Shown here: positions 1 through 64,000 of the stretch, piece by piece
How positions within the stretch are numbered: position 1 is the first letter of the stretch
Layout: each line of letters begins with the position of its first letter
NCBI RefSeq assembly: GCF_000012985.1
Contig: NC_007645.1
Coordinates: 1,054,001 to 1,118,000, forward strand
Direction of reading: 5' to 3'
Length of the DNA stretch: 64,000 bases
Source of the DNA: Hahella chejuensis KCTC 2396
GTDB taxonomy: Bacteria > Pseudomonadota > Gammaproteobacteria > Pseudomonadales > Oleiphilaceae
Translations under genes and position numbers: made by a program
The notes under the pieces: model-generated
Databases searched by the model: none
Told to the model about the DNA's origin: nothing
What the model saw: only the letters and a program-made list of their open reading frames with translations

Positions 1-2
1 CT

Positions 3-41
3 ACCCAGTATGAAAAAATCTACCGGTTGTTGACAGGTTAG
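3..41 (+). CDS. C-terminal end of an upstream gene, possibly a glycosyltransferase (partial)
   Basis: The third forward frame is open from the window start and ends at a TAG at 39-41. It gives only 12 residues (TQYEKIYRLLTG), and a Tyr-Glu-x-x-Tyr ending of this kind is common at the C-terminus of GT4 glycosyltransferases. The position just before a run of sugar transferases agrees, but the fragment is too short for certainty. Confidence 0.35.
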   Translation, partial: TQYEKIYRLLTG

Positions 42-95
42 ATTGAGAACATTAGCAAGCATCTGGAGGGTAAGCTTCATTTAGAGACTGGAATG

Positions 96-120
96 AGCTT
101 TGCCTTCTTGGCGCAAAGCT
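96..120 (+). terminator. Imperfect hairpin between the partial gene and the first glycosyltransferase
   Basis: AGCTTTG (96-102) pairs with CAAAGCT (114-120), and CC/GG pairs extend the stem around a TTCTT loop. It is followed by ATTGTATTTAG rather than a clean T-run, so termination is only suggested. The hairpin abuts a TTG at 122, which is one reason to prefer the ATG at 152 as the start of the next gene. Confidence 0.3.
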
Positions 121-151
121 ATTGTATTTAGTGAAATCATATAAGATAACT

Positions 152-1279
152 ATGTCCAACCTCTGTATCTGTTTTTACACTGATGTATTTTTACCATCCA
201 TTGGAGGAGCGCAGACAGTACTCCATCATTTGGCTACAGAATGCACTAAGCTCGGTATTCGAGTCGTTGTTTTGGCCCCTGCGCCGAAAAGAAGAAAATA
301 CGACGACAGCCAATATTCTTATGATGTGGTGCGATTCAAGGCGCCGAGATCGAAAAAGTTTGGAAACCGATTGAGGCTCATAGATCTGTACCAAGTTTAT
401 CGAAAATACCGGTTTAATGTGTTGCATTGCCACGCCGCCTATCCGCAGACCTTTGTCGCGCGTGAATTGCGTCGATGGATGAACTTTCCGGTGATTTGTC
501 GCCCTCACGGCAGTGATATTGTGCCGGAAGGAGGTATTCGCAAGAGCGATTATGCAACGAACCGGATGCGAAAGGGCCTGGATATTGTTGACCGCTTTAT
601 TGCCCAGTGCCGCTACATGGCGGATGTAATGAAAGACTTTGGTATTCCTCCCGAGCGTATAGACATCATTAATAACGGAGTCAGCCTGGAAGACTTCTCA
701 AGCGTTGAACCGTTCAAGGCGGAAAAGCCTTACGCTGTCAGTGTCGCCAATCTGATTCCGAGAAAAGGCTTCGATATTATGCTGAAAGCTTTTGCAAAAC
801 TGGAGCGGAAGGACATTGAGTTCAGGATCGTGGGACGTGGCGACAACATGGAAAAGTATGAAAAGTTAGCTGAAGAATTGGGTATTGCTGACAGGGTTAT
901 CTTCCATGGGCCTAAAATTGGCGAGGAGAAAATTGCTTTGTTGAAAGGCGCAACGGTATTTCTTTCTGCATCCCGCAAAGAGCCGTATTCTAACTCCCTG
1001 TTAGAGGCAATGGCGGCTGGATTGCCGGTCATCGCCAGCGCTGTAGACGGGTGTTTGGAAATGGTGACGCCAGGCGTAAATGGCTGGTTATTTCCCAGTG
1101 AAGATATAGACGCTATGGCTGATCTTATCGAGCAAGCGTTTACGGATCGACCGCTGATGCAAAGGACCGCGGCATCTACAACCGAGTATATTGCGCAACA
1201 TGACTGGCCAATTGTCGCTCAACAGTATATTGAGCTTTATCGTGAGGCCCTTAGCTCACGCATAAATTCTCACAAGTGA
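152..1279 (+). CDS. GT4 family glycosyltransferase
   Basis: This is a 375-residue GT-B fold glycosyltransferase of the GT4 type, probably adding a sugar to LPS core or O-antigen at the inner face of the cytoplasmic membrane. The N-terminal acceptor domain has the usual GGAQTVLHHL loop after the first strand. The C-terminal half carries VANLIPRKGFDIMLKAF (donor domain start) and the EPYSNSLLEAMAAGLPVIAS segment containing the E-x7-E type nucleotide-sugar motif. An in-frame TTG exists at 122, but a hairpin immediately precedes it, so the ATG at 152 was chosen; neither has a strong ribosome site. The stop overlaps the next gene's GTG. The sugar specificity cannot be read from sequence. Confidence 0.85.
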   Translation: MSNLCICFYTDVFLPSIGGAQTVLHHLATECTKLGIRVVVLAPAPKRRKYDDSQYSYDVVRFKAPRSKKFGNRLRLIDLYQVYRKYRFNVLHCHAAYPQTFVARELRRWMNFPVICRPHGSDIVPEGGIRKSDYATNRMRKGLDIVDRFIAQCRYMADVMKDFGIPPERIDIINNGVSLEDFSSVEPFKAEKPYAVSVANLIPRKGFDIMLKAFAKLERKDIEFRIVGRGDNMEKYEKLAEELGIADRVIFHGPKIGEEKIALLKGATVFLSASRKEPYSNSLLEAMAAGLPVIASAVDGCLEMVTPGVNGWLFPSEDIDAMADLIEQAFTDRPLMQRTAASTTEYIAQHDWPIVAQQYIELYREALSSRINSHK

Positions 1280-2586
1280 TTTGCGCCTGCTCAGTTATGA
1301 CACAGCATTGTTGTGAACGCTCTCTAAGCAAGTCCGATTTGATATGGCGGAATGTTGAGTTTTTATTGTTGCTGGCGGGTATTATTGGTACGCCGTTGCT
1401 TGAGGGGGTGCGGAATACCGGGTTATTGGGCTTCATGGCGATTTGGCTTGTTAATCGCTTTCGGCTTAAAGACTTCAAACTGGCGTGGGATAGATGGGAC
1501 CTGGCAGTCATATTATTTGCCTTGAGCATGCTTGCCACCCAACTAGCGGTTGCGCTGGAGGATAATCTGGCGACAAAAGTTTCTCATGTCCTTCGCTACT
1601 TGATTTTATTTTTCATGCTGCGGTATTCGCAGTTTTCAACGCGGCAGTATTGGTTGATATTGGCTGCTCTGACTCTGTCTATCTTTGTAGGTATGGCGTG
1701 GAGCTGGCCTGACTATCTGAATACTCACAATTTTATCGCTCTGCGCTTACCAAATATTCAGCATGTCAACCACGCGTCATTGTATGTATTGATCGCCTTT
1801 CAGTTTCTTCTATCCGGTCTTTTATACATTTTATTTCGTGGGCGCTGGTTGCTATTTACTGCGTTGGCGATCTCGTTAGTTATAGTCGGCGCCTGGCTGA
1901 TGGCGGCCAGTAGTCGTGCGGCGATCGGCGTAGCGGCGTTATCTATTGTCGTTGCATTGATTCCTGTAATGATGCGAAGCAGAAAAGTTGCTGTGATTGC
2001 TCTCGTTGTTTTACTGAGCGGTATTGGCTTGCTGGCAACGGTTTTCCCTGGGGTTATCGCCAAGCAGAACCAATGGTCCGTTTTGTTTGAGGGTAAGCTG
2101 ACTCCTAGAGAGAGAATATGGAATACCGCATTGGAGGCGTATCCTGAAGCGCCTTGGTTGGGAAGAGGTTATAACGAGTATAAGCAGTTAACAGAAGATT
2201 ATATAAAAGAGGTCGCTAAGAGTCGGGGAGAAACATACAGTCCTGACCGCTTTTGGTTTGTGGAGCATGCTCATAATGTTTACCTGACTTGGCTGGTCGA
2301 GCATGGTGGGATAGGTTTGTTCTGTCTTTTGTTTTTTTTCCTGGTTTGGCTGATTACCTTATTTCAGGATTTCTCCAGGCTTAGAGAAGATCCGATATTT
2401 GCTTGCTGGTGGACCATTGCCATGAATACTCTGCTGACGTTAACGGTGGCGGGGTTAGTAACCACGACAATGCGAAGAGATACCGCGTTTATAGCTCTGA
2501 TGGCGCTGGGATTGTATTTAAGCTACTCCAGATGGGGCGCGAGGCGAATGTTAGCTGGGAACAAAGAGGGCGTCTGGAGTGAATAG
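1276..2586 (+). CDS. O-antigen ligase / polymerase family membrane protein (Wzy_C-like)
   Basis: A 436-residue polytopic membrane protein with about ten hydrophobic segments. A large hydrophilic periplasmic loop (roughly residues 265-335) contains the GRGYNEYKQL stretch and the HAHNVYL motif typical of the WaaL/O-antigen ligase (Wzy_C) domain. WaaL joins undecaprenyl-linked O-chain to lipid A-core in the periplasm; Wzy polymerases share the fold, so ligase versus polymerase is unresolved. Its place among core glycosyltransferases favours ligase. The GTG start overlaps the preceding stop (GTGA); an ATG at 1297 is an alternative. Confidence 0.75.
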   Translation: MICACSVMTQHCCERSLSKSDLIWRNVEFLLLLAGIIGTPLLEGVRNTGLLGFMAIWLVNRFRLKDFKLAWDRWDLAVILFALSMLATQLAVALEDNLATKVSHVLRYLILFFMLRYSQFSTRQYWLILAALTLSIFVGMAWSWPDYLNTHNFIALRLPNIQHVNHASLYVLIAFQFLLSGLLYILFRGRWLLFTALAISLVIVGAWLMAASSRAAIGVAALSIVVALIPVMMRSRKVAVIALVVLLSGIGLLATVFPGVIAKQNQWSVLFEGKLTPRERIWNTALEAYPEAPWLGRGYNEYKQLTEDYIKEVAKSRGETYSPDRFWFVEHAHNVYLTWLVEHGGIGLFCLLFFFLVWLITLFQDFSRLREDPIFACWWTIAMNTLLTLTVAGLVTTTMRRDTAFIALMALGLYLSYSRWGARRMLAGNKEGVWSE

Positions 2587-3385
2587 AATATCGGTTGTCA
2601 TTCCTACCTTTAATCGACCGCAGTATATCAATACAACCGTTGATATGGTGCTGCGACAAACTCATCCTCCGTATGAAATTATTGTTGTCGACAACGGTAC
2701 GGAGCCGTGTCAGCTAGAGCAAGCTTTTCCCGATACGGTACGGTTATATCGTATTATGAGTCGTGCAGGAGCGGCTCAAGCAAGAAACTTCGGTGCGTGT
2801 ATGGCTGCTGGGGAGTTTATTGCTTTTCTTGATGATGATGATATTTGGGAAGATCAGTACCTGGAGAAAATTCAGAAAGTCATTGATGAAGACAAGCCTG
2901 ACCTGATTGTCGCGAAATTAGATAAGCTTCTGAATGGAAAAGTGCTGCCATTCAAGAATCCCATAAATACCCCGAGAATCTCTGGTTTTATATATCAAAA
3001 CCCCGGTTATACGGGATCCTCTGTGACAATTAGGAAAAGCGCTTTCATTGAGCGGGGCGGTTATGACCCACGCTTTCGAAATGGGCAGGATAAGGAGATT
3101 GCTATTAACTTTCTGATGAGCGGAAAGAAAATTGTTCACGCGCCGGAGGCGCAAGCCATCATCCGCCTGCATGCAGATGAGCGACTGACATATAGCAATA
3201 GCTTTATAACGACCGCTCGATTATTGAGAGAGAAATATCCAGAGATGTATAACTCATATATCTATTTGAAGTCCTTAAGACAAGCACTTACGAAGCCGAA
3301 GCAAACACCGCTGAAGGATAAGTGCGCCGCTGTTCTTCTTAAAGTCTGTCTTGGATTGATGAAACCTTTCTACAAAAGAAAGTAG
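2579..3385 (+). CDS. GT2 family glycosyltransferase
   Basis: A 268-residue GT-A fold transferase. The N-terminus SVVIPTFNRPQYINTTVDMV is the standard GT2 opening, and FLDDDDIWEDQYL near residue 85 supplies the metal-binding DxD group. It probably transfers one sugar in LPS core/O-antigen assembly in the cytoplasm. The GTG start is preceded by AGAGGG and overlaps the end of the O-antigen ligase gene by 8 bases, indicating translational coupling. The C-terminus is basic and may sit on the membrane. Donor and acceptor are unknown. Confidence 0.82.
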   Translation: MNRISVVIPTFNRPQYINTTVDMVLRQTHPPYEIIVVDNGTEPCQLEQAFPDTVRLYRIMSRAGAAQARNFGACMAAGEFIAFLDDDDIWEDQYLEKIQKVIDEDKPDLIVAKLDKLLNGKVLPFKNPINTPRISGFIYQNPGYTGSSVTIRKSAFIERGGYDPRFRNGQDKEIAINFLMSGKKIVHAPEAQAIIRLHADERLTYSNSFITTARLLREKYPEMYNSYIYLKSLRQALTKPKQTPLKDKCAAVLLKVCLGLMKPFYKRK

Positions 3386-3427
3386 TTTAGTAAAGGTTTT
3401 AGGATCTATAACGAGCGAGGCTTGGGG

Positions 3428-4291
3428 TTGGAAAAGAAAACTGGACGAAACTTAAATAGAGTTGAACGCAAGCAGTGGCGTTTTGAGCTGTATTTAAAAA
3501 TGAAGTCTTTGGTGTCCAGTCAATGTGGAGTGGAGGTTGGCTCAGGTTCGCCCATTGTCAGTTTAACCAGTTATCCGCCAAGGTTTGCTCAATTACATAT
3601 CTGTTTGGAGTCTATCTTAAATCAAAGCGTCAAGCCGTCCAGACTGCTACTTTGGATTGCGAAGCAGGATATGAGTAGCTTGCCAAAAAAGGTTGTCAAG
3701 CTTCAGGATCGAGGCCTGGAAATTAAGGAATGCGAGGATATTAAGTCCTATAAAAAACTGATATTTGCGCTGGAAGAATACCCGCAGTCGTCCATCGTAA
3801 CGGCCGACGACGACATATTGTATCCACATGACTGGTTGGCGACCTTATTTGAAGCTCACAAGTCCAACCCCGCTCAGATTATATGCCATCGCGCCCGCTA
3901 TATTACTTTCAATGCAGCAGGGGAGCTCAACCAATACCGGTATTGGCCAAATATTCAAGGACGTGAGTCCGGGGGGAGCGTAATTCCTGTAGGTACTGGA
4001 GGAGTGCTTTACCCTCCTGGAAGCCTTGCTCCCCCAGTTTTCGACTCGGCGTGTTTCATGGAAATTTGCGCCCATGGCGACGACATTTGGTTTAAGGCTA
4101 TGTCGGTGCTGGCGGCAACTAGTTGTCTGAAATTGGACCGCTTCAAACATAATTTCTTCGAAACGAAGGGGGCGCACTTGAGCGCTTTACAAACCTCGAA
4201 TCTGAATGGGCGGAACGACCAGCAGATTGCCGCTGTTTTCTCAAGGTTCGAGGTTACCGCCAAATTAAAATTTAATGACAGTTTCCATTGA
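3428..4291 (+). CDS. Putative glycosyltransferase with GT-A-like DDD motif
   Basis: About 287 residues. SPIVSLTSYPPRF near the N-terminus followed by LESILNQSVKPSRLLLWI and SIVTADDDILYP (the DDD would bind the metal-sugar nucleotide) is the pattern of a group of GT-A-like transferases found in LPS and capsule loci. A late HGDDIWFKAMSVL segment may hold further active-site acidic residues. The TTG at 3428 is chosen because GCGAGG lies 7 bases before it; TTG at 3422 is also in frame. It belongs to the same + strand LPS operon. The specific reaction is not predictable. Confidence 0.65.
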   Translation: MEKKTGRNLNRVERKQWRFELYLKMKSLVSSQCGVEVGSGSPIVSLTSYPPRFAQLHICLESILNQSVKPSRLLLWIAKQDMSSLPKKVVKLQDRGLEIKECEDIKSYKKLIFALEEYPQSSIVTADDDILYPHDWLATLFEAHKSNPAQIICHRARYITFNAAGELNQYRYWPNIQGRESGGSVIPVGTGGVLYPPGSLAPPVFDSACFMEICAHGDDIWFKAMSVLAATSCLKLDRFKHNFFETKGAHLSALQTSNLNGRNDQQIAAVFSRFEVTAKLKFNDSFH

Positions 4292-4303
4292 TTGGAGTAG
4301 AAC

Positions 4304-5419
4304 TTGAAACTCAATATCCTTCACACTGAGTCTTCCTGCGGATGGGGCGGCCAGGAGTTAAGAATCTTAGGGGAGAGCGAAGGGTTTATCGCGGAAGGGC
4401 ATAAAGTAACTATCGTTTGCCCAGAGCATGCCCCGATATATGCGGCGGCTCAAAAGCGTGGCATTCCCGTTTTTCCTGTGCCTATTGAGCGCAAGAATAT
4501 TAAAGGCTTGCTGGCGGCCTATCGTTGGCTGAAAAGTAATCCTCCCATGATCATTAATACGCATAGCTCCACTGATAGCTGGTTGTTCACTCTAGCTAGC
4601 CGCTGGTTAAGCAAACGTCCGGCTGTGGTTCGCTCGCGGCATGTCTCCGCCCCTGTCCATGATAATTGGCCTACTACTTGGCTGTATGCGAAAGGCGCTG
4701 ATTACATTGTCACGACGGGGGACGCTTTGAGAGACTATTTAACTTGCCAGGCGAGGTTCGCCAAGCAAAAGGTGGTTTCGATTCCGACTGGATTGGAAAT
4801 CAACAAATATCCGCCAGCGGAGGATAAGGGGCGGGCCAAAACCTTACTTGGACTGCCTGTGGATCGCCCTGTGATTGGAAAAGTTGCGATCATGCGAGAT
4901 TGGAAGGGGCATCGCTATCTAGTCGATGCTTTTGCCGAGCTATTAAAGTCGGGGAAGAGTGCGCATTTACTATTGGTTGGCGGTGGCGAAGAATTTGAAA
5001 ATGTACAGAAGCAAATAGCGGATTTGGGTATTGGCGAGCATGTCACACTCACTGGCACTGTCGATAATGTGTTGGACTATCTACACGCTATGGATTTATT
5101 TGTACTGGCTTCCTATGACAACGAAGGGGTGCCTCAAAGTATCATGCAGGCGATGTTGACCGGGCTGCCAATAGTCGCCACGGACGTAGGAAGCGTTCGG
5201 GAAATAGTCGTGGAGAACAAGACCGGTCTGATGGCGCCGCCCAAAAACGTGCAGGCGATGACGGACGCCATGAGGCAGATGGTTTCTGATAGAGAGCGCT
5301 TGCGTACAATGGGACTCAATGCCCGCCAGTTTGGAGAAGAGCGCTTTTCCCGTGAATTGATGGTGGAGCGAATGGAGAAAGTATTTACCGAAGCCTATGC
5401 TTCCCTATCCGATAGATAA
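4304..5419 (+). CDS. GT4 family glycosyltransferase
   Basis: A 371-residue GT-B glycosyltransferase. The N-terminal HTESSCGWGGQELRIL and the mid-protein SRHVSAPVHDNWPTTWLYAKG are shared in kind with the GT4 gene at 6486-7613, so the two look like paralogues. The C-terminal domain has IGKVAIMRDWKGHRYLVDAF and NEGVPQSIMQAMLTGLPIVATDVG, the donor-binding E-x7-E region. TTG start with GGAG 6 bases upstream. The last 25 bases overlap the end of the convergent heptosyltransferase gene. Likely role: LPS core sugar transfer. Confidence 0.83.
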   Translation: MKLNILHTESSCGWGGQELRILGESEGFIAEGHKVTIVCPEHAPIYAAAQKRGIPVFPVPIERKNIKGLLAAYRWLKSNPPMIINTHSSTDSWLFTLASRWLSKRPAVVRSRHVSAPVHDNWPTTWLYAKGADYIVTTGDALRDYLTCQARFAKQKVVSIPTGLEINKYPPAEDKGRAKTLLGLPVDRPVIGKVAIMRDWKGHRYLVDAFAELLKSGKSAHLLLVGGGEEFENVQKQIADLGIGEHVTLTGTVDNVLDYLHAMDLFVLASYDNEGVPQSIMQAMLTGLPIVATDVGSVREIVVENKTGLMAPPKNVQAMTDAMRQMVSDRERLRTMGLNARQFGEERFSRELMVERMEKVFTEAYASLSDR

Positions 5420-6489
5420 CTATTGATGGTCTGAAAAACAGTATCGGCTTCAATGCTGGAGAGGCACTCACTGAGTTTGCCTCCACCGCAGCCATCCAGC
5501 TCGCATGAGCGACAGCTGAAGCCGCTGTGGGCGATTACCTGTGATCTATCTCCCCAAGGCGCCCATTTTTTCTCGTCAGAGGGGCCAAAAAGCGCCACAA
5601 CTGGTTTGTCCAATGCGGCGGCCATATGCATGGGAGCTGTGTCGACGCCAATGAATCCACTGCTTTTAGCGATGAGGGCTGTGAGTTGATCAAGCGACAA
5701 CTCTCCCGCGAGGGTGATGGGCCGTGTCTCTAAGCCCGCGTTGATCTGTTTTATCATTTCGAGCTCCCGGTCGTCTGGCGCAGCAGTCATAATCAGTGGC
5801 ACGCCTGCATCCTGCAGCAACTTGATCAACTCTATATTCTTTTCAACCGGCCAGCTTTTGAACATCCAGCGGGAAGTCGGGTGGATAATCCAGAATTTGT
5901 CTAACTGCAGTTGTTGCAGAAGCTCTCCCACTGAGGCCTCAGCCTGACTGCTGGCCTGTAGCACCAGTTTTTTATGTTCGGGGCGAGGGTAAAGACCAAC
6001 TCGTCTGAGTGCGTCCAGATTAGTTTCTACAGTATGTCGAGGTGTTTCGGGGAGGGGATATAAATGGGTGAAACTTTTTTTCCACCAGAATGATTTGGCG
6101 CGTTTAGGGTACTTGGCCGCTACAGAATAGGGGGTTTTTAGCGCTCTCGCTAACTTTGCGCCTCGCCAGTGATCTGTCAGGTGCACCAACAAGTCGTAGT
6201 GACGTCCTTGCAGTTGTTTTCGTAGTGTCCTTTCCGCCTGCAGGTGCCGAAGTAGCGGAAGTTTGCGCCATTTTTTATCAATGCAAAATATTTGGCTTAA
6301 TTCTGGATTGTGCTCAACCAACGCTTTGGTGTCGGCATAAATGAGCAGATCTATTTCAATGTGCGGATACTGCTGTTTAACTGCGTGGATGACAGGGGTT
6401 GTCAATAACACGTCACCGTGGTGGCGTAGCTTAGTGACCAGAATCCGTTTGACCTGGGCAAAATCAATCGCGTCGGGCAAGTAGCTCAT
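5395..6489 (-). CDS. waaQ: GT9 family heptosyltransferase, WaaQ (RfaQ)-like
   Basis: A 364-residue GT9 protein. The N-terminal RILVTKLRHHGDVLLTTPVI and C-terminal SSGFIGVDTAPMHMAAALDKPVVALFGPSD are signatures of ADP-heptose:LPS heptosyltransferases, and the wording is closest to heptosyltransferase III (WaaQ), which adds a side-branch heptose to inner core. Its substrate ADP-heptose would come from HldE encoded at 8740-10173. It overlaps the upstream GT4 gene by 4 bases (ATGA) and the convergent GT4 by 25 bases. WaaC/WaaF-type activity cannot be excluded. Confidence 0.78.
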   Translation of the reverse strand: MSYLPDAIDFAQVKRILVTKLRHHGDVLLTTPVIHAVKQQYPHIEIDLLIYADTKALVEHNPELSQIFCIDKKWRKLPLLRHLQAERTLRKQLQGRHYDLLVHLTDHWRGAKLARALKTPYSVAAKYPKRAKSFWWKKSFTHLYPLPETPRHTVETNLDALRRVGLYPRPEHKKLVLQASSQAEASVGELLQQLQLDKFWIIHPTSRWMFKSWPVEKNIELIKLLQDAGVPLIMTAAPDDRELEMIKQINAGLETRPITLAGELSLDQLTALIAKSSGFIGVDTAPMHMAAALDKPVVALFGPSDEKKWAPWGDRSQVIAHSGFSCRSCELDGCGGGKLSECLSSIEADTVFQTINSYLSDREA

Positions 6490-7613
6490 TTTTTGCCTTT
6501 CATCGAGAGGGCATTATTGTAGGCGTTCAACATCCCGCACATCATACCTTCCATTGTCAGCTTGTCGAGAGCGTATTGGGTGGCGTTAGCGCGTAGTTGA
6601 TCCGCTAAATCTTTATTCTCCACCAGCCGAAGGACTTGCTCTGCAATACCTTTGGGATTAGCAGCAGGGGCGATCAGTCCGGTTTGCTCATGCTCAACCA
6701 TTTCTGGAAGCCCGCCAATATTGGACGCCACCACATTGGCTCCACACAAATAAGCCTGGGAGACCAGCCGTGTTCTGGCCTCTGTCTCGACCGAAGATAC
6801 GACGACGATATCACTGATGGCCAAGTAGTTCTCGACGTCTGCGTGATAGCCAAGAAACTTGAACCTGTCTTTAAACGGAGTGCGTTGAATCTCCGTCATC
6901 ACTTCATCTTTGTAGCCACGGGTGGAATCAGTCGCTTCACCAACTTGGATAAATGTGGCGTTTGGCATGCGCCGGGCGACCTCTGTGCAGGCTTTTACAA
7001 AATACAGCTGGCCTTTATCCCGCCTGATCATGCCTACATTGGCGATGACTACATGCTCTTCAGGAATTCCCAGCTGTTGCTTCAGCACTTTTTGTGTCAC
7101 GCGCAGCTCAGACCTGAAGCGGTCTGAATCTACACCAGCTTCTGCAACATATATGCGTTCCGGCGTCGATAATCCGAGGTTGATAATTTGCTGCTTTATA
7201 TGTTCGGCAGTTGTAATGATAAAGTCATTACCCACCCGCCATACGAGCCGATGCAAAAAGTCGTTTTTTATAGGGTCAATAACGTGACGCGAGCGTACAA
7301 CTACTTGGCCTGTAAATAATTTCGCTAGTGCGGAATAACTGGCGTCTCTGCTGCTATGGCAGTCGAGGACATCGTATTTTTTATGTTTCAATAGCTTGCA
7401 GAGGCTGCGTATAGTGCCTGGGTTGGCTGAGCCGCGCAGATCCAGAGCATGGGCAGGGATATTGCGCTTTTGGGCTTCCAGGTAAATTTTAGAGTCCGCC
7501 CGCGCTATCAGTTCCGCTTCATAATTATGCGACCGCAACCACTCTATTTGTTCGATGATACGGAGCTCCTGGCCGCCCCAGTTGATGCTGCTTTCTATAT
7601 GCGCAATTTTCAT
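6486..7613 (-). CDS. GT4 family glycosyltransferase
   Basis: A 375-residue GT-B transferase, second of the - strand LPS operon (lipid A acyltransferase, this gene, heptosyltransferase). N-terminus HIESSINWGGQELRIIEQI; middle SRHVIDPIKNDF; C-terminal VSSVETEARTRLVSQAYLCGANVVASNIGG, where the usual E-A-M-A is replaced by S-Q-A-Y but the geometry is kept. It resembles the GT4 at 4304-5419 in its N-terminal half. The gap to the upstream lpxL-like gene is 15 bases. Specificity unknown. Confidence 0.82.
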   Translation of the reverse strand: MKIAHIESSINWGGQELRIIEQIEWLRSHNYEAELIARADSKIYLEAQKRNIPAHALDLRGSANPGTIRSLCKLLKHKKYDVLDCHSSRDASYSALAKLFTGQVVVRSRHVIDPIKNDFLHRLVWRVGNDFIITTAEHIKQQIINLGLSTPERIYVAEAGVDSDRFRSELRVTQKVLKQQLGIPEEHVVIANVGMIRRDKGQLYFVKACTEVARRMPNATFIQVGEATDSTRGYKDEVMTEIQRTPFKDRFKFLGYHADVENYLAISDIVVVSSVETEARTRLVSQAYLCGANVVASNIGGLPEMVEHEQTGLIAPAANPKGIAEQVLRLVENKDLADQLRANATQYALDKLTMEGMMCGMLNAYNNALSMKGKK

Positions 7614-7628
7614 ATGTGGGTATTTCGC

Positions 7629-8561
7629 TTATTTTCCAGAATATCTGCGGTGACTTTTGCCCTGTTGCTCAGTCTTAAACCGCCGATGCATCCACAGGTA
7701 TTGGGCTGGATAGCGCCGGATAGCGTTTTCTATCGCCAGATTAGTGGCGGTGGCGTCCGCAAGGTCGTCGCCGGATGGGTAGTCAGATAGCGCGGGCTCG
7801 AAATAGACGTCATAGCCGCCGTTTTCATTACGGAAGTGGCTAAAGGGGACGACGGGCGCTCCGGTTTTTTGCGCGATGCGCGATGTTGTGGTGATGGTTG
7901 CTGCCGGAACATTAAAAAATGGCGCGAATACACTGCTGCGACGACCATAATCCTGGTCTGTGGCGTACCAGATTGTTCCGCCAGACTTCAGGTGGCGAAT
8001 AAGGCCGCGCAAGTCGTCCTTGCTCAATATGGGATGGCAAAATTTACTACGGGCGCGGGTCATCACCAGGTTGAACAAGGGATTATCGTGGTCCCGTTGC
8101 ATGCTGGCTGCGCGGGAATAAATATCAAATAACGCGCCGCCGAGATCCAGTGTGGTGAAGTGACCGCCTAATAGAATAACGCCCTTGCCCTTTGCCTGCG
8201 CCGCTTGCAGGTTTTCCAGTCCGTGCGCTTTGGTGATGGAGCGAAAGCGTTCTTTTCCTGTGAACCAGGCTGATGCGGCTTCAAAATAGCCAATAGCGTT
8301 GTTGTCGAAAGCGGATTTGACCAGCGCCTCCTTTTGTATCGCAGATAGCTCTGGAAAACACAGATTGATGTTCACCTCCGCGATATGGCGTCGCTTGGGT
8401 AGTAAATAATAAGCGGCGCGCCCCAATAGAACCCCTAATGCGCGTTGCCAGGATAAGGGGACGTGGGCGATCAGCCATAGTACGGCGATTCCCATCCACG
8501 TTGCCCAATAACGGGGGTGAATAAAGTCTGAGTAGGTCGGATCTCGTTTTTCTTCGGACAC
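7629..8561 (-). CDS. lpxL: Lipid A biosynthesis lauroyl/acyl-ACP acyltransferase (LpxL/HtrB family)
   Basis: A 310-residue membrane-anchored acyltransferase that adds a secondary acyl chain from acyl-ACP to Kdo2-lipid IVA on the inner face of the inner membrane. A hydrophobic anchor lies at about residues 20-35, and the catalytic H-x4-D is HFTTLD at 134-139. The downstream ATDQDYGRRSSVFAPFFNVPAATITTT region is typical of the family. GTG start with GGGAACG upstream. It is first in the operon with a GT4 and the GT9 gene. LpxM-like specificity is possible. Confidence 0.85.
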   Translation of the reverse strand: MSEEKRDPTYSDFIHPRYWATWMGIAVLWLIAHVPLSWQRALGVLLGRAAYYLLPKRRHIAEVNINLCFPELSAIQKEALVKSAFDNNAIGYFEAASAWFTGKERFRSITKAHGLENLQAAQAKGKGVILLGGHFTTLDLGGALFDIYSRAASMQRDHDNPLFNLVMTRARSKFCHPILSKDDLRGLIRHLKSGGTIWYATDQDYGRRSSVFAPFFNVPAATITTTSRIAQKTGAPVVPFSHFRNENGGYDVYFEPALSDYPSGDDLADATATNLAIENAIRRYPAQYLWMHRRFKTEQQGKSHRRYSGK

Positions 8562-8739
8562 TTAACGGCGTTCCCAAAACAAAAGAAGCGCATTTTAGCC
8601 CGAACCCGTCCTGCTCTCCAGTTTGTCCGGTCAGTTGATGGAGCGGTAAGGTGCTGTCAGGGGGAGAGGCGTGCTAATATTGCGGCGCGATTCTTCCATC
8701 GCAAACAGTTAAATGAAGGCTTCAGTTTTGAGGACGGGC

Positions 8740-10173
8740 ATGCAGATACAGCTTCCAATGTTTCAAAATTCACGGGTCGTAGTGGTTGGCGACGTTATGC
8801 TGGACCGCTACTGGTACGGCGCGACATCACGGATTTCTCCTGAAGCGCCGGTGCCCGTCGTCAAAGTGGAGCAGTTGGAAGATCGGCCCGGCGGCGCAGC
8901 TAACGTGGCGCTGAACATTGCTGCGCTAGGCAGTGCGGCGGTGATTTTGGGTGTGACGGGTAAAGACGAAGCTGCGCAGTCACTGGCGGCGCGAATGGAG
9001 TCTGCAGGCATATTGGCGGACTTCCAGGAGCACGAAACTTTACCAACCATCACCAAGCTGCGGGTGATTAGCCGGCATCAGCAATTGATTCGCATGGATT
9101 TTGAGGAGAGTTTCGCAGGCGTTCCGCAGGAGCAGCTGGAAAAGAAAGTAGCGGGACAATTGGCCGGCGCCGGGGCTTTGGTTTTATCCGATTACGGCAA
9201 GGGCGCTTTACGCGATCCTCAAGCGTTTATTCAGTTGGCGCGAAGCAAACAAATTCCCGTGTTGGTTGACCCTAAGGGCAGCGATTTCGAGAAATATCGC
9301 GGCGCAACCCTGATCACCCCTAACTTGTCTGAATTTGAAGCGGTGGTAGGGCATTGTACAAGCGAGGCGGAACTGGTTCAGCGAGGCTTAAAACTGGTTG
9401 AGGAGCTGGAGCTTGAAGCGTTGCTGGTGACTCGCAGTGAACAGGGAATGACCCTGTTGAGAGCAGGACGATCAGAACTGCATTTGCCTGCCCAGGCGAA
9501 AGAAGTCTTCGATGTTACTGGCGCTGGCGATACGGTTATCTCTGTGCTCGCCGCCGCCTTGGCGGCAGGAAGCGAGATGGGGCAGGCGGTGGCGCTGGCC
9601 AATATTGCGGCCGGCATTGTCGTCGGCAAACTGGGTACGGCCTCAGTCAGCGCGCCGGAGTTGCGTCGCGCAGTCCAGCAGGAGCAAGGCGCAGGGCGCG
9701 GTGCGATGACGGTGGAGCAATTAAAAGTGGCGTTGGACGATGCACGCGCGCATGGCGAGAAAATCGTATTCACTAACGGCTGCTTCGATATCATTCACGC
9801 CGGACATGTGGGATATCTGGATCAAGCGCGGAAACTGGGGGATCGGTTGGTCGTTGCGATTAACAGCGACGCTTCCGTGAGTCGTTTGAAAGGACCGGCG
9901 CGCCCGATTAACCCTCTCGAACGCAGAATGGCGGTGCTCGCTGGCCTGGAAGCGGTGGACTGGGTTACCTGGTATGAAGATGACACGCCAGAACGGTTAT
10001 TAGAAATTCTAAAGCCGGATATCCTGGTGAAAGGCGGCGACTACAGCAAAGAGCAAGTTGTCGGTTGGGAAATCGTCGAAGGCTATGGTGGAGAGGTTCG
10101 GGCGTTGGACTTTCTGGATAACTGTTCAACGACTGCTATCGTTGAAAAGATTCGCAAGGATCAGGTGAAATAG
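8740..10173 (+). CDS. hldE: Bifunctional D-glycero-beta-D-manno-heptose-7-phosphate kinase / heptose-1-phosphate adenylyltransferase
   Basis: 477 residues. The N-terminal ribokinase-type domain (to about residue 320) has [14 protein letters not shown], the [14 protein letters not shown] glycine loop and DVTGAGDT with the catalytic Asp. The C-terminal nucleotidyltransferase domain has [13 protein letters not shown] (HxGH) and [13 protein letters not shown]. The two activities make ADP-heptose for LPS inner core. An ATG at 8713 is in frame, but the ATG at 8740 aligns exactly with the E. coli HldE N-terminus and has GAGGAC upstream. It is divergent from the lpxL-like operon. Confidence 0.95.
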
Positions 10174-10214
10174 TCGCCCAGCGTTGCGAAAACCTACTTA
10201 GAAGTGGGTAACGA

Positions 10215-10238
10215 CCGGCGACGCTGGGGCGTCGCCGG
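10215..10238. terminator. Perfect 10-bp hairpin between convergent hldE and ppa
   Basis: CCGGCGACGC (10215-10224) and GCGTCGCCGG (10229-10238) form a perfect stem with a TGGG loop. It lies between two convergent stop codons, which suggests a bidirectional transcription end or 3' stabiliser. There is no T-run, so it is not a classical intrinsic terminator. Confidence 0.45.
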
Positions 10239-10250
10239 AGACCGCAACAA

Positions 10251-10778
10251 TTAACCTTTGTAGGCCGCCGCTGCGTCTTGAATCGCCTTACGGGCCGCTT
10301 CGCGGTTCGCCCAGCCAGCAATTTTCACCCACTTGCCTTCCTCAAGATCTTTATAGTTCTCAAAGAAATGCTCGATCTGCTTGATCAGCAGTTCAGGCAG
10401 GTCAGTTGGCTCGTTGACGTTGTTGTACAGCGGAGTCAGCTTGGAGTGAGGCACCGCCAACAGCTTGGCGTCTTCGCCAGCTTCATCGGTCATGTTCAAC
10501 ACGCCGATTGGACGGCAACGGATCACTGCGCCGGGCTGGATCGGGTAGGGCGCCACAACCAACACATCCAACGGGTCGCCGTCGTCAGACAGCGTGTGAG
10601 GGATAAAGCCGTAGTTGCAGGGATAGAACATGGGCGTGGCCATGAAGCGGTCGACAACTACCGCACCGGAGTCCTTGTCGATTTCGTATTTGATCGGGCT
10701 GCTTTGCGCCGGAATTTCGATCACGACATTAATGTCGTCTGGCAGTTCTTTACCTGCGGAAATATTGTCAAAGTTCAT
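10251..10778 (-). CDS. ppa: Inorganic pyrophosphatase (family I)
   Basis: 175 residues, the family's normal length (E. coli 176). It hydrolyses pyrophosphate in the cytosol. [42 protein letters not shown] (metal-binding aspartates in DGDPLDVLV) and [13 protein letters not shown] are the family I signatures. The reading frame stays open upstream, but the ATG at 10776-10778 matches the normal start. Convergent with hldE. Confidence 0.95.
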
Positions 10779-10864
10779 AATCTGTACTTTCCATTCTATT
10801 AAAAAGCTGGGCAGCAAATTATAGGAGCTTTGCCCTGCTAAAACCAATAAGGCGTCTGTCCGAG

Positions 10865-11995
10865 CTAAAGTCCGAGCTGTTTGGCGATAATTTCGTTCAT
10901 GATTTCGGTAGAGCCGCCTCCGATGCTGAGAATGCGGGCGTCCCGATATAAGCGCTCTACTACGGATTCGCGCATGTAGCCCATGCCGCCGTGAATCTGA
11001 ACGGCGGCGTTCGTTACCTCTTGGGCGGCTTGCGAGCAAAAGTTCTTCGCCATGGCGACTTCTTTGATCGGGTTATCGCCGTTCTGTATGCGTTGCGCAA
11101 TATTTAATGTGTAGTTGCGAGCGATGTCCACCTGCGTCGCCATCTCGACCAGGCGATGCTTAATGACTTGGAACTTAGCGATTTTTCTACCAAACGCGTC
11201 ACGCTGACGAGCGTAGCTCAAGGCCTGTTCATAGGCGATTTGCGCGGTCATGTAAGCCATGATGGAAAGCGCGAGGCGCTCCATCAAAAAATTGCTCATG
11301 ATAGCGATGAAACCGCTGTTTTCCGGGCCGATGAGATTTTCCGCAGGAACGAGGCAGTCATTAAAGAACAGCTCTGCGGTGTCGCTGGCCCACCATCCCA
11401 TCTTTTTAAGCGGTTGTCCCGTGCTGAATCCATTCCTATCACGTTCTACAAGTATCAGACTGATGCCCCCGTGGCCTTCGCCGCCAGTGCGTACGGCGAC
11501 CGTGTAGAAGTCCGCCCGATGACCGCTGGTGATGAAGGTCTTGGAGCCATTGATGCGGTAAAAATCTCCTTTCCGTACGGCGTGAGTTTGTAAATTGGCG
11601 ACGTCAGAACCCCCGCCGGGTTCTGTGATGGCGAGAGCGGCGATCTTTTCACCCTGGAGCACAGAAGGAATCACTTTATTCTGCAGTATCGGACTCCCCC
11701 AGCGGGCAATGGGCGGCAAGGCGATATCCAATGATCCCAGGCTGGCGACAAACCCGCCGGACGTACTGCGCATGAGTTCTTCGCTGACGACGACTTTCAT
11801 TAATATGTCGTTTTCGCCGGAGCCGCCCCACTTTTCATTGAAGCCAACGCCCAGCACGCCAGCCTCTCCCGCCAGGCGATAGATCTCCCGGGGAAACGCG
11901 CCGGCCTCCTCCCACTCTTGTATATAAGGCGCGACATGTTGCTTGATGAATGCGGCTGTAGTGCGCCGCGCCATTTGATGGGTGTCGTTGAACAT
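10865..11995 (-). CDS. Acyl-CoA dehydrogenase
   Basis: 376 residues. A typical FAD-dependent acyl-CoA dehydrogenase: helical N-domain, the [21 protein letters not shown]-binding segment near residue 125, ending with [41 protein letters not shown]. The Glu of the [16 protein letters not shown] region is near where short/medium-chain enzymes place their base. The ATG at 11995 has AAAGGA 7 bases upstream; an in-frame extension to 12043 is unlikely to be used. Probably acts in fatty acid or branched-chain acyl-CoA oxidation. A palindrome at 12053-12068 may be its operator. Confidence 0.88.
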
Positions 11996-12052
11996 GCGCA
12001 ATTCCTTTATCTCGTTGTTATTGGGATTTAGCTTATCGATCAATTAAAAACC

Positions 12053-12068
12053 AAGCAAGCGCTTGTTT
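12053..12068. promoter_or_regulatory. Palindromic operator-like site upstream of the acyl-CoA dehydrogenase
   Basis: AAGCAAGCGCTTGTTT has a perfect CAAGCGCTTG core and flanking AA/TT. It lies 58-73 bp upstream of the acyl-CoA dehydrogenase start. The form fits a dimeric regulator such as the TetR proteins that control acyl-CoA genes. No regulator is encoded next to it. Confidence 0.4.
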
Positions 12069-12218
12069 TTTTGTGGGGGCTTGGATGATATGGGAGGGGG
12101 GTTAACGTTGCGGATATATGAAAGAAAAAAGAAACAGGAGAGATCTGTAAACGAGACTGCGACAGAAGGGAGGGAGCGAATGGCGCGGCCCTGACTAGAG
12201 GGCGCGCGCCAGACTAAA

Positions 12219-12896
12219 TCAGGCGTCAACCTTGATAGTTTTTACACCTTCTTGTGATCCCAGCAGAAGCACATCAGCAGGACGCATGGCGAACAAGCCG
12301 TTGGTCACTACGCCGGTGATTTGATTGATCTGTTGCTCCAGTTTTACGGGCTCCAGAATACGCAGGTTGAACACGTCCAGAATAATATTGCCATTATCCG
12401 TCACACAGCCTTCGCGGTAGACCGGGTCGCCGCCCAGCTTAACCAATTCCCTTGCTACATAGCTGCGCGCCATGGGGATAACTTCTATTGGTAATGGGAA
12501 ATCGCCAAGTACGTCCACCCATTTGGATTCGTCAGCGATACAGATAAAGGTTTTGGCGTTGGCGGCGACAATTTTCTCTCGCGTCAACGCGGCGCCGCCG
12601 CCTTTGATCAACTCCAGGCGTGGGTTGGTTTCGTCAGCACCGTCGATATAGAACTCCAGACCGGAAACGGAGTTAAGCTCGTATACGGGAATATTATGCT
12701 TCTTCAAGCGTTCTGCGGAGGCTTCTGAGCTGGCCACTGCGCCCTCGAACTGGGTTCTTACTTCCGCAAGCGCGTCGATGAAGTAGTTGGCAGTAGAGCC
12801 TGTGCCGATGCCGAGAATGGTGTCCGACTGCAGGTGGGGTTTGATATAGTCCAGCGCCGCTTTTGCGACTGCCTGCTTTAATTCGTCCTGGTTCAT
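12219..12896 (-). CDS. rpiA: Ribose-5-phosphate isomerase A
   Basis: 225 residues; converts ribose 5-phosphate and ribulose 5-phosphate in the pentose phosphate pathway. [16 protein letters not shown] (phosphate loop), [27 protein letters not shown] (catalytic acid and lysine region) and the [17 protein letters not shown] end are diagnostic. The ATG at 12896 with GAGGGCGGGC upstream is preferred over an in-frame start at 12944. It is divergent from ilvA, the pseudomonad arrangement. Confidence 0.96.
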
Positions 12897-13017
12897 AAGC
12901 CCGCCCTCAAAAAATTGGCAATTATAGTCTTCGCGCCTTTTCAATAGTAGACGTTGGGTCCGTAATGCCGATATTATTTGGCGCTTAATTCCGCTAGCGA
13001 TTTAGTAAGTTCCCATC

Positions 13018-14535
13018 ATGCCCCACCGATATATAAAAAAGATCCTGGACGCCAAAGTCTATGATGTTGCGATAGAGTCTCCTTTGGAGTCGGCCCACCT
13101 GCTCAGCCACAGGTTCAATAATCATATTCTATTGAAGCGTGAGGATTTGCAGCCGGTTTTCTCTTTCAAGTTACGGGGCGCCTATAACAAGCTCGCCCAA
13201 CTCTCCGGTATCGCTAAAGAAAAAGGCGTGATTGCGGCCTCGGCAGGTAATCATGCCCAAGGACTGGCGCTGGCTGCGCAAAAGTTGGGCGTCAAAGCGA
13301 CAATCGTCATGCCGCAAACCACACCGGAAATCAAAGTGAATTCCGTGCGGGCGAAAGGCGCAAAAGTGGTGCTGAAAGGGGACGCCTTTGACGAAGCGGC
13401 GGCGCATGCGCAAATGCTGGTCAAAGAAAAAGGGTACATCTATATACCTCCATTTGACGATGAAGAGGTTATTGCAGGTCAGGGCACAGTGGGTATGGAG
13501 ATTATGTGGCAACACACGTCCCCCTTACATGCCGTGTTCGTTCCCGTTGGCGGCGGTGGTTTGATTGCGGGCGTCGCCGCATATATCAAGTATCTGCGTC
13601 CCGATGTCAAAGTTATTGGCGTGGAGCCGGAAGACTCCAACTGTCTTCACGCTGCGTTGAAGGCGGGCAAGCGGGTGACGTTGCCGGAAGTAGGCATCTT
13701 CGCCGACGGCGTCGCCGTCAAACAAATTGGTAAAGCGCCTTGGGAAGTTTGTCGTCAGTATGTGGATGAAGTGGTTCTCGTCTCTACAGACGAAATCTGC
13801 GCAGGCATCAAAGATGTTTTTGAGGATACCCGCTCTATCGCCGAACCGGCTGGCGCATTGGCTGTCGCTGGATTGAAGAAGTATGTGGCGAGAGAGAAAA
13901 TTCAGGATCAAAACCTGATCGCCATCGTAAGCGGCGCAAATATGAACTTCGATCGTCTGGGGTATATCACTGAGCGCACCGAAGTAGGCGAGGAGCGCGA
14001 GGCGATTCTGGCGGTAAAAATTCCAGAGCGACCAGGTAGTTACAAGCGTTTCATCCAGGCGTTAAGCCGTCGCAATATTACAGAGTTTAATTATCGTTAT
14101 TGTGATGCGACGGAAGCGCAAATTTTCGTAGGCGTCCAGATCAGCTCCGGGCTGGAGGAGCGTAAGGAGCTGGTTGGCGCGTTGGAGGAGAAAGGCTATT
14201 CGGTGCTGGACCTCACCGATAACGAAGTCGCCAAAATGCACATCCGCCATATGGTGGGCGGGCATTCCCCGGCGTTAATCAACGAGAAGGTTTTTCGCTT
14301 TGAATTTCCAGAGCGTCCAGGGGCTTTAATGAAGTTCCTCATGGCGTTTGGCGCCCGCTGGAATATCACTATGTTTCATTATCGTAATCATGGCGCCGCT
14401 TATAGTCGTGTATTAATGGGCGCGCAGGTGAACGATGATGAGGTGGCGGAGTTCCGGAAGATGCTGGATACCGTTGGTTTTCGGTATTGGGAGGAGACCA
14501 ATAACCCTGCCTACAAACTGTTTCTAGGCGCCTGA
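13018..14535 (+). CDS. ilvA: Biosynthetic threonine ammonia-lyase (threonine dehydratase)
   Basis: 505 residues. PLP fold-type II enzyme making 2-oxobutanoate from threonine for isoleucine synthesis. SFKLRGAYN carries the PLP lysine (K51); PVGGGGLIAG is the phosphate-binding glycine loop. Two ACT-like regulatory domains follow (about residues 330-400 and 425-500, starting at LAVKIPERPGSYKRF and FRFEFPERPGALMKF), so feedback inhibition by isoleucine is expected from the family. Divergent from rpiA. Confidence 0.96.
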   Translation: MPHRYIKKILDAKVYDVAIESPLESAHLLSHRFNNHILLKREDLQPVFSFKLRGAYNKLAQLSGIAKEKGVIAASAGNHAQGLALAAQKLGVKATIVMPQTTPEIKVNSVRAKGAKVVLKGDAFDEAAAHAQMLVKEKGYIYIPPFDDEEVIAGQGTVGMEIMWQHTSPLHAVFVPVGGGGLIAGVAAYIKYLRPDVKVIGVEPEDSNCLHAALKAGKRVTLPEVGIFADGVAVKQIGKAPWEVCRQYVDEVVLVSTDEICAGIKDVFEDTRSIAEPAGALAVAGLKKYVAREKIQDQNLIAIVSGANMNFDRLGYITERTEVGEEREAILAVKIPERPGSYKRFIQALSRRNITEFNYRYCDATEAQIFVGVQISSGLEERKELVGALEEKGYSVLDLTDNEVAKMHIRHMVGGHSPALINEKVFRFEFPERPGALMKFLMAFGARWNITMFHYRNHGAAYSRVLMGAQVNDDEVAEFRKMLDTVGFRYWEETNNPAYKLFLGA

Positions 14536-14592
14536 TAATTAAGAGGTTTTAATATAAAGGCAGAAACGGTCACACTATTGTGTTTTAAGGCT

Positions 14593-14620
14593 TTGATTTA
14601 AATCAGGCAGGAGTTACAAT
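14593..14620 (+). promoter_or_regulatory. Putative sigma70 promoter for the small membrane peptide
   Basis: TTGATT at 14593-14598 and TACAAT at 14615-14620 are separated by 16 bp, in AT-rich sequence between ilvA and the 47-residue gene. It is a prediction from box matches only. Confidence 0.4.
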
Positions 14621-14706
14621 ACTTTTCTATAATTTCAAGTTAAGACAATTACCTATTTGTCTGATTTATAAAATTAAAAAAACGCCAATGAAAATTAGGG
14701 GGATGC

Positions 14707-14850
14707 ATGAAGCGCAAGCCTGACGTCATGCTTACGCTTGTGATCGTATTTTGCCTTGGGTTAGTCGTCAGCGGCTTCACAACCTTTGGCCACAAGGAAG
14801 CACGTACGTCGCCCACATATGTTTCCGTCGCTGGCGAGGACGTTAATTAG
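14707..14850 (+). CDS. Small conserved membrane peptide (47 aa)
   Basis: The peptide starts MKRKPDVMLTLVIVFCLGLV, a short basic N-terminus followed by a single hydrophobic segment of about 18 residues, then a polar tail ending in GEDVN. AGGGGG lies 4 bases before the ATG, a strong ribosome site. I recall similar small 'MKRxPD' membrane peptides beside ilvA/fau in pseudomonads; this was not checked by search. The intrinsic terminator at 14878-14902 lies 28 bp after its stop. Function unknown. Confidence 0.65.
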   Translation: MKRKPDVMLTLVIVFCLGLVVSGFTTFGHKEARTSPTYVSVAGEDVN

Positions 14851-14877
14851 TCCCTGTCTTCGTGACGATTCGAAAAT

Positions 14878-14902
14878 AGCCCTGTTAACGCAGGGCTTTT
14901 TT
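14878..14902 (+). terminator. Intrinsic terminator after the small membrane peptide
   Basis: AGCCCTG (14878-14884), loop TTAACG, CAGGGCT (14891-14897), then a run of T. The right arm overlaps the last codons of the convergent fau gene. Confidence 0.8.
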
Positions 14903-15484
14903 GTTTCTGAAGTGATGTAACTGTTGGTCTGTGGCGACAGCGGACAGTGGAATATCCCATGGTTCGTGGGGTAGCTCTGGGAATTGCTGGAAATGATGAG
15001 CGAAGCCGATCAACTTCGGTCTTTTGATAATGACCCGGCGGTCAGCGAAGGTGCGATCATAATAGCCCCCACCCATTCCCAATCGATTCCCCTGTTTATC
15101 AAAGGCGACCAAGGGAAAGCACACCACATGCAATGACCAGGGCGGAACTCTTTTCGCTCCCCGAAGCACAGGTTCGGGGATGCCGTACTTATTGGGTTTG
15201 AGCTTGGTTCCGGGCTCATACCGAACGAACCAGAGCCGGTTGTGATAAAGAGGGTGTAACACGGGAAGATAACAGGCTTTTTTTCTACGCCACAGGCGCT
15301 GAATAGTTGGGAGCGGATTGATTTCCCCGTCGTTGGCGAGATATAGGCCCCAACGAGCGCTACGACTGAGATGGATGGCTGAGCTGAGTGATTTTTGCAG
15401 ACCGGAAGCGGCGCTGCGTTGTTGTGCGGGTGTCAGCGCTCTGCGTTTTTTGCGCATGGCGCGACGAATAGACGCTTTATTCAT
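14885..15484 (-). CDS. fau: 5-formyltetrahydrofolate cyclo-ligase
   Basis: 199 residues (YgfA/MTHFS family). It converts 5-formyl-THF to 5,10-methenyl-THF with ATP. The N-terminal KASIRRAMRKKRRAL, the PVLHPLYHNRLWFVRY region and VAFDKQGNRLGMGGGYYDRTF (the substrate and phosphate loop) are diagnostic. It lies directly downstream of the 6S RNA gene and zapA, the conserved zapA-ssrS-ygfA order of gammaproteobacteria, so cotranscription with 6S RNA is likely. Confidence 0.93.
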   Translation of the reverse strand: MNKASIRRAMRKKRRALTPAQQRSAASGLQKSLSSAIHLSRSARWGLYLANDGEINPLPTIQRLWRRKKACYLPVLHPLYHNRLWFVRYEPGTKLKPNKYGIPEPVLRGAKRVPPWSLHVVCFPLVAFDKQGNRLGMGGGYYDRTFADRRVIIKRPKLIGFAHHFQQFPELPHEPWDIPLSAVATDQQLHHFRNKKALR

Positions 15485-15496
15485 AGCAGAAAAAAT

Positions 15497-15680
15497 AAAC
15501 TCCCCGAGACAGCCGCTGTCTGACGTGGCCCTTGAACCCTTTGGTTCAAGGAGGTAACCGCTGGAATGAATTAGGCTTTCCCTTCAAGAGGGACTTGCAC
15601 ACATCACTCGCAGGAGGTAACCAATAATAAAATTCATCGGCTCGAGGACGTATCTGACTGGCGAGCAGTTCAGGGAGCTT
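15497..15680 (-). ncRNA. ssrS: 6S RNA
   Basis: On the - strand the gene carries CCTTGAACCAAAGGGTTCA, nearly identical to the conserved 3' stem of E. coli 6S RNA. Its ends pair: CTCCCTGA near 15671-15678 with TCGGGGAG at 15500-15507, closing a rod of about 184 nt. A TATAAT box (complement of 15688-15693) is about 8 bases before the predicted 5' end; the -35 is weak. 6S RNA binds sigma70-RNA polymerase and modulates transcription in stationary phase. Its position between zapA and fau is the expected one. The exact ends are estimates. Confidence 0.92.
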
Positions 15681-15687
15681 GGGTCCT

Positions 15688-15693
15688 ATTATA
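15688..15693 (-). promoter_or_regulatory. -10 box of the 6S RNA promoter
   Basis: The complement reads TATAAT, in the region between zapA and ssrS, correctly placed for a start near 15680. No good -35 is visible (CTGCTT at 16 bp). Confidence 0.6.
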
Positions 15694-15781
15694 ACGAAAA
15701 ATGTAAAAAAAGCAGTGGGGTGAACCGGGAATATTCAATATTTTTTTCTTTTTTGATTACGTAATTGTATGTTTTGTAAAG

Positions 15782-16069
15782 TTATTTATTTCTCAATGCG
15801 GCGTCCAGCTTTTCATGAAGCGTGCTCAGGGTGGAAGAAACCTGTTCGGTTTTCTGTCCTTGCTGCATCAAATCGTAAGTCAGGTTCAAGGCGGCCATGA
15901 CCGCGATTCTTTCAGTTCCGTAAACTTTACCCGACGCCCGGATTTCCTTCATTTTCTGATCCAGCGCCCGCGCGGCGTCTTCCAGTTGGCGCTGCGCTTC
16001 AGGAGGACAGGCGACCAGATATTCCTTGTCCAGGATAGTGACTGTGGCGGTATGGTTGGTGCGACTCAT
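15782..16069 (-). CDS. zapA: Cell division protein ZapA
   Basis: 95 residues. The N-terminal TATVTILDKEYLVACPPE and RIAVMAALNLTYDL followed by a C-terminal coiled coil are the ZapA pattern. ZapA crosslinks FtsZ filaments at the Z-ring. Its start overlaps by one base the stop of the upstream coiled-coil gene, and 6S RNA follows. Confidence 0.93.
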   Translation of the reverse strand: MSRTNHTATVTILDKEYLVACPPEAQRQLEDAARALDQKMKEIRASGKVYGTERIAVMAALNLTYDLMQQGQKTEQVSSTLSTLHEKLDAALRNK

Positions 16070-16275
16070 TAACGTTGCTCCAATGCTTTCAAACGACTGA
16101 TCATGGCCTCGATTTTGGAGCGGGCCAGATCGTTCTTCTGTAATAGTTGCATGCGTTCCTTTTGCCAGTCTTCCTGCAGCTGGCGTAGCGCCTGATTATC
16201 TGCTTCGAGCTGTTTGCACTTCTGTATCAGGCGGTCAATTTTATCGCTTAACTGCTGCAACTGAGAAACATCCAT
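16069..16275 (-). CDS. Small coiled-coil protein, ZapB-like (TIGR02449 type)
   Basis: 68 residues, almost entirely heptad-like helix (QLQQLSDKIDRLIQKCKQLEADNQALRQ), without a hydrophobic segment. This short coiled coil directly upstream of zapA matches the gammaproteobacterial family I know as TIGR02449. ZapB in E. coli binds ZapA, so a divisome role is inferred from context. A 5' leader with a 12-bp inverted repeat precedes it (16315-16375). Confidence 0.8.
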   Translation of the reverse strand: MDVSQLQQLSDKIDRLIQKCKQLEADNQALRQLQEDWQKERMQLLQKNDLARSKIEAMISRLKALEQR

Positions 16276-16722
16276 AAGTTTTTCCAGTGGTATTGCCAGG
16301 GTTCTTCAGGAAGAGTTTTCTAACATGACTCGGCTTATGACGGACGCAAATCAAAGTGGAAAAATGTTAGAAAACCAAACTGTAGGCGCATGGGCGTCCA
16401 ATTAAATATAAGTCGCCGATGTAAGGGGGTCAACGTGCGCACCCGCGTGGCGATATAAGTGGGCGTCATGTTAGCATACACAGCATTATTCTGGCGTGAG
16501 TCGATCCTGATAAAGTTGACGTCAGAACCGTAAAAAACATGATGGCGAAAGCCTGAGCCGTCGCATATATATTCAATTGCGCCTGAAGCGCTTTATTAAA
16601 GCAGAGCGGGCGTTTTTGCCAAATGAATTCTATTTAATAAGGTTACGCCATTCGCCGTTGCGAACGATAATGGTTCAACCTGTGGAAGTGGGCGACTTCC
16701 GCCCGATTGGAGAATTAAACGA
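16276..16722. other. Divergent intergenic region, zapB-like gene versus ygfB-family gene
   Basis: 447 bases without a convincing gene; a 60-codon frame running into the ygfB start has no family features. It holds the inverted repeat at 16315-16375 and a possible + strand promoter (TTGACG at 16516-16521, CATGAT at 16538-16543). Confidence 0.6.
16315..16375. repeat. Perfect 12-bp inverted repeat with 37-nt spacer
   Basis: GTTTTCTAACAT (16315-16326) and ATGTTAGAAAAC (16364-16375) are exact reverse complements. The left arm is 40 bases upstream of the zapB-like start, so it could form a hairpin in the 5' leader of the zapB-like/zapA/6S transcript or serve as a two-site operator. Confidence 0.7.
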
Positions 16723-17286
16723 ATGTCCCAACCCTACCATGCCCTGCAACAACTATTGAACCGCATCGACGCAGACGCGACTCCTGCTGGAGTTCACGGT
16801 CTCTGGTGCGGAAGAATGGCGGCGGGAGACCGGGCGCAGGATAACGACTGGTGGAGCTACACGCTGCGCTTCGCCGGCAGCGTCAATGCGATTGAAGACA
16901 ACCTGCAGGCGGCGTTCAAAGCCGTATACGGCTACGCGGAAGCGGCGTTGACGCAGGATAATATGAGTTTCCAGCCCTGGTTGCCGGAAGATGCCGTTGA
17001 GTGCGCGTTGCGGGTCGCAGCGCTGGCGGACTGGTGCAGGGGCTTCGTTGAGGGGCTGACGTCCGTATTGGGAAGCGGACTTTCCTCCTGTTCGGCGGAT
17101 GTTCAGGAAATTCTTCAGGATTTGATGGATATCGGCGAAGTGGACCCGGAAGTAGATGGCGACGAGCAGGATGAAAGGGAGCTGCTGGAACTGACTGAAT
17201 TTGTGAAAGTGGCGGCGTTGAATGTGCTGCAGGAACTTACCGTCGCTAAAAAGAACGCCGCCCCGGAAAAGAAGACGCTACATTAA
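16723..17286 (+). CDS. ygfB: UPF0149 / YgfB family protein
   Basis: 187 residues, acidic and Leu/Ala-rich. WLPEDAVECALRVAALADWCRGFVEGL and the SADVQEILQDLMDIGEVD helix are the YgfB pattern. It is first of the ygfB-pepP-ubiH-ubiI cluster, divergent from zapA exactly as in E. coli. Molecular function is poorly defined; in Pseudomonas, YgfB has been linked to repression of alpA-dependent resistance genes. Confidence 0.88.
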   Translation: MSQPYHALQQLLNRIDADATPAGVHGLWCGRMAAGDRAQDNDWWSYTLRFAGSVNAIEDNLQAAFKAVYGYAEAALTQDNMSFQPWLPEDAVECALRVAALADWCRGFVEGLTSVLGSGLSSCSADVQEILQDLMDIGEVDPEVDGDEQDERELLELTEFVKVAALNVLQELTVAKKNAAPEKKTLH

Positions 17287-17367
17287 CGGTCCAAGGACAA
17301 GGCCCGCCGGCAGTTTGTACGGATGTGCGCCATATTACGGATAACTAAAAGTTTAAGAGAGATTGAC

Positions 17368-18687
17368 GTGCAAGCATTATCGATTCGTGAATATCAGAAA
17401 CGTCGGCGCCACCTGCTTGATGTAATGACGCCCAACAGCATCGCCATTCTGCCCGCAGCGCCAATTCGCGTGCGTAATCGCGACTCGGAGTATCCCTACC
17501 GTCAGAGTAGCGACTTCCATTATCTCAGCGGCTTTGCGGAGCCGGACGCGGTGATGGTGCTGATCCCGGAACGCGAGCACGGTGAATCCATTTTGTTCTG
17601 CAAGGAAAAGAACCCTGACTACGAGCGCTGGAATGGAAAGTTGGCGGGACAGGAAGGGGCGATTGAACAGTATCTCTTCGATGATGCTTTCCCTATTGAC
17701 GATATTGATGAAATTCTACCGGGCCTGCTGGAAGGTAAGCAGCGGGTTTATTACTCCATGGGCCTGGATGAGAAGTTTGATCGCAGGGTCATGGAATGGA
17801 TCAATGTCATACGCAGCAAAATCAAGAACGGTGCGCATCCGCCTGGAGAGTTCGTGGCGTTAGAGCATACGCTGCATGATATGCGCCTGTTCAAGTCTTC
17901 CGCTGAAGTCAAAATTATGAAGCAGGCGGCGCGTATCAGCGCCGAGGCGCATAACGAAGCCATGCGCATTTGTAAGCCTGGGATGTATGAGTATCAGCTA
18001 GAAGCCGCCATACAACACATTTTTTTACGGGAAGGCTCACGGGCGCAGGCCTACAACTGCATTGTCGGCGGTGGCGAGAATGCCTGTATTCTTCATTACG
18101 TCACTAATAACGACAAGCTGAAGAGCGGAGATCTGGTATTGATCGACGCGGGCTGTGAGCTGGATTGCTATGCGTCCGATATCACCCGGACATTCCCGGT
18201 ATCAGGCCAGTTCAGCGCTGAACAGCGCACCATTTATGAGATTGTGCTGGCGTCTCAGGAAGCTGCGATTAAAGAAGTACGTCCCGGCCGTCATTGGAAC
18301 CAGCCGCACGAAGCGGCGCTGAAAGTAATTACTGAAGGTCTGCGTGAAATTGGTCTGCTTAAAGGCGAGCTGAATGAGCTGATTGAAACCGAGGCCTACA
18401 AGAAATTCTTTATGCACCGCACGGGGCACTGGCTGGGCCTGGATGTGCATGATGTCGGCGACTACAAGGTTGGTGGCGAATGGCGCGTGTTGGAGCCCGG
18501 CATGGCGCTGACGGTCGAACCCGGTATTTACATCGCGCCAGAATTGGAAGATGTCGATCCGCGCTGGAAAGGCATTGGCGTTCGTATCGAAGACGATGTG
18601 ATCGTGACCAAGCAGGGTGGTGAGGTCATTACCTCGGGTACGCCGAAGAAAGTCGATGAAATTGAGGCCTTGATGCGGGGTAAATGA
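17368..18687 (+). CDS. pepP: Xaa-Pro aminopeptidase P
   Basis: 439 residues (E. coli PepP 441). Pita-bread fold Mn-dependent aminopeptidase releasing N-terminal residues before proline. YPYRQSSDFHYLSGF is the N-terminal hallmark. Metal ligands lie in DAGCELDCYASDITRTFP, HRTGHWLGLDVHD, EPGIYI and RIEDDV. The GTG at 17368 with AAGAGAG upstream aligns with the E. coli start, so an upstream ATG (17323) is rejected. The stop overlaps ubiH (ATGA). Confidence 0.95.
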   Translation: MQALSIREYQKRRRHLLDVMTPNSIAILPAAPIRVRNRDSEYPYRQSSDFHYLSGFAEPDAVMVLIPEREHGESILFCKEKNPDYERWNGKLAGQEGAIEQYLFDDAFPIDDIDEILPGLLEGKQRVYYSMGLDEKFDRRVMEWINVIRSKIKNGAHPPGEFVALEHTLHDMRLFKSSAEVKIMKQAARISAEAHNEAMRICKPGMYEYQLEAAIQHIFLREGSRAQAYNCIVGGGENACILHYVTNNDKLKSGDLVLIDAGCELDCYASDITRTFPVSGQFSAEQRTIYEIVLASQEAAIKEVRPGRHWNQPHEAALKVITEGLREIGLLKGELNELIETEAYKKFFMHRTGHWLGLDVHDVGDYKVGGEWRVLEPGMALTVEPGIYIAPELEDVDPRWKGIGVRIEDDVIVTKQGGEVITSGTPKKVDEIEALMRGK

Positions 18688-19919
18688 TGACCCGTCACTA
18701 CGATATCGTTATCGTCGGCGGAGGTCTGGTCGGCGCAACCTTGGCTTTGGCCTTACAGCAGTCTTCCCGGCGTCGCTTTCAAGTGGCGCTGGTGGAGGCG
18801 CACTCCTTGCAGACCTCGTCTGAGGGGCCCTTTACACCCAGTTTCGATGTGCGCTCCACGGCGCTGTCTCACGGCTCTCGCCTTCTGTATGAACGCATGG
18901 GCGTGTGGTCTGCGATGGCTCCTTATGCCGGAGGCATCAGCGCAATCCATGTCTCTGAACAGGGTAAATGGGGCGCAACCCGTCTGCAGGCAAGGGAGCA
19001 GGGCCTGGATGCTTTTGGCTATGTGGTTCCCAATGCGGCCATTGGACGCAGCCTCGTTGCGTCATTGGAGGGATGGGCGGACCTGACAGTCCTGACGCCC
19101 GCAGAGGCTGTGTCCGCGGAGAGCTGTCCTGAAGGAATGCGGGTGAGTCTGCGGGAAGGGGAGCGCGAACGGGACATAGTTGGAAGACTGCTGGTGCTGG
19201 CGGACGGAGGTCGCTCCAGTCTGGCGGAGGGGTTTGGTATCGCCAGCCGTCACGAGGACTATGGTCAGCATGCGTTGGTGGTGAACGTGAGCCTTTCTCG
19301 CTCACACGACAATATTGCGTATGAGCGCTTCATTGATGGCGGCGCTGTCGCCTTTTTGCCGCTGGCGTCTGAGGGTAATGATCGAATGGCCGTAGTCTGG
19401 ACAGTTCCGAGCAATCGCTTGCAGGGGCTGCTGTCCCTGAATAAAGCCGGTTTCGCTGAGGCGCTGCAATCTCAGATCGGCTACCGAATTGGCCGAATTG
19501 TCCAGGTCGGCGATATCAATCATTACCCGCTCACGTTACAAACCGCTCAGGAGCAGGTTAGAGAAGGCCTGGTGCTGCTGGGTAACTCGGCGCATACGCT
19601 GCATCCGGTGGCGGGACAGGGGTATAACCTGTCTTTGAGGGATGCGCTGCATTTGGCGGAAGCGTTGAACGAAGCGGTCACCAATGAAGAATTGGGCGGG
19701 TTGTCGATATTGAACAAATATCTGGCGCGTCAGCAGGCGGACCAGAAACGCACTGTGACGGCCAGTGACGGGCTGATCAAATTATTTGGCGAAAAGTCCG
19801 TCTGGCTGGAGAGCATCCGGCAGTTTGGCTTGATTAGCCTGAATCTGGCGCCTGCGGCGAAACGCCGTTTCGCTGAATACGCCATGGGCGTCGCGGAGCG
19901 TGCGCCGCAATGGCGGTGA
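18684..19919 (+). CDS. ubiH: 2-octaprenyl-6-methoxyphenol hydroxylase UbiH
   Basis: 411-residue FAD monooxygenase for ubiquinone synthesis. DIVIVGGGLVGATLALAL is the ADP-binding GxGxxG, SFDVRSTALSHGS the UbiH-type motif, and LLGNSAHTLHPVAGQGYNLSLRDALHLAEAL the second FAD motif. It overlaps pepP by 4 bases and precedes ubiI, the usual order; that order is the main reason for choosing UbiH over its paralogues. Confidence 0.93.
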   Translation: MMTRHYDIVIVGGGLVGATLALALQQSSRRRFQVALVEAHSLQTSSEGPFTPSFDVRSTALSHGSRLLYERMGVWSAMAPYAGGISAIHVSEQGKWGATRLQAREQGLDAFGYVVPNAAIGRSLVASLEGWADLTVLTPAEAVSAESCPEGMRVSLREGERERDIVGRLLVLADGGRSSLAEGFGIASRHEDYGQHALVVNVSLSRSHDNIAYERFIDGGAVAFLPLASEGNDRMAVVWTVPSNRLQGLLSLNKAGFAEALQSQIGYRIGRIVQVGDINHYPLTLQTAQEQVREGLVLLGNSAHTLHPVAGQGYNLSLRDALHLAEALNEAVTNEELGGLSILNKYLARQQADQKRTVTASDGLIKLFGEKSVWLESIRQFGLISLNLAPAAKRRFAEYAMGVAERAPQWR

Positions 19920-19960
19920 ATATTGATTATCCGGGGTCTGCAAAGTAGAGGCTTCCTATT

Positions 19961-21163
19961 GTGAAGACACAGTTTCCTGTCGCCGTCGTTGGCGGCGGTA
20001 TGGTTGGCGCGGCGATGGCATTGGGCTTGTCGGCGCAGGATATTGAGGTGGCCCTGATTGATCCCGGTGGGTTGAACACGGCGACGTCGCCCAAGTGCAA
20101 TGACGCGCACAGCTTCGACCGCCGTGTCAGCGCCCTGACCTTGGCGAGTGAGAAGCTGCTGCGTGATTTGAATGTATGGACGGATATCGAGCCATATTGC
20201 TTGCGTTACACCGATATGGACGTATGGGATAGCGCGGGAAGCGGGCGGATAGTGTTTTCCTCGGCTGACGTTTATGAAAGCAGCTTGGGTTTGATTGTCG
20301 AGAACCGTGTGGTGACGTCTGCTTTGCATCAACGTATTGCTGAGCGCCCTAATATCCATGTCATCAAGGATCAGGCGACTGCGTTGCAGTCGGGCGCTTC
20401 GGGTTACTCCCTTGAAACCGGGGGCGGGGAGACGGTTTCCTGCAGGATGCTGGTTGGCGCGGATGGGGCTTTGTCACGTATTCGCCAGTGGTTGAGCATT
20501 CCGACACGGGAATGGGATTACGGACAGCGGGCGATTGTTGCGACGATAACAACTTCCCGTCCTCATCAGTTCACCGCCCGGCAGCGTTTTTTGCCTACAG
20601 GCCCGTTGGCTCTGCTGCCTTTGCTGGACCAGGATAGAAACTACCGTTGTTCATCTATTGTCTGGTCAGCGGATTCTGCGGAAGCAGGTCGATTAATGGA
20701 ACTGGACGACGCCAGCTTCAAAGCTGCGCTATACGAGGCGTCCGAGCAGGCGTTGGGGGAGGTGGTCGATATCAGTCGACGCTTTGCTTTCCCGCTCAGA
20801 CAGCGGCACGCTAAGCGTTACTATGACGGCGGCGCGGTGCTTATCGGCGATGCGGCGCATACTATTCACCCCTTGGCGGGTCAGGGCGTCAATCTTGGTT
20901 TTGAAGATGTCGCTGCATTGCTGGATGAGGCGCGACGCGCTTTGTCCCGGGGCGTCCCCTTGGGACATGAAGAAATGCTGCGGCGCTACCAGCGAAGGCG
21001 TCAGGCTGGAAATCTCTCTATGATGACCCTGATGGAGGCGTTCAAGCGCGGCTTTGGGCATCCTTCTCCCATGATTGCAGGAGTAAGGAACGCCGGACTG
21101 GCGCTGGTGAACAAAACGCCGTTCATCAAGAAGGAACTGATTCGCCAGGCGATGGGTGTTTAA
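19961..21163 (+). CDS. ubiI: Ubiquinone biosynthesis FAD monooxygenase (UbiI-like)
   Basis: 400 residues. PVAVVGGGMVGAAMALGL (ADP-binding), SFDRRVSALTLASEKLL and IGDAAHTIHPLAGQGVNLGFEDVAALL define the UbiH/UbiF/UbiI family. By position after ubiH it corresponds to UbiI (VisC), the C5-hydroxylase; UbiF-like activity is possible. GTG start 41 bases after ubiH. Confidence 0.9.
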   Translation: MKTQFPVAVVGGGMVGAAMALGLSAQDIEVALIDPGGLNTATSPKCNDAHSFDRRVSALTLASEKLLRDLNVWTDIEPYCLRYTDMDVWDSAGSGRIVFSSADVYESSLGLIVENRVVTSALHQRIAERPNIHVIKDQATALQSGASGYSLETGGGETVSCRMLVGADGALSRIRQWLSIPTREWDYGQRAIVATITTSRPHQFTARQRFLPTGPLALLPLLDQDRNYRCSSIVWSADSAEAGRLMELDDASFKAALYEASEQALGEVVDISRRFAFPLRQRHAKRYYDGGAVLIGDAAHTIHPLAGQGVNLGFEDVAALLDEARRALSRGVPLGHEEMLRRYQRRRQAGNLSMMTLMEAFKRGFGHPSPMIAGVRNAGLALVNKTPFIKKELIRQAMGV

Positions 21164-21182
21164 TAATATGGATTATGGCGCG

Positions 21183-21220
21183 GGCGAGCCCATGGCGTCT
21201 GCTTCCTGATAGTGCTCGCC
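21183..21220. terminator. Weak inverted repeat between convergent ubiI and rsmE
   Basis: GGCGAGC (21183-21189) and GCTCGCC (21214-21220) are complementary across a 24-base loop between two convergent genes. The long loop and lack of T-run make this a tentative bidirectional terminator. Confidence 0.25.
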
Positions 21221-21230
21221 GCCGTGTGAT

Positions 21231-21938
21231 TTACAGGTAGAGCTTGCCAATCAGCGCGGGAATAACTGTTTCTACGCGAAGTATGCGCTTACCCAGAGTG
21301 AAGCCCTTAAAGCCGATTTCCTCCAGCTTTTTTACTTCATAAGGCGTGAAACCGCCTTCGGGTCCTACCGCCAAAGTCAGCGGCCCATTGACCTGGGGCG
21401 ATTGCGCTTCTGATGTCGGGTGCGCCACCCAGGCGTCGCTTCCGGCAATGATGCCGGGCAGCTCGTCCTCTACAAAGGGCTTGAACAGTTTGCGCATATG
21501 GATTTCAGGAAGCAGGGTATCCACCCCCTGTTCGAGGCCGAGCAGAACGTTTTCTCTTAACGATGAAGCTTCCAGCCAGGGAGTTTGCCAATAGCTTTTT
21601 TCCACCTTGTAGGAGTTGATCAAGTAGATGCGTTTCACTCCCAAAGAGACGGTACTCTGAATCACTCTACGCATCATCTTTGGGCGGGGCAGAGCCAGGA
21701 TCAGGGTCAGGTCCAACGGCGGCGGCGCTTCGACGTTCAAGTTCACTTCCAGTCGCGCGCGCTCATCGTTGATATCGAGTAAGCGGGCGGTTCCCATCTC
21801 TCCGTTGATCTGACCGACGCGAATATCGTCGCCGGCTTGGGCTTTCAATACTTTGCGCAGGTGCTCTGCGCGTCTGTCAGTAAGAGTGAGCTGGCCGGAC
21901 GCGGATAACTCTTCCGCTGAGAACAACAGGATATTCAT
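21231..21938 (-). CDS. rsmE: 16S rRNA m3U1498 methyltransferase
   Basis: 235 residues, SPOUT family. RRAEHLRKVLKAQAGDDIRV is the N-terminal PUA-like part. PLTLAVGPEGGFTPYEV and TLGKRILRVETVIPALI form the SAM-binding knot. It methylates U1498 of 16S rRNA. It lies at the end of the tat/his/ubi - strand block. Confidence 0.94.
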   Translation of the reverse strand: MNILLFSAEELSASGQLTLTDRRAEHLRKVLKAQAGDDIRVGQINGEMGTARLLDINDERARLEVNLNVEAPPPLDLTLILALPRPKMMRRVIQSTVSLGVKRIYLINSYKVEKSYWQTPWLEASSLRENVLLGLEQGVDTLLPEIHMRKLFKPFVEDELPGIIAGSDAWVAHPTSEAQSPQVNGPLTLAVGPEGGFTPYEVKKLEEIGFKGFTLGKRILRVETVIPALIGKLYL

Positions 21939-21960
21939 AAAATCAGAACTAAATTGGAAG

Positions 21961-22740
21961 TCAGGTATTGATGGACTCGGAGTTGGAATCCGCGGTTGGC
22001 TCCACCCAACGGCTACATAAGACGCCGACTTCGAACAGGAGCCACATAGGCACCGCCAGCAGGGTTTGCGAAATCACGTCGGGAGGCGTCAACAGCATAC
22101 CAATGATGAAGCAGATAACGACGATGTAAGGACGCTTTTCCCGCAGGCTGGCCACATTTGTGATGCCTACTTTGACCATCAGCACCGTGGCGATAGGGAT
22201 CTCGAAGGCGAAACCGAACGCGAAGAACAGCTTGAGGATGAAGTCCAGATATTTGTTGATATCCGTCATCACCGTCACGCCTTCAGGGCTGGCGCTGGCG
22301 AAAAAGTTGAACGCCAGCGGAAACACCACGTAATAGGCGAAAGCGACGCCCAGATAAAACAGGAGCACGCTGCTCACCAGAAGAGGGATCGCCAGCTTTT
22401 TCTCGTGCTTATACAACGCAGGAGCGATAAACGACCAGATCTGATAAAGGATGAACGGAATCACGATAAAGATCGCCAGCACCATCGTCAGCTTGAACGG
22501 GGCCAGGAACGGCGACGCCACTTCGGTGGCGATCATGGTGGCGCCTTCCGGCATCGCCGCGCGCAGCGGTTTGGCCAGATAGGCGTAGATTTCATTGCGA
22601 AACGCATACAGGGGCAAAAACGCCACCAGCACCGCTAAAACGGAATGTAAAAGACGGTTGCGCAGTTCAACCAAATGATCAAATAACGGCAGTTCTTTAT
22701 CTATGTTGTCGTCGCGCGGAGTCATTTCAGGAGCGGTCAT
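21961..22740 (-). CDS. tatC: Sec-independent protein translocase TatC
   Basis: 259 residues with six hydrophobic segments. DKELPLFDHLVELRNRLLHSVLAV is the conserved cytoplasmic N-terminus, and FALGFAFEIP-type sequence (FAFGFAFEIPIATVLMVKVG) and RPYIVVICFIIGMLLTPPDVISQ follow. TatC recognises twin-arginine signal peptides. It overlaps tatB by 14 bases. Confidence 0.96.
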   Translation of the reverse strand: MTAPEMTPRDDNIDKELPLFDHLVELRNRLLHSVLAVLVAFLPLYAFRNEIYAYLAKPLRAAMPEGATMIATEVASPFLAPFKLTMVLAIFIVIPFILYQIWSFIAPALYKHEKKLAIPLLVSSVLLFYLGVAFAYYVVFPLAFNFFASASPEGVTVMTDINKYLDFILKLFFAFGFAFEIPIATVLMVKVGITNVASLREKRPYIVVICFIIGMLLTPPDVISQTLLAVPMWLLFEVGVLCSRWVEPTADSNSESINT

Positions 22741-23137
22741 GCTGCTTGGAAGCGTCGTCGGAATGGGAGTGGGATTCTACCGGTTGTGGGTCAGGCCCGG
22801 AAGACGGCGTTTGGGGAGTGCTGGCTTTGGAAGACATCGGCGTAGCCGGGTTCTTCTCGACCATGTCCTCATATTTCTTCGCTTCAGCCAGGGCCTCGTT
22901 GACAGTTTGCTGGATTTTCTCCAAGCCAAGCGTATCGCCCTCTTTGCGCAGCCGTTCCCGCATCTCTTCAGCTTTCAGTTGCCGGTCTATTTCAGAAGAC
23001 ATCTGACTGACCATGCGGCGAATGCGGCCGACCCATAAGCCGGTCTTGCGCGCGGCGTAGGGTAAACGCTCCGGGCCGAGCACCAGCAGGCCAATGACAG
23101 CAACCAGCGCTAGCTCTGGAAATCCGATATCGAACAT
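22727..23137 (-). CDS. tatB: Sec-independent protein translocase TatB
   Basis: 136 residues. FDIGFPELALVAVIGLLVLGPERLP is the TatB membrane anchor and amphipathic hinge, followed by a charged helix and a low-complexity Ser/Pro/His tail. TatB forms the substrate receptor with TatC. Confidence 0.95.
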   Translation of the reverse strand: MFDIGFPELALVAVIGLLVLGPERLPYAARKTGLWVGRIRRMVSQMSSEIDRQLKAEEMRERLRKEGDTLGLEKIQQTVNEALAEAKKYEDMVEKNPATPMSSKASTPQTPSSGPDPQPVESHSHSDDASKQHDRS

Positions 23138-23161
23138 AAGCTATTGGTCGTCCGATATGGA

Positions 23162-23404
23162 TCAGCTGTGTTTGGATTCAGTCTTCGCGTCGTTACGCTC
23201 TACGGAGCCTTCGATAGTACGGCTCTCATTTTGCGACAGCTTCTTGGGCTCTTTGTCTTCTTCGGATTCGCCATCGCTCATGGCTTTCTTAAAGCCTTTC
23301 ACCGCTCCGCCCAGATCGCCGCCAATATTTTTCAGCTTTTTCGTACCGAACAACAGCACGATGATTAACAGAACGATGAGTAGTTGCCACATGGATATGC
23401 CCAT
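23162..23404 (-). CDS. tatA: Sec-independent protein translocase TatA
   Basis: 80 residues. [20 protein letters not shown] followed by [22 protein letters not shown] is the TatA transmembrane and amphipathic helix pair; the tail is acidic. TatA oligomerises to form the translocation path. First of tatABC, downstream of hisE. Confidence 0.95.
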
Positions 23405-23485
23405 GATTGTGCTCCTTTGAAGTATTACTGCCTGATTACCAAATCCAACAAGTCCAGCGTTAGCGCCGGTGCGGGCTGTCCGCTG

Positions 23486-23818
23486 CTATTTCTTTCCCCG
23501 CGAGGCTTTTTCCTCAAGCCCCGAAATGTCAAAGCGCCGAGCCAGCTCCTGCATGATTTCCTGCGGAGCGATGTTCAAGTGACTCAACATCACCAAGCTG
23601 TGAAACCACAGATCCGCCGTTTCATAAATTACATTATGCGTCGAACCGTCCTGTTCTGCATCTTTGGCGGCGAGGATGGTTTCGGTGCATTCTTCGCCGA
23701 CTTTCTCCAGAATTTTATTTAGTCCTTTCGCATGTAGACTGGCGACGTAGGACGAATCCGGATCGGCCAGCTTGCGTTCTTCGAGCACTTTGCCGAGCTG
23801 GGTCAATATGTCGTTCAT
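23486..23818 (-). CDS. hisE: Phosphoribosyl-ATP pyrophosphatase
   Basis: 110 residues, second step of histidine synthesis. [21 protein letters not shown] holds the metal-binding acidic motif and [23 protein letters not shown] is typical HisE. The ATG at 23818 has GGAAAAG upstream and gives the normal N-terminus; a TTG at 23833 is less likely. HisE and HisI are separate proteins here, as in pseudomonads. Confidence 0.94.
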
Positions 23819-23920
23819 GTTGCGCTTTTCCAAGCCTCTGAAAACAAATTGTCTAATTATTTCGTTGCGCCTGCCGAGTCGCCAATCAGCGCTATGGTTG
23901 GCGAATCAGAGCGCTGGCGT

Positions 23921-24310
23921 TTATCCGTAGATATCCTTTGGATCTTTCTTTACCGGCGTGTTGATCTTCCACTCTTGTGCGTCAAGGGAACGGAAAAAAC
24001 AGTTTTCACGCCCGGTATGACAAGCAATTCCACCAATTTGTTCAACTTTCAGCAGCAACGTGTCGCCGTCACAGTCCAGTAGAATATCTTTGACTTTCTG
24101 TACGTGCCCGGAGGTCTCGCCCTTATGCCAGAGTCTGCTCCGGGAGCGGGACCAATACACCGCTTCCTGTTTGGCTATCGTTTCAGACAATGCGTCTTCG
24201 TTCATCCACGCCATCATCAGCACGGTTCCGGTGTCGCTGTCCTGGGCGATGACGGGGATAAGGCCGTCGTTATTCCACTTTATTGCGAGGCGCCAATTCT
24301 GCTCTGTCAT
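23921..24310 (-). CDS. hisI: Phosphoribosyl-AMP cyclohydrolase
   Basis: 129 residues, third step of histidine synthesis. [57 protein letters not shown] and NCFF carry the zinc cysteines and metal aspartates. The ATG at 24310 gives the usual short N-terminus; the frame continues to 24346 without family similarity. Confidence 0.94.
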
Positions 24311-24376
24311 TGTTACCGTTTTATTTCTTAAGCTGGAGGTTGTCACAAATTTGTAAAATGCACCCTTACTATCGCG

Positions 24377-26017
24377 CTATTTGGGGCGCATTAGCAAGTA
24401 AAGACCGGCGACGGCGAGCATAACGGAGGGCCAGGGCAGCTCCGTCAGGCGCAAGGGTTGGTCGCCAATCGCCATCGCCGCAGCGGAAGCGAGCACCAAA
24501 CCCGCGAGCCAGAAGTCGCGCCGTTGCTGCTTATCTTTTTCAAACGCCCGACTCAGGCTCGCCAGACTGTCCTGGTTGGCTTGATTGTAGCGATCCAGAT
24601 GGCGCAGTTGATCAAAGGCTTCGTAAAGAATCTGCGGCAACTCCGGCGTTTGCTCAATCCAATCCGGCGCGTGCTGTTTAATGGCTTTCAGCAGCCCTGG
24701 CGGGGCAATGCGCTGCTTCATCCAGTTTTCCAGGAAAGGCTGTGCGGTGGACCACAGGTCCAAGTCCGGGTAAAGCTGCCGCCCCAGTCCTTCTATATTC
24801 AACAAGGTTTTCTGCAGCAATACCAATTGCGGCTGCACTTCCATATCGAAACGGCGCGCCGTTTGGAACAGGCGCATCAGGAACTGGCCGAAAGAGATGT
24901 CTTTCAGCGGGCGCTCAAAGATGGGCTCACAGACCGTACGAATAGCAGCTTCAAATTCATTGACGCGAGTGTGTCCCGGAACCCAGCCGGAAGAAATATG
25001 CAGCACCGCCACCTGACGATAATCGCGGCGGAAAAAGGCCAGCAGGTTTCTGGCCAGATAAGATTGGTCTTCCGGAGTTAGTGTGCCGACGATGCCACAG
25101 TCGATGGCGATATAGCGTGGATTCGCCGGATTGCTAACGTCTACAAAAATGTTGCCAGGGTGCATGTCTGCGTGGAAAAAACTGTCACGGAACACCTGGG
25201 TGAAGAAAATTTCCACGCCGCGCTCCGCCAGCAACTTCATGTTGACGTTGGCTTTGCGCAATTGCTCCACATCCGCAATGGGCACGCCGTAAATACGCTC
25301 CATCACCAGAACGCGGGAGTGGGTCATCTCCCAATAGACTTCCGGAATATAGATCAGTTCCGAGCCAGCGAAATTGCGCTTGAGCTGAGATGTATTGGCG
25401 GCCTCTCGTTGCAGGTCCAGTTCATCAATTATGGTGTGCTCATAGTCCTTTACGACTTCCACCGGGTGCAGGCGTTTACCGTCTTCCCAGTAATTTTCGA
25501 CCAGTCGCGCCACCAACAGCATTAGTGCGATATCCAGGCGAATGGTTTTTTCTATGCCGGGGCGGATAACTTTCACCACGACTTCTTTGCCGTTTTTCAA
25601 GGTGGCGGCATGCACTTGCGCGATGGAGGCGGACGCCATCGGATAGGTCTGAAAGTCGGCGAAGAGCTCTGAAACCGGCGACTTCAGCGACTCTTCGATA
25701 ATGCGCACCGCCATATCGCTGGCGAAGGGAGGCACTTTGTCCTGCAGACGTTTCAGCTCATCCGCCAGATCTTCCGGCAGCAGGTCTTTACGGGTGGAAA
25801 GTATTTGTCCGAATTTGACGAATATCGGCCCCAGTTCCTCCAGCGCGCGCCGCAAGCGCTCGCCGCGGGGAATTTGCGGCTTAGGGAACAATCGCCAGGG
25901 CGCCAGCAAAAACAACAGGCGCAGTGGCAGAGGTAATAAGGTCAACGGGGCGAACTCATCAAGCCGGTAGCGGCAGATCACCCAGACGATTTGAAAAAGG
26001 CGATTGATTCTTCTCAC
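24377..26017 (-). CDS. ubiB: Ubiquinone biosynthesis atypical kinase UbiB
   Basis: 546 residues, the same length as E. coli Ubi[22 protein letters not shown] is the KxGQ region of ABC1/ADCK kinases, with [25 protein letters not shown] following and [12 protein letters not shown] the catalytic loop. Two C-terminal hydrophobic segments anchor it in the inner membrane. GTG start overlapping the ubiJ stop by 4 bases. Confidence 0.95.
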
Positions 26018-26646
26018 TTATCAGTGTCTTTTACTGCGGGGTTAAAGGCTTGCTGCAGGCGCTGCAGACGAGCTTCCAGACGATCGTAATCCATGCGGAT
26101 GCGGTCCACTTCATCGGCCCAGTAACTCATTTCATCTTTGCTTGGCGCGGTGCGGGCTTCATGGTGTACGTACTCTTCCGCGTCACGGCGAAAGCTGTCG
26201 CCGACATGCTTCACCCAGCGGCCAAAGCCGCGCAATCGCGTTCCCAGAAAGTGGGCGGGCATATCGCCAAGATGCTCGGCCAGTTTGGCTTCCCAGTCCA
26301 CTTCCAGATTGTTGGCGATGGCGGCGAGACGCTGCGCCAGACCCATATCGCCCTGGATGTGAATGTTCTTTGCGCCCCCTTTGTTCTGCAAATAGCTCAG
26401 GAAGTCGCCAGGGGAGCCTTGAATAACGAGGTCTACGTCGCCGCCGGCTTCATCGGCGAAACGGGGTCGTTCGCCCAGTCTGACGTATAGCGACAAGTTG
26501 AAAGGCGTTAGCGATAACTGCGCCCATTTGCCGTCCAGTTCCGCCAGACGCGCAGAGGACCCCGCGTCATAGCGGAGAATCTCCGCTGCGATGCGCTCCG
26601 CCGTCGCGTTGAGGGCGGTGAGGAGAAGCGGGTCGAATGGGCGCAT
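26014..26646 (-). CDS. ubiJ: Ubiquinone biosynthesis accessory factor UbiJ
   Basis: 210 residues. An SCP2-type lipid-binding domain fills the N-terminal half ([31 protein letters not shown]) and a coiled coil ends it ([18 protein letters not shown]). UbiJ organises the soluble Ubi complex with UbiK. The ATG is one base after the ubiE stop, and ubiB overlaps downstream, the standard ubiEJB order. Confidence 0.92.
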
Positions 26647-26647
26647 A

Positions 26648-27397
26648 TCAGGCTTTGACGCCGGTGTGCAGAGCAACTACGCCGCTGGTGAGGTTGTAGT
26701 ACTTGCACAGGCAGAGTCCAGCCTGCTCCATCATCGACTTGAGGGTCTCCTGATCCGGGTGCATGCGGATGGACTCAGCGAGGTAGCGATAGCTTTCACT
26801 GTCCTGAGCGACGAGACTGCCCATCAATGGCAACGCGGAAAAGGAGTAAACATCGTAAGCTTTGGAAACAATAGGGTTAGTGGGTTTGGAGAACTCCAGC
26901 ACCAGCAGACGCCCGCCAGGGCGCAGCACCCGTTGCATTTCCCGCAGGGCTTGATCTTTGTCGGTCACGTTGCGCAGACCGAATGCAATACTGACGCAAT
27001 CAAAGCTATTGTCGGGGAAGGGCAGCGCCTCGGCGTTGGCCTGAACAAATTCGATGTTGTCGCCGTAACCGTGATCCAGCAACTGGTTGCGGCCAACCTG
27101 CAGCATGGAGGCGTTGATGTCCGCAAGAACCACTTTGCCGGACGGGCCGACCAGACGTGAGAACTTCTTGGTCAGGTCTCCGGTGCCGCCGGCGATGTCC
27201 AGCACCGAAGCGCCGGCGCGGACGCCGCTTTTGTCGATAGTGAAGCGTTTCCAGAGGCGGTGAATGCCCATCGACATAAGATCGTTCATCAAGTCGTACT
27301 TGGCGGCGACCGAGTCGAACACTTTGGCCACATGGCTTTCTTTCTCTGTGACCGGCACCTGTTTGTAACCGAAGTGGGTGGTGTCCCGCTCTGTCAT
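26648..27397 (-). CDS. ubiE: Demethylmenaquinone/2-methoxy-6-polyprenylbenzoquinol C-methyltransferase UbiE
   Basis: 249 residues (E. coli 251). [19 protein letters not shown] is the conserved N-terminus, [16 protein letters not shown] the SAM motif [21 protein letters not shown] motif II, and [14 protein letters not shown] motif III. First gene of the ubiEJB-hisIE-tatABC block. Confidence 0.96.
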
Positions 27398-27552
27398 TAG
27401 GTTGCTCCCGTAAAAATAATTGTGCGGTATTCTACCTGTGTCCCGGTGAAAGTCCTACCCGCGATTCGCTCCCCGCGAAGGGATTTTTGCTTGATTTACA
27501 GGACGAAAAACCATAAACAATAGCCTCCGCAATTAACCAAAGAGTTTTATAG

Positions 27553-27834
27553 ATGTCAGTGATCGAACTCACCCGTGAACATAATCTTGATATGGATCAT
27601 GCCGTGCAGGCGGCGGACGAACTGGCGCAGAGCCTGTCCGAGCGGTTCAGCGTCGACTACGAGTGGGAAGATAAAGTTCTACGCTTTCATCGCACTGGGG
27701 TTAAGGGGCAGCTGGAAGTCGCTGAGAGCCAGATTCATCTGCACATGGAATTGGGCTTTTTATTCCGTCCTTTCAAAGACCGCATCGAGCAGGAAATTCA
27801 CAGTCACTTGGATGGGCTGCTGAAGAAAGCCTGA
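27553..27834 (+). CDS. Polyhydroxyalkanoic acid system family protein
   Basis: 93 residues, one small beta-rich domain. It begins MSVIELTREHNLDMDHAVQA and ends with FRPFKDRIEQEIHSHLDGLL, the pattern of the PHA_gran_rgn family found near PHA genes. It suggests that the host makes or binds polyhydroxyalkanoate. It is divergent from ubiE; similar genes occur beside ubiE in Pseudomonas. Molecular role not established. Confidence 0.8.
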   Translation: MSVIELTREHNLDMDHAVQAADELAQSLSERFSVDYEWEDKVLRFHRTGVKGQLEVAESQIHLHMELGFLFRPFKDRIEQEIHSHLDGLLKKA

Positions 27835-27860
27835 TATCTCCAGTCTGTGCGCCAACCACT

Positions 27861-28616
27861 TCAGGCGTAAGCGCGCAGATTATCCGGCAGCGTAAAGGGA
27901 GAGTCCGCATTGACCTGGATTTGCTCCAGAATGTGACTTTCCCTCTGCATGATGACGCGCAATAACTGACTGACGCCGCCCATTTCCTTGAACGCTTTAA
28001 AACCTCTGGACAGAAAACTGTGCAGCTGGCCCAGGCCCGCCATTTCCGCTGGTCCTTCGGTTATCTTAAGGCTGAAGCTGATGAAGCGGCTTTTCACATA
28101 CTTTTCCAGTTCATGGCCGGTTTTGTCGATGAGCGTGATCTGTCTGCGTCGGGAAGCGAAGTTGTCGCAGCGTCGAAAAGCCTCTGCATAGTTATCTTCG
28201 GTGATGCGTTCAATATTCATTTCCCGCAGCACGGCGGCGATATGCTCATCCAGTTGTTGCGTGAGCAGGTTTAATTCCACCAAATCGGCGATCGTGTGCA
28301 GGGCGGTATCGGGGAGCAGTTTGACCATCACCGGGAAGACCCGTTCCAGATCCGCGTCGCGGCGGGTGAATTCTTTCGGGGAATAGAGATCTTTCAGCAG
28401 GAAGTCTAACGCTTCGTGATAACGCCGGTTGCTGTAAAGGTCGTTGTGAGTCCGTTTGAGGCGCTCCGCCTGCCAGTCGCACAGCCGATCAATGTCCTGC
28501 GCCAGGGGATGTTCGTCTCTCAGCAGCCGGTAGTTGTGGTAGTCCAGCAGTAACTGTTGCAGCCGTCGGGCGTTGACGGTTCTGGCGTTGACGCTTAACA
28601 GTTTTTCTTTGGACAT
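27861..28616 (-). CDS. FFLEELY-motif-like conserved protein of unknown function
   Basis: 251 residues, soluble and alpha-helical, no signal peptide. The segment YHEALDFLLKDLYSPKEFTRRDADLERVFP resembles the FFLEELY-motif proteins of gammaproteobacteria, here as FLLKDLY. The C-terminal half includes HSFLSRGFKAFKEMGG. The ATG at 28616 has GGGGAT upstream; an in-frame extension to 28676 is unlikely. Convergent with the PHA-system gene. Function unknown. Confidence 0.7.
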   Translation of the reverse strand: MSKEKLLSVNARTVNARRLQQLLLDYHNYRLLRDEHPLAQDIDRLCDWQAERLKRTHNDLYSNRRYHEALDFLLKDLYSPKEFTRRDADLERVFPVMVKLLPDTALHTIADLVELNLLTQQLDEHIAAVLREMNIERITEDNYAEAFRRCDNFASRRRQITLIDKTGHELEKYVKSRFISFSLKITEGPAEMAGLGQLHSFLSRGFKAFKEMGGVSQLLRVIMQRESHILEQIQVNADSPFTLPDNLRAYA

Positions 28617-28854
28617 GAATGATCCCCGCCATTTGGCTTCAGAAAACAGTCTCTCAGCGTTAATGCGATGGCTCATCGCAACTTATATCTGAATGGCGGC
28701 AAGTTTACTAAAGATAGATTAGAAAAGCCTACCTAACTTTTTGTCGCGTTCCTGCAGTTTGTGATTGGTTACTCAGTTGTGCGGACTGTTAAGGGGGGGG
28801 AGAGTGGAGTGAAGCCGGCGCGTCCCTGGCCGGAGGGAATAAGGCAGCGAAAGA

Positions 28855-29784
28855 TCAGGCGCCGGCGGCGGCCGCATTGGGAAGCAGGGATAAGGGCGGC
28901 ACCCACTCCTGACTGTCCAGAGTGACAAAATGGCTGGTGGCGCCGGTTTCAATGATGCGGATGGCGTTGGGAGAGCGTTCGGCGCTTTGCAGCATGGCTT
29001 CCCGGTCTAGAATGCGGTCAATCTTCGGAATCAAGATGGTGCCGTGACGCATGTGCTCGTAGGGCGCCATATCGCCTTTTTCCATCCAGGCCAGAATATT
29101 CTCAATATTGCGCACGATAGTGAGGTGGTCCCGTGTAGATGAAAACAGCCGCTCCAGCAACACCCGTTTGCGTGGATTCATCTTGCCGAAGAACGTTTGT
29201 CCATAGGCGGTGGAAGGCGCGCTGTTGACCAGCCGGATCACCCATGGCCACATGCCGTGACTGACTGGGTCTAGTAGTGCGCGGGCCAGCGCATGCAGCT
29301 TGCCTTGCGGCAATACGGGCGCTTCCAGCACCACATCCACATTGGCGTAAAGTTCGGGCCATTGTTTTATAGCTTCCAGAATCACAGCGCCGCCTCGGGA
29401 GTGCCCATGCACGCGCACCCGATTGGTGCTGGGCAGATTCTGCAGGACCTGATTAAGGATCGCCGCGTCGTACTCGATCGTCGCTTCCAGATACTTAATC
29501 TGCGTTTGCCAGGGGGCTGACTCCAGCGTGGGGCCGCTTACAGGTATATGATAATTGCTGCAGGTGAGCAGGATCAGCTCAGTATCCGGAGCCTGATAGG
29601 TCTGAGTGAAATAACAGTGATTTTCGAGGAATCCGTGGACGCCGATGACGGTGTTTTCCGCTGGAGCGCTATGATTGCGGAGTGATACCGCGCCTTTTCC
29701 CACGGAGTAGACCTTACCGGAAAACATCTCGGTATAGGCCGGATCAATCGGTCGTAACAACTTACGGGCATGGACTGCTTTCAT
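28855..29784 (-). CDS. Alpha/beta hydrolase
   Basis: About 309 residues. VIGVHGFLENHCYF provides an oxyanion HG motif and RVHGHSRGGAVIL is the nucleophile elbow GHSRG. A His near the end (GATSHFVTLD) would complete the triad with an Asp upstream. ATG at 29784 has GGGAGT 8 bases before it; a GTG at 29889 would add 35 residues of unclear origin. It is divergent from a wax ester synthase/DGAT, so an esterase or lipase role in neutral lipid turnover is plausible but unproven. Confidence 0.75.
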   Translation of the reverse strand: MKAVHARKLLRPIDPAYTEMFSGKVYSVGKGAVSLRNHSAPAENTVIGVHGFLENHCYFTQTYQAPDTELILLTCSNYHIPVSGPTLESAPWQTQIKYLEATIEYDAAILNQVLQNLPSTNRVRVHGHSRGGAVILEAIKQWPELYANVDVVLEAPVLPQGKLHALARALLDPVSHGMWPWVIRLVNSAPSTAYGQTFFGKMNPRKRVLLERLFSSTRDHLTIVRNIENILAWMEKGDMAPYEHMRHGTILIPKIDRILDREAMLQSAERSPNAIRIIETGATSHFVTLDSQEWVPPLSLLPNAAAAGA

Positions 29785-30233
29785 GGTAGTAACTCCCACC
29801 GTCGCGCCGTCCCGTTTTCCGCACTCTTGGAGACGCTGGTCTCCTGTGGCTGAAACTACAACGGGTTTATTGTATTTGTATGTGCTCACAACTGGACGAC
29901 ACTTCGGTTGACTGCGCCTATAGGTTAATTATGGCGCCTATTTTGTAAGCGTGGAGGCTAATCTTAAGTCTTATATATAAAGTGTCGTCTGATGCTCTAT
30001 GGTTTCCCCATGGATACATCAGTTAAACTGCCAGGGCGCATTCCGCAAACTCGCCGGTTTTCGCTCGAAAAATCCGGCAAAATCCAACCAAGCAGTCAGG
30101 TTGTCGCACTTTGATTATAGGATTGCCGCTTTTGAGCCAGTGTTAAAATTTGTAATCGCACTGTAAAGAAGTTTGCGATTTTCAGCCGTTATGGCTAATG
30201 ACCGAATTGTAGGGGGAGGTGCGGCGAAAACTC
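29785..30233. other. Divergent intergenic region, hydrolase versus wax ester synthase
   Basis: 449 bases. The first 105 are open in frame with the hydrolase. The rest is AT-rich with no convincing gene. A GCCGG...CCGGC dyad with TTTTCG/CGAAAA inner arms lies at 30053-30078; no clear promoter was assigned. Confidence 0.5.
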
Positions 30234-31688
30234 ATGTCAGATAACCATTTTGAGCCGGTAAGCGGCGTAGATTCAGCCTGGTTGCGGTTGGATCGTCCGA
30301 CAAACCTGATGGTGATCACCGCCATGGCGGTGGTGGAGCCGATTCCCTTCAACAAACTGAAAGAACTCATCAATTCCCGTTTTCTGGCTTTTCCCCGCTT
30401 TCGGCAAAAGCCGGTCAATCACTCTGGATTCTATTTCTGGGAAGAAGATCCTTATTTCTCTCTGGATTACCACGTTCGCAAAGTTGCTCTGCCGCAACCG
30501 GCGGATAAAGGAGCCCTGGAAAAGTTCATTGGCGAGCTGATGAGCACGCCCCTGGACCCGGGCAAGCCACTGTGGCAGGTCTATCTCATTGAAAACTATG
30601 GCGATCATCATGTCTGTGTGATGCGGGTGCATCATTGTTATGCAGACGGACTGGCGCTGGTGGCGGTGTTTGGCTCGTTGTCCGACCAATCTCCCAACAT
30701 CAATCCGTTTCCTCTGGACCCCGGCAAGCAGCGGGACGCCGGGGTGCGCGCCAGGCAATCTTTCGTCATGGGCATGGAAACACTGTCCCGGGCGGTGGAA
30801 AAGTGCACCAAGCTGCGTTATCGCATTGCGGAAGAGGGTAAGAGCATATTGCGCGAACCCGGCTATGCGGTGGAAGGCGTCAGACAGGGGCTGAATGGGG
30901 CTGCGGAGATTGCGCGTCTGGCTGCGCTGGAGGCGGATGACCCGACGCCGTTGCGTGGCGAGTTGGGCGTCATGAAATGCTGCACTTGGTCGGAATTGAT
31001 TCCCCTGCATAAGTTCAAAGAAGTCGCCCTGGCGTTTGGATGCAGCATCAATGACGTGTTGCTCAGCTGCGTCAGCGGCGGCCTGAGGCGTTTGCTGCAG
31101 GAGCGCATGGATCAGGTGGACGGAGTGCGTCTGCACGCTACCCTGCCAGTCAATTTGCGGCCGTTGGAGACCCGATTGGGCAGAGAGCAGTTGCAGGAGT
31201 TAGGCAACCAGTTCGGTACGGTCTTTGTTCCGCTGGCGGCGGGCATAGGCAATCCCATAGAACGTTTGTACAAGATCAAACACGATATGGCGGCGTTGAA
31301 AGAATCGATGCAGCCCAGCCTTTCTCATGCGTTGCTCACTGCGATGGGGCTGTTTCCGCAAGGCGTGCAGCAGCCGCTGCTGGAGCTGTTCAGCAACAAG
31401 ACGTCCATGGTGCTTTCCAATGTGCCCGGCGCGCGGCGCGCCCGTTATCTGGCGGGCAGCAAAGTGAAAGAGCTGATGTTCTGGGTGCCGCAGACCGGCG
31501 ATATAGGACTTGGCGTCAGCCTGCTGAGCTATAACCAGTCGGTGCAGATCGGGATCAATGCGGATCGGGCGCTACTGCCGGAACCCGCTGAACTGACCCG
31601 TGCGATGATTGACGCTTTAGAAGAGTACCGCTCTCTCACCGGCATGTCCTGGCAGGCGGCGGAAGCCCGCTCCCATCGCAAAGCTTAA
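30234..31688 (+). CDS. Wax ester synthase / acyl-CoA:diacylglycerol acyltransferase (WS/DGAT)
   Basis: 484 residues. HHCYADG at 133-139 is the HHxxxDG acyltransferase motif. The N-terminal PVSGVDSAWLRLDRPTNLMVI and the C-terminal LSNVPGARRARYLAGSKVKELMFWVPQTG with SLLSYNQSVQIGINAD are WS/DGAT hallmarks. The enzyme condenses acyl-CoA with fatty alcohol or diacylglycerol, giving wax esters or triacylglycerol at lipid inclusions. ATG at 30234 lies 14 bases after GGGGGAGG; a GTG at 30219 overlaps that site and is rejected. Confidence 0.93.
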   Translation: MSDNHFEPVSGVDSAWLRLDRPTNLMVITAMAVVEPIPFNKLKELINSRFLAFPRFRQKPVNHSGFYFWEEDPYFSLDYHVRKVALPQPADKGALEKFIGELMSTPLDPGKPLWQVYLIENYGDHHVCVMRVHHCYADGLALVAVFGSLSDQSPNINPFPLDPGKQRDAGVRARQSFVMGMETLSRAVEKCTKLRYRIAEEGKSILREPGYAVEGVRQGLNGAAEIARLAALEADDPTPLRGELGVMKCCTWSELIPLHKFKEVALAFGCSINDVLLSCVSGGLRRLLQERMDQVDGVRLHATLPVNLRPLETRLGREQLQELGNQFGTVFVPLAAGIGNPIERLYKIKHDMAALKESMQPSLSHALLTAMGLFPQGVQQPLLELFSNKTSMVLSNVPGARRARYLAGSKVKELMFWVPQTGDIGLGVSLLSYNQSVQIGINADRALLPEPAELTRAMIDALEEYRSLTGMSWQAAEARSHRKA

Positions 31689-31803
31689 GCGCAGGCGGCG
31701 CGATGCGTCGCTTTTCCGAGCTTTTGCCAATTGCATCAATGAATTTATCTTTGTGTAACCTAAGATTGCAGTTGGTAACTCCCCACTGAGCTCATTGATT
31801 GCG

Positions 31804-33111
31804 ATGAATAACAATAAATACAACCTGGGGCCTGTGCACTGGTCCCGAAGCGCGCTTATCGTCGCGGCGGTTGCGGCAACGCTGCAGGGCTGCGAAAAGC
31901 TGGAAACTAAACCTAAAGATCCTACCGTACCCAGCCCGGACTTTGTTCTCAGCGGCTTGCAATATGCGTCGGAAATCTCGCTGCAGCGGGATCAGGGACG
32001 CGTAATGCGTTCAATTATCAGCGGCAACTCCCGCGCAGGATTGGGCGATCTGCTGGATAAAAGCGGCAATGGCGGTTACGCCAAAATCAACACACCCAAA
32101 TACAAGTTTGACGACGCGGGCTTTATGAATGCGTCCGGCTCGCGATATGGCGGCATCAGCGCAGCGGGAGACCTGTTCTTCCTGACGGACGTCGCCGCCA
32201 TCAGCACCACTTTCTACGCCGGCGTTAAAGTGGATGAAACCGCTACCGCCGAAAATCCGGATGGCGATATCGTCTATCAGAAACCGGACCTGACCCAGAA
32301 CGATTATCTCTGCATCGAGCAAACCTATTTTCCCAGTGGCGCGGACAATAAGCTCACAGTGCAGATTCATAAAGCCACCTTAAACGCAGACGGTAACGGC
32401 GTCCTCCAGCGCATTGGCGGTACTGGCGTGGGCGCAGGCTCGGAAAGTCGGGCGATTACTTATTCTTTTGACGATGAGGCCATACTCAACTGGTCTGATC
32501 CGCCTTTGGACGAGGCGTTTGACGAGGTGGTCCAGAACGCAGGTTACACGCTGGACTGCCCTGTCGATAACAACGGTGACCCAGTATATGACCCTTGTCG
32601 TTGGAGCGTACGCACTTTGGGAGGCGCTTCGCCGGATGGACGAGTGTTTCATTTTTCCAGGGTGGCCTGGAAAGAGCAGGTTCCCGTCAATCCGCCTGAG
32701 GACGACAGTCCTGGCAACGCGGAAGTCGGCGGCTGGCGGCCTGTCGCAAGTTCTGCGATATGTCTGCGCACCGCCACGAATATGGCGAATAACGTTCTGC
32801 AAGGCGAGTACTGGCTTGGCGTGGTAATCGAAGATCAGGATATTCCCCAGGCGACCTTCAGTCGTCTGACGCTGGATGGCGCGGGCGCCGGCGTCGATAG
32901 CCAGATCCGGGCTTCATCCGGGATTGCGACGCGGGATCTGAGTGTCTCGTACAACGTGGAGTCAAATGGCGAGTTGAGCTACAGCGGGCGCATGGGAATT
33001 GTATCCGGCGATGGCGAGCTGCTGGTATTTGACGCCAGCGATCCCGCAAACGGAAAAATAGGGTTTGGCGTCGCCATGAAAAACCAGAAACCGGCGGGGC
33101 AGGAAGAGTAA
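31804..33111 (+). CDS. Unknown lipoprotein
   Basis: 435 residues. The N-terminal hydrophobic segment ends in ATLQGC, a lipobox with Cys30; Glu at +2 favours the outer membrane. The mature part is rich in Gly/Asp/Ser with predicted beta content, and has four Cys in the middle (YTLDCPVDNNGDPVYDPC) that may form disulfides. No catalytic motif or known domain recognised. The ATG at 31804 is chosen over TTG 31795. It stands alone between the WS/DGAT and upp, same strand. Confidence 0.7.
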   Translation: MNNNKYNLGPVHWSRSALIVAAVAATLQGCEKLETKPKDPTVPSPDFVLSGLQYASEISLQRDQGRVMRSIISGNSRAGLGDLLDKSGNGGYAKINTPKYKFDDAGFMNASGSRYGGISAAGDLFFLTDVAAISTTFYAGVKVDETATAENPDGDIVYQKPDLTQNDYLCIEQTYFPSGADNKLTVQIHKATLNADGNGVLQRIGGTGVGAGSESRAITYSFDDEAILNWSDPPLDEAFDEVVQNAGYTLDCPVDNNGDPVYDPCRWSVRTLGGASPDGRVFHFSRVAWKEQVPVNPPEDDSPGNAEVGGWRPVASSAICLRTATNMANNVLQGEYWLGVVIEDQDIPQATFSRLTLDGAGAGVDSQIRASSGIATRDLSVSYNVESNGELSYSGRMGIVSGDGELLVFDASDPANGKIGFGVAMKNQKPAGQEE

Positions 33112-33131
33112 CTGGAACGATAAGCTCGGGA

Positions 33132-33164
33132 CGGATATGTCTAGTCCCGAAATCGGCGCCAGCT
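33132..33164 (+). terminator. Possible hairpin after the lipoprotein gene
   Basis: CGGGAC and GTCCCG are complementary around an 11-base loop about 20 bases after the stop codon. No T-run follows, so termination is uncertain. Confidence 0.3.
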
Positions 33165-33256
33165 CTATTCAGGACGGGTCAATAAAAAGAAAAAAGCCGT
33201 CTTGCTGATATATCTGCGATTTTCACACAAGATTTCCGTCTGCAGGGATGTGCGTA

Positions 33257-33284
33257 CGCGCAAAATACGCTAGGATTTTGCGCG
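33257..33284 (+). repeat. Perfect 10-bp inverted repeat in the upp leader region
   Basis: CGCGCAAAAT (33257-33266) and ATTTTGCGCG (33275-33284) pair around an 8-base loop, followed by TTTATATT. It is 67 bases before upp and 146 after the lipoprotein stop. It may be a terminator, an attenuator of upp, or a regulator site. Confidence 0.65.
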
Positions 33285-33350
33285 TTTATATTCAGATTAC
33301 CTGATGCCCGGAGAGCGCTCCTGCTTTTCGGGTCTTGCCGGAGATATCCT

Positions 33351-33986
33351 ATGCCTACCCATGAAATCCGCCATCCCTTGGTCCGTCATAAAATCGGCCT
33401 GATGCGGCGGGCTGAAATCAGCACCAAAAGCTTTCGCGAACTCGCTCAGGAAGTGGGCGCGCTGCTGACTTATGAAGCAAGTAAAGATTTCAATCTGGGA
33501 ACGGAGGTTGTGCAGGGCTGGGCCGGGCCGGTGGAAGTGGAAAAGCTGAAAGGCAAGAAAGTGACGGTTGTGCCTATTCTGCGCGCAGGCCTCGGGATGC
33601 TGGATGGCGTTCTGTCCCTGATTCCCGCCGCGAAAGTCAGCGTGGTAGGCCAGGTGCGCAACGAAGAAACCCTGGAAGCGAAAACCTACCTGGAAAAACT
33701 GGTGGGCGAGCTGGATCAGCGTCTGGCGTTGATCATCGACCCCATGCTGGCGACCGGCGGCTCCATGATTTCCACCATCGATCTGCTCAAGAAAGCAGGC
33801 TGCTCCGAAATCCGCGCATTAGTGCTGGTGGCTGCGCCGGAGGGCATCGCCGCGGTAGAGAAAGCCCATCCCGACGTGCATATCTACACCGCCGCCATTG
33901 ATGAGCGACTCAATGAAAAAGGTTATATCCTGCCTGGGCTGGGCGACGCCGGCGACCGCATTTTCGGCACCAAGCAGAAGAGCTAA
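33351..33986 (+). CDS. upp: Uracil phosphoribosyltransferase
   Basis: 211 residues. [27 protein letters not shown] is the UPRTase N-terminus, [15 protein letters not shown] and [13 protein letters not shown] (PRPP loop) follow, and the end [17 protein letters not shown] binds uracil. It salvages uracil to UMP. GGAGATATCCT precedes the ATG. Convergent with gpt. Confidence 0.96.
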
Positions 33987-34012
33987 AGTCCGCGCTTTCT
34001 GCTTGTTAAAGG

Positions 34013-34029
34013 CCGGCTCTTAGAGCCGG
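34013..34029. terminator. Palindromic hairpin between convergent upp and gpt
   Basis: CCGGCTC-TTA-GAGCCGG is a perfect 7-bp stem overlapping the gpt stop codon. With no T-run it is only a candidate bidirectional terminator. Confidence 0.35.
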
Positions 34030-34511
34030 TCCACCAGCGGCGTTGAGTAGTTCAGCTCCATGTCCCAGGGAAAGCGCATCCAGGTTTCCTGGGACACTTC
34101 TTTAATGCACAGGTCCACAAAAGGCCGTCCCAGTGGTTTTGCGTACAGCGTGGCGAAGAACGCGTTGGGAATCAGGTTGCGCACCACCTTCGCGGTCTTG
34201 CCCGTATCCACCAGATCATCCACCAGCAGATAACCCTCGCCATCGCCGATGACGGAAGCGTCAAAGCTCTTGATGACATTGACATCATCAGATTGCTTCT
34301 GTTCTTCATAACTGACGGCGCAAACGGTGTCGATGTAGCGAATGCCCAGTTCGCGGGCGATGATGCCGGCGGGAATCAGTCCTCCGCGGGTAATGGCGAT
34401 GATGCCTTTCCAGCGGCCCATATCAATCAGTTTGCGGCATAACATCCGCGTGTCCCGATGAAGTTCTTCCCACGAAATAAAGATCGTCTGATGGTATCTA
34501 TTGTCGCTCAT
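34020..34511 (-). CDS. gpt: Xanthine-guanine phosphoribosyltransferase
   Basis: 163 residues. WKGIIAITRGGLIPAGIIARELGIRYIDTVC and YLLVDDLVDTGKTAKVVR (PRPP motif) parallel E. coli Gpt over most of its length. It salvages guanine and xanthine to GMP and XMP. It lies on the same strand as, and 131 bases beyond, the purine degradation operon, so one locus holds both salvage and breakdown of the same bases. Confidence 0.92.
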   Translation of the reverse strand: MSDNRYHQTIFISWEELHRDTRMLCRKLIDMGRWKGIIAITRGGLIPAGIIARELGIRYIDTVCAVSYEEQKQSDDVNVIKSFDASVIGDGEGYLLVDDLVDTGKTAKVVRNLIPNAFFATLYAKPLGRPFVDLCIKEVSQETWMRFPWDMELNYSTPLVDRL

Positions 34512-34541
34512 AGTCTGCTTAGGTCACTTTCAGGCTGGCCT

Positions 34542-34561
34542 GCGACCCCGCCCGGGGTCGC
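34542..34561. terminator. Strong 9-bp hairpin between puuD and gpt
   Basis: GCGACCCCG and CGGGGTCGC pair around CC. It lies in the 131-base gap downstream of puuD and could end or punctuate the purine operon transcript. No T-run is present. Confidence 0.35.
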
Positions 34562-34642
34562 TGAGGCATATAAAAGGTTGCATATGCTAGCCGCGTTTTT
34601 TACCCAGGAACATTCTCCTTTGGATAAAAAACGCCGTCGGAC

Positions 34643-35860
34643 TTATTCGGTCCCGCCGCCCTGTTTGATCCAGGCGCCCAATTGCTGGCGCTCTTCATCG
34701 GTCATGCCGGTCAGGTTGCCCAACGGCATGTAGTTCGAATCCACCGACACTTGCTGAATCTGCTGCAGATGTTTCATGACGCTGTCCGTGGAGTCCAGCA
34801 GGACGCCAGCAGGCGCTTCAGCAAAACCAGCCTGGGTGGGTTTGGCCGCGTGGCAACTGGCGCAGCGGTTGTGAATAATCGCCGCCGCCTGTATGAAGCT
34901 GACTTTGTCCGTCGTCGCCTCTGCAGTTTGCTGCGACCCAGCGCTGTCTGCTTCACGAGTGTTTTTCACGGTCACCGCCAGAGCGATGAACATCAGCATG
35001 GCTATCACCAGAATAGCAGGCTGCTTCACGCCTCTGTGCTTGAGATTGAAATAATGGCGGGCGAAGGCGGTGATCACCACCAGAGCCGACAGAATGGCCC
35101 AGTTCCACTCATGTCCGTAGGTCATGGGATAGTGGTTGCTGATCATGATGAAGATCAGCGGCAGGGTCATATAGTTGTTGTGGGTGGAGCGCAGCTTGGC
35201 GTTTTCGCCCAGCCGGGGATCTGGCGCAGCGCCGGCCTTGACGGCTTTCACCAGCGCTTTTTGGGAAGGAATGATGGTCATCAGCACATTGCCCGCCATC
35301 AGCGTGCCCAGCAGGGCGCCGACATGGATGTAAGCGCCGCGGGCGCTGAAGACTTGAGTCAGTCCCCAGCTGGCCAACACAGAGAGTCCCAGCAACAGCC
35401 CGCCGAAGACGTAGCCGTTGCGGGACAGAGGAGAGCGGCACAAGCCGTCGTACAGCGCCCAGCCCGCCGCCAGCAGTCCCACGCCGATACCGATGGCTTG
35501 CCACTGGCTCAGCTCCATGACGGACTTATCGATCAGATAGGTCTCCGCCCCGAAGTAGTACATCAGGGACAGCAGCATGAAACCAGTCAGCCAGGTGGTG
35601 TACGCCTCCCATTTGAACCAGTGCAGCGTGGCCGGCATTTGTTCCGGCGCCAGCCGGTACTTGGCGACTTCATAAAAACCACCGCCATGAATGGCCCATA
35701 AATCGCCTTTGATTCCCTTTTCTTTTTTCCAGTCCGGCGGGTCCTGCAGGGAGTTATCCAGCCAGACGAAGTAAAAGGAAGCGCCGATCCACGCCACGCC
35801 TGCGATGACGTGAAACCAGCGGATGAAAAGATTAATCCAGTCGATGTAATACGGGTCCAT
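34643..35860 (-). CDS. puuD: Membrane urate hydroxylase PuuD with C-terminal cytochrome c domain
   Basis: 405 residues. About eight hydrophobic segments carry the PuuD membrane domain (starting WINLFIRWFHVIAGVAWIG; STHNNYMTLPLIFIMISNH near residue 225). A C-terminal c-type cytochrome follows with CASCH at 333-337 and a later Met (YMPLGNLTGMTDEER). The family oxidises urate to 5-hydroxyisourate, passing electrons to the respiratory chain. It is the last gene of the operon and supplies the urate step, since no soluble uricase (UOX or HpxO) gene is seen here. Confidence 0.9.
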   Translation of the reverse strand: MDPYYIDWINLFIRWFHVIAGVAWIGASFYFVWLDNSLQDPPDWKKEKGIKGDLWAIHGGGFYEVAKYRLAPEQMPATLHWFKWEAYTTWLTGFMLLSLMYYFGAETYLIDKSVMELSQWQAIGIGVGLLAAGWALYDGLCRSPLSRNGYVFGGLLLGLSVLASWGLTQVFSARGAYIHVGALLGTLMAGNVLMTIIPSQKALVKAVKAGAAPDPRLGENAKLRSTHNNYMTLPLIFIMISNHYPMTYGHEWNWAILSALVVITAFARHYFNLKHRGVKQPAILVIAMLMFIALAVTVKNTREADSAGSQQTAEATTDKVSFIQAAAIIHNRCASCHAAKPTQAGFAEAPAGVLLDSTDSVMKHLQQIQQVSVDSNYMPLGNLTGMTDEERQQLGAWIKQGGGTE

Positions 35861-35930
35861 TCTGACCTCAAAGCAGAGTCTAATTGTTATTGCTCAACGA
35901 AGCCGTGTCTGCGGCTTCCAGTGTTTTTTG

Positions 35931-37235
35931 TTATTTCTTGTGAACGCAGCGTCCCGCGGCGTAAGTCGCGCGTATGGCGCGGTCGTCTCCCAGGATGCTG
36001 AAAGCGAAAAGTTGCTCCGCCAGACTGCGGCAGTTTTCCATGCGCAGTTGCAGCAGCGGCGTGGCGCGTTTGTCCAGCACTACGAAGTCCGCTTCTTTAC
36101 CGGCGGTGAAGCCGCCCAGGCAGTGGTCCAGCTCCAGCGCTCTGGCGCCGCCCAGCGTAGCCAGATAGAAGCTCTTGAACGGCGTCAGCGCCTGACCGCG
36201 CAGCTGCATGACCTTGTAGGCTTCATTCAGGGTTTGCAGCAGGGAGAAACTGGTGCCGCCGCCTACATCTGTGCCCAGGCCCACTTTGACTTTGTGTCTT
36301 TCGGCTTCTTCCAATGCGAACAGGCCGCTGCCGAGGAACAGATTGGACGTCGGGCAGAACGCCAGTGCGGAGTCCGAGCTGTGCAGCCGTTTCCATTCGT
36401 CTTCGCACAAATGAATACCATGAGCCAGGACGGCGCGTTTGCCGAGCAGGCCGTAATGGTCGTAAACATCCAGATAGTTGGCGCATTGCGGGAACAGTTC
36501 TTTCACCCAGGCGCATTCGGCGAGGTTTTCCGATAAGTGCGTGTGCATGTAAGCGTCGGGATGTTCCTGACGCAAACGGCCCGCCGCCGCCAACTGCTCC
36601 GGCGTGCTGGTGGGGGCGAAACGCGGCGTCACGGCGTAGAGCAGGCGACCTTTGCCGTGCCACTTTTCCAATAAAGCTTTACTGTCCTGATAGCTGCTTT
36701 CCGCAGTATCGCAAAGATAATCCGGCGCATTGCGGTCCATCATGACCTTGCCGCAGATCATGCGCAGATTACGTTCCAGCGCTTCTTCGAAAAACATATC
36801 CACCGATTCCGGGTGCACGGTGCCGAATACCAGTGCGGTAGTGGTGCCGTTCTTCAGAAGCTCATCCAGAAACACCCGCGCCACTCTGCGCGCATGTTGT
36901 GGGTCCTGAAAGTCGCGTTCGGTAGGGAAAGTGTAAGTGTTCAGCCACTCCAGCAACTGTTTGCCAAAGGCGCCGATCATCTCGGTTTGCGGATAGTGAA
37001 TATGGGTGTCGATGAATCCCGGCACGATCAGGCTGTCCGGATGATTCTCGATCACTGCGCCGTCGGGAAGCGTAGAGAGCAGATCGCTGTAGGCGCCGGC
37101 GGCGATTATCTTGCCGTCTGCGACGACCAGCAGGCCGTCTTCCCAGTACTGATAACTGGCTTCTTCACCCACTTCCGCCGGGTCGGCGAGCATATGGAAA
37201 AGCGGGCCGCGGTGGGCGCTGATGGAGCTGGTCAT
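35931..37235 (-). CDS. guaD: Guanine deaminase
   Basis: 434-residue amidohydrolase. PGFIDTHIHYPQTEMIGAFG holds the HxH zinc ligands, HTHLSENLAECAWVKELFP a further His, HGIHLCEDEWKRL and LGTDVGGGTSFSLLQTLNEAYKV the late His and Asp ligands. It converts guanine to xanthine, feeding XdhAB. Gaps of 40 and 70 bases to allA and puuD keep it within the operon. Confidence 0.92.
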   Translation of the reverse strand: MTSSISAHRGPLFHMLADPAEVGEEASYQYWEDGLLVVADGKIIAAGAYSDLLSTLPDGAVIENHPDSLIVPGFIDTHIHYPQTEMIGAFGKQLLEWLNTYTFPTERDFQDPQHARRVARVFLDELLKNGTTTALVFGTVHPESVDMFFEEALERNLRMICGKVMMDRNAPDYLCDTAESSYQDSKALLEKWHGKGRLLYAVTPRFAPTSTPEQLAAAGRLRQEHPDAYMHTHLSENLAECAWVKELFPQCANYLDVYDHYGLLGKRAVLAHGIHLCEDEWKRLHSSDSALAFCPTSNLFLGSGLFALEEAERHKVKVGLGTDVGGGTSFSLLQTLNEAYKVMQLRGQALTPFKSFYLATLGGARALELDHCLGGFTAGKEADFVVLDKRATPLLQLRMENCRSLAEQLFAFSILGDDRAIRATYAAGRCVHKK

Positions 37236-37275
37236 GGCGTGTCAGGGTTCCTCATTTTGTATCAAAATCAACGGA

Positions 37276-37776
37276 TTATAAATCAATTGTCCAGGGCGCG
37301 TCGGGCAGTTCGACTTCGTCGCAGTTATTGCCCGGCCCTTTGCGGTCGACGACCAGAAAGTCGCTGACGTCTTCCAGCGCCAGACAATAGTGATGCCAGA
37401 CGCCTTTGCGGTAATTCACGCCCTGTCCCGGCTGCGCCAGGAAGACTTCTACTTTGTCCGCGTCGAAGTCTCCAGGCGGCGCCACTACCACCAGATAGGG
37501 ACGGGGGCTTAATGGGTAGAACGCCTGACTGCCCAGCGGGTGCCGCTCCATGATGCGGAGACTGACCGGCTGCGCCAAGGGCGTGGAACGGAACAGGCTG
37601 ATAATGGGCGCGCCATCGGACTCCGCCACATCCACCGTCGCCAGATTGTGATAGCGTTCCGTCTGCCCGTAGTTGATGGTGAAATGTTCACTGCCTGCGT
37701 CGGCGACAATGACGTCGCCGTAGGGCGCGAAAGCTTCCCGGGTCAACGGCTGCGGACGTAAGCGACGCGCGGACAT
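37276..37776 (-). CDS. allA: Ureidoglycolate lyase
   Basis: 166 residues. RLRPQPLTREAFAPYGDVI is the AllA N-terminus, and VEVFLAQPGQGVNYRKGVWHHYCLAL plus FLVVDRKGPGNNCDEVEL the conserved core. It splits ureidoglycolate into glyoxylate and urea, ending the pathway encoded here. The ATG at 37776 is one base past the uraH stop; the longer open frame to 37875 overlaps uraH and is rejected. Confidence 0.93.
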   Translation of the reverse strand: MSARRLRPQPLTREAFAPYGDVIVADAGSEHFTINYGQTERYHNLATVDVAESDGAPIISLFRSTPLAQPVSLRIMERHPLGSQAFYPLSPRPYLVVVAPPGDFDADKVEVFLAQPGQGVNYRKGVWHHYCLALEDVSDFLVVDRKGPGNNCDEVELPDAPWTIDL

Positions 37777-37777
37777 C

Positions 37778-38143
37778 TTAGCTGCCCCGGTAAGTGGAGT
37801 AGCCATAGGGAGAGAGCAGCAAGGGAATATGGTAGTGCTCGCCATCGCCGCTGATTTCAAAGACGACGTCCACATACGGGTAGAAACAGGTTTCCGGACC
37901 GCGATAACCGGGTGTATGCGTTAGCTTTTTGAAGTACGCCGCGGTATCGAAGGCCATCAGATAACGGCCTGCGGGCAACACCACGCTTTCTTCCAATAGA
38001 TTGGGCAGACGGCCGTCGGCGTTGGTTTCGCCGCCGCCAATTTGCTCCCAGTCATCGTCGACGAATGCAAAGAAGCGAATGGGAACGCCGGCGGCGGGTT
38101 TGCCCTGGGCGGTGTCCAGAACATGAGTGGTGATTTGGCTCAT
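37778..38143 (-). CDS. uraH: 5-hydroxyisourate hydrolase
   Basis: 121 residues, transthyretin-like. THVLDTAQGKPAAGVPI, the FDTAAYF region, YPYVDVVFEI and the C-terminal HYHIPLLLSPYGYSTYRGS are diagnostic; the YRGS tail distinguishes HIUases from transthyretin. It converts the PuuD product to OHCU. Its ATG overlaps the uraD stop by 4 bases. Confidence 0.95.
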   Translation of the reverse strand: MSQITTHVLDTAQGKPAAGVPIRFFAFVDDDWEQIGGGETNADGRLPNLLEESVVLPAGRYLMAFDTAAYFKKLTHTPGYRGPETCFYPYVDVVFEISGDGEHYHIPLLLSPYGYSTYRGS

Positions 38144-38649
38144 AGCAGTTTCTCCAGGCGGATGCGGGTGATTTTACGTTGCTCTTCCGCAGCGTTGTTA
38201 ACTTCCTCGCTACGCGCGTTGGGGAGTCTCGCCTCCAGCAGCGACAGCATTTCCGCCGCCGTTTTACCGGTGGCGCAGACAATAAAAATAAAGCCGAATT
38301 TCTCTTCGTAAGCCTGATTTCCGGCGGCCAGGCGCTGCAGGGTTTCCTCGTCAGCGCTGTTGACGCCGGACTGCTCGCCGGCGGCCAGGGCTTTGGTGTG
38401 AGCGTACTTGGCGCGCAGAGAGCTAACGTCACCGATTTTGGGGTGGCCGGAGAAGGCTTCCAGATAATCCTGCTCAGTTAATCCCGCCCAGATGCGGTCG
38501 GCGGTTTCGTATACAGCCGCGTGATTGGCGAATGGACGCGCCGCCGTCATGCCACGGGCCCAGGCTTCACTGCTGCAACAGGTCAGGAAGGTCGCCTGCG
38601 CCGTTTGTTCCGGCATAGCGTTGAGTTGTTCCAGGGTGACTTGGCTCAT
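38140..38649 (-). CDS. uraD: 2-oxo-4-hydroxy-4-carboxy-5-ureidoimidazoline (OHCU) decarboxylase
   Basis: 169 residues, all helical. FANHAAVYETADRIWAGLTEQDYLEAFSGHPKIGDV contains the catalytic His and the SxHPxIGD motif; EEKFGFIFIVCATGKTAAEML is the second signature. It makes S-allantoin. It overlaps both alc and uraH by 4 bases. Confidence 0.95.
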   Translation of the reverse strand: MSQVTLEQLNAMPEQTAQATFLTCCSSEAWARGMTAARPFANHAAVYETADRIWAGLTEQDYLEAFSGHPKIGDVSSLRAKYAHTKALAAGEQSGVNSADEETLQRLAAGNQAYEEKFGFIFIVCATGKTAAEMLSLLEARLPNARSEEVNNAAEEQRKITRIRLEKLL

Positions 38650-39650
38650 TTGGGATACCCCAGCACGCGCAGACGGCTGACGCCGCCGTCAGGATAAATA
38701 TTCAAGCGCAGATGGGTGAACGCGGTGGCTTTGTCCTGGATTTCATCCATGAACAGATGCTCGCGATGCGCATGCAGCTTGGTTTCAGCAATGACGGTTC
38801 GCCACTCCAGGGCTTTCAGGCTGTCTGCGTCCGTGCAGTTCGGGTCCGCCGCCACCGCGCCTTCCAGAGAAAAGCGGTCAGGGTAGTTACCTTTGAAGTG
38901 GCAGGTGTCGACGATGATTTTCTGCAAGGCTCCCGGAGCGGCCAGACGCATGATCAGCCAGTCGTAGCCTGGGCCGCGACGTCGTTTGGTTTCCCAGCCG
39001 TCGCCCATATTGACGCCGCGTCCGGGCATCAGCAGGTTCTGCATGTCGCTGAAGAACATGTCGCTGCATAGCAGGGCGCGTCCACCGTTGGCGATAGCGG
39101 CCAGATCCACCAGCTCGCCGGGCAGGGTGCGCGACCAGTCCACCTGGGGAGAACCGTATACCCGCAGCCGCGCCACGCCACCGTCGGGATAAATGTTCAA
39201 GCGTACGTGAGTCCAGTTATCGGCGCTGTCCACTTTGATCAGGTTCTGGCTGTGAGCGTTGACGCTGGTTTTTGGCAGGATCTCTGTCCACTGTGTGCCG
39301 GCGTCCGGCTCGCCCAGACAGTAGCAGGCGTCCAGAGACACCGACGCTGGGGCGTTGCCGCGGAAGTGATTGGTGTCGGCGTCGATAAAATCGATGCGAC
39401 CGGGCGCGCCGAGACGCACTGTGCACCAGTCGTAACCGCCATCGCGGCGACGCCGTGATTCCCAGCCATCCATCCATTTGCCGTTATCCGTGTATTTATC
39501 GGCGATGAAAATGCCGCGTCCGGACTTGATCAGGTTGTCCTTGGAGGCGAAGAAGTCGTCGCTGCAGGACAACACCTGGGTTCCCAGGCGTTCGGCCGCC
39601 AGGTTAAGGGCGCCAGGATAGGGCAGTTCAAAATCGATGGCGTGACTCAT
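38646..39650 (-). CDS. alc: Allantoicase
   Basis: 334 residues in two homologous halves of about 150 residues, each with a jelly-roll pattern: GKWMDGWESRRRR / GDGWETKRRRGPGYDW, and LNIYPDGGVARLRVYG / LNIYPDGGVSRLRVLG. It hydrolyses allantoate to ureidoglycolate and urea. GGAATTC lies before the ATG, 64 bases downstream of allB. Presence of Alc rather than allantoate amidohydrolase means that nitrogen is released as urea. Confidence 0.95.
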   Translation of the reverse strand: MSHAIDFELPYPGALNLAAERLGTQVLSCSDDFFASKDNLIKSGRGIFIADKYTDNGKWMDGWESRRRRDGGYDWCTVRLGAPGRIDFIDADTNHFRGNAPASVSLDACYCLGEPDAGTQWTEILPKTSVNAHSQNLIKVDSADNWTHVRLNIYPDGGVARLRVYGSPQVDWSRTLPGELVDLAAIANGGRALLCSDMFFSDMQNLLMPGRGVNMGDGWETKRRRGPGYDWLIMRLAAPGALQKIIVDTCHFKGNYPDRFSLEGAVAADPNCTDADSLKALEWRTVIAETKLHAHREHLFMDEIQDKATAFTHLRLNIYPDGGVSRLRVLGYPK

Positions 39651-39714
39651 ACAGAGAATTCCAAAATAAGTGTGGAGGTTAATCGTTGTTGTGTGTCGTT
39701 CATTGCGTCCGCGC

Positions 39715-41082
39715 TTAGCCTGCTTTGCTTTCTCTCAGCAGCGGCTGGCCTTTGGCGGCGCCGATAAACTGGTCGTCCTTGTAAATGCATTGTCCGCGTA
39801 GCCAGGTCTGGCGAATGGCGCCGGTGGCCTGCATGCCTTCATAAGGCGTAATTTTGTGGCGATGCTTGATCATGTCCTTACTGATGGTGACCGCCTGATG
39901 GTCGTCAAATACCAGCACGTCGGCGTCATAACCCGGCGCCAGGCGGCCCTTGCGATGGGATAAGCCGGCGAAGCGCGCGGTTTCCCAGCTCATCAGGCGG
40001 GAAATAAAGGGCAGCGACAGGCCCCGCTGGTGGGCTTCATGCCATACCAGGGGCAGGCTGAACTGCAAGGCGGAGATGCCGCCCCAGGCTTTTTCAATGT
40101 CGCCGCTGTCGATTTCTTTCAGTTGCGGCGTACAGGGAGAATGATCAGACACCACGAAGTCGATCAGACGTTGCTCCAAGGCTTGCCACAGGCGCTCACG
40201 GTTGTCGTTTTCACGAATGGGCGGGCAGCACTTGAACAGTGTTTTGCCATCCGGGATGGCTTCGGCGAACAGGGTCAGGTAGTGCGGGCAGGTCTCCACA
40301 GTGAAAGTCAGTCCGGACTCCTTGGCGGCCCCGATGGCGGCCAAAGCCTCCGCGGACGACAGGTGTACGATATGTACTTTGCAGTCCACGCCTTGCGCCT
40401 TAAAATCGCGGGCGGCGCCGATCATCAGATCAATGGCGTCGTTTTCCCAGGCTTTGGGGCGCGAAGCGAGGAAACTCTGATAACTATTGCCGATAGCGGG
40501 CGGAGGGCTGTGCTCTTTGTCCAGCTCTGCGTGAATCAGATAGGGAACGCCATAGCGCGCCAATATCGGCATGGCCCGCTTGACGTCGCTCTCCGTCACT
40601 GGCGGAAACTCATCGATTCCAGAGTCGATCAGAAACGACTTGACGCCCAGCACGCCTGCGTCCAGCAGTGCAGGCAGCTCATCGATATTTTCCGGTACGA
40701 CGCCGCCCCAAAAGCCGCAGTCGACCCAGAGTTTGTCGGACACTGCATCCAGCTTGGTGCGAAAGGCGTTGGCGGTGGTGGTGACCGGGATGCAGTTCAG
40801 CGGCATGTCCACCAGGGTGGTGATGCCGCCTGCGGCGGCGGCCTGGGTGGCGGTATTGAAGCCTTCCCATTCGGTGCGGCCTGGCTCGTTAATGTGTACG
40901 TGAGTGTCCACCAGACCGGGCATCACCACGTCATTGCCGACATCCACCAGCTTGTAGTCGGCGTCTATCGACATATCATAAGGCTGCACTTCCACGATTT
41001 TGCCGCCGGCCATCAGCACCGTTGCAGGCTGCATGCCCTGATCGGTGATCACTCGGCGGCTGCGAATGGCGACGCCACTCAT
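39715..41082 (-). CDS. allB: Allantoinase
   Basis: 455-residue cyclic amidohydrolase. PGLVDTHVHINEPGRTEWEGF has the HxH zinc ligands, GVKSFLIDSGIDEFP the lysine expected to be carbamylated, and VSDHSPCTPQLKE the late Asp. It opens S-allantoin to allantoate. It overlaps xdhC by 4 bases. Confidence 0.95.
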   Translation of the reverse strand: MSGVAIRSRRVITDQGMQPATVLMAGGKIVEVQPYDMSIDADYKLVDVGNDVVMPGLVDTHVHINEPGRTEWEGFNTATQAAAAGGITTLVDMPLNCIPVTTTANAFRTKLDAVSDKLWVDCGFWGGVVPENIDELPALLDAGVLGVKSFLIDSGIDEFPPVTESDVKRAMPILARYGVPYLIHAELDKEHSPPPAIGNSYQSFLASRPKAWENDAIDLMIGAARDFKAQGVDCKVHIVHLSSAEALAAIGAAKESGLTFTVETCPHYLTLFAEAIPDGKTLFKCCPPIRENDNRERLWQALEQRLIDFVVSDHSPCTPQLKEIDSGDIEKAWGGISALQFSLPLVWHEAHQRGLSLPFISRLMSWETARFAGLSHRKGRLAPGYDADVLVFDDHQAVTISKDMIKHRHKITPYEGMQATGAIRQTWLRGQCIYKDDQFIGAAKGQPLLRESKAG

Positions 41083-41981
41083 AAAGTCTCTCCTGAGGAT
41101 GTTTGCGTTGACGTTGAAGCGTCCGTGTCGCTGGCGTCGCGCGGCTCTGCCTGATCGGCGGCCCAGCTTTTAATGTCTTTCCAGGCCACGCCCTGTTGCG
41201 TGGGGCTTTCGGAAGTGTGGTACAGGCCGATTAACTCGGCGGCGATAGACACCGCCACTTCCATTGGCTGCTTGCCGGGAACGGCGGACAAGCCTACCGG
41301 GCAGCTCACGCGCTCGACCTGACTGGACGCCACGCCGCGATAGTCAAAGCGCTGGCGGAAGCGCGCCCACTTAGTGGCGGAGCCGATCAGCCCCAAATAC
41401 GCGAAGCGGTCCTGGCGCAGGATCTTTTCCGCCAGCTCGTAATCCAGCTGATGGTTGTGCGTCAGAATCAGGTAATAAAGGTTATCCGGCAGATCGTCGA
41501 TCACATCGCAGGGATAGGCGTCCACGCGCTTTTGAGTATTGGCGGGCAGCGTGCCAGGAAACAGCTCTTCCCGGGAATCTATCCAGGTCACTTGCACCGG
41601 CAGATCCGCCAGGATCGTCACCAGCGCTTTGGCGACATGGCCGGCGCCGAACAAAGCGATCTGCGTGGGGCAGGGCGCAAAGGCTTCAAACAGGACAGTG
41701 GCGCTGCCGCCGCAGCATTGGCCCAGACTGGCGCCAAGAGGGAAGTGCTCCATGCGCTGACTGTAGTCCCTTCTGGCCAGCATCTCCCGCGCCATGGCGG
41801 TGGCCTTGAACTCCAGATGGCCGCCGCCGATGGTGTCGAACGTAGCGTCGGCGGACACGACCATCTTGGTTCCACTGTCCCGGGGCGTAGAACCGCGCGC
41901 GCCGATCAGCGTGATCAGCACGAAGGGCTGCCCGGAGCGGCTGAGCCGTTGGGTGACTTCGAACCATTGCTCCTTATACAT
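41079..41981 (-). CDS. xdhC: Xanthine dehydrogenase accessory protein XdhC
   Basis: 300 residues. The N-terminal LITLIGARGSTPRDSGTKMVV and PLGASLGQCCGGSATVLFE (Cys pair used to bind molybdenum cofactor in the family) precede a Rossmann domain starting IALFGAGHVAKALVTIL. It inserts sulfurated Mo cofactor into XdhB. The C-terminal tail is Thr/Ser-rich. It is 3 bases after xdhB and overlaps allB. Confidence 0.93.
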   Translation of the reverse strand: MYKEQWFEVTQRLSRSGQPFVLITLIGARGSTPRDSGTKMVVSADATFDTIGGGHLEFKATAMAREMLARRDYSQRMEHFPLGASLGQCCGGSATVLFEAFAPCPTQIALFGAGHVAKALVTILADLPVQVTWIDSREELFPGTLPANTQKRVDAYPCDVIDDLPDNLYYLILTHNHQLDYELAEKILRQDRFAYLGLIGSATKWARFRQRFDYRGVASSQVERVSCPVGLSAVPGKQPMEVAVSIAAELIGLYHTSESPTQQGVAWKDIKSWAADQAEPRDASDTDASTSTQTSSGETL

Positions 41982-41984
41982 GGC

Positions 41985-44405
41985 TTATTCTCCCTTGGCG
42001 GCGCTCAAGGTCGCCTCAACCGCCGCCAATACCCGTTCTGGCGTCGCCGGCGTATGCAGCGGCGCGTCAATGCGGTAATCGCTCAGGCTGGAAATCGCGT
42101 CTTTGAGGGCGCACCAGACTGACATCGCCAGCATGAACGGCGGCTCGCCCACCGCTTTGGAATGATAAATGGTTTCCTCGCGATTGGGCTCATTCGGCAA
42201 CAGCTCAACGTTCAGGACTTCCGGCAGGTCCCCCAGGGTGGGAATCTTGTAGTTCGCCGGGCTGTTGCTGAGCAGGCGGCCATTGGCGTCCCAACACACT
42301 TCTTCAGTGGTGAGCCAGCCCATGCCTTGAATAAAGCCGCCTTCTATCTGACCGATGTCGATCGCCGGGTTCAGCGATTTGCCCACGTCATGCAGAATAT
42401 CCGCCCGCAGCACTTTGTATTCGCCGGTCAGGGTGTCGACGACCACTTCCGAAGCAGCGACGCCGTTGGCGAAGTAAAAGAAAGGACGGCCCGACGCGGT
42501 GTCGCGGTCATAATGGATTTTCGGCGTTTTGTAGAAACCGGTGGCGGACAGAGACACACGGCCCATGTAAGCCTGTTGGATAAATTCGGCGAACGGAAAC
42601 GCCCTTTCGCCCACATGCACATGATTATCTGCAAAGTAAATCTGCTCCGGCGTCGCCTGATACTGCTCACAGGCGAACTCAATCAGTCTGCCCTTGAGTT
42701 TCTGCGCGGCGTTCTGCGCCGCCTTGCCGTTCAGATCCGTGCCCGAGGACGCCGCCGTTGGCGAGGTGTTGGGAACTTTGTCCGTGCGTGCGGCGGAGAC
42801 GACGATATGGTCCATATCGACCTGGAATTCCTGCGCCACGATCTGCGCCACTTTGGTGTACAGGCCCTGGCCCATTTCCGTGCCGCCGTGGTTCAGGTGA
42901 ATACTGCCGTCGGTGTAAATATGAATCAGCGCGCCAGCCTGATTCAGGTGCTGTACGGTGAAGGAGATGCCGAATTTCACCGGCGTCAGCGCCAGCCCCT
43001 TTTTCAGGATCGGGCTGGATTCGTTGAAAGCGCGAATGGCTGCCTTGCGGGCGTGGTAGTCGGCATCCGCCATCAGCTTGCGCGTCATCAGCGGAATGAG
43101 GTTCTGCTCTACTTTTTGATGGTAGGGCGTGACGTCATAGCCGCCTTGTTTGAAGTCATAGCGCTCATGATCTTCCCGGTAGTAGTTCAGTAGACGCACT
43201 TCCACCGGATCTTTGCCGACGCGTCGGGCGATCGCTTCGATCATGGCTTCCGCCGCCATCATCCCCTGAGGTCCGCCAAAGCCGCGAAACGCAGTGTTGG
43301 ACACCGTATGGGTCTTGCAGCGGTTGCCGAGAATATTGGCGTTAGCCAGGTAGTAAGCGTTGTCCGCATGAAACATGGCGCGGTCGACGATAGCGTCGGA
43401 CAGGTCCGGCGAGTAACCGCACAGGCCATTCACGGTAATGTCTGCGGCCAGTATGCGGCCTTCGTCGTCAAAGCCCACGTCAAATTGATTATGGAAGTGA
43501 TGGCGCTTGCCGGTCATTTCCATGTCGTCGCTACGGCTGAGGCGGAACTTCACAGGGCGACCGCTTTTACGCGCCAGCACCGCAGCGAGGCACGCCCAGG
43601 GCGCGGCCTGAGTTTCTTTGCCGCCGAAACCACCGCCCATGCGTCGCACGTCGACGGTAATGCGATTGAAGGGGACGTCGAGCACTTCCGCCACCAGCTT
43701 CTGCACTTCCGAAGGATGCTGGCTGGAGGAGAAAATCTGCATGCCGCCATCTTCGTCTGGAATCGCCAGGGAAATCTGGCCTTCCAGATAAAAATGTTCC
43801 TGCCCGCCGACCTCAATATCGCCGCTCAAGCGGTTAGGCGCGCTGGCGATCGCCGCTTCCGGCTCGCCCAGTCTCATCTGATGAGGCGGACGCACAAACA
43901 GCTGTTGTTGCAGGGCGTCTTCAATAGTGAGCGTCGCGGGCAATACTTCGTATTCAACTTCCGCCAGTTTCACCGCGCGGCGGGCGGCGTTATGGCTTTC
44001 CGCGGCGACGGCGAACAGGGGCTGACCGACGAATTCCACCTTATCCTTGGCCAGCAGCATATCGCCGGGAAAAACCGGACCGATATCCAGATGCCCCGGT
44101 ATGTCGTCGGCGGTAATCACGCACAGCACGCCGGGCGCGGTGCGGACTTTGTCCAGGTTCATGGAAAGAATGCGGGCGTGGGCGTGAGGACTTTTACCCA
44201 CGCAGCCGTATAGTTGCCCCGCGTGGGAGAAGCGATCGTCGATGTATTGGGCTTCGCCGGCTACGTGTTTGTGCGCGCTGTCGTGCTTGGCGTCGCGCCC
44301 TGCTTTGGGAGAGCCTTGAGATGGTTCCAGGCGCGTATGGGCCGCTGGCGCGCCATCCAACTTCACCTCAAGTGGTTTGCCGAGTTTGTTCAACAGATCA
44401 CGCAT
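41985..44405 (-). CDS. xdhB: Xanthine dehydrogenase molybdenum-binding subunit
   Basis: 806 residues. The catalytic subunit that oxidises hypoxanthine and xanthine to urate. RMGGGFGGKETQAAPWACLAAVLARK, NTAFRGFGGPQGMMAAEAMIEAIA and SPTAASSGTDLNGKA are molybdopterin-contact loops; the FRGFGGPQ Arg and a late EVCWDANGRLLSNSPANYKIPTLGD with the VGEPPFMLAMSV Glu match active-site positions of XDH. The ATG at 44405 overlaps xdhA by 8 bases; the longer open frame to 44510 is not used. Confidence 0.95.
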   Translation of the reverse strand: MRDLLNKLGKPLEVKLDGAPAAHTRLEPSQGSPKAGRDAKHDSAHKHVAGEAQYIDDRFSHAGQLYGCVGKSPHAHARILSMNLDKVRTAPGVLCVITADDIPGHLDIGPVFPGDMLLAKDKVEFVGQPLFAVAAESHNAARRAVKLAEVEYEVLPATLTIEDALQQQLFVRPPHQMRLGEPEAAIASAPNRLSGDIEVGGQEHFYLEGQISLAIPDEDGGMQIFSSSQHPSEVQKLVAEVLDVPFNRITVDVRRMGGGFGGKETQAAPWACLAAVLARKSGRPVKFRLSRSDDMEMTGKRHHFHNQFDVGFDDEGRILAADITVNGLCGYSPDLSDAIVDRAMFHADNAYYLANANILGNRCKTHTVSNTAFRGFGGPQGMMAAEAMIEAIARRVGKDPVEVRLLNYYREDHERYDFKQGGYDVTPYHQKVEQNLIPLMTRKLMADADYHARKAAIRAFNESSPILKKGLALTPVKFGISFTVQHLNQAGALIHIYTDGSIHLNHGGTEMGQGLYTKVAQIVAQEFQVDMDHIVVSAARTDKVPNTSPTAASSGTDLNGKAAQNAAQKLKGRLIEFACEQYQATPEQIYFADNHVHVGERAFPFAEFIQQAYMGRVSLSATGFYKTPKIHYDRDTASGRPFFYFANGVAASEVVVDTLTGEYKVLRADILHDVGKSLNPAIDIGQIEGGFIQGMGWLTTEEVCWDANGRLLSNSPANYKIPTLGDLPEVLNVELLPNEPNREETIYHSKAVGEPPFMLAMSVWCALKDAISSLSDYRIDAPLHTPATPERVLAAVEATLSAAKGE

Positions 44406-45867
44406 AGTGAAATACCCTCGTCGCCACCGCCCCATCGGCGCTTTCAATATACAACCGCTGCAACAGGTTCGCAGCCACTTTGCTGCGATAGTCGGCGCTG
44501 GCGCGGACATCGCTCAAAGGAGAGAACTCCTGTGTTATGGCCGCCTGAGCGGCGCTGATCGTGTCTGGCGTCCAGGGCTGGCCAAGCATGGCCTGCTCGG
44601 TGAGGGCGGCGCGCTTGGGGATGGCGGCCATCCCCCCGACGCCCAGGCGAATATTCGCCACCTTCTCGTTCTCTATTTGGACATAACACGCCAGGCACAC
44701 GGCGGAAATATCGTCCTCCAGTCGTTTGCTGACTTTATACAGATGCAGTTTGGCGTTTGCTTGAGCGCGGGGAATGCTGATAGAGGCAATGAACTCGCCG
44801 GGCTGTAACGCTGTTTTCTTGTAGTCCAGGAAAAACTGATCGATGGGAAGCCGACGACTCTGATCGCCTTTGCGCAGCGTCAATTCAGCATTCAACGCCA
44901 GCAGCACCGGCGGCATGTCGCCGATAGGGGAGGCGTTGCCGATGTTGCCCCCCAGGGTGCCCTGATTGCGCACCTGCATTGAGCCCAGGCGTTCCAGAAA
45001 CGGCTCCATATCGGGATATTCCTGGGTCAGCGCGGACATGGCGCGCTCGTAAGTGACGGCGGCGCCGATTTCCAGTGAGTCCTCAGTAACCGTCAGCGCG
45101 TTCATCTCGGCGACGGCGCCGACATAGATAACATGATCGAGCTGTTTCAACTGCTGAGTGACTTCCAGCGCCAGATCGGTGCCGCCAGCCAACAAACGGG
45201 CATGGGGCGCGGCGTCGTAAAACTGGGCGAGCTGGTCGAGCGACTCAGGCAGGTGGAAATGTTTGGCGACGCCCTGTTCTTCGCGCGTGACGGAACCGGG
45301 GCCTTGCGCCTTGATGGCGGCCAGTTTGGCGCAGATAGCGGCTTCATCTTCTCTTATTTGCGTCAGTTGTTCAGGAGATGTGGCCTGTCGCGCGGCGTCC
45401 AGAATAGGTCGATAGCCGGTGCAGCGGCACAGATTGCCGGCCAGATAGGCCTCTCCTTCCTGACGTGAGCAGGCGCGCGTATCCGCCTGTTGCTGTTTAT
45501 GCTGATACAAGGCGTACAGGGACATGACGAAGCCGGGTGTGCAGAAACCGCATTGGGAGCCGTGCTGATCGACCATCGCCTGTTGCACGGGATGCAGGCT
45601 TCCGCGCCGGTTAAGATATTCAACAGTGATGAGCTGTTTGCCGTGCAGGCCGCCCAGGAAGGTAATGCATGTATTAATGGAGCGGTAGGCTAATGCGCCG
45701 TTTTCCTCTGTGGCGATCACCGCGGTGCAGGCGCCGCAGTCGCCGGATGCGCAGCCCTCCTTGGTTCCGGTTAGCCCCTTATTGGTGCGCAAGAACTCTA
45801 AAATGGTCAAATCCGGGTCAAAATTGTCGAGCTCTAAGGCGTCGTCGTTGAGTAAAAATCGAATCAC
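44398..45867 (-). CDS. xdhA: Xanthine dehydrogenase small subunit (2Fe-2S and FAD)
   Basis: 489 residues. Two [2Fe-2S] sets are visible: C39, C44, C47 and C67, and C106, C109, C147 and C149 (GCASGDCGAC, CGFC, CRC). The FAD domain has ARLLAGGTDLALEVTQ and GNIGNASPIGDMPPVLLALNAEL. It passes electrons from XdhB to NAD+. It is the first gene of the 11-kb operon and is preceded by the divergent control region with RutR-like boxes. Confidence 0.95.
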   Translation of the reverse strand: MIRFLLNDDALELDNFDPDLTILEFLRTNKGLTGTKEGCASGDCGACTAVIATEENGALAYRSINTCITFLGGLHGKQLITVEYLNRRGSLHPVQQAMVDQHGSQCGFCTPGFVMSLYALYQHKQQQADTRACSRQEGEAYLAGNLCRCTGYRPILDAARQATSPEQLTQIREDEAAICAKLAAIKAQGPGSVTREEQGVAKHFHLPESLDQLAQFYDAAPHARLLAGGTDLALEVTQQLKQLDHVIYVGAVAEMNALTVTEDSLEIGAAVTYERAMSALTQEYPDMEPFLERLGSMQVRNQGTLGGNIGNASPIGDMPPVLLALNAELTLRKGDQSRRLPIDQFFLDYKKTALQPGEFIASISIPRAQANAKLHLYKVSKRLEDDISAVCLACYVQIENEKVANIRLGVGGMAAIPKRAALTEQAMLGQPWTPDTISAAQAAITQEFSPLSDVRASADYRSKVAANLLQRLYIESADGAVATRVFHYA

Positions 45868-46129
45868 CGTGGCGTACCTTGATCTTTTTATATACAGCTT
45901 ACTAAAAATTTTTTGTTATAACGTCCACATGACGCCGCTTAATTTTATACGCAGACAGTCGCTGGTTTTTCACGCCTGTCCTTATAGCTTACGCCCTTTA
46001 AAAAACTTGTCTACATGGTCAGGTTATTATTTACATACAAATTCGGTCAACCTATAGTTCAACTCAGATCTGATCGAACATTAGGCGGATTTTTGCGTCG
46101 ATGTAAGGTTAGCAAATGTTTTGCCAAAG

Positions 46130-46145
46130 TTGATCAATTGGTCAA
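46130..46145. promoter_or_regulatory. RutR-type operator box 1
   Basis: TTGATCAATTGGTCAA matches the E. coli RutR consensus TTGACCAnnTGGTCAA at 13 of 14 fixed positions. It lies between xdhA and the ABC importer genes; the probable cognate regulator is encoded at 52834-53475. Confidence 0.65.
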
Positions 46146-46156
46146 ATAAGAAAAAA

Positions 46157-46172
46157 CTGACCAGTTGGCCAA
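46157..46172. promoter_or_regulatory. RutR-type operator box 2
   Basis: CTGACCAGTTGGCCAA matches the RutR consensus at 12 of 14 fixed positions and box 1 at 12 of 16. The centre is 27 bp from box 1, about 2.5 helical turns. Confidence 0.6.
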
Positions 46173-46362
46173 AAATTTGCATTCGGAATGAACGCAAACC
46201 GGCATAAGCAGTCTGAACCCGCGTCATTCGCGGTGTTTGGGCGGTTGAAATTGCCGGGGTTTATGTTGATGATGCGGCCCCTGTTTGACCTGGGCCGGCG
46301 TCAGACCCCGGAGCCGGACAGAATAAAAACAGCAGAAATATTCCAAAGAGGCTTGGCAGCGC

Positions 46363-47943
46363 ATGACAATCGATATTGATCTTCCTCCGCCGAGTAAGGA
46401 TTACCGGCTGCAGCTACAGGGAATCACCAAGCAGTATCCAGGCTGCCTGGCCAATGATCGCGCTCATCTAAACATCCGTCCTGGCGAAGTGCACGCCCTT
46501 CTTGGCGAAAACGGGGCGGGCAAAAGCACCTTGATGAAAATTATCTACGGGGTCACCCGGCCAGACGCCGGCGTTATTTACTGGGAAGGCGAGCCGGTGG
46601 AGATCGCCGATCCGGCGGCGGCGCGTCGCCTGGGCATCGGGATGGTGTTCCAGCACTTCTCTTTATTCGAAACGCTCACTGTCGCAGAAAACATCTCTCT
46701 CAGCCTGCCGAAAGAGCAGGTGCGCGATCGCGCCGCCTTATCCCGCCGCATCAGCGACGTATCCAGTAAATACGGCATGGCGCTGAATCCGGATCGTCTG
46801 GTGCATACCTTATCTATAGGCGAACGTCAGCGGGTCGAGATCGTGCGTTGCCTGCTGCAGGATATCAAGCTGCTGATCCTGGACGAGCCGACCTCGGTGT
46901 TGACGCCCCAGGAGGTCGACCAGTTATTCGCTACGCTGCGGCAATTATCTCAGGAAGGCTGCAGCATCCTCTTTATCAGTCACAAGTTAAATGAAGTGCG
47001 TGCGCTGTGCGACAACGCCACTATCCTGCGGGCTGGACGCGTCAGCGGCCATTGCGTCCCGGCGGAAGAAACCAACCACAGCATCGCCCGCCTGATGGTG
47101 GGGGACGATACGCCAGTGCATGCGGAGCATGAGAAAACCGAGGGCGGTGAAGATTACCTGATCGTGGACAACCTGTCGGTGAAGACGGACGACCCTTTCG
47201 GCGTCAATCTGGAGTCACTCAGCTTTACCGTGAAAGCCGGTGAGATTCTTGGCGTGGCGGGAGTGGCCGGCAATGGCCAGGAAGAATTGCTGGCTGCGCT
47301 CAGCGGTGAAACGGTGGTTCTGGACTCCCCTGAAGCGATCCGTCTGTTGACGCAACCGGTGGCGGCGATGACTTCCGGTCAGCGTCGCAAACTGGGAGTG
47401 GGGTTCGTGCCGGAAGAGCGTCTGGGTCGCGGCGCGGTGCCGGATATGAGCCTGAAAGAAAACGGACTGCTGACCGGCTATTTCCAGGGACTGACCAAAG
47501 CCGGCCTGATCAGTATGCCGGCGGTGCGCAAATTTGCGGAAACCGTGCGCACCCGCTTCAACGTCAAAGCCCCCAACACGGAAACTCACGCCAAATGCCT
47601 GTCTGGAGGCAACCTGCAAAAATTCATCATTGGCCGTGAAATTCTGCAGAACCCGAAGCTCCTGATCGCCGCGCACCCGACCTGGGGCGTGGATGTGGGC
47701 GCCGCCCTGGCGATCCACAAAGCGTTGATCGAGCTGCGTGATCGCGGCGCGGCTATTCTGGTGGTGTCAGAAGATCTGGACGAACTCTTCGCCATCAGCG
47801 ATCGCCTGTGCGCCCTGTACGTGGGCAAGATCTCGCCGATTAAAGCGACCAGGGATACCACTATCGCTGAAGTGGGCGGCTGGATGGGCGGCGACTTTCT
47901 GGAGTCGTCGCAGCCTGCGCCGAAGCAGGCGGTGGGAGCCTGA
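46363..47943 (+). CDS. BMP-type (purine/nucleoside) ABC importer, ATP-binding protein with two NBDs
   Basis: 526 residues. NBD1 has LLGENGAGKST (Walker A, about 47-56), the Q-loop in GMVFQHFSLFETLTVAENI, a signature LSIGERQRVEIVR and Walker B LLILDEPTSVLTPQE. NBD2 is degenerate at Walker A (GVAGNGQEELLAAL) but has LSGGNLQKFIIGREI, as in RbsA/NupA-type proteins. With the two permeases and the BMP lipoprotein-like binding protein it forms a nucleoside/purine-type importer. Control is probably through the RutR-like boxes upstream. Confidence 0.9.
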   Translation: MTIDIDLPPPSKDYRLQLQGITKQYPGCLANDRAHLNIRPGEVHALLGENGAGKSTLMKIIYGVTRPDAGVIYWEGEPVEIADPAAARRLGIGMVFQHFSLFETLTVAENISLSLPKEQVRDRAALSRRISDVSSKYGMALNPDRLVHTLSIGERQRVEIVRCLLQDIKLLILDEPTSVLTPQEVDQLFATLRQLSQEGCSILFISHKLNEVRALCDNATILRAGRVSGHCVPAEETNHSIARLMVGDDTPVHAEHEKTEGGEDYLIVDNLSVKTDDPFGVNLESLSFTVKAGEILGVAGVAGNGQEELLAALSGETVVLDSPEAIRLLTQPVAAMTSGQRRKLGVGFVPEERLGRGAVPDMSLKENGLLTGYFQGLTKAGLISMPAVRKFAETVRTRFNVKAPNTETHAKCLSGGNLQKFIIGREILQNPKLLIAAHPTWGVDVGAALAIHKALIELRDRGAAILVVSEDLDELFAISDRLCALYVGKISPIKATRDTTIAEVGGWMGGDFLESSQPAPKQAVGA

Positions 47944-47993
47944 AGAATGAGAGAGCATAACGAAGCAGACTTGTTAGCGAAGGGGGCCGGGCA

Positions 47994-49130
47994 ATGATAT
48001 TTAAACTGGAGCGTCGTGTGGACGACTCCCGCTGGATGGCGTATCTCTCTCCCATACTGGCGGGGGCGCTGACGCTGATTACCGGCTCCATTCTGTTCTG
48101 GGCGTTGGACAAAGATCCACTGCAAACCCTTTACACCTTCTTTATAGCGCCGGTGTCGGATCTGTACGGCTGGACCGAGCTGGGGGTGAAAGCTGCGCCG
48201 ATCATGCTATGCGCCCTGGGATTGGCGGTATGTTATCGGGGCAAGGTCTGGAATATCGGGGCGGAAGGACAGCTCCTGTTCGGGGCCCTGGTCGGCGGCG
48301 CCGTGGCGCTGCAGTTTCTGGAAAGCGACTCCGCATTCGCCCTGCCGCTGGTGCTGTTGGCTGGCGCGTTGGCGGGCATGGCCTGGGCGGCTATTCCCGC
48401 GTTGTTGAAAACCCACTTCAACACCAACGAAATTCTCACCACCATCATGCTCAACTACATTGCGCTGAACCTGTTGCTGTTCAGCGTGCATGGGCCTCTC
48501 AAAGACCCTGGCGGGTTCAATTTTCCCGAGTCCGCCCTGTTCACGGAAGCCGTGACGTTGCCGTTGTTGCTGGAAGACAGTCGCATGCATATCGGTATTC
48601 TTTTCGCTTTGTTCGCCCTGGTGGCGGTATGGGTGCTGTTGAGCAAAACCTTTGTTGGTTTTCAGATCAAGGTATTGGGGCTGGATACCCGCGCCGCCCA
48701 CTTCGCCGGCTTTAAAGAACGCCGTCTGGTGTGGCTGGCGCTATTGTTGAGTGGGGCTCTGGCTGGTCTGGCCGGTGTGTGCGAGGTGTCCGGGCCGATT
48801 GGTCAGCTGGTGCCGCAGGTCTCACCGGGTTACGGCTATGCGGCGATCATCGTCGCCTTTCTGGGGCGTCTGCACCCGGTGGGCATTCTCCTGTCGAGCA
48901 TGTTGATGGCGTTGATCTATATCGGCGGCGAGCTGGTGCAGATTGAACTGAACCTGCCGCTGGCGCTGACGGGGCTGTTTCAAGGCATGCTGCTGTTTTT
49001 CCTGCTGGCTTGCGATGTGCTGATCGTATACCGCATCCGCCTGAATCCGCGTTTCAGCACGATGCGCAAGCCTTCTCCGGAGGCGCTGGTGAACGGCGCG
49101 GACGCAAAACTATCCACTCACTCGCAATAA
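47994..49130 (+). CDS. BMP-type ABC importer permease 1
   Basis: 378 residues with about nine hydrophobic segments. YRGKVWNIGAEGQLLFGALVGGAVAL and TNEILTTIMLNYIALNLLLF are the signatures of the BPD_transp_2 permeases that pair with BMP binding proteins. GGGGGCCGGGCA precedes the ATG. It forms the membrane channel with the next gene. Confidence 0.9.
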   Translation: MIFKLERRVDDSRWMAYLSPILAGALTLITGSILFWALDKDPLQTLYTFFIAPVSDLYGWTELGVKAAPIMLCALGLAVCYRGKVWNIGAEGQLLFGALVGGAVALQFLESDSAFALPLVLLAGALAGMAWAAIPALLKTHFNTNEILTTIMLNYIALNLLLFSVHGPLKDPGGFNFPESALFTEAVTLPLLLEDSRMHIGILFALFALVAVWVLLSKTFVGFQIKVLGLDTRAAHFAGFKERRLVWLALLLSGALAGLAGVCEVSGPIGQLVPQVSPGYGYAAIIVAFLGRLHPVGILLSSMLMALIYIGGELVQIELNLPLALTGLFQGMLLFFLLACDVLIVYRIRLNPRFSTMRKPSPEALVNGADAKLSTHSQ

Positions 49131-49142
49131 CGGGGCGTCGCC

Positions 49143-50069
49143 ATGGATTACGATTTGATAGTCAATATTCTGTACGCCACCGTCCGCACGGGCACGCCGC
49201 TGATTCTTGTCGCGCTGGGCGAGCTGGTGTGTGAAAAGTCTGGCGTGCTTAATCTGGGTCAGGAAGGCATGATGCTGATGGGCGCGGTGATCGGCTTTAT
49301 CGCAGCGCTGGAAACCGGCAACTTGTGGCTGGGCGTCACCTTCGCCATGACGGCGGGACTGCTCATGTCGCTGTTATTCGGATTCATCTCGCTTAATCTG
49401 AGCGCCAATCAGGTCGCCACCGGTCTGGCTCTGACCATATTCGGGGCTGGTCTTAGCGCTTTCGTAGGCAGCGATTATGTGGGGACGCCGCTGGAAGGCA
49501 TTCAACCCTGGCATATTCCTTTGCTCTCGGACATTCCTTTTGTTGGCCGCATTCTGTTCAGTCATGACCCACTGGTCTATCTTTCATTCGGACTCTTCGT
49601 CGGCGTTTACCTGTTCCTGAACCGCTCCCACGCCGGACTGGCGCTGAAAGCGGTGGGCGAGTCGCCGCAGTCCGCCAAAGCTACGGGACTGCCAGTGTTC
49701 AAGATTCGCTATCTGGCGGTGATGTTCGGCGGCGCCATGGCGGGGCTCGCTGGCGCCTACTTATCATTGGCCTATACGCCGCTGTGGGCGGAAAACATGA
49801 CCGCCGGGCGCGGCTGGATCGCTCTGGCGCTGGTGGTGTTCGCCAGTTGGAAGGCCGAGAGGGTGTTGCTGGGGGCGTATCTGTTTGGCGCGTTCAGCAT
49901 CATGCATCTGGTGGCGCAGGGGCTGGGCTTTTCGGTGTCGCCGAATCTGCTGGCGATTATGCCTTACCTGGCGACCATTGTGGTGCTGGTGATGCTGTCT
50001 TCGGATAAAGCCAGGGTGAAGCTCTATGCGCCGGTATCGCTGGGCAAACCGTTCCATCCGGCGGACTAA
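49143..50069 (+). CDS. BMP-type ABC importer permease 2
   Basis: 308 residues, about eight hydrophobic segments. ATVRTGTPLILVALGELVCEKSGVLNLGQEGMMLMGA is the diagnostic N-terminal region. GGRGWIALALVVFASWKAERVLLGAYLF-type sequence near the end (here TAGRGWIALALVVFASWK) is also conserved. It follows permease 1 by 12 bases. Confidence 0.9.
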   Translation: MDYDLIVNILYATVRTGTPLILVALGELVCEKSGVLNLGQEGMMLMGAVIGFIAALETGNLWLGVTFAMTAGLLMSLLFGFISLNLSANQVATGLALTIFGAGLSAFVGSDYVGTPLEGIQPWHIPLLSDIPFVGRILFSHDPLVYLSFGLFVGVYLFLNRSHAGLALKAVGESPQSAKATGLPVFKIRYLAVMFGGAMAGLAGAYLSLAYTPLWAENMTAGRGWIALALVVFASWKAERVLLGAYLFGAFSIMHLVAQGLGFSVSPNLLAIMPYLATIVVLVMLSSDKARVKLYAPVSLGKPFHPAD

Positions 50070-50088
50070 GCACCGTTTGTTTACGCGT

Positions 50089-50105
50089 CAGGCCCGGACG
50101 GCCTG
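50089..50105 (+). other. Intercistronic hairpin before the binding-protein gene
   Basis: CAGGCC-CGGAC-GGCCTG is a perfect 6-bp stem in the 101-base gap between permease 2 and the binding protein. Such hairpins often raise the level of binding-protein mRNA relative to permease mRNA; here this is inference. Confidence 0.35.
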
Positions 50106-50170
50106 CGCCAGGCGACGCGCAGGGAGCTGCGGATAACTCAAAAACTATCCTGCTGAAGGGGTTACATTGT

Positions 50171-51268
50171 ATGAAGCAAGAAAAGAAATCGTTGGCGCAG
50201 CGCTTCGCCAAGGCCGCGGGCGTCGCACTGGCGCTGTTTATGTCGGCGCAGTCCGTGACGGCGGCGGAACCGGTGAAGGTCGGTTTCGTCTACGTCGGAC
50301 CTACCGGCGACGCGGGTTGGACATACTCTCACGACAAAGCGCGTAAGTATGTCGAAGAGCAGCTTGGCGATAAAGTAAAAACCACTTATGTCGAGAGCGT
50401 GGCGGAAGGCGCAGACGCGGAGCGTGTAATCCGTCAGTTGGCCAAGTCCGGCAACGATTTGATCTTCACCACTTCCTTCGGCTACATGAATCCAACCCTG
50501 AAGGTGGCCAAGCAGTTTCCCAAGGTTAAATTCGAACACGCCAGCGGTTACAAGCGCGCCAAGAATGTGGGCACTTACTTCGATCGTATCTATGAAGGTC
50601 GTTACCTGACCGGCGTTATCGCTGGCAAGATGACCAAGTCCAACGTCATCGGCTATGTCGGCTCCTTCCCGATTCCTGAAGTGGTGCGCGGCATTGACGC
50701 CTTCACACAGGGTCTGCGCAGCGTCAATCCCAAGGCGGTGGTGAAGGTGGTGTGGGTCAGCTCCTGGTATGATCCGGCGAAAGAGCGGGAAGCGGCGGAA
50801 ACTCTGATTCTGCAAGGCGCTGACATTATTAACCAGCACACGGATTCCCCAGGGCCTATCCAGGCGGCGCAAGCCAAAGGCGTGTATGCGTTCGGCTATC
50901 ACTCCGACATGTCTCTGTACGGCAAAGACGCGCATCTGACCGCAGCCACCCACAACTGGGGACCGGTCTATCTGGATAAAGTGAAGTCTGTGATAGACGG
51001 CAACTGGACTTCTACGGATTTCTGGGGTGGCCTGGCGACCGGCGCCACAGCGCTGGCGCCGCTCAATTCGGCGATCCCGGAAGACGTCGTCAAACTGGTG
51101 GAAGAACGCAAGCAGGCCATCATTGAGGGCAAACTGCACCCCTTCCAGGGGCCGGTCAAAGATCAGACTGGCGCGATCAAAGTGCCTGCTGGCCAGGTCA
51201 TGAGTGATGAAGACATGCTCTCTCTGAACTGGTATGTGGAAGGCGTGGAAGGAGAGCTTCCCAAGTAG
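50171..51268 (+). CDS. BMP family ABC substrate-binding protein
   Basis: 365 residues. A signal peptide (MKQEKKSLAQRFAKAAGVAL...VTAA, cleavage near residue 31) is followed by VKVGFVYVGPTGDAGWTYSH, the Bmp/PnrA N-terminal motif, GNDLIFTTSFGYMNPTLKVA and GSFPIPEVVRGIDAFTQG. No lipobox Cys is present, so it is a soluble periplasmic protein. Members bind purine nucleosides or bases; placement between xdh genes and 8-oxoguanine deaminase argues for a purine ligand. Confidence 0.9.
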   Translation: MKQEKKSLAQRFAKAAGVALALFMSAQSVTAAEPVKVGFVYVGPTGDAGWTYSHDKARKYVEEQLGDKVKTTYVESVAEGADAERVIRQLAKSGNDLIFTTSFGYMNPTLKVAKQFPKVKFEHASGYKRAKNVGTYFDRIYEGRYLTGVIAGKMTKSNVIGYVGSFPIPEVVRGIDAFTQGLRSVNPKAVVKVVWVSSWYDPAKEREAAETLILQGADIINQHTDSPGPIQAAQAKGVYAFGYHSDMSLYGKDAHLTAATHNWGPVYLDKVKSVIDGNWTSTDFWGGLATGATALAPLNSAIPEDVVKLVEERKQAIIEGKLHPFQGPVKDQTGAIKVPAGQVMSDEDMLSLNWYVEGVEGELPK

Positions 51269-51300
51269 GCGCCCGTCCTGCTTTAACTTATGATGGCCCC

Positions 51301-51321
51301 GGCGCCGGTTTTTCCGGCGCC
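51301..51321 (+). other. Strong hairpin between binding protein and 8-oxoguanine deaminase genes
   Basis: GGCGCCGG (51301-51308), loop TTTTT, CCGGCGCC (51314-51321). Perfect 8-bp GC stem, no following T-run. Probably a 3' end stabiliser or partial terminator within the operon. Confidence 0.5.
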
Positions 51322-51355
51322 AGGATATCAGGGCGATCAAAATACGGGTGATCAG

Positions 51356-52717
51356 ATGACGACTCTCTGGATAAAGAATCCACTGGCGATATACGGCCAG
51401 GAAGCGGACTGCGACGCTGGCGGCGGCGTAGTGACGCGCGGCTCGGAAATCGTTGAACTGGTGGCGGCGGGCGGCGCGCCTGCAACGCCCTATGACGAGA
51501 CCTTCGACGCCTCGCAGCATGTATTGCTGCCGGGACTGATCAACACCCATCATCATTTTTATCAAACACTGACGCGGGCGTTGCCCGACGCCTTGAACAA
51601 GTCGCTGTTCCCCTGGTTGCAGAGCCTTTATAAAGTCTGGGCGCATCTGGATGCGGACATGGTGCGTCTGGCCACCGAGATGGCGTCAGCGGAACTCCTG
51701 TTGTCCGGTTGCACCACGGCGGCGGATCATCATTATCTGTTTCCCATGCAGATCGACAACGCCATCGACATCCAGGCGGAAGCGGTGCGCAAGATGGGCA
51801 TTCGCGCTTTATTGACGCGGGGCTCCATGAGCCTGGGGGAAAAAGACGGCGGTCTGCCGCCGCAGTCGGTGGTGCAGGATGAACAGTCGATCCTGGATGA
51901 CAGCCTGCGTCTGATCCGGGCCTATCATGACGGCAACGACGGCTCCATGCTGCAGATCGCCCTGGCGCCCTGCTCGCCATTCTCCGTCACCCGTGAACTG
52001 ATGCAGGAAACCAATCATCTGGCTTCCCGGGAAGGTGTTTTGCTGCACACCCATCTGGCGGAAACCGAGGACGAAAATGACTTCTGCCTGCGGGTCTACG
52101 GCGTGCGACCGGTGGAATATCTGGCGGAAGTGGGATGGATGCACGAAGGCGTCTGGCTGGCCCATGGCATTCACTTCACCGATGAAGAAATGGATGAACT
52201 GGGGCGTCGCGGCGTTGGCGTCGCGCACTGCCCCAGCTCCAATATGCTGTTGGGCTCCGGCGTGTGTCAGACGCTGGATCTGCAGAAGCGGGGCGCTCCC
52301 GTCGGACTGGCGGTGGACGGCTCCGCTTCCAACGATTGCTCCAACATGATTCAGGAAGTGCGTCAGGCGCTGCTGATACAGCGTTTGCGCTATGCGCCGG
52401 GAGAGATCACCCATCAATGGGCATTGGACCTGGCCACCAAGGGCTCGGCGAAGCTGCTCAAGCGTCCTGAACTGGGCGTGCTGGGCGTCGGAAAACAAGC
52501 GGACCTGGCGTTGTTCAAGCTGGATGAGAATCGCTTTTCCGGCTCCGGCGATCCGCTGGCGGCGTTGGTGTTGTGCGGCGCCCATCAGGCGGATGCGGTG
52601 ATGGTGGCCGGGCGCTGGCGCGTCAAAAACAGTGTTCTCATGGATGTGGATATGGCTCGATTGCGCGCGGAACATACCGCTGCGGCGCTGCGTTTGCGCC
52701 AAGCCGCTTGCAGTTAA
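51356..52717 (+). CDS. 8-oxoguanine deaminase
   Basis: 453-residue amidohydrolase of the ATZ/TRZ-like group. LPGLINTHHHFYQTLTRALPDALNKSLFPWLQSLYKVW has the zinc HxH; HTHLAETEDENDFCLRVYGVRPVEYL, HGIHFTDEEMDELG and LAVDGSASNDCSNMIQEVRQALL supply the remaining ligands. The NxHHHFYQTLTRA-LPWL pattern is that of P. aeruginosa PA0142-type 8-oxoguanine deaminases, which release urate. Urate would enter the pathway at PuuD. The ATG at 51356 is chosen; the frame is open to 51290. Isoguanine or another purine could also be a substrate. Confidence 0.85.
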   Translation: MTTLWIKNPLAIYGQEADCDAGGGVVTRGSEIVELVAAGGAPATPYDETFDASQHVLLPGLINTHHHFYQTLTRALPDALNKSLFPWLQSLYKVWAHLDADMVRLATEMASAELLLSGCTTAADHHYLFPMQIDNAIDIQAEAVRKMGIRALLTRGSMSLGEKDGGLPPQSVVQDEQSILDDSLRLIRAYHDGNDGSMLQIALAPCSPFSVTRELMQETNHLASREGVLLHTHLAETEDENDFCLRVYGVRPVEYLAEVGWMHEGVWLAHGIHFTDEEMDELGRRGVGVAHCPSSNMLLGSGVCQTLDLQKRGAPVGLAVDGSASNDCSNMIQEVRQALLIQRLRYAPGEITHQWALDLATKGSAKLLKRPELGVLGVGKQADLALFKLDENRFSGSGDPLAALVLCGAHQADAVMVAGRWRVKNSVLMDVDMARLRAEHTAAALRLRQAACS

Positions 52718-52833
52718 CGCCATAACATGAACAATACGTTAATTCAGTGAGTTAACCGTGGGCGTCGTCGCCGTTGTCGCGGCGGCCCGCGAACTGTTCA
52801 CCCATTAAGCAGCAGGGGATGGTTAGGGCGACT

Positions 52834-53475
52834 ATGGTATTGAAAACAAACCGTGTGGAGAATCCGGGCCGTATCAGGCAAAAGAATGAAATGCTTATCC
52901 TGCGGGCGGCGGAAATAGAATTCGCCCGCCACGGTTTCAAGGGCGCGACAGTTCAGCAGATCGCAGACACCGCAGGGCTGCCCAAAGCCAACGTTCATTA
53001 TTATTTCAAAAGCAAGCACGACCTTTATCTGGCGGTGCTGAGCGACATCGTCGAACTCTGGAACTCCGCCTTTGACGCCATCCGCCCGGAAGACAGTCCG
53101 GCGGACGCTCTGGGACGTTATATCCGCTCCAAGGTCATGTTGGCGAAAACCCATCCATTGGCTTCCAAGATCTTCGCAACGGAGATCATCAGTGGGGCGC
53201 CTACGCTGGGCAAATACCTGAAATCCAATAACCGCCAATGGGTCAGGGAAAAATCTGCGGTGATCCAGTCCTGGATTGATCAGGGCAAAATCGATCCCAT
53301 TTCCCCGGAGCACCTGATTTTCCTGATTTGGAGCGCCACCCAGCATTACGCGGACTTTAGCACTCAGATTGAAGCCGTGCTGGGACGCAAAAAGCTGACC
53401 TCCAAGGATTTCGATTTTGCGGCGGATAACCTGATTCGCATTATTCTGAAAGGCTGCGGCGTCAAAACTCCCTGA
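52834..53475 (+). CDS. rutR: RutR-like TetR family transcriptional regulator
   Basis: 213 residues. The HTH is at about 38-58 (TVQQIADTAGLPKANVHYYFKSK). The C-terminal ligand domain keeps PEHLIFLIWSATQHYADFSTQIEAVLG, nearly word for word with E. coli RutR, and LASKIFATEIISGAP matches its ligand pocket helix. E. coli RutR senses uracil/thymine. Here the neighbours are purine genes, and two RutR-type boxes lie 6.7 kb upstream. ATG 52834 has AGGG upstream; 52819 and 52774 are alternatives. The name indicates homology, not proven ligand. Confidence 0.85.
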   Translation: MVLKTNRVENPGRIRQKNEMLILRAAEIEFARHGFKGATVQQIADTAGLPKANVHYYFKSKHDLYLAVLSDIVELWNSAFDAIRPEDSPADALGRYIRSKVMLAKTHPLASKIFATEIISGAPTLGKYLKSNNRQWVREKSAVIQSWIDQGKIDPISPEHLIFLIWSATQHYADFSTQIEAVLGRKKLTSKDFDFAADNLIRIILKGCGVKTP

Positions 53476-53781
53476 CAGGGCGTCAATACGATAAATTTTC
53501 GCGTTCAAGGAACTTTTCTTCGACAGTGACCGGGTTTGTTTAGCGACCGAGACGGTAGAGCTGGTGCGGCCGCGCGCTTACCAATTTGAGTTCTGCGTCT
53601 TCCGAGCGGCAATACCCATTGACCTACGATGTGGCGGTTTACCGGAGGTTGAGTGAAAGCGACGCCTTTCACAGTGGGGCGCCGCCGGCGTTCACCAAGC
53701 GCGTGCAATTGCAGGAGTGCGCGGATTGCGCCGGTCGACTGCGCTAAGGCTCCATTCCAAAACGATGTGCGGGCGCCTGGG
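53476..53781. other. 306-base region without a convincing gene
   Basis: Two short forward frames are protein-like: one from about 53543 (ETVELVRPRAYQFEFCVFR) ending in TGA near 53655, and one overlapping it in another frame that continues to a TAA near 53745 with CADC. They could be remains of one frameshifted gene. Too short and undefined to call. Confidence 0.35.
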
Positions 53782-54117
53782 TCAGGCGGCCCGCCAATCG
53801 GAAAGGTCCAAAGATAGCCCGTGCTTCGCCCTGGCTTTCAGGCAGCCCTCTGAACCGGCTTCGAACTCCCGGCAGGGAGTGGGCCTTTGCTCGTAAATGG
53901 AGCAGGTCGTATAGCCGCCGATATCGCCGCATAACGCGTGACAACGGGGCTGCGGCTGATTGGTGCCGATCATCACGCTACGCCAGGGATTCAGCTTCTC
54001 CGTAAACTCCAGCGGCACCACGCCGCCGGACTCGGCGTCCGCCTCAGCCCAATAAAAAGACACGCGAAAACTGGCGCAACAGGCGCCACAGGACAAACAG
54101 GGGTTGTCCACACTCAT
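53782..54117 (-). CDS. YkgJ family cysteine cluster protein
   Basis: 111 residues. CLSCGACCASFRVSF near the N-terminus, then CHALCGD, CSIYEQRPTPCREF and a last Cys make the CxxCxxCC...C...C pattern of YkgJ/UPF0153 proteins, thought to bind zinc or an Fe-S cluster. The ATG at 54117 has GGAG upstream; an in-frame start at 54141 is possible. Function unknown. Isolated between the RutR-like gene and the unknown pair. Confidence 0.82.
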   Translation of the reverse strand: MSVDNPCLSCGACCASFRVSFYWAEADAESGGVVPLEFTEKLNPWRSVMIGTNQPQPRCHALCGDIGGYTTCSIYEQRPTPCREFEAGSEGCLKARAKHGLSLDLSDWRAA

Positions 54118-54497
54118 TGCCACACACTCCGTGCACAACAACCAGCGCTAACTCTGGATGGTTTGATAGATGAATCTGCTTGGCGACGACCGGGAAATCG
54201 GCATGGAAACCGTTCGGTCGCCGTAAATCGGAGGCCATTATCTGTTCAATTCCGCATTTTGGCAATATAGTCAATAAATAGACGTATAAACTGAGGGAGG
54301 AAGCAGTCGACTCCAGCTCGGGCATTCGGCCTAAGTGCAAGGCGGGATTACTATTTTTTTAGGATTATGCACAATCACACACCGGCTGAAGCCCGCCGTT
54401 AAGAGATCGCTGTTCGCTTGACGGTTAGGGGAAGACCGAGCAAATGGAAGTAAAGTGTATATCGGGTCATCAACAGGAATGGCAATGAGAGTTTTTC
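54118..54497. other. 380-base divergent intergenic region
   Basis: Between the YkgJ-type gene and the unknown coiled-coil gene. AT-rich in the middle (TATAGTCAATAAATAG near 54266). I see no gene and no confident promoter or repeat. Confidence 0.5.
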
Positions 54498-56042
54498 ATG
54501 GTTGGCGCTTTGAATAATCATTGGTGGTCGGCGCTTATCCTACTTATATTCACTGCGCCCCTGGCGGCGGCGCCTTCTGTTTCTTCCTATGGCCATAAAG
54601 GCGAGATCTCCGGGGAACATCAAGACAAAGACGGCTTGCGCCCTATGGCGTATTCCCTGCGCTGGGAGTTGTATCCGTTGTTGAGCGGTCCCGCCGTAAG
54701 CGGGTCCATCAAGTGGAAGGCCCTGCCCGGACTGGTGGACGCCGAGTTGGGCGCCGGCGTTCAGGGCGACAGTATTCCGCCGGAGGTCGCCGCCACCATC
54801 CTGCCTTATGACATTACTGTCTACCTCTGCGGACCCAGTAATGCGTTCAAACAACCGGTTTGTCTTGATGTGGACCCGGGCATGGCGAAACCGGGCGGCG
54901 GCGATTGGTCGCTATCGCTGCCTCATCAGCTCGACTGGAGCAATCTTTTTTGGATTCCCGGCGAAGATAGCCGTCGCTGGTTGACGGAAGAGCAGGCCAA
55001 AGGCGTGGCGCGCAAAGGGTTTAAACCAACCCGAGCGCGTATCGCCAAGATGAAATGGGACTTATCCGGCTTGCGTCGGTGGGCCGCAGAATTCTACCCC
55101 TTTGAAGAAATTCGAACTCTGGAGACTCGCGTCTTCAGCCAGCTGGATGTTATCGCCAGAGCGCATCGCTTATCTCTATCTCCCATCCGTGAAAAGCTGG
55201 ACATCTATAAAAGCGCGCATACGCCTATTGTGTATAGGGATAAGCTCAAGGCGATTCTCGCCAGTTTTGACGCGGGTTTGTTGGACCCCATGCTTGAGCC
55301 GGAACGTCGCGACGCGCTGTCACAGCAGGTATTGCGGGTGCGCTCTGATATGGCGCGCGAAGATGTCGCCCACAGCAGAAGGGTGGCGGAACTGGACAAA
55401 CAGGCGCGTTCCCAGAAATTGGAATGGGAGCAGGCGCTGTATCGGCGCGTGTGGCGGGATGAAACCAACGAAGCGCTGCGCCTGCAGGCGCAATATGACT
55501 ATCTGCTGCAGCAGGCGGAGCGATTTGGCGTGAAGACGCTGGATGCTTTCGGCTGTGAAGAATACCTGTTGGCGTTTTCGGAATCTAGCGAAGAAGAGTT
55601 GCGCGAGCGGTTGGAATGCGTACAGGAGTATGATGGCTACCTGCTCAACAAGCTGGCGCAGACGGAAGCATTGCTGGACCTGCATGACGCCACGGCGGCG
55701 AAAGGTAAATTGCGGGAAAAAATCGAAGAGGCGCACGAGCAGGTCGAGAAAGAGATCGCCGATAATTTATTGGCGATGGAGCAATATTATGACCGGCTGA
55801 GCCGGGATAAAGCTCAAAAAGACGCTTTCTCCGCTCAGCGCAAAGCGGAGCAGGAACGCCTGTTTCGCCATTGGCTGGAGAAATACGCGAAGGGGGCGCT
55901 GGCGCAGGCGGAACAGTCATTGAACAACCTGCGCCGGGTATTGATGGCGGGGGGCATGACCCCTGACGCCGCTCCGGAAGATTCCGCCAATCGCACTGAC
56001 AAGAAACGTCCGCCTCCGACGATGTCCGGCGGAACCCTGTAA
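54498..56042 (+). CDS. Unknown secreted coiled-coil protein
   Basis: 514 residues. Hydrophobic N-terminus ending ...LLIFTAPLAAA gives a probable signal peptide cut near residue 25. Residues 40-165 look globular (YSLRWELYPLLSGPAVSGS; two Cys in VYLCGPSNAFKQPVC could form a disulfide). From about 250 to 470 it is highly charged and helical with long Glu/Lys/Arg/Ala runs, a predicted coiled coil. The tail is Pro/Thr-rich. GAGAG lies before the ATG. No family recognised. The next gene follows by 72 bases on the same strand. Confidence 0.7.
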   Translation: MVGALNNHWWSALILLIFTAPLAAAPSVSSYGHKGEISGEHQDKDGLRPMAYSLRWELYPLLSGPAVSGSIKWKALPGLVDAELGAGVQGDSIPPEVAATILPYDITVYLCGPSNAFKQPVCLDVDPGMAKPGGGDWSLSLPHQLDWSNLFWIPGEDSRRWLTEEQAKGVARKGFKPTRARIAKMKWDLSGLRRWAAEFYPFEEIRTLETRVFSQLDVIARAHRLSLSPIREKLDIYKSAHTPIVYRDKLKAILASFDAGLLDPMLEPERRDALSQQVLRVRSDMAREDVAHSRRVAELDKQARSQKLEWEQALYRRVWRDETNEALRLQAQYDYLLQQAERFGVKTLDAFGCEEYLLAFSESSEEELRERLECVQEYDGYLLNKLAQTEALLDLHDATAAKGKLREKIEEAHEQVEKEIADNLLAMEQYYDRLSRDKAQKDAFSAQRKAEQERLFRHWLEKYAKGALAQAEQSLNNLRRVLMAGGMTPDAAPEDSANRTDKKRPPPTMSGGTL

Positions 56043-56114
56043 TTCCATGCGTCCTGTTTAGGGCGCGCCTAAGAACAACGAGACCTTGTGCCGAACAAAC
56101 GATAGAAACGATAG

Positions 56115-57425
56115 GTGACGGCGGATTACGACGGAATGGAAAAAGCGCAGATCGAAGAATTTATAAAATCCCGGGGGACGGTGGATGACATCCTGTCGCC
56201 ATCGGCTTGGCGGGCGTTTTGGACGCGCTTGCAGAATGAACTGATCGGCAGGGCGATGAGCAACAACCGGGCGGCGGACTCGGAAGAGTTGCAGACGGCG
56301 ATGGCGCAGGTGGAAACAGTCTGGCGCAAGTTGGGCGAACAGCTGCAGGAACGTCTGGGCGTGGTGCTGCTTGATGCGCCCGGTGGGTCGGATAAAGACA
56401 GTGGGGTTCAGGACGCTATTAACCAGGGGATTGTCGATAGCCTGTGCAGGCAGGGTCTGGAGCATAAATTCTGGAACCTGCAACTGAAAAAGTCTTCTCC
56501 CAAACCCAAGCCGCAACCGCAGTCGACGCCTTTTAAAACCGGCAATGGCGTCGTCGCTGAACCCAAAGCGATGAACCGGGCGGTGCGGGTGGTGCGCCCC
56601 GACGTTAAAAAAACGCTCGCCTCTCACCTTCGCTCCCGGCGTTTTGTCTTCGCCGGCGTCGCTATCCTGGCGGCTGCGGGCGTGATGGCGCTGCCGTTCG
56701 GCTGGGTGACGCCGACGGCCATCTTATGGTGGCTGGCGTTCGCCGCGTTTTGCGCCGCGGGCGTGATCTTTCCCAATATCTACGGCCGCCGCACCACGCA
56801 GTTTTTTATCGCCTTTGCGGTCACCTTGGGTCTGATCGGTTTGCTGGGCAAGACGGCGGATACGCCGCGCTGGCGAGGTATCAAAACCGGTATCGTCGCC
56901 GTCACCTATCCTGTCTACAACATGCTGGGCCTGCATAAAGTCATTGATATCAGCTCCGTGCGTCAATTGATAGTGGAGGGACGCACGCATATCAGCGTCG
57001 ATAAGCGTTTGTATGACGAAGTTATCGGGCAGGGCGAGCTGGTGCTGCAAGTGGAGAATCAAAGCCCCTGGCGGCTGTCTCCAAAGGGGCTGCGTGTATT
57101 TGCGCCAGAGCAGGGCTGGCTGCGTCTGCGGGCGTTTGGCCTGGACGCGCCGGGTTTGTGGCGAGGAGAACCGATAGCGCCATACAGCCGCGGCGAGTGG
57201 CGATTGCTCGTCCCTTCTTCAGGAGAGAGCGCCGCTGCGCTGACTCAGGCGGGTCTACCGGATAACGCCTCTCTTGCGGAGGCGCAGAACGCCCTGGAAT
57301 CTCTACGCGGCCTGGCTCGTTATGGCGAGGATCTGTCGAGCGCCCTGGAGCCTCAATATCAGATTTCTCAATATGACCGGCAGGCGGAACTGGAAAAAAT
57401 GTTCGACCGCCTGCTCGCCAATTGA
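56115..57425 (+). CDS. Unknown three-TM membrane protein
   Basis: 436 residues. A soluble helical N-terminal part (1-125), a Lys/Pro/Gln linker (KPKPQPQSTPF near 130-140), three hydrophobic segments (about 177-195, 201-219, 229-245), then a C-terminal domain of about 190 residues with VQVENQSPWRLSPKGLRVFAP-type beta strands. GTG start at 56115; ATG at 56136 is an alternative. It forms a likely two-gene operon with the preceding gene. Not recognised. Confidence 0.68.
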   Translation: MTADYDGMEKAQIEEFIKSRGTVDDILSPSAWRAFWTRLQNELIGRAMSNNRAADSEELQTAMAQVETVWRKLGEQLQERLGVVLLDAPGGSDKDSGVQDAINQGIVDSLCRQGLEHKFWNLQLKKSSPKPKPQPQSTPFKTGNGVVAEPKAMNRAVRVVRPDVKKTLASHLRSRRFVFAGVAILAAAGVMALPFGWVTPTAILWWLAFAAFCAAGVIFPNIYGRRTTQFFIAFAVTLGLIGLLGKTADTPRWRGIKTGIVAVTYPVYNMLGLHKVIDISSVRQLIVEGRTHISVDKRLYDEVIGQGELVLQVENQSPWRLSPKGLRVFAPEQGWLRLRAFGLDAPGLWRGEPIAPYSRGEWRLLVPSSGESAAALTQAGLPDNASLAEAQNALESLRGLARYGEDLSSALEPQYQISQYDRQAELEKMFDRLLAN

Positions 57426-57447
57426 TGGATTGCTGTGGAGCGATTGA

Positions 57448-58518
57448 TCAGAGCAGGTCCGTCAGCAACACGCCGACGCCGATGCGCTCCACGGACGCGT
57501 TATAGTCCATCAGGTTTTCGCCGTAGCCATTGAAATACTGCACATAACCGCGCAGCCGTTTCCATAAGGGGAAGGTAAACCCTAACTCCACTGCCCCCTT
57601 GTTATCTTCGCGCAGATTGTTGCGCAGCATGAGACTGGCTTCGTAGCTATCCCAGCGGTAAGCGGTGGTGAACTCGAAATGTCCCATGTAATCGTCGATA
57701 TCGGGGTTGTCGTCGCCTTTGGGATCAAGCTTGTCCTTTTTCTGATCTTCTGGAATTCTCCACCAGGGCTTCAAGCTGAAAACGAAGCGGTTATGCTCCC
57801 AGATGAAGTTGGCGTAGATGCGGTTCCAACTCCGCGACAGCGGCTGTGAGCGACCGTTGGACTGGTGACTGAAGCCAACCGCCAGCAGACTGAAATCAGC
57901 GGTGGAGAAGGTCCAGTCCACCGGTGCGATCCAGAAAACTTCCGGCTCGTAATTAGTCTCCCGGAAGGGGGCGGAATAGTCGTGGTTGTATACCTGCCAG
58001 AAGGACTTGAGGGTGACGCCGAAAAATATTGCGTCCGAGTCAATGAAGGTTTCCTGCGCCAGCGGCACTTTCAGGCTGATCTGAAATTTCGCCTCCAGAT
58101 TGTCCAGCTCGGCGTCCTCTCCGAGGTCGTAAGCTTCGCGTAACGGTTCGCTGTTAGGGTTTTTCAGGTAAGACACCGGCATCAGGTAATTGCGCAGGTG
58201 GGGGGTGATCACGCTGCGGCTGTTGCTGGAAAGCTGCTCCCGCATAATGCGTTCGGCGATAACGCTTTCTCCATTTTTCACCGTGGGGCTGGCGTCTTCA
58301 GGCATTTTGGGGATTTCTACGCCGCAACGGCTTTTCAACTCGTCGATGGTCATATCGCCAGGCCCCTGGGTCAGCGCTTTGAAGATGCAGGTTTCGGTTT
58401 CATCCTGATCTTTTTCATGCAACTGAGCCTGAGCGGGAAGGGCGTTGCCGCCCAGCGCCAGGGCGCAGAAAAAGGTAATAGTATTCAGTCCATTAGGCGC
58501 TGATTTAGAAAAATTCAT
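57448..58518 (-). CDS. pldA: Outer membrane phospholipase A (OMPLA)
   Basis: 356 residues with a signal peptide (cleavage near ...LPAQA-Q). FSHQSNGRSQPLSRSWNRIY holds the catalytic triad His218, Ser220 and Asn232 with the same spacing as in E. coli PldA. The rest is beta-strand-rich, ending in the typical C-terminal strand with terminal Leu-Leu. A long N-terminal extension (about residues 33-130) precedes the barrel. It hydrolyses phospholipids in the outer leaflet when the membrane is disturbed. Confidence 0.93.
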   Translation of the reverse strand: MNFSKSAPNGLNTITFFCALALGGNALPAQAQLHEKDQDETETCIFKALTQGPGDMTIDELKSRCGVEIPKMPEDASPTVKNGESVIAERIMREQLSSNSRSVITPHLRNYLMPVSYLKNPNSEPLREAYDLGEDAELDNLEAKFQISLKVPLAQETFIDSDAIFFGVTLKSFWQVYNHDYSAPFRETNYEPEVFWIAPVDWTFSTADFSLLAVGFSHQSNGRSQPLSRSWNRIYANFIWEHNRFVFSLKPWWRIPEDQKKDKLDPKGDDNPDIDDYMGHFEFTTAYRWDSYEASLMLRNNLREDNKGAVELGFTFPLWKRLRGYVQYFNGYGENLMDYNASVERIGVGVLLTDLL

Positions 58519-58715
58519 ACTCTGGTAATATCCGCGTTGGGCAGGTTATGGAAGCATACGTGACAGAGAGCCGCGATTGTAAATCTAACCTGGATTTATG
58601 ACAAAACCGCTCCCATCTCATAGGACGTTATAACTAAGGAAATTTTCAAACGCGCTTTCAGGCCGTGTGGCGTGCGTTCGCCGTCGGCCCGTCTGCGTCA
58701 GCGGAGGAATGATAC

Positions 58716-60086
58716 ATGTTGATGGGTAAAACCCTGACTGGATTGAGATTATGTGTACTGGCCGCTTGCGTCGGCTGGGCGGCCTCCAGCGCCGCCGCAC
58801 TGCCACTGGCCGACTCCCAGGGCCAGCCACTGCCTACCTTGGCGCCCATGCTCAAGGAAGTGAACCCCGCTGTCGTCAACATCGCGACCTACGCCAAACA
58901 GGAAAGCTACAGTCCTTTAATGCAGGACCCTTTCTTTCGTCACTTTTTCAACATCCCGGACAGCCGGAGGCTTCGCGAACAGCGTCGCCAGCAAAGCGCC
59001 GGCTCCGGGGTCATTGTCGATAAAGATAAGGGCACGGTCGTCACCAACTACCACGTCATCAAAGGCGCGGATGAGGTGCATGTGTCGTTGACGGACGGCC
59101 GCACCTTGAAGGCGGAGGTGCAGGGAGGCGATCCTGACGCCGACATCGCCGTTCTGAAAATTGAGGCGGACGATCTTAGTGAAGTGAAAATGGCGGACTC
59201 GGACAGACTGGAAGTGGGGGATTTCGTGGTCGCAATCGGCAACCCCTTCGGATTGGGACAGACTGTCACCACGGGCGTCGTCAGCGCTTTGGGACGCACT
59301 GGATTGGGCATTGAAGGCTATGAAGACTTTATTCAGACCGACGCCTCCATTAACCCGGGTAACTCCGGCGGCGCGCTGGTCAACCTGCGTGGCGAGCTGA
59401 TCGGCATCAACACCGCAATTCTGGCCCCGTCTGGAGGCAATGTCGGCATCGGGTTCGCTATACCCGTCAATATGGCCAAGGCCAGCATCGATCAAATCAT
59501 TGAGCACGGCGAAGTAAAACGCGGGCAACTGGGCGTGGGGATTCAGGACATCACCCCGGATCTGCGGCAAGCCTTCAAATTACGCAATGGCCAGCGCGGG
59601 GTTTTGATCACCAGCGTCGCCAAAGGGTCTGAAGCGGAGAAGGGCGGTCTGAAGACGGGAGATATCATTATCGCTGTTGATGACAAGCCCACTCGTAGCG
59701 CAGGTCATCTGCGCAGCCAGATCGGACAACGCAAAATCGGCGACAAGCTGCGCGTGACTATCTTGCGCGAAGGCGTGGAGGCAGTTGTAAAGGTAACCTT
59801 GCAGGAACCGCCCAATAGCATCGCAGGCGCCACCCGTATCCACAAGCTGCTTGAAGGAGCCTCCTTTGAAGATAATCCAGACGGCTCTGGCGTCGTGGTG
59901 ACCGGATTGGCGCCTAACTCAAACGCCGCATACAGCGGACTGCGCCCTGGCGATGTCATCATCGGCGCCAATAATCGCCGGGTAAATTCCGTAAGCGACT
60001 TGCAAAAAGTGGTGGACGCGGGAGAGACCAAGTTGCTCCTGTTGGTGCAGCGAGGCGGCGGCGCGTTTTATCTGGTGATTCGCTGA
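58716..60086 (+). CDS. degQ: Do/DegQ-family periplasmic serine protease
   Basis: 456 residues with a signal peptide (about 1-28). Protease domain: His113 (TNYHVI), Asp143 (DADIAVLKI), Ser217 (NPGNSGGAL). Two PDZ domains follow (about 265-355 from RGQLGVGIQDI, and 375-450 with GVVVTGLAPNSNAAYSGLRPGD). Two PDZs identify DegP/DegQ/MucD type rather than DegS/AlgW. GGAGG is 8 bases before the ATG. Periplasmic protein quality control. The absence of a long Q-linker favours DegQ. Confidence 0.93.
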   Translation: MLMGKTLTGLRLCVLAACVGWAASSAAALPLADSQGQPLPTLAPMLKEVNPAVVNIATYAKQESYSPLMQDPFFRHFFNIPDSRRLREQRRQQSAGSGVIVDKDKGTVVTNYHVIKGADEVHVSLTDGRTLKAEVQGGDPDADIAVLKIEADDLSEVKMADSDRLEVGDFVVAIGNPFGLGQTVTTGVVSALGRTGLGIEGYEDFIQTDASINPGNSGGALVNLRGELIGINTAILAPSGGNVGIGFAIPVNMAKASIDQIIEHGEVKRGQLGVGIQDITPDLRQAFKLRNGQRGVLITSVAKGSEAEKGGLKTGDIIIAVDDKPTRSAGHLRSQIGQRKIGDKLRVTILREGVEAVVKVTLQEPPNSIAGATRIHKLLEGASFEDNPDGSGVVVTGLAPNSNAAYSGLRPGDVIIGANNRRVNSVSDLQKVVDAGETKLLLLVQRGGGAFYLVIR

Positions 60087-60102
60087 TTTGATCTGCGTAA
60101 AA

Positions 60103-60130
60103 GATATGGTCGACAGGAGTTGGCCATATC
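60103..60130 (+). terminator. Weak hairpin after degQ
   Basis: GATATGG (60103-60109) and CCATATC (60124-60130) pair around a 14-base loop, 17 bases after the degQ stop. No T-run. Confidence 0.25.
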
Positions 60131-60326
60131 CTGGATAACTTGGGGGGGGATTGAGTTCAGTTCAATTACATTCCACTTGTGGATATAAAGCAATTCGGTG
60201 AGCGAGCTGAAAAACAAAGGGAACTGGTCGAACGACAAGCCTGCTGCGTCGTTTTAGTGTACATAATGAACTTTCCATGTGATTGATTAGTATGAAAAAT
60301 ATCTAATAGTGGGTATGATCCGCCTT

Positions 60327-60340
60327 CACCTGGACAGGTG
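60327..60340 (+). promoter_or_regulatory. Palindrome upstream of the orphan secreted protein
   Basis: CACCTG-GA-CAGGTG is a perfect 6-bp dyad 31 bases before the ATG. TATGAT at 60314-60319 could be a -10 box. Either an operator at the start site or a 5' leader hairpin. Confidence 0.35.
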
Positions 60341-60370
60341 AGAAGTACTTATTAAAAAGGAGAAGTCAGT

Positions 60371-60922
60371 ATGACCAAAACACTAGCAGGGCTACTTTTA
60401 GCAATTTCCACCACCGCATCCGCACAGTTTCAAGTCGAAAATAATGTTGAGTATGGCTTTATACATCTGGATAGGGTTTCTCTGTTTCCTGAATTGAAAC
60501 TTGGCGAGTCTGTCTACGTTAAAGATATTGATTTTTGTATGGATGAAAATGGCGCACTATATGCTGGCGCTAACGGCTATCACTTCTATCCCACTCTAGA
60601 TGCGCCCTATGTGATAACGTCGGTAGGAGAGGGTAAAGTGGCGATAACTCATATATCCGAAAAAAACGGTTTTCTGCTAAATGGTCCGGCCGTCCAGATA
60701 CTGCATAAATTGAAGCAAGAGGACTTGAGTAACCCTTGGAAGTGCGGCTTGGAAGGCGCGGAAAATACTCCTGTAGAATCTCGTTCGCCGTATAAAGTTG
60801 AATCGTTGTTTGGCCATATCAGCTATGAAGGTTTAGCGGAAGCAGTTAATAAAGAGTTTGAATCACGTTATGGCTCTGACGTTACTTACTCGACCGTCAT
60901 TCGCATATACGAACCGGAATAA
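60371..60922 (+). CDS. Unknown small secreted protein
   Basis: 183 residues. MTKTLAGLLLAISTTASAQF is a clear signal peptide cleaved after TASA. The mature protein has two Cys and mixed alpha/beta character, no recognised domain. AAGGAG lies 9 bases before the ATG. Base composition is more AT-rich than degQ and argS on either side, and the gene stands alone with AT-rich flanks, which suggests later acquisition. Function unknown. Confidence 0.65.
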   Translation: MTKTLAGLLLAISTTASAQFQVENNVEYGFIHLDRVSLFPELKLGESVYVKDIDFCMDENGALYAGANGYHFYPTLDAPYVITSVGEGKVAITHISEKNGFLLNGPAVQILHKLKQEDLSNPWKCGLEGAENTPVESRSPYKVESLFGHISYEGLAEAVNKEFESRYGSDVTYSTVIRIYEPE

Positions 60923-60930
60923 GCCATTGT

Positions 60931-60962
60931 CTTAATTTCTTAATTTCTTAATTTCTTAATTT
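60931..60962. repeat. Four tandem copies of an 8-bp unit
   Basis: CTTAATTT is repeated four times without a mismatch, starting 9 bases after the stop of the small secreted protein gene. A simple-sequence repeat of this kind can vary in copy number by slippage. Confidence 0.85.
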
Positions 60963-61134
60963 CTTTATTACGCCTGGCGCACCGCCGCACTGGGCGTTCC
61001 CTTCAATTCATGACATTCTGTCTTACCCGGATAACTGCGGATTTTTCCTTGACCGGATACTGCGGTATCATGGCGGCCATTTCCATCAGTTTCAGCGGCG
61101 GACTCCCGTTGCTGTGAGTAACGAAGATCTTCCT

Positions 61135-62871
61135 ATGAATCTGCAACAATTGCTTGAACAGAAAATCAGCGCGGCGCTGCATGCGGCGGGCGCTCCAGAA
61201 GGCTCCCCGGCGATCGTGAAGCCGTCCGGCAAGCCCCAATTCGGCGACTATCAGGCCAATGGCGTGATGGGCGCAGCCAAAGCGCTGAAAATGAATCCGC
61301 GCGAATTGGCCACCAAAGTCCTGGACGTTCTGGATCTGGGCGACATGGCTGAGAAAGTTGAAATCGCCGGCCCTGGCTTTATCAACATTTTCCTGAGTAA
61401 AGACTGGATGAGTCAGAGCCTGCGCCAAGTGCTGGCTGATCCACGCCTGACCATTCCTCTGGACAGCCCCAAACAGACCGTCGTGGTGGATTACTCCGCG
61501 CCTAATCTCGCGAAAGAGATGCACGTAGGCCATCTGCGCTCCACCATCATCGGCGATGCCGTCGTCAGAACCCTGGAGTTCCTGGGGCACCGGGTGATTC
61601 GTCAGAACCACGTGGGGGACTGGGGCACCCAGTTCGGCATGTTGCTGGCTTACATGAACAAGTTGAAGGCGGAGAACCAGCAGACTCTGTCCATGGAGCT
61701 GGCTGACCTGGAAAACTTCTACCGTCAGGCCAAGACGTGTTTTGATGAAGATCCTGAATTCAAGGATAGCGCGCGCCAGTACGTCGTGAAGCTGCAGTCC
61801 GGCGATCAAGAGTGTGTGTCGCTGTGGAAAACGTTCATTGATATTTCCCTGCAGCATTGTGAAGACGTATATGAACGCTTGAATGTCAGCCTGACGCGGG
61901 CGGACGTAATGCCTGAAAGCGCCTATAACGAAGACCTGCCGAATGTTATCGATGATCTGCGCGAGAAAGGCCTGCTGACTAACAGCGACGGCGCTGAGTG
62001 CGTCTTCATGGATGAGTTCAAAGGCAAAGACGATGAGACCTTGCCGCTGATCGTGAAGAAGTCTGACGGCGGTTACCTGTACGCCACCACGGACCTGGCG
62101 GCATTGCGCTACAGAGAGCGGGTTCTGAAGGCGAACCGGGTGCTTTATTTCGTCGATGCGCGGCAGTCATTGCACTTGAATCAGGTTTATGCGGCTGGCC
62201 GCAAGGCGGGCTTCGTCAGCCCGGATATGTCCTTGGAGCATATGGCGTTTGGTATGGTTCTGGGCGCGGATGGTAAACCCTTCAAGACTCGGGATGGCGG
62301 CACTGTCAAATTGGCGGATCTGCTCACCGAAGCGCAAGGTCGGGCTTACGCCGTCGTGAAAGGAAAGAATCCGGAGATGCCGGAAGAAGAGCTTAATCGC
62401 ATCGCTCACGTCGTCGGTATGGCGGCGGTGAAGTACGCGGATCTGTCCAAGAACCGCTCCAGCGATTACATCTTCAGCTTCGACGCCATGCTCAGCCTGG
62501 AAGGCAACACTGCGCCATATGTGCAGTATGCTTACAGCCGGGTAGTGAATGTCTTCAAGAAAGGCGAAGTCGGTAATCTGACTTTTGAGGGCGACCTGCA
62601 ACTGGCGGAGCCTATCGAGCGCGCGCTGGCGGTCAGATTGTTGCAGTTCAATGAAATACTGCACTCTGTGGCGTCTGAAGGCTGTCCGCACATTCTGTGT
62701 GGCTATCTCTATGATTTGTCTAAAGAGTTTGCCAGCTTCTACGAAGGCTGTCCGGTGCTGAAAGCGGAAGAACCCGTACGCAGCTCGCGTTTGATGCTGT
62801 CATTGCTCATCGCCAAGACCCTGAAACAAGGCTTGGATTTACTGGGCATCGAAACCCTGGAGCGGATGTAG
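61135..62871 (+). CDS. argS: Arginyl-tRNA synthetase
   Basis: 578 residues (E. coli 577). Class I synthetase. DYSAPNLAKEMHVGHLRSTIIGD contains the HVGH (HIGH) motif; DGTVKL-type KMSKS equivalent is the KFTRDG-like KTRDGGTVKLADLL stretch (lysine-poor in ArgS). SDYIFSFDAMLSLEGNTAPYVQYAYSR and the C-terminal DALR anticodon domain follow. The ATG at 61135 aligns with the E. coli N-terminus (MNxQxLL); a GTG at 61114 is rejected. Confidence 0.96.
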   Translation: MNLQQLLEQKISAALHAAGAPEGSPAIVKPSGKPQFGDYQANGVMGAAKALKMNPRELATKVLDVLDLGDMAEKVEIAGPGFINIFLSKDWMSQSLRQVLADPRLTIPLDSPKQTVVVDYSAPNLAKEMHVGHLRSTIIGDAVVRTLEFLGHRVIRQNHVGDWGTQFGMLLAYMNKLKAENQQTLSMELADLENFYRQAKTCFDEDPEFKDSARQYVVKLQSGDQECVSLWKTFIDISLQHCEDVYERLNVSLTRADVMPESAYNEDLPNVIDDLREKGLLTNSDGAECVFMDEFKGKDDETLPLIVKKSDGGYLYATTDLAALRYRERVLKANRVLYFVDARQSLHLNQVYAAGRKAGFVSPDMSLEHMAFGMVLGADGKPFKTRDGGTVKLADLLTEAQGRAYAVVKGKNPEMPEEELNRIAHVVGMAAVKYADLSKNRSSDYIFSFDAMLSLEGNTAPYVQYAYSRVVNVFKKGEVGNLTFEGDLQLAEPIERALAVRLLQFNEILHSVASEGCPHILCGYLYDLSKEFASFYEGCPVLKAEEPVRSSRLMLSLLIAKTLKQGLDLLGIETLERM

Positions 62872-62893
62872 TTCTCATCCGGCTTCTCTGAAA

Positions 62894-62930
62894 CCCGGCG
62901 GGGTCTCTCCTCCGCCGGTTTAATCTTTTT
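62894..62930. terminator. Intrinsic terminator between argS and the MerR gene
   Basis: CCGGCGG pairs with CCGCCGG (62912-62918) with further inner GG/CC pairs, followed by TTTAATCTTTTT. It ends argS and overlaps the last codons of the convergent MerR gene. Confidence 0.65.
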
Positions 62931-63387
62931 CTCCTTTCCCTTGCTGTGATTTCCCAGGCTTGCCTTTCAAGCGGCCTTCATTGTGTCGCTTTCGCGCTGC
63001 CGATCTGATCAAAGTTTGAAAGCGGGGACATTCAAGCTGATTGGGCTCAGGGCAATTAGCGACATGGATGATGCTGTCCCGCATCGTCTCCATTCGCTGA
63101 ATGAGCTGGTCCAGCTCGCTGGCTTTTTCGATGAGTTGCGCCCGGTCTATTTTGGGCTTCCCATCGTGGGAGAACATGGCCCCAATCTCTTCCAGGCTAA
63201 AGCCCGCATATTGGCCCAGGGAAATCAAACCCAACTGGTCAATGACCGTGGAGCGGAAAATCCTTTTTAACCCCTCTCGCCCAATGGACTTTATCAGCCC
63301 CTTCTCCTCGTAGTACCGAAGGGTGGAAGCAGGCAAGCCGGACAGCTTCGCCACTTCGGCGATATCCAGCTCATTACAGTTTTTCAT
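62920..63387 (-). CDS. MerR family transcriptional regulator
   Basis: 155 residues. LDIAEVAKLSGLPASTLRYYEEKGLI is the MerR winged-HTH, then a dimerisation helix (about 80-112), a CPEPNQLECPRF segment whose two Cys may sense metal or redox, and a basic Lys/Gly/Gln tail. It is divergent from an MFS transporter, and the intergenic promoter has the 19-bp spacer typical of MerR control. Inducer unknown. Confidence 0.88.
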   Translation of the reverse strand: MKNCNELDIAEVAKLSGLPASTLRYYEEKGLIKSIGREGLKRIFRSTVIDQLGLISLGQYAGFSLEEIGAMFSHDGKPKIDRAQLIEKASELDQLIQRMETMRDSIIHVANCPEPNQLECPRFQTLIRSAARKRHNEGRLKGKPGKSQQGKGEKD

Positions 63388-63394
63388 AAAGGTG

Positions 63395-63425
63395 TTGACC
63401 TAAAGCTGACTTTAACTTGCATAGT
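63395..63425 (+). promoter_or_regulatory. MerR-type promoter/operator with 19-bp spacer
   Basis: TTGACC (63395-63400) and CATAGT (63420-63425) are separated by 19 bp, and the spacer contains the perfect dyad TAAAG-CTGA-CTTTA (63401-63414). The long spacer with a dyad inside is how MerR proteins activate by untwisting DNA. It points towards the MFS gene. Confidence 0.6.
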
Positions 63426-63466
63426 AACTTCCTCAATACGGTAGTTAAAGAGGAAGTGGAGTCGTT

Positions 63467-64000
63467 ATGGCCAACAGTGTGGAGCCTCTCTCTGAATACC
63501 ATGGCGCGCTGGCCGCGTTGCTGCTGTCAACTTTTCTCACATCCCTGGCGATCAGTAGCGTCAACATTCTATTGCCCGCACTGGTGTCCAGCCTCGACGC
63601 CAACTACGCCCAGGTCCAGTGGGTGGTTCTCGCCTACATGATCGCGCTGTCTTCTTTCCTGGTGATTGCCGGGGGGCTGGGGGATACCTACGGCCGTCGC
63701 CCATTGTTTATCGCTGGCCTGGGTATTTTTATGGTGGGCTCCGCCTTGTGCGGAATGACGGAAAACATAGGGATGCTCTCGGCGTACCGTGGAGTCCAGG
63801 GCATCGGCGCTGCGATAGTGGTATCTCTGAATCTGGCTTTGGTGAGAGATGTTGCGCCGACGGGGCACACCGGACGGGTAATGGGTTGGGTAGGGGGCAT
63901 GTCCGCCGTGGGCACCGCTGCGGGTCCTGTTCTGGGTGGCCTGATAACTGGCTTCGCAGACTGGCGATGGGTGTTCTGGCTCAACCTCCCTTTGGGGGCG
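63467..64000 (+). CDS. MFS transporter, DHA2-like (partial, runs off the window)
   Basis: 178 residues seen, no stop before the end. LAALLLSTFLTSLAISSVNILLPALVSSLDANYAQVQWVVLAYMIALSSF is TM1-TM2 of the 14-TM drug/H+ antiporter group; GGLGDTYGRRPLFIAGLGIF is the motif A loop between TM2 and TM3; YRGVQGIGAAIV and GPVLGGLITGFADWRWVFWLNLPLG (motif C region) follow. AGGAAG/GGAG precede the ATG. Likely an efflux pump for an unknown compound, controlled by the divergent MerR protein. Confidence 0.88.
   Translation, partial: MANSVEPLSEYHGALAALLLSTFLTSLAISSVNILLPALVSSLDANYAQVQWVVLAYMIALSSFLVIAGGLGDTYGRRPLFIAGLGIFMVGSALCGMTENIGMLSAYRGVQGIGAAIVVSLNLALVRDVAPTGHTGRVMGWVGGMSAVGTAAGPVLGGLITGFADWRWVFWLNLPLGA

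What the first reader, a model, noticed from the sequence alone, without database searches (positions are those of the whole stretch)
46007..46180. RutR-type operators between a complete purine degradation operon and a purine-type importer
Seen: TTGATCAATTGGTCAA (46130-46145) and CTGACCAGTTGGCCAA (46157-46172), 27 bp centre to centre, inside a 69-bp dyad with 14/16 matching arms, plus a weaker box at 46007. Known: the E. coli RutR site as I recall it is TTGACCAnnTGGTCAA, and RutR senses uracil and thymine. A close RutR homologue is encoded at 52834-53475. Inference: a RutR-family protein has been wired to purine catabolism and uptake here, perhaps sensing a purine or cross-linking pyrimidine and purine supply. 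I know of no description of this arrangement.
Basis: partly seen in the sequence, partly recalled or inferred. Interest (0 to 1): 0.72.

Follow-up and report, generated by a model that had tools for sequence, protein, structure and literature searches.

The report
Purine-dedicated RutR repressor and its operators
Between the genes that break down purines and a likely purine importer, this bacterium has binding sites for a relative of RutR, the uracil-sensing regulator of E. coli, and the same regulator-plus-site arrangement recurs in many related species, which suggests a branch of RutR that now senses purines.

Summary
The boxes are real. 46130-46145 is the only one of the genome's five 1-mismatch RutR-type sites that lies outside a long ORF. 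A matrix trained on xdhA upstreams, this genome left out, ranks the three boxes as the window's top three sites. The arrangement is not peculiar to this strain: 79 of 89 xdhA-bearing genomes of the order carry a RutR-like protein, against 19 of 204 without xdhA. 53 of 83 xdhA upstreams from such genomes hold a box at two or fewer mismatches, against 1 of 10 without (six of those ten from one family). The genome has no RutA match and only a 74-residue PydA-like fragment, so its single RutR-like protein has no pyrimidine pathway found here to control. It is 43% identical to E. coli RutR and falls on a purine-linked side of the family tree that holds no pyrimidine-linked row (weak support). All five uracil contacts are kept, but residue 78, beside stacking Trp77, is Asn/Asp in 42 of 42 purine-linked rows of that side and in 0 of 15 pyrimidine- or F420-linked rows. 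Best reading: a repressor released by xanthine or a close purine. Binding and ligand are untested.

The parts
46130..46145 (.). RutR-type operator box 1, TTGATCAATTGGTCAA (1 mismatch)
46157..46172 (.). RutR-type operator box 2, CTGACCAGTTGGCCAA (2 mismatches), 27 bp from box 1
46007..46022 (.). RutR-type operator box 3, TTGTCTACATGGTCAG (3 mismatches; second-best matrix score of the window)
46112..46180 (.). outer dyad enclosing boxes 1 and 2 (16-nt arms, 14 of 16 complementary)
52834..53475 (+). RutR-like TetR regulator (TetR_N + TetR_C_3/YcdC-like), Asn at E. coli position 78; the open frame extends to a TTG at 52774
46363..47943 (+). importer ATPase (ABC_tran, two stretches)
47994..49130 (+). 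importer permease 1 (BPD_transp_2)
49143..50069 (+). importer permease 2 (BPD_transp_2)
50171..51268 (+). BMP/PnrA-type substrate-binding protein
51290..52717 (+). 8-oxoguanine deaminase (PRK08203 equivalog, 668 bits against cut-off 532)
44398..45867 (-). xanthine dehydrogenase small subunit (xdhA)
41985..44510 (-). xanthine dehydrogenase molybdopterin-binding subunit (xdhB)
41079..41981 (-). xdhC accessory protein
39715..41082 (-). allantoinase
38646..39650 (-). allantoicase
38140..38649 (-). OHCU decarboxylase (UraD)
37778..38143 (-). hydroxyisourate hydrolase-like ORF (121 aa, C-terminal YRGS; identification recalled, no family scan run)
37276..37875 (-). ureidoglycolate lyase (AllA; start probably internal)
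35931..37235 (-). guanine deaminase
34643..35860 (-). urate oxidase (Urate_ox_N plus cytochrome c)
34020..34511 (-). xanthine phosphoribosyltransferase

Best explanation
The RutR-like protein at 52834-53475 belongs to a branch of the YcdC/RutR regulators that is dedicated to purines. As a dimer it binds the boxes at 46007, 46130 and 46157 and represses both the xdh-to-xpt degradation operon and the divergent importer / 8-oxoguanine deaminase / regulator genes, so it also controls itself. A purine that shares the dioxopyrimidine ring of uracil, most likely xanthine and possibly urate, enters the kept uracil pocket (Trp77, Trp167, Gln171, Tyr97, Gln179'). Asn/Asp78 then reads or makes room for the imidazole ring, and the protein leaves the DNA. 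Shown here: boxes, gene content, linkage, co-occurrence, box conservation, residue pattern. Inferred: binding, repression, co-transcription of the regulator with the importer, and the ligand.
For: Best-placed boxes of the genome. Presence: 79 of 89 xdhA genomes carry a RutR-like protein against 19 of 204 without xdhA (kinship not corrected). Boxes at 2 or fewer mismatches in the core: 53 of 83 xdhA upstreams with, 1 of 10 without, 1.5% of shuffles (Fisher p 0.0015). An unseeded tally of perfect inverted repeats ranks TGACC-N4-GGTCA first, in 22 of 83 upstreams with a shuffle maximum of 5; it is in 1 of 10 controls, G040. Matrix scores over the 97th percentile of 608 background upstreams: importer ATPase 11 of 13 (9 of these 13 share the xdhA gap on which the matrix was trained; of the 4 separate ones 3 pass), UraA-type permease 6 of 10 (all separate), xdhA 20 of 24 (circular); xdhB, xdhC, perm1, perm2 0 of 14, 15, 12, 12. 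Single RutR-like gene, no RutA match and only a PydA-like fragment, no GntR gene within 170 kb. Pocket and residue 78. In E. [quoted passage not shown] three of the seven most divergent of 212 columns (78, 80, 81) lie within four residues after Trp77.
Against: No binding or ligand data. 30 of 83 upstreams with a regulator have no box at 2 or fewer mismatches, and one control, G040, has one; six of the ten controls are from one family (f15). 'With regulator' means any RutR-like match at E 1e-20, not proven purine-branch. L060 has regulator, importer and xdhA together but no box of this type between them (4 mismatches). G034 and G128, which hold two of the regulators most like the window's, have no box at xdhA (5 mismatches); their regulator sits by guaD with weak boxes. 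Upstreams of 8-oxoguanine deaminase (0 of 12), guaD (4 of 14) and the regulators themselves (14 of 64) are mostly box-free. Three rows labelled purine-linked fall on the pyrimidine side; the split has bootstrap 74 / SH-aLRT 98, and a smaller 65-row tree left four pyrimidine-linked rows unresolved beside the purine rows. Column 78 was not left out of the trees. The residue-78 link is largely one event: the independent-pairs test points the same way but is not significant (median p 0.25). Where residue 78 sits in three dimensions was not measured.
Confidence: 0.6

Rival explanations
1. The regulator is still a uracil sensor, as in E. coli, and couples pyrimidine supply to purine breakdown and import.
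For: All five uracil-contacting residues are kept. E. coli RutR already has a reported purine-degradation target. In G074 the pyrimidine-linked and purine-linked paralogues sit by similar boxes (L102 CTGACCAATCGGTCAG; L079 CTGACCAAGCAGTCAG).
Against: Hahella has no RutA match and only a PydA-like fragment. The residue beside Trp77 and its neighbours differ systematically from pyrimidine-linked rows. G073, G074, G103 and G197 keep two RutR-family copies, one beside purine genes or the BMP importer and one beside pyrimidine-type genes, which argues for two signals. In the E. coli K-12 stretch that holds the gcl operon I found no box better than 3 mismatches, and neither 3-mismatch site lies before gcl, so the E. 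coli precedent does not rest on a clear box there.
Confidence: 0.23
2. Another regulator works these boxes, for example a UgmR-like GntR repressor that answers to urate, and the RutR-like gene is only a neighbour.
For: UgmR (PA1520, GntR family) represses purine genes in P. aeruginosa and is released by uric acid (PMC12694930, passages).
Against: No GntR gene within 170 kb of the cluster (17 matches in the genome). Box presence follows the RutR-like gene and the box is of the E. coli carA RutR type (TTGACCATTTGGTCCA). UgmR's own site was not given in the passages seen, so the two sites were not compared.
Confidence: 0.11
3. The boxes are chance palindromes in an AT-rich intergenic region.
For: At 3 mismatches the genome holds no excess of the motif (499 against 487); the changes against HN01 are only three.
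Against: Two boxes 27 bp apart and a third 123 bp from the first; top three matrix scores of 64 kb with this genome left out of training; conservation across the order.
Confidence: 0.03

Closest known systems
Escherichia coli RutR (uracil-sensing TetR regulator of rutABCDEFG, carAB and others)
   Same: Domains TetR_N + TetR_C_3, 43% identity, uracil contacts kept, operator of the carA type.
   Different: Below the RutR equivalog cut-offs; no RutA match and only a PydA-like fragment in the genome; its neighbours are purine degradation and import genes; Asn78 in place of Leu78; other side of the tree.
P. aeruginosa PA1504 (RutR-type TetR protein near the gcl/purine genes; PMC12694930, passages)
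   Same: RutR-type C-terminal domain, beside purine catabolic genes.
   Different: Only proposed as a possible regulator of the gcl cluster; its sequence was not compared here and no site was given in the passages seen.
P. aeruginosa UgmR (PA1520; PMC12694930, passages)
   Same: Represses purine/allantoin genes; released by uric acid.
   Different: GntR family, not TetR; no GntR gene near this cluster.
RutR regulons of RegPrecise (PMC5343134, abstract, section 13 and passages)
   Same: RutR predicted in 68 genomes of 13 proteobacterial groups, mean 10.9 genes, with taxon-specific motif changes.
   Different: Described there as pyrimidine catabolism; the passages seen do not mention purine genes under RutR. 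Gene lists (RegPrecise, supplements) could not be seen, so purine targets may already be listed there.

Membership tests
YcdC/RutR family (PF08362 TetR_C_3) | TetR_N plus TetR_C_3 domains over the gathering scores | tested here: met
   178.3 bits against 25, and 49.2 against 24
RutR equivalog (TIGR03613 / PRK15008) | score over the curated cut-off | tested here: not met
   200.6 against 368; 185.7 against 230. The first cut-off is strict: 0 of 274 sampled genomes of the class pass it, and a pydA-linked row (L201, 226 bits) fails too
RutR equivalog (TIGR03613 / PRK15008) | genome holds a pyrimidine catabolic pathway (rutA or pydA) | tested here: not met
   no RutA match (no positive control in that search); best PydA match is a 74-residue fragment, E 5e-6
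RutR equivalog (TIGR03613 / PRK15008) | uracil-contacting residues W77, Y97, W167, Q171, Q179 | tested here: met
   all five conserved in the window protein
RutR equivalog (TIGR03613 / PRK15008) | DNA binding released by uracil | not testable with these tools
   needs protein
purine-linked RutR branch (named here) | linkage to xdh/guaD/BMP importer genes, Asn/Asp78, boxes at purine promoters | tested here: met
UgmR-type GntR regulation | GntR gene in or near the purine cluster | tested here: not met
   17 GntR matches (15 over the cut-off), nearest at 1284380, about 177 kb from the regulator

The most novel reading that the evidence does not exclude
A whole branch of RutR, spread over the Hahella order and some Alteromonadales, changed its ligand from uracil to xanthine (or urate) by keeping the uracil clamp and putting Asn or Asp beside the stacking Trp77, while keeping nearly the same operator code. 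Genomes with both paralogues (e.g. G074) would then run purine and pyrimidine catabolism through two sensors that read near-identical boxes.
Probability: 0.45. Interest if true: 0.7.

Novelty: new variant of a known kind. Interest (0 to 1): 0.56.

Why it matters
If true, it names a regulator for xanthine dehydrogenase and purine import across a large bacterial order, shows how a tight uracil sensor can be turned into a purine sensor by few changes near one stacking tryptophan, and gives a likely xanthine-responsive repressor. It also warns that proteins annotated RutR from sequence may be purine regulators.

Tried and rejected
Genome-wide scan at 3 mismatches: no excess over the reversed pattern (499 against 487), so only the best sites were used.

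Wider regulon in this genome: a 2-mismatch box at genome position 4502349 lies between mtnA and an MTA/SAH-deaminase-like gene. 30 of the 202 genomes with that gene were delivered as loci and scanned; of the 6 other regulator-bearing ones none has a box better than 3 mismatches there, so it is not claimed as a target. Another lies 67 bp before a 2OG-Fe(II) oxygenase gene (6907261) whose relatives stand in 4 of the fetched regulator loci; suggestive only.

My recollection that PA1520 is a TetR protein was wrong; it is GntR. An earlier count said or imply that no control has the TGACC-N4-GGTCA repeat; a recount found it in 1 of 10, G040.

Structure: eleven requests for a model of the regulator were answered 'machine is busy', so the position of residue 78 was not measured and no fold search was run.

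Promoter scan of 45850-46400: 2 promoter-like sites against 1.0 expected, not informative.

Literature: ten searches showed no title, abstract start or passage describing a purine-dedicated RutR branch or a xanthine-responsive RutR protein. Three of these listings were cut at 20 rows (346, 1,676 and 59 papers). Passages were seen in PMC5343134, PMC10891134, PMC5299692, PMC11651626, PMC11633122, PMC13086498, PMC12694930, PMC6790063, PMC9736018 and PMC6245113; no paper was read whole. Subscription journals and RegPrecise tables were not searchable, so absence from print is not shown. The RutR ligand paper (PMC4325133) is not held.

Full report
What is there. The window lies at 1054001-1118000 of a single 7,215,267-bp contig; from that length I recall Hahella chejuensis, and Hahella sp. 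HN01 encodes a nearly identical regulator (100% in the best segment; 99%). A minus-strand row runs from xdhA at 45867 down to xpt at 34020: xdhA, xdhB, xdhC, allantoinase, allantoicase, UraD, a hydroxyisourate hydrolase-like ORF (my reading), ureidoglycolate lyase, guanine deaminase, urate oxidase and xanthine phosphoribosyltransferase. A plus-strand row runs from 46363 to 53475: an ABC ATPase, two permeases, a BMP/PnrA-type binding protein, an 8-oxoguanine deaminase and the RutR-like regulator. The boxes lie in the divergent gap between the two. That each row is one transcript is inferred.

Are the boxes more than chance? Box 1 is one of five genome sites at 1 mismatch; the other four lie inside long ORFs. 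Of 28 sites at 2 or fewer mismatches, only boxes 1 and 2 lie within 100 bp of each other. A matrix trained on 82 xdhA upstreams of other genomes, seeded with the RutR core, gives the three boxes the three best scores of the whole window. Against Hahella sp. HN01 the three substitutions inside boxes all fall in the NN centres, but the gap as a whole is 97% identical. At 3 mismatches there is no genome-wide excess (499 against 487), so box 3 stands on context and matrix score.

How widespread is it? In 293 genomes of the order, 98 carry a RutR-like protein at E 1e-20 or better, 89 carry xdhA at 1e-80 and 46 carry the importer ATPase at 1e-130. Of the 89 with xdhA, 79 carry the regulator, against 19 of 204 without xdhA; of the 46 with the ATPase, 41 do (kinship not corrected). 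I took 60 stretches, mostly around the better of the more than 150 listed matches, plus 4 named loci; they hold 64 regulator genes, of which 40 have xdh, guaD, importer, urate or allantoin genes in the stretch, 6 have pyrimidine-type genes and 18 neither. In the 450 bp before xdhA, 53 of 83 upstreams from regulator-bearing genomes (79 genomes, four with two copies; one upstream only 248 bp) have a box at 2 or fewer mismatches in the 12 specified core bases. In the genomes without a regulator it is 1 of 10, and in dinucleotide shuffles 1.5% (Fisher p 0.0015). The ten controls are few and six come from one family. A tally of perfect inverted repeats that assumes no motif ranks TGACC-N4-GGTCA first, in 22 of 83 with a shuffle maximum of 5, and it is in 1 of 10 controls. 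Matrix scores above the 97th percentile of 608 background upstreams occur before UraA-type permeases (6 of 10) and the importer ATPase (11 of 13, but 9 of those 13 share the xdhA gap used in training; of the 4 separate ones 3 pass), and never before xdhB, xdhC, perm1 or perm2 (0 of 14, 15, 12, 12); xdhA itself, 20 of 24, is circular. Counter-cases: 8-oxoguanine deaminase 0 of 12, guaD 4 of 14, regulators 14 of 64; L060 has the genes but no such box; G034 and G128 lack boxes at xdhA; 30 of 83 upstreams fall short of the 2-mismatch line.

What is the regulator? It has TetR_N and TetR_C_3 domains and is 43% identical to E. coli RutR over 186 residues, but below the curated RutR cut-offs; the TIGR03613 cut-off is strict, since none of 274 sampled genomes of the class passes it. 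It is the genome's only RutR-like protein. The genome gives no RutA match, in a search without a positive control, and only a 74-residue match to PydA. In a tree of 85 family members (HN01 left out as a near copy of the window protein) one side holds 60 rows: 42 purine-linked, 18 unlinked, none pyrimidine-linked. The other holds 25 rows: 14 pyrimidine-linked, one by F420 genes, 7 unlinked and 3 labelled purine-linked (L104, L230, L232). The split has support 74/98, weak by bootstrap; an earlier 65-row tree left four pyrimidine-linked rows unresolved beside the purine rows. Labels come from matches to window, pyd, rut or cof proteins within the fetched stretch, so unlinked means only not seen nearby.

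The pocket. E. coli RutR holds uracil between W77 and W167, with Q171, Y97 through water, and Q179 of the partner (PMC10891134, figure legend passage). The window protein keeps all five. Over the 46 purine-labelled rows W167 and Q171 are invariant, W77 is kept in 45, Q179 in 43, and Y97 is Tyr (35) or Phe (11). Of 212 columns, position 78 separates purine-labelled from pyrimidine- or F420-linked rows best: Asn or Asp in 44 of 46 against 0 of 15; positions 80 and 81 are also among the first seven. On the purine side Asn/Asp is present in 42 of 42 linked rows and 11 of 18 unlinked rows (Fisher p 8e-5, kinship not corrected; the independent-pairs test points the same way but is not significant, median p 0.25). 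In E. [quoted passage not shown] A purine would need room on the C5-C6 side; xanthine carries the same dioxo ring as uracil (textbook chemistry), which makes it my first candidate and urate the second. I could not place residue 78 in space because the structure service was busy at all eleven attempts.

How it most likely works. Repressor on DNA without purine; both rows off; xanthine (made from guanine by GuaD, consumed by Xdh) or a close base binds, the dimer leaves, and degradation, import and the regulator itself come on. Steps shown: boxes, linkage, co-occurrence, conservation. Steps inferred from RutR's known mechanism and the sequence: binding, repression, co-transcription of the regulator, ligand.

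Known or new? E. coli RutR already includes a purine-degradation operon among its reported targets (PMC6790063, table passage; PMC10891134, passage), although I found no box better than 3 mismatches in that stretch of K-12 and none of those sites lies before gcl. The RutR-type protein PA1504 was suggested, untested, for the P. aeruginosa gcl cluster, and the same paper names the GntR repressor UgmR with uric acid (PMC12694930, passages). RegPrecise predicted RutR regulons in 68 genomes under the heading pyrimidine catabolism (PMC5343134, passages and section 13); its gene lists could not be seen. I therefore rate this a new variant of a known kind: RutR-type control, with a purine-dedicated branch that the listings and passages seen here do not describe.

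Noticed in passing
own genome 4502349 (L219 around 3150): RutR-type box TTGATCAAGTGGTCAG between divergent mtnA and an MTA/SAH deaminase-like hydrolase; not conserved at that gene in the 6 other regulator-bearing genomes scanned.
   Followed up: partly
own genome 6907261 (L225 around 3162): Box TTAACCAAATGGTCGA 67 bp before a 2OG-Fe(II) oxygenase gene; relatives of that oxygenase (30-36% identity) stand in the regulator loci L076, L077, L080 and L083.
   Followed up: partly
L106, L107, L231: RutR-family regulators beside F420 biosynthesis genes (cofD and others), an N-carbamoyl hydrolase-like gene (L106, L107) and, annotated in L231, a TIGR03842 F420-dependent oxidoreductase; possibly an F420-linked pyrimidine-like catabolism.
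   Followed up: no
L087, L096, L115: A RutR-family subgroup with Glu78 next to what look like housekeeping genes (a topoisomerase-like and a UbiD-like gene, my reading of the sequence), no purine genes seen.
   Followed up: no
L099: A second RutR-family paralogue of genome G255 with Lys78, beside an MTA-deaminase-like gene.
   Followed up: no
L060 1881 and 1958: Two copies of a different palindrome, TTGACAT..(A/G)TGTCAA, between xdhA and the importer where the usual box is missing.
   Followed up: no
L230 (Cupriavidus campinensis plasmid): RutR-family protein with Leu78 beside a BMP-type importer, an exception to the residue-78 rule.
   Followed up: no
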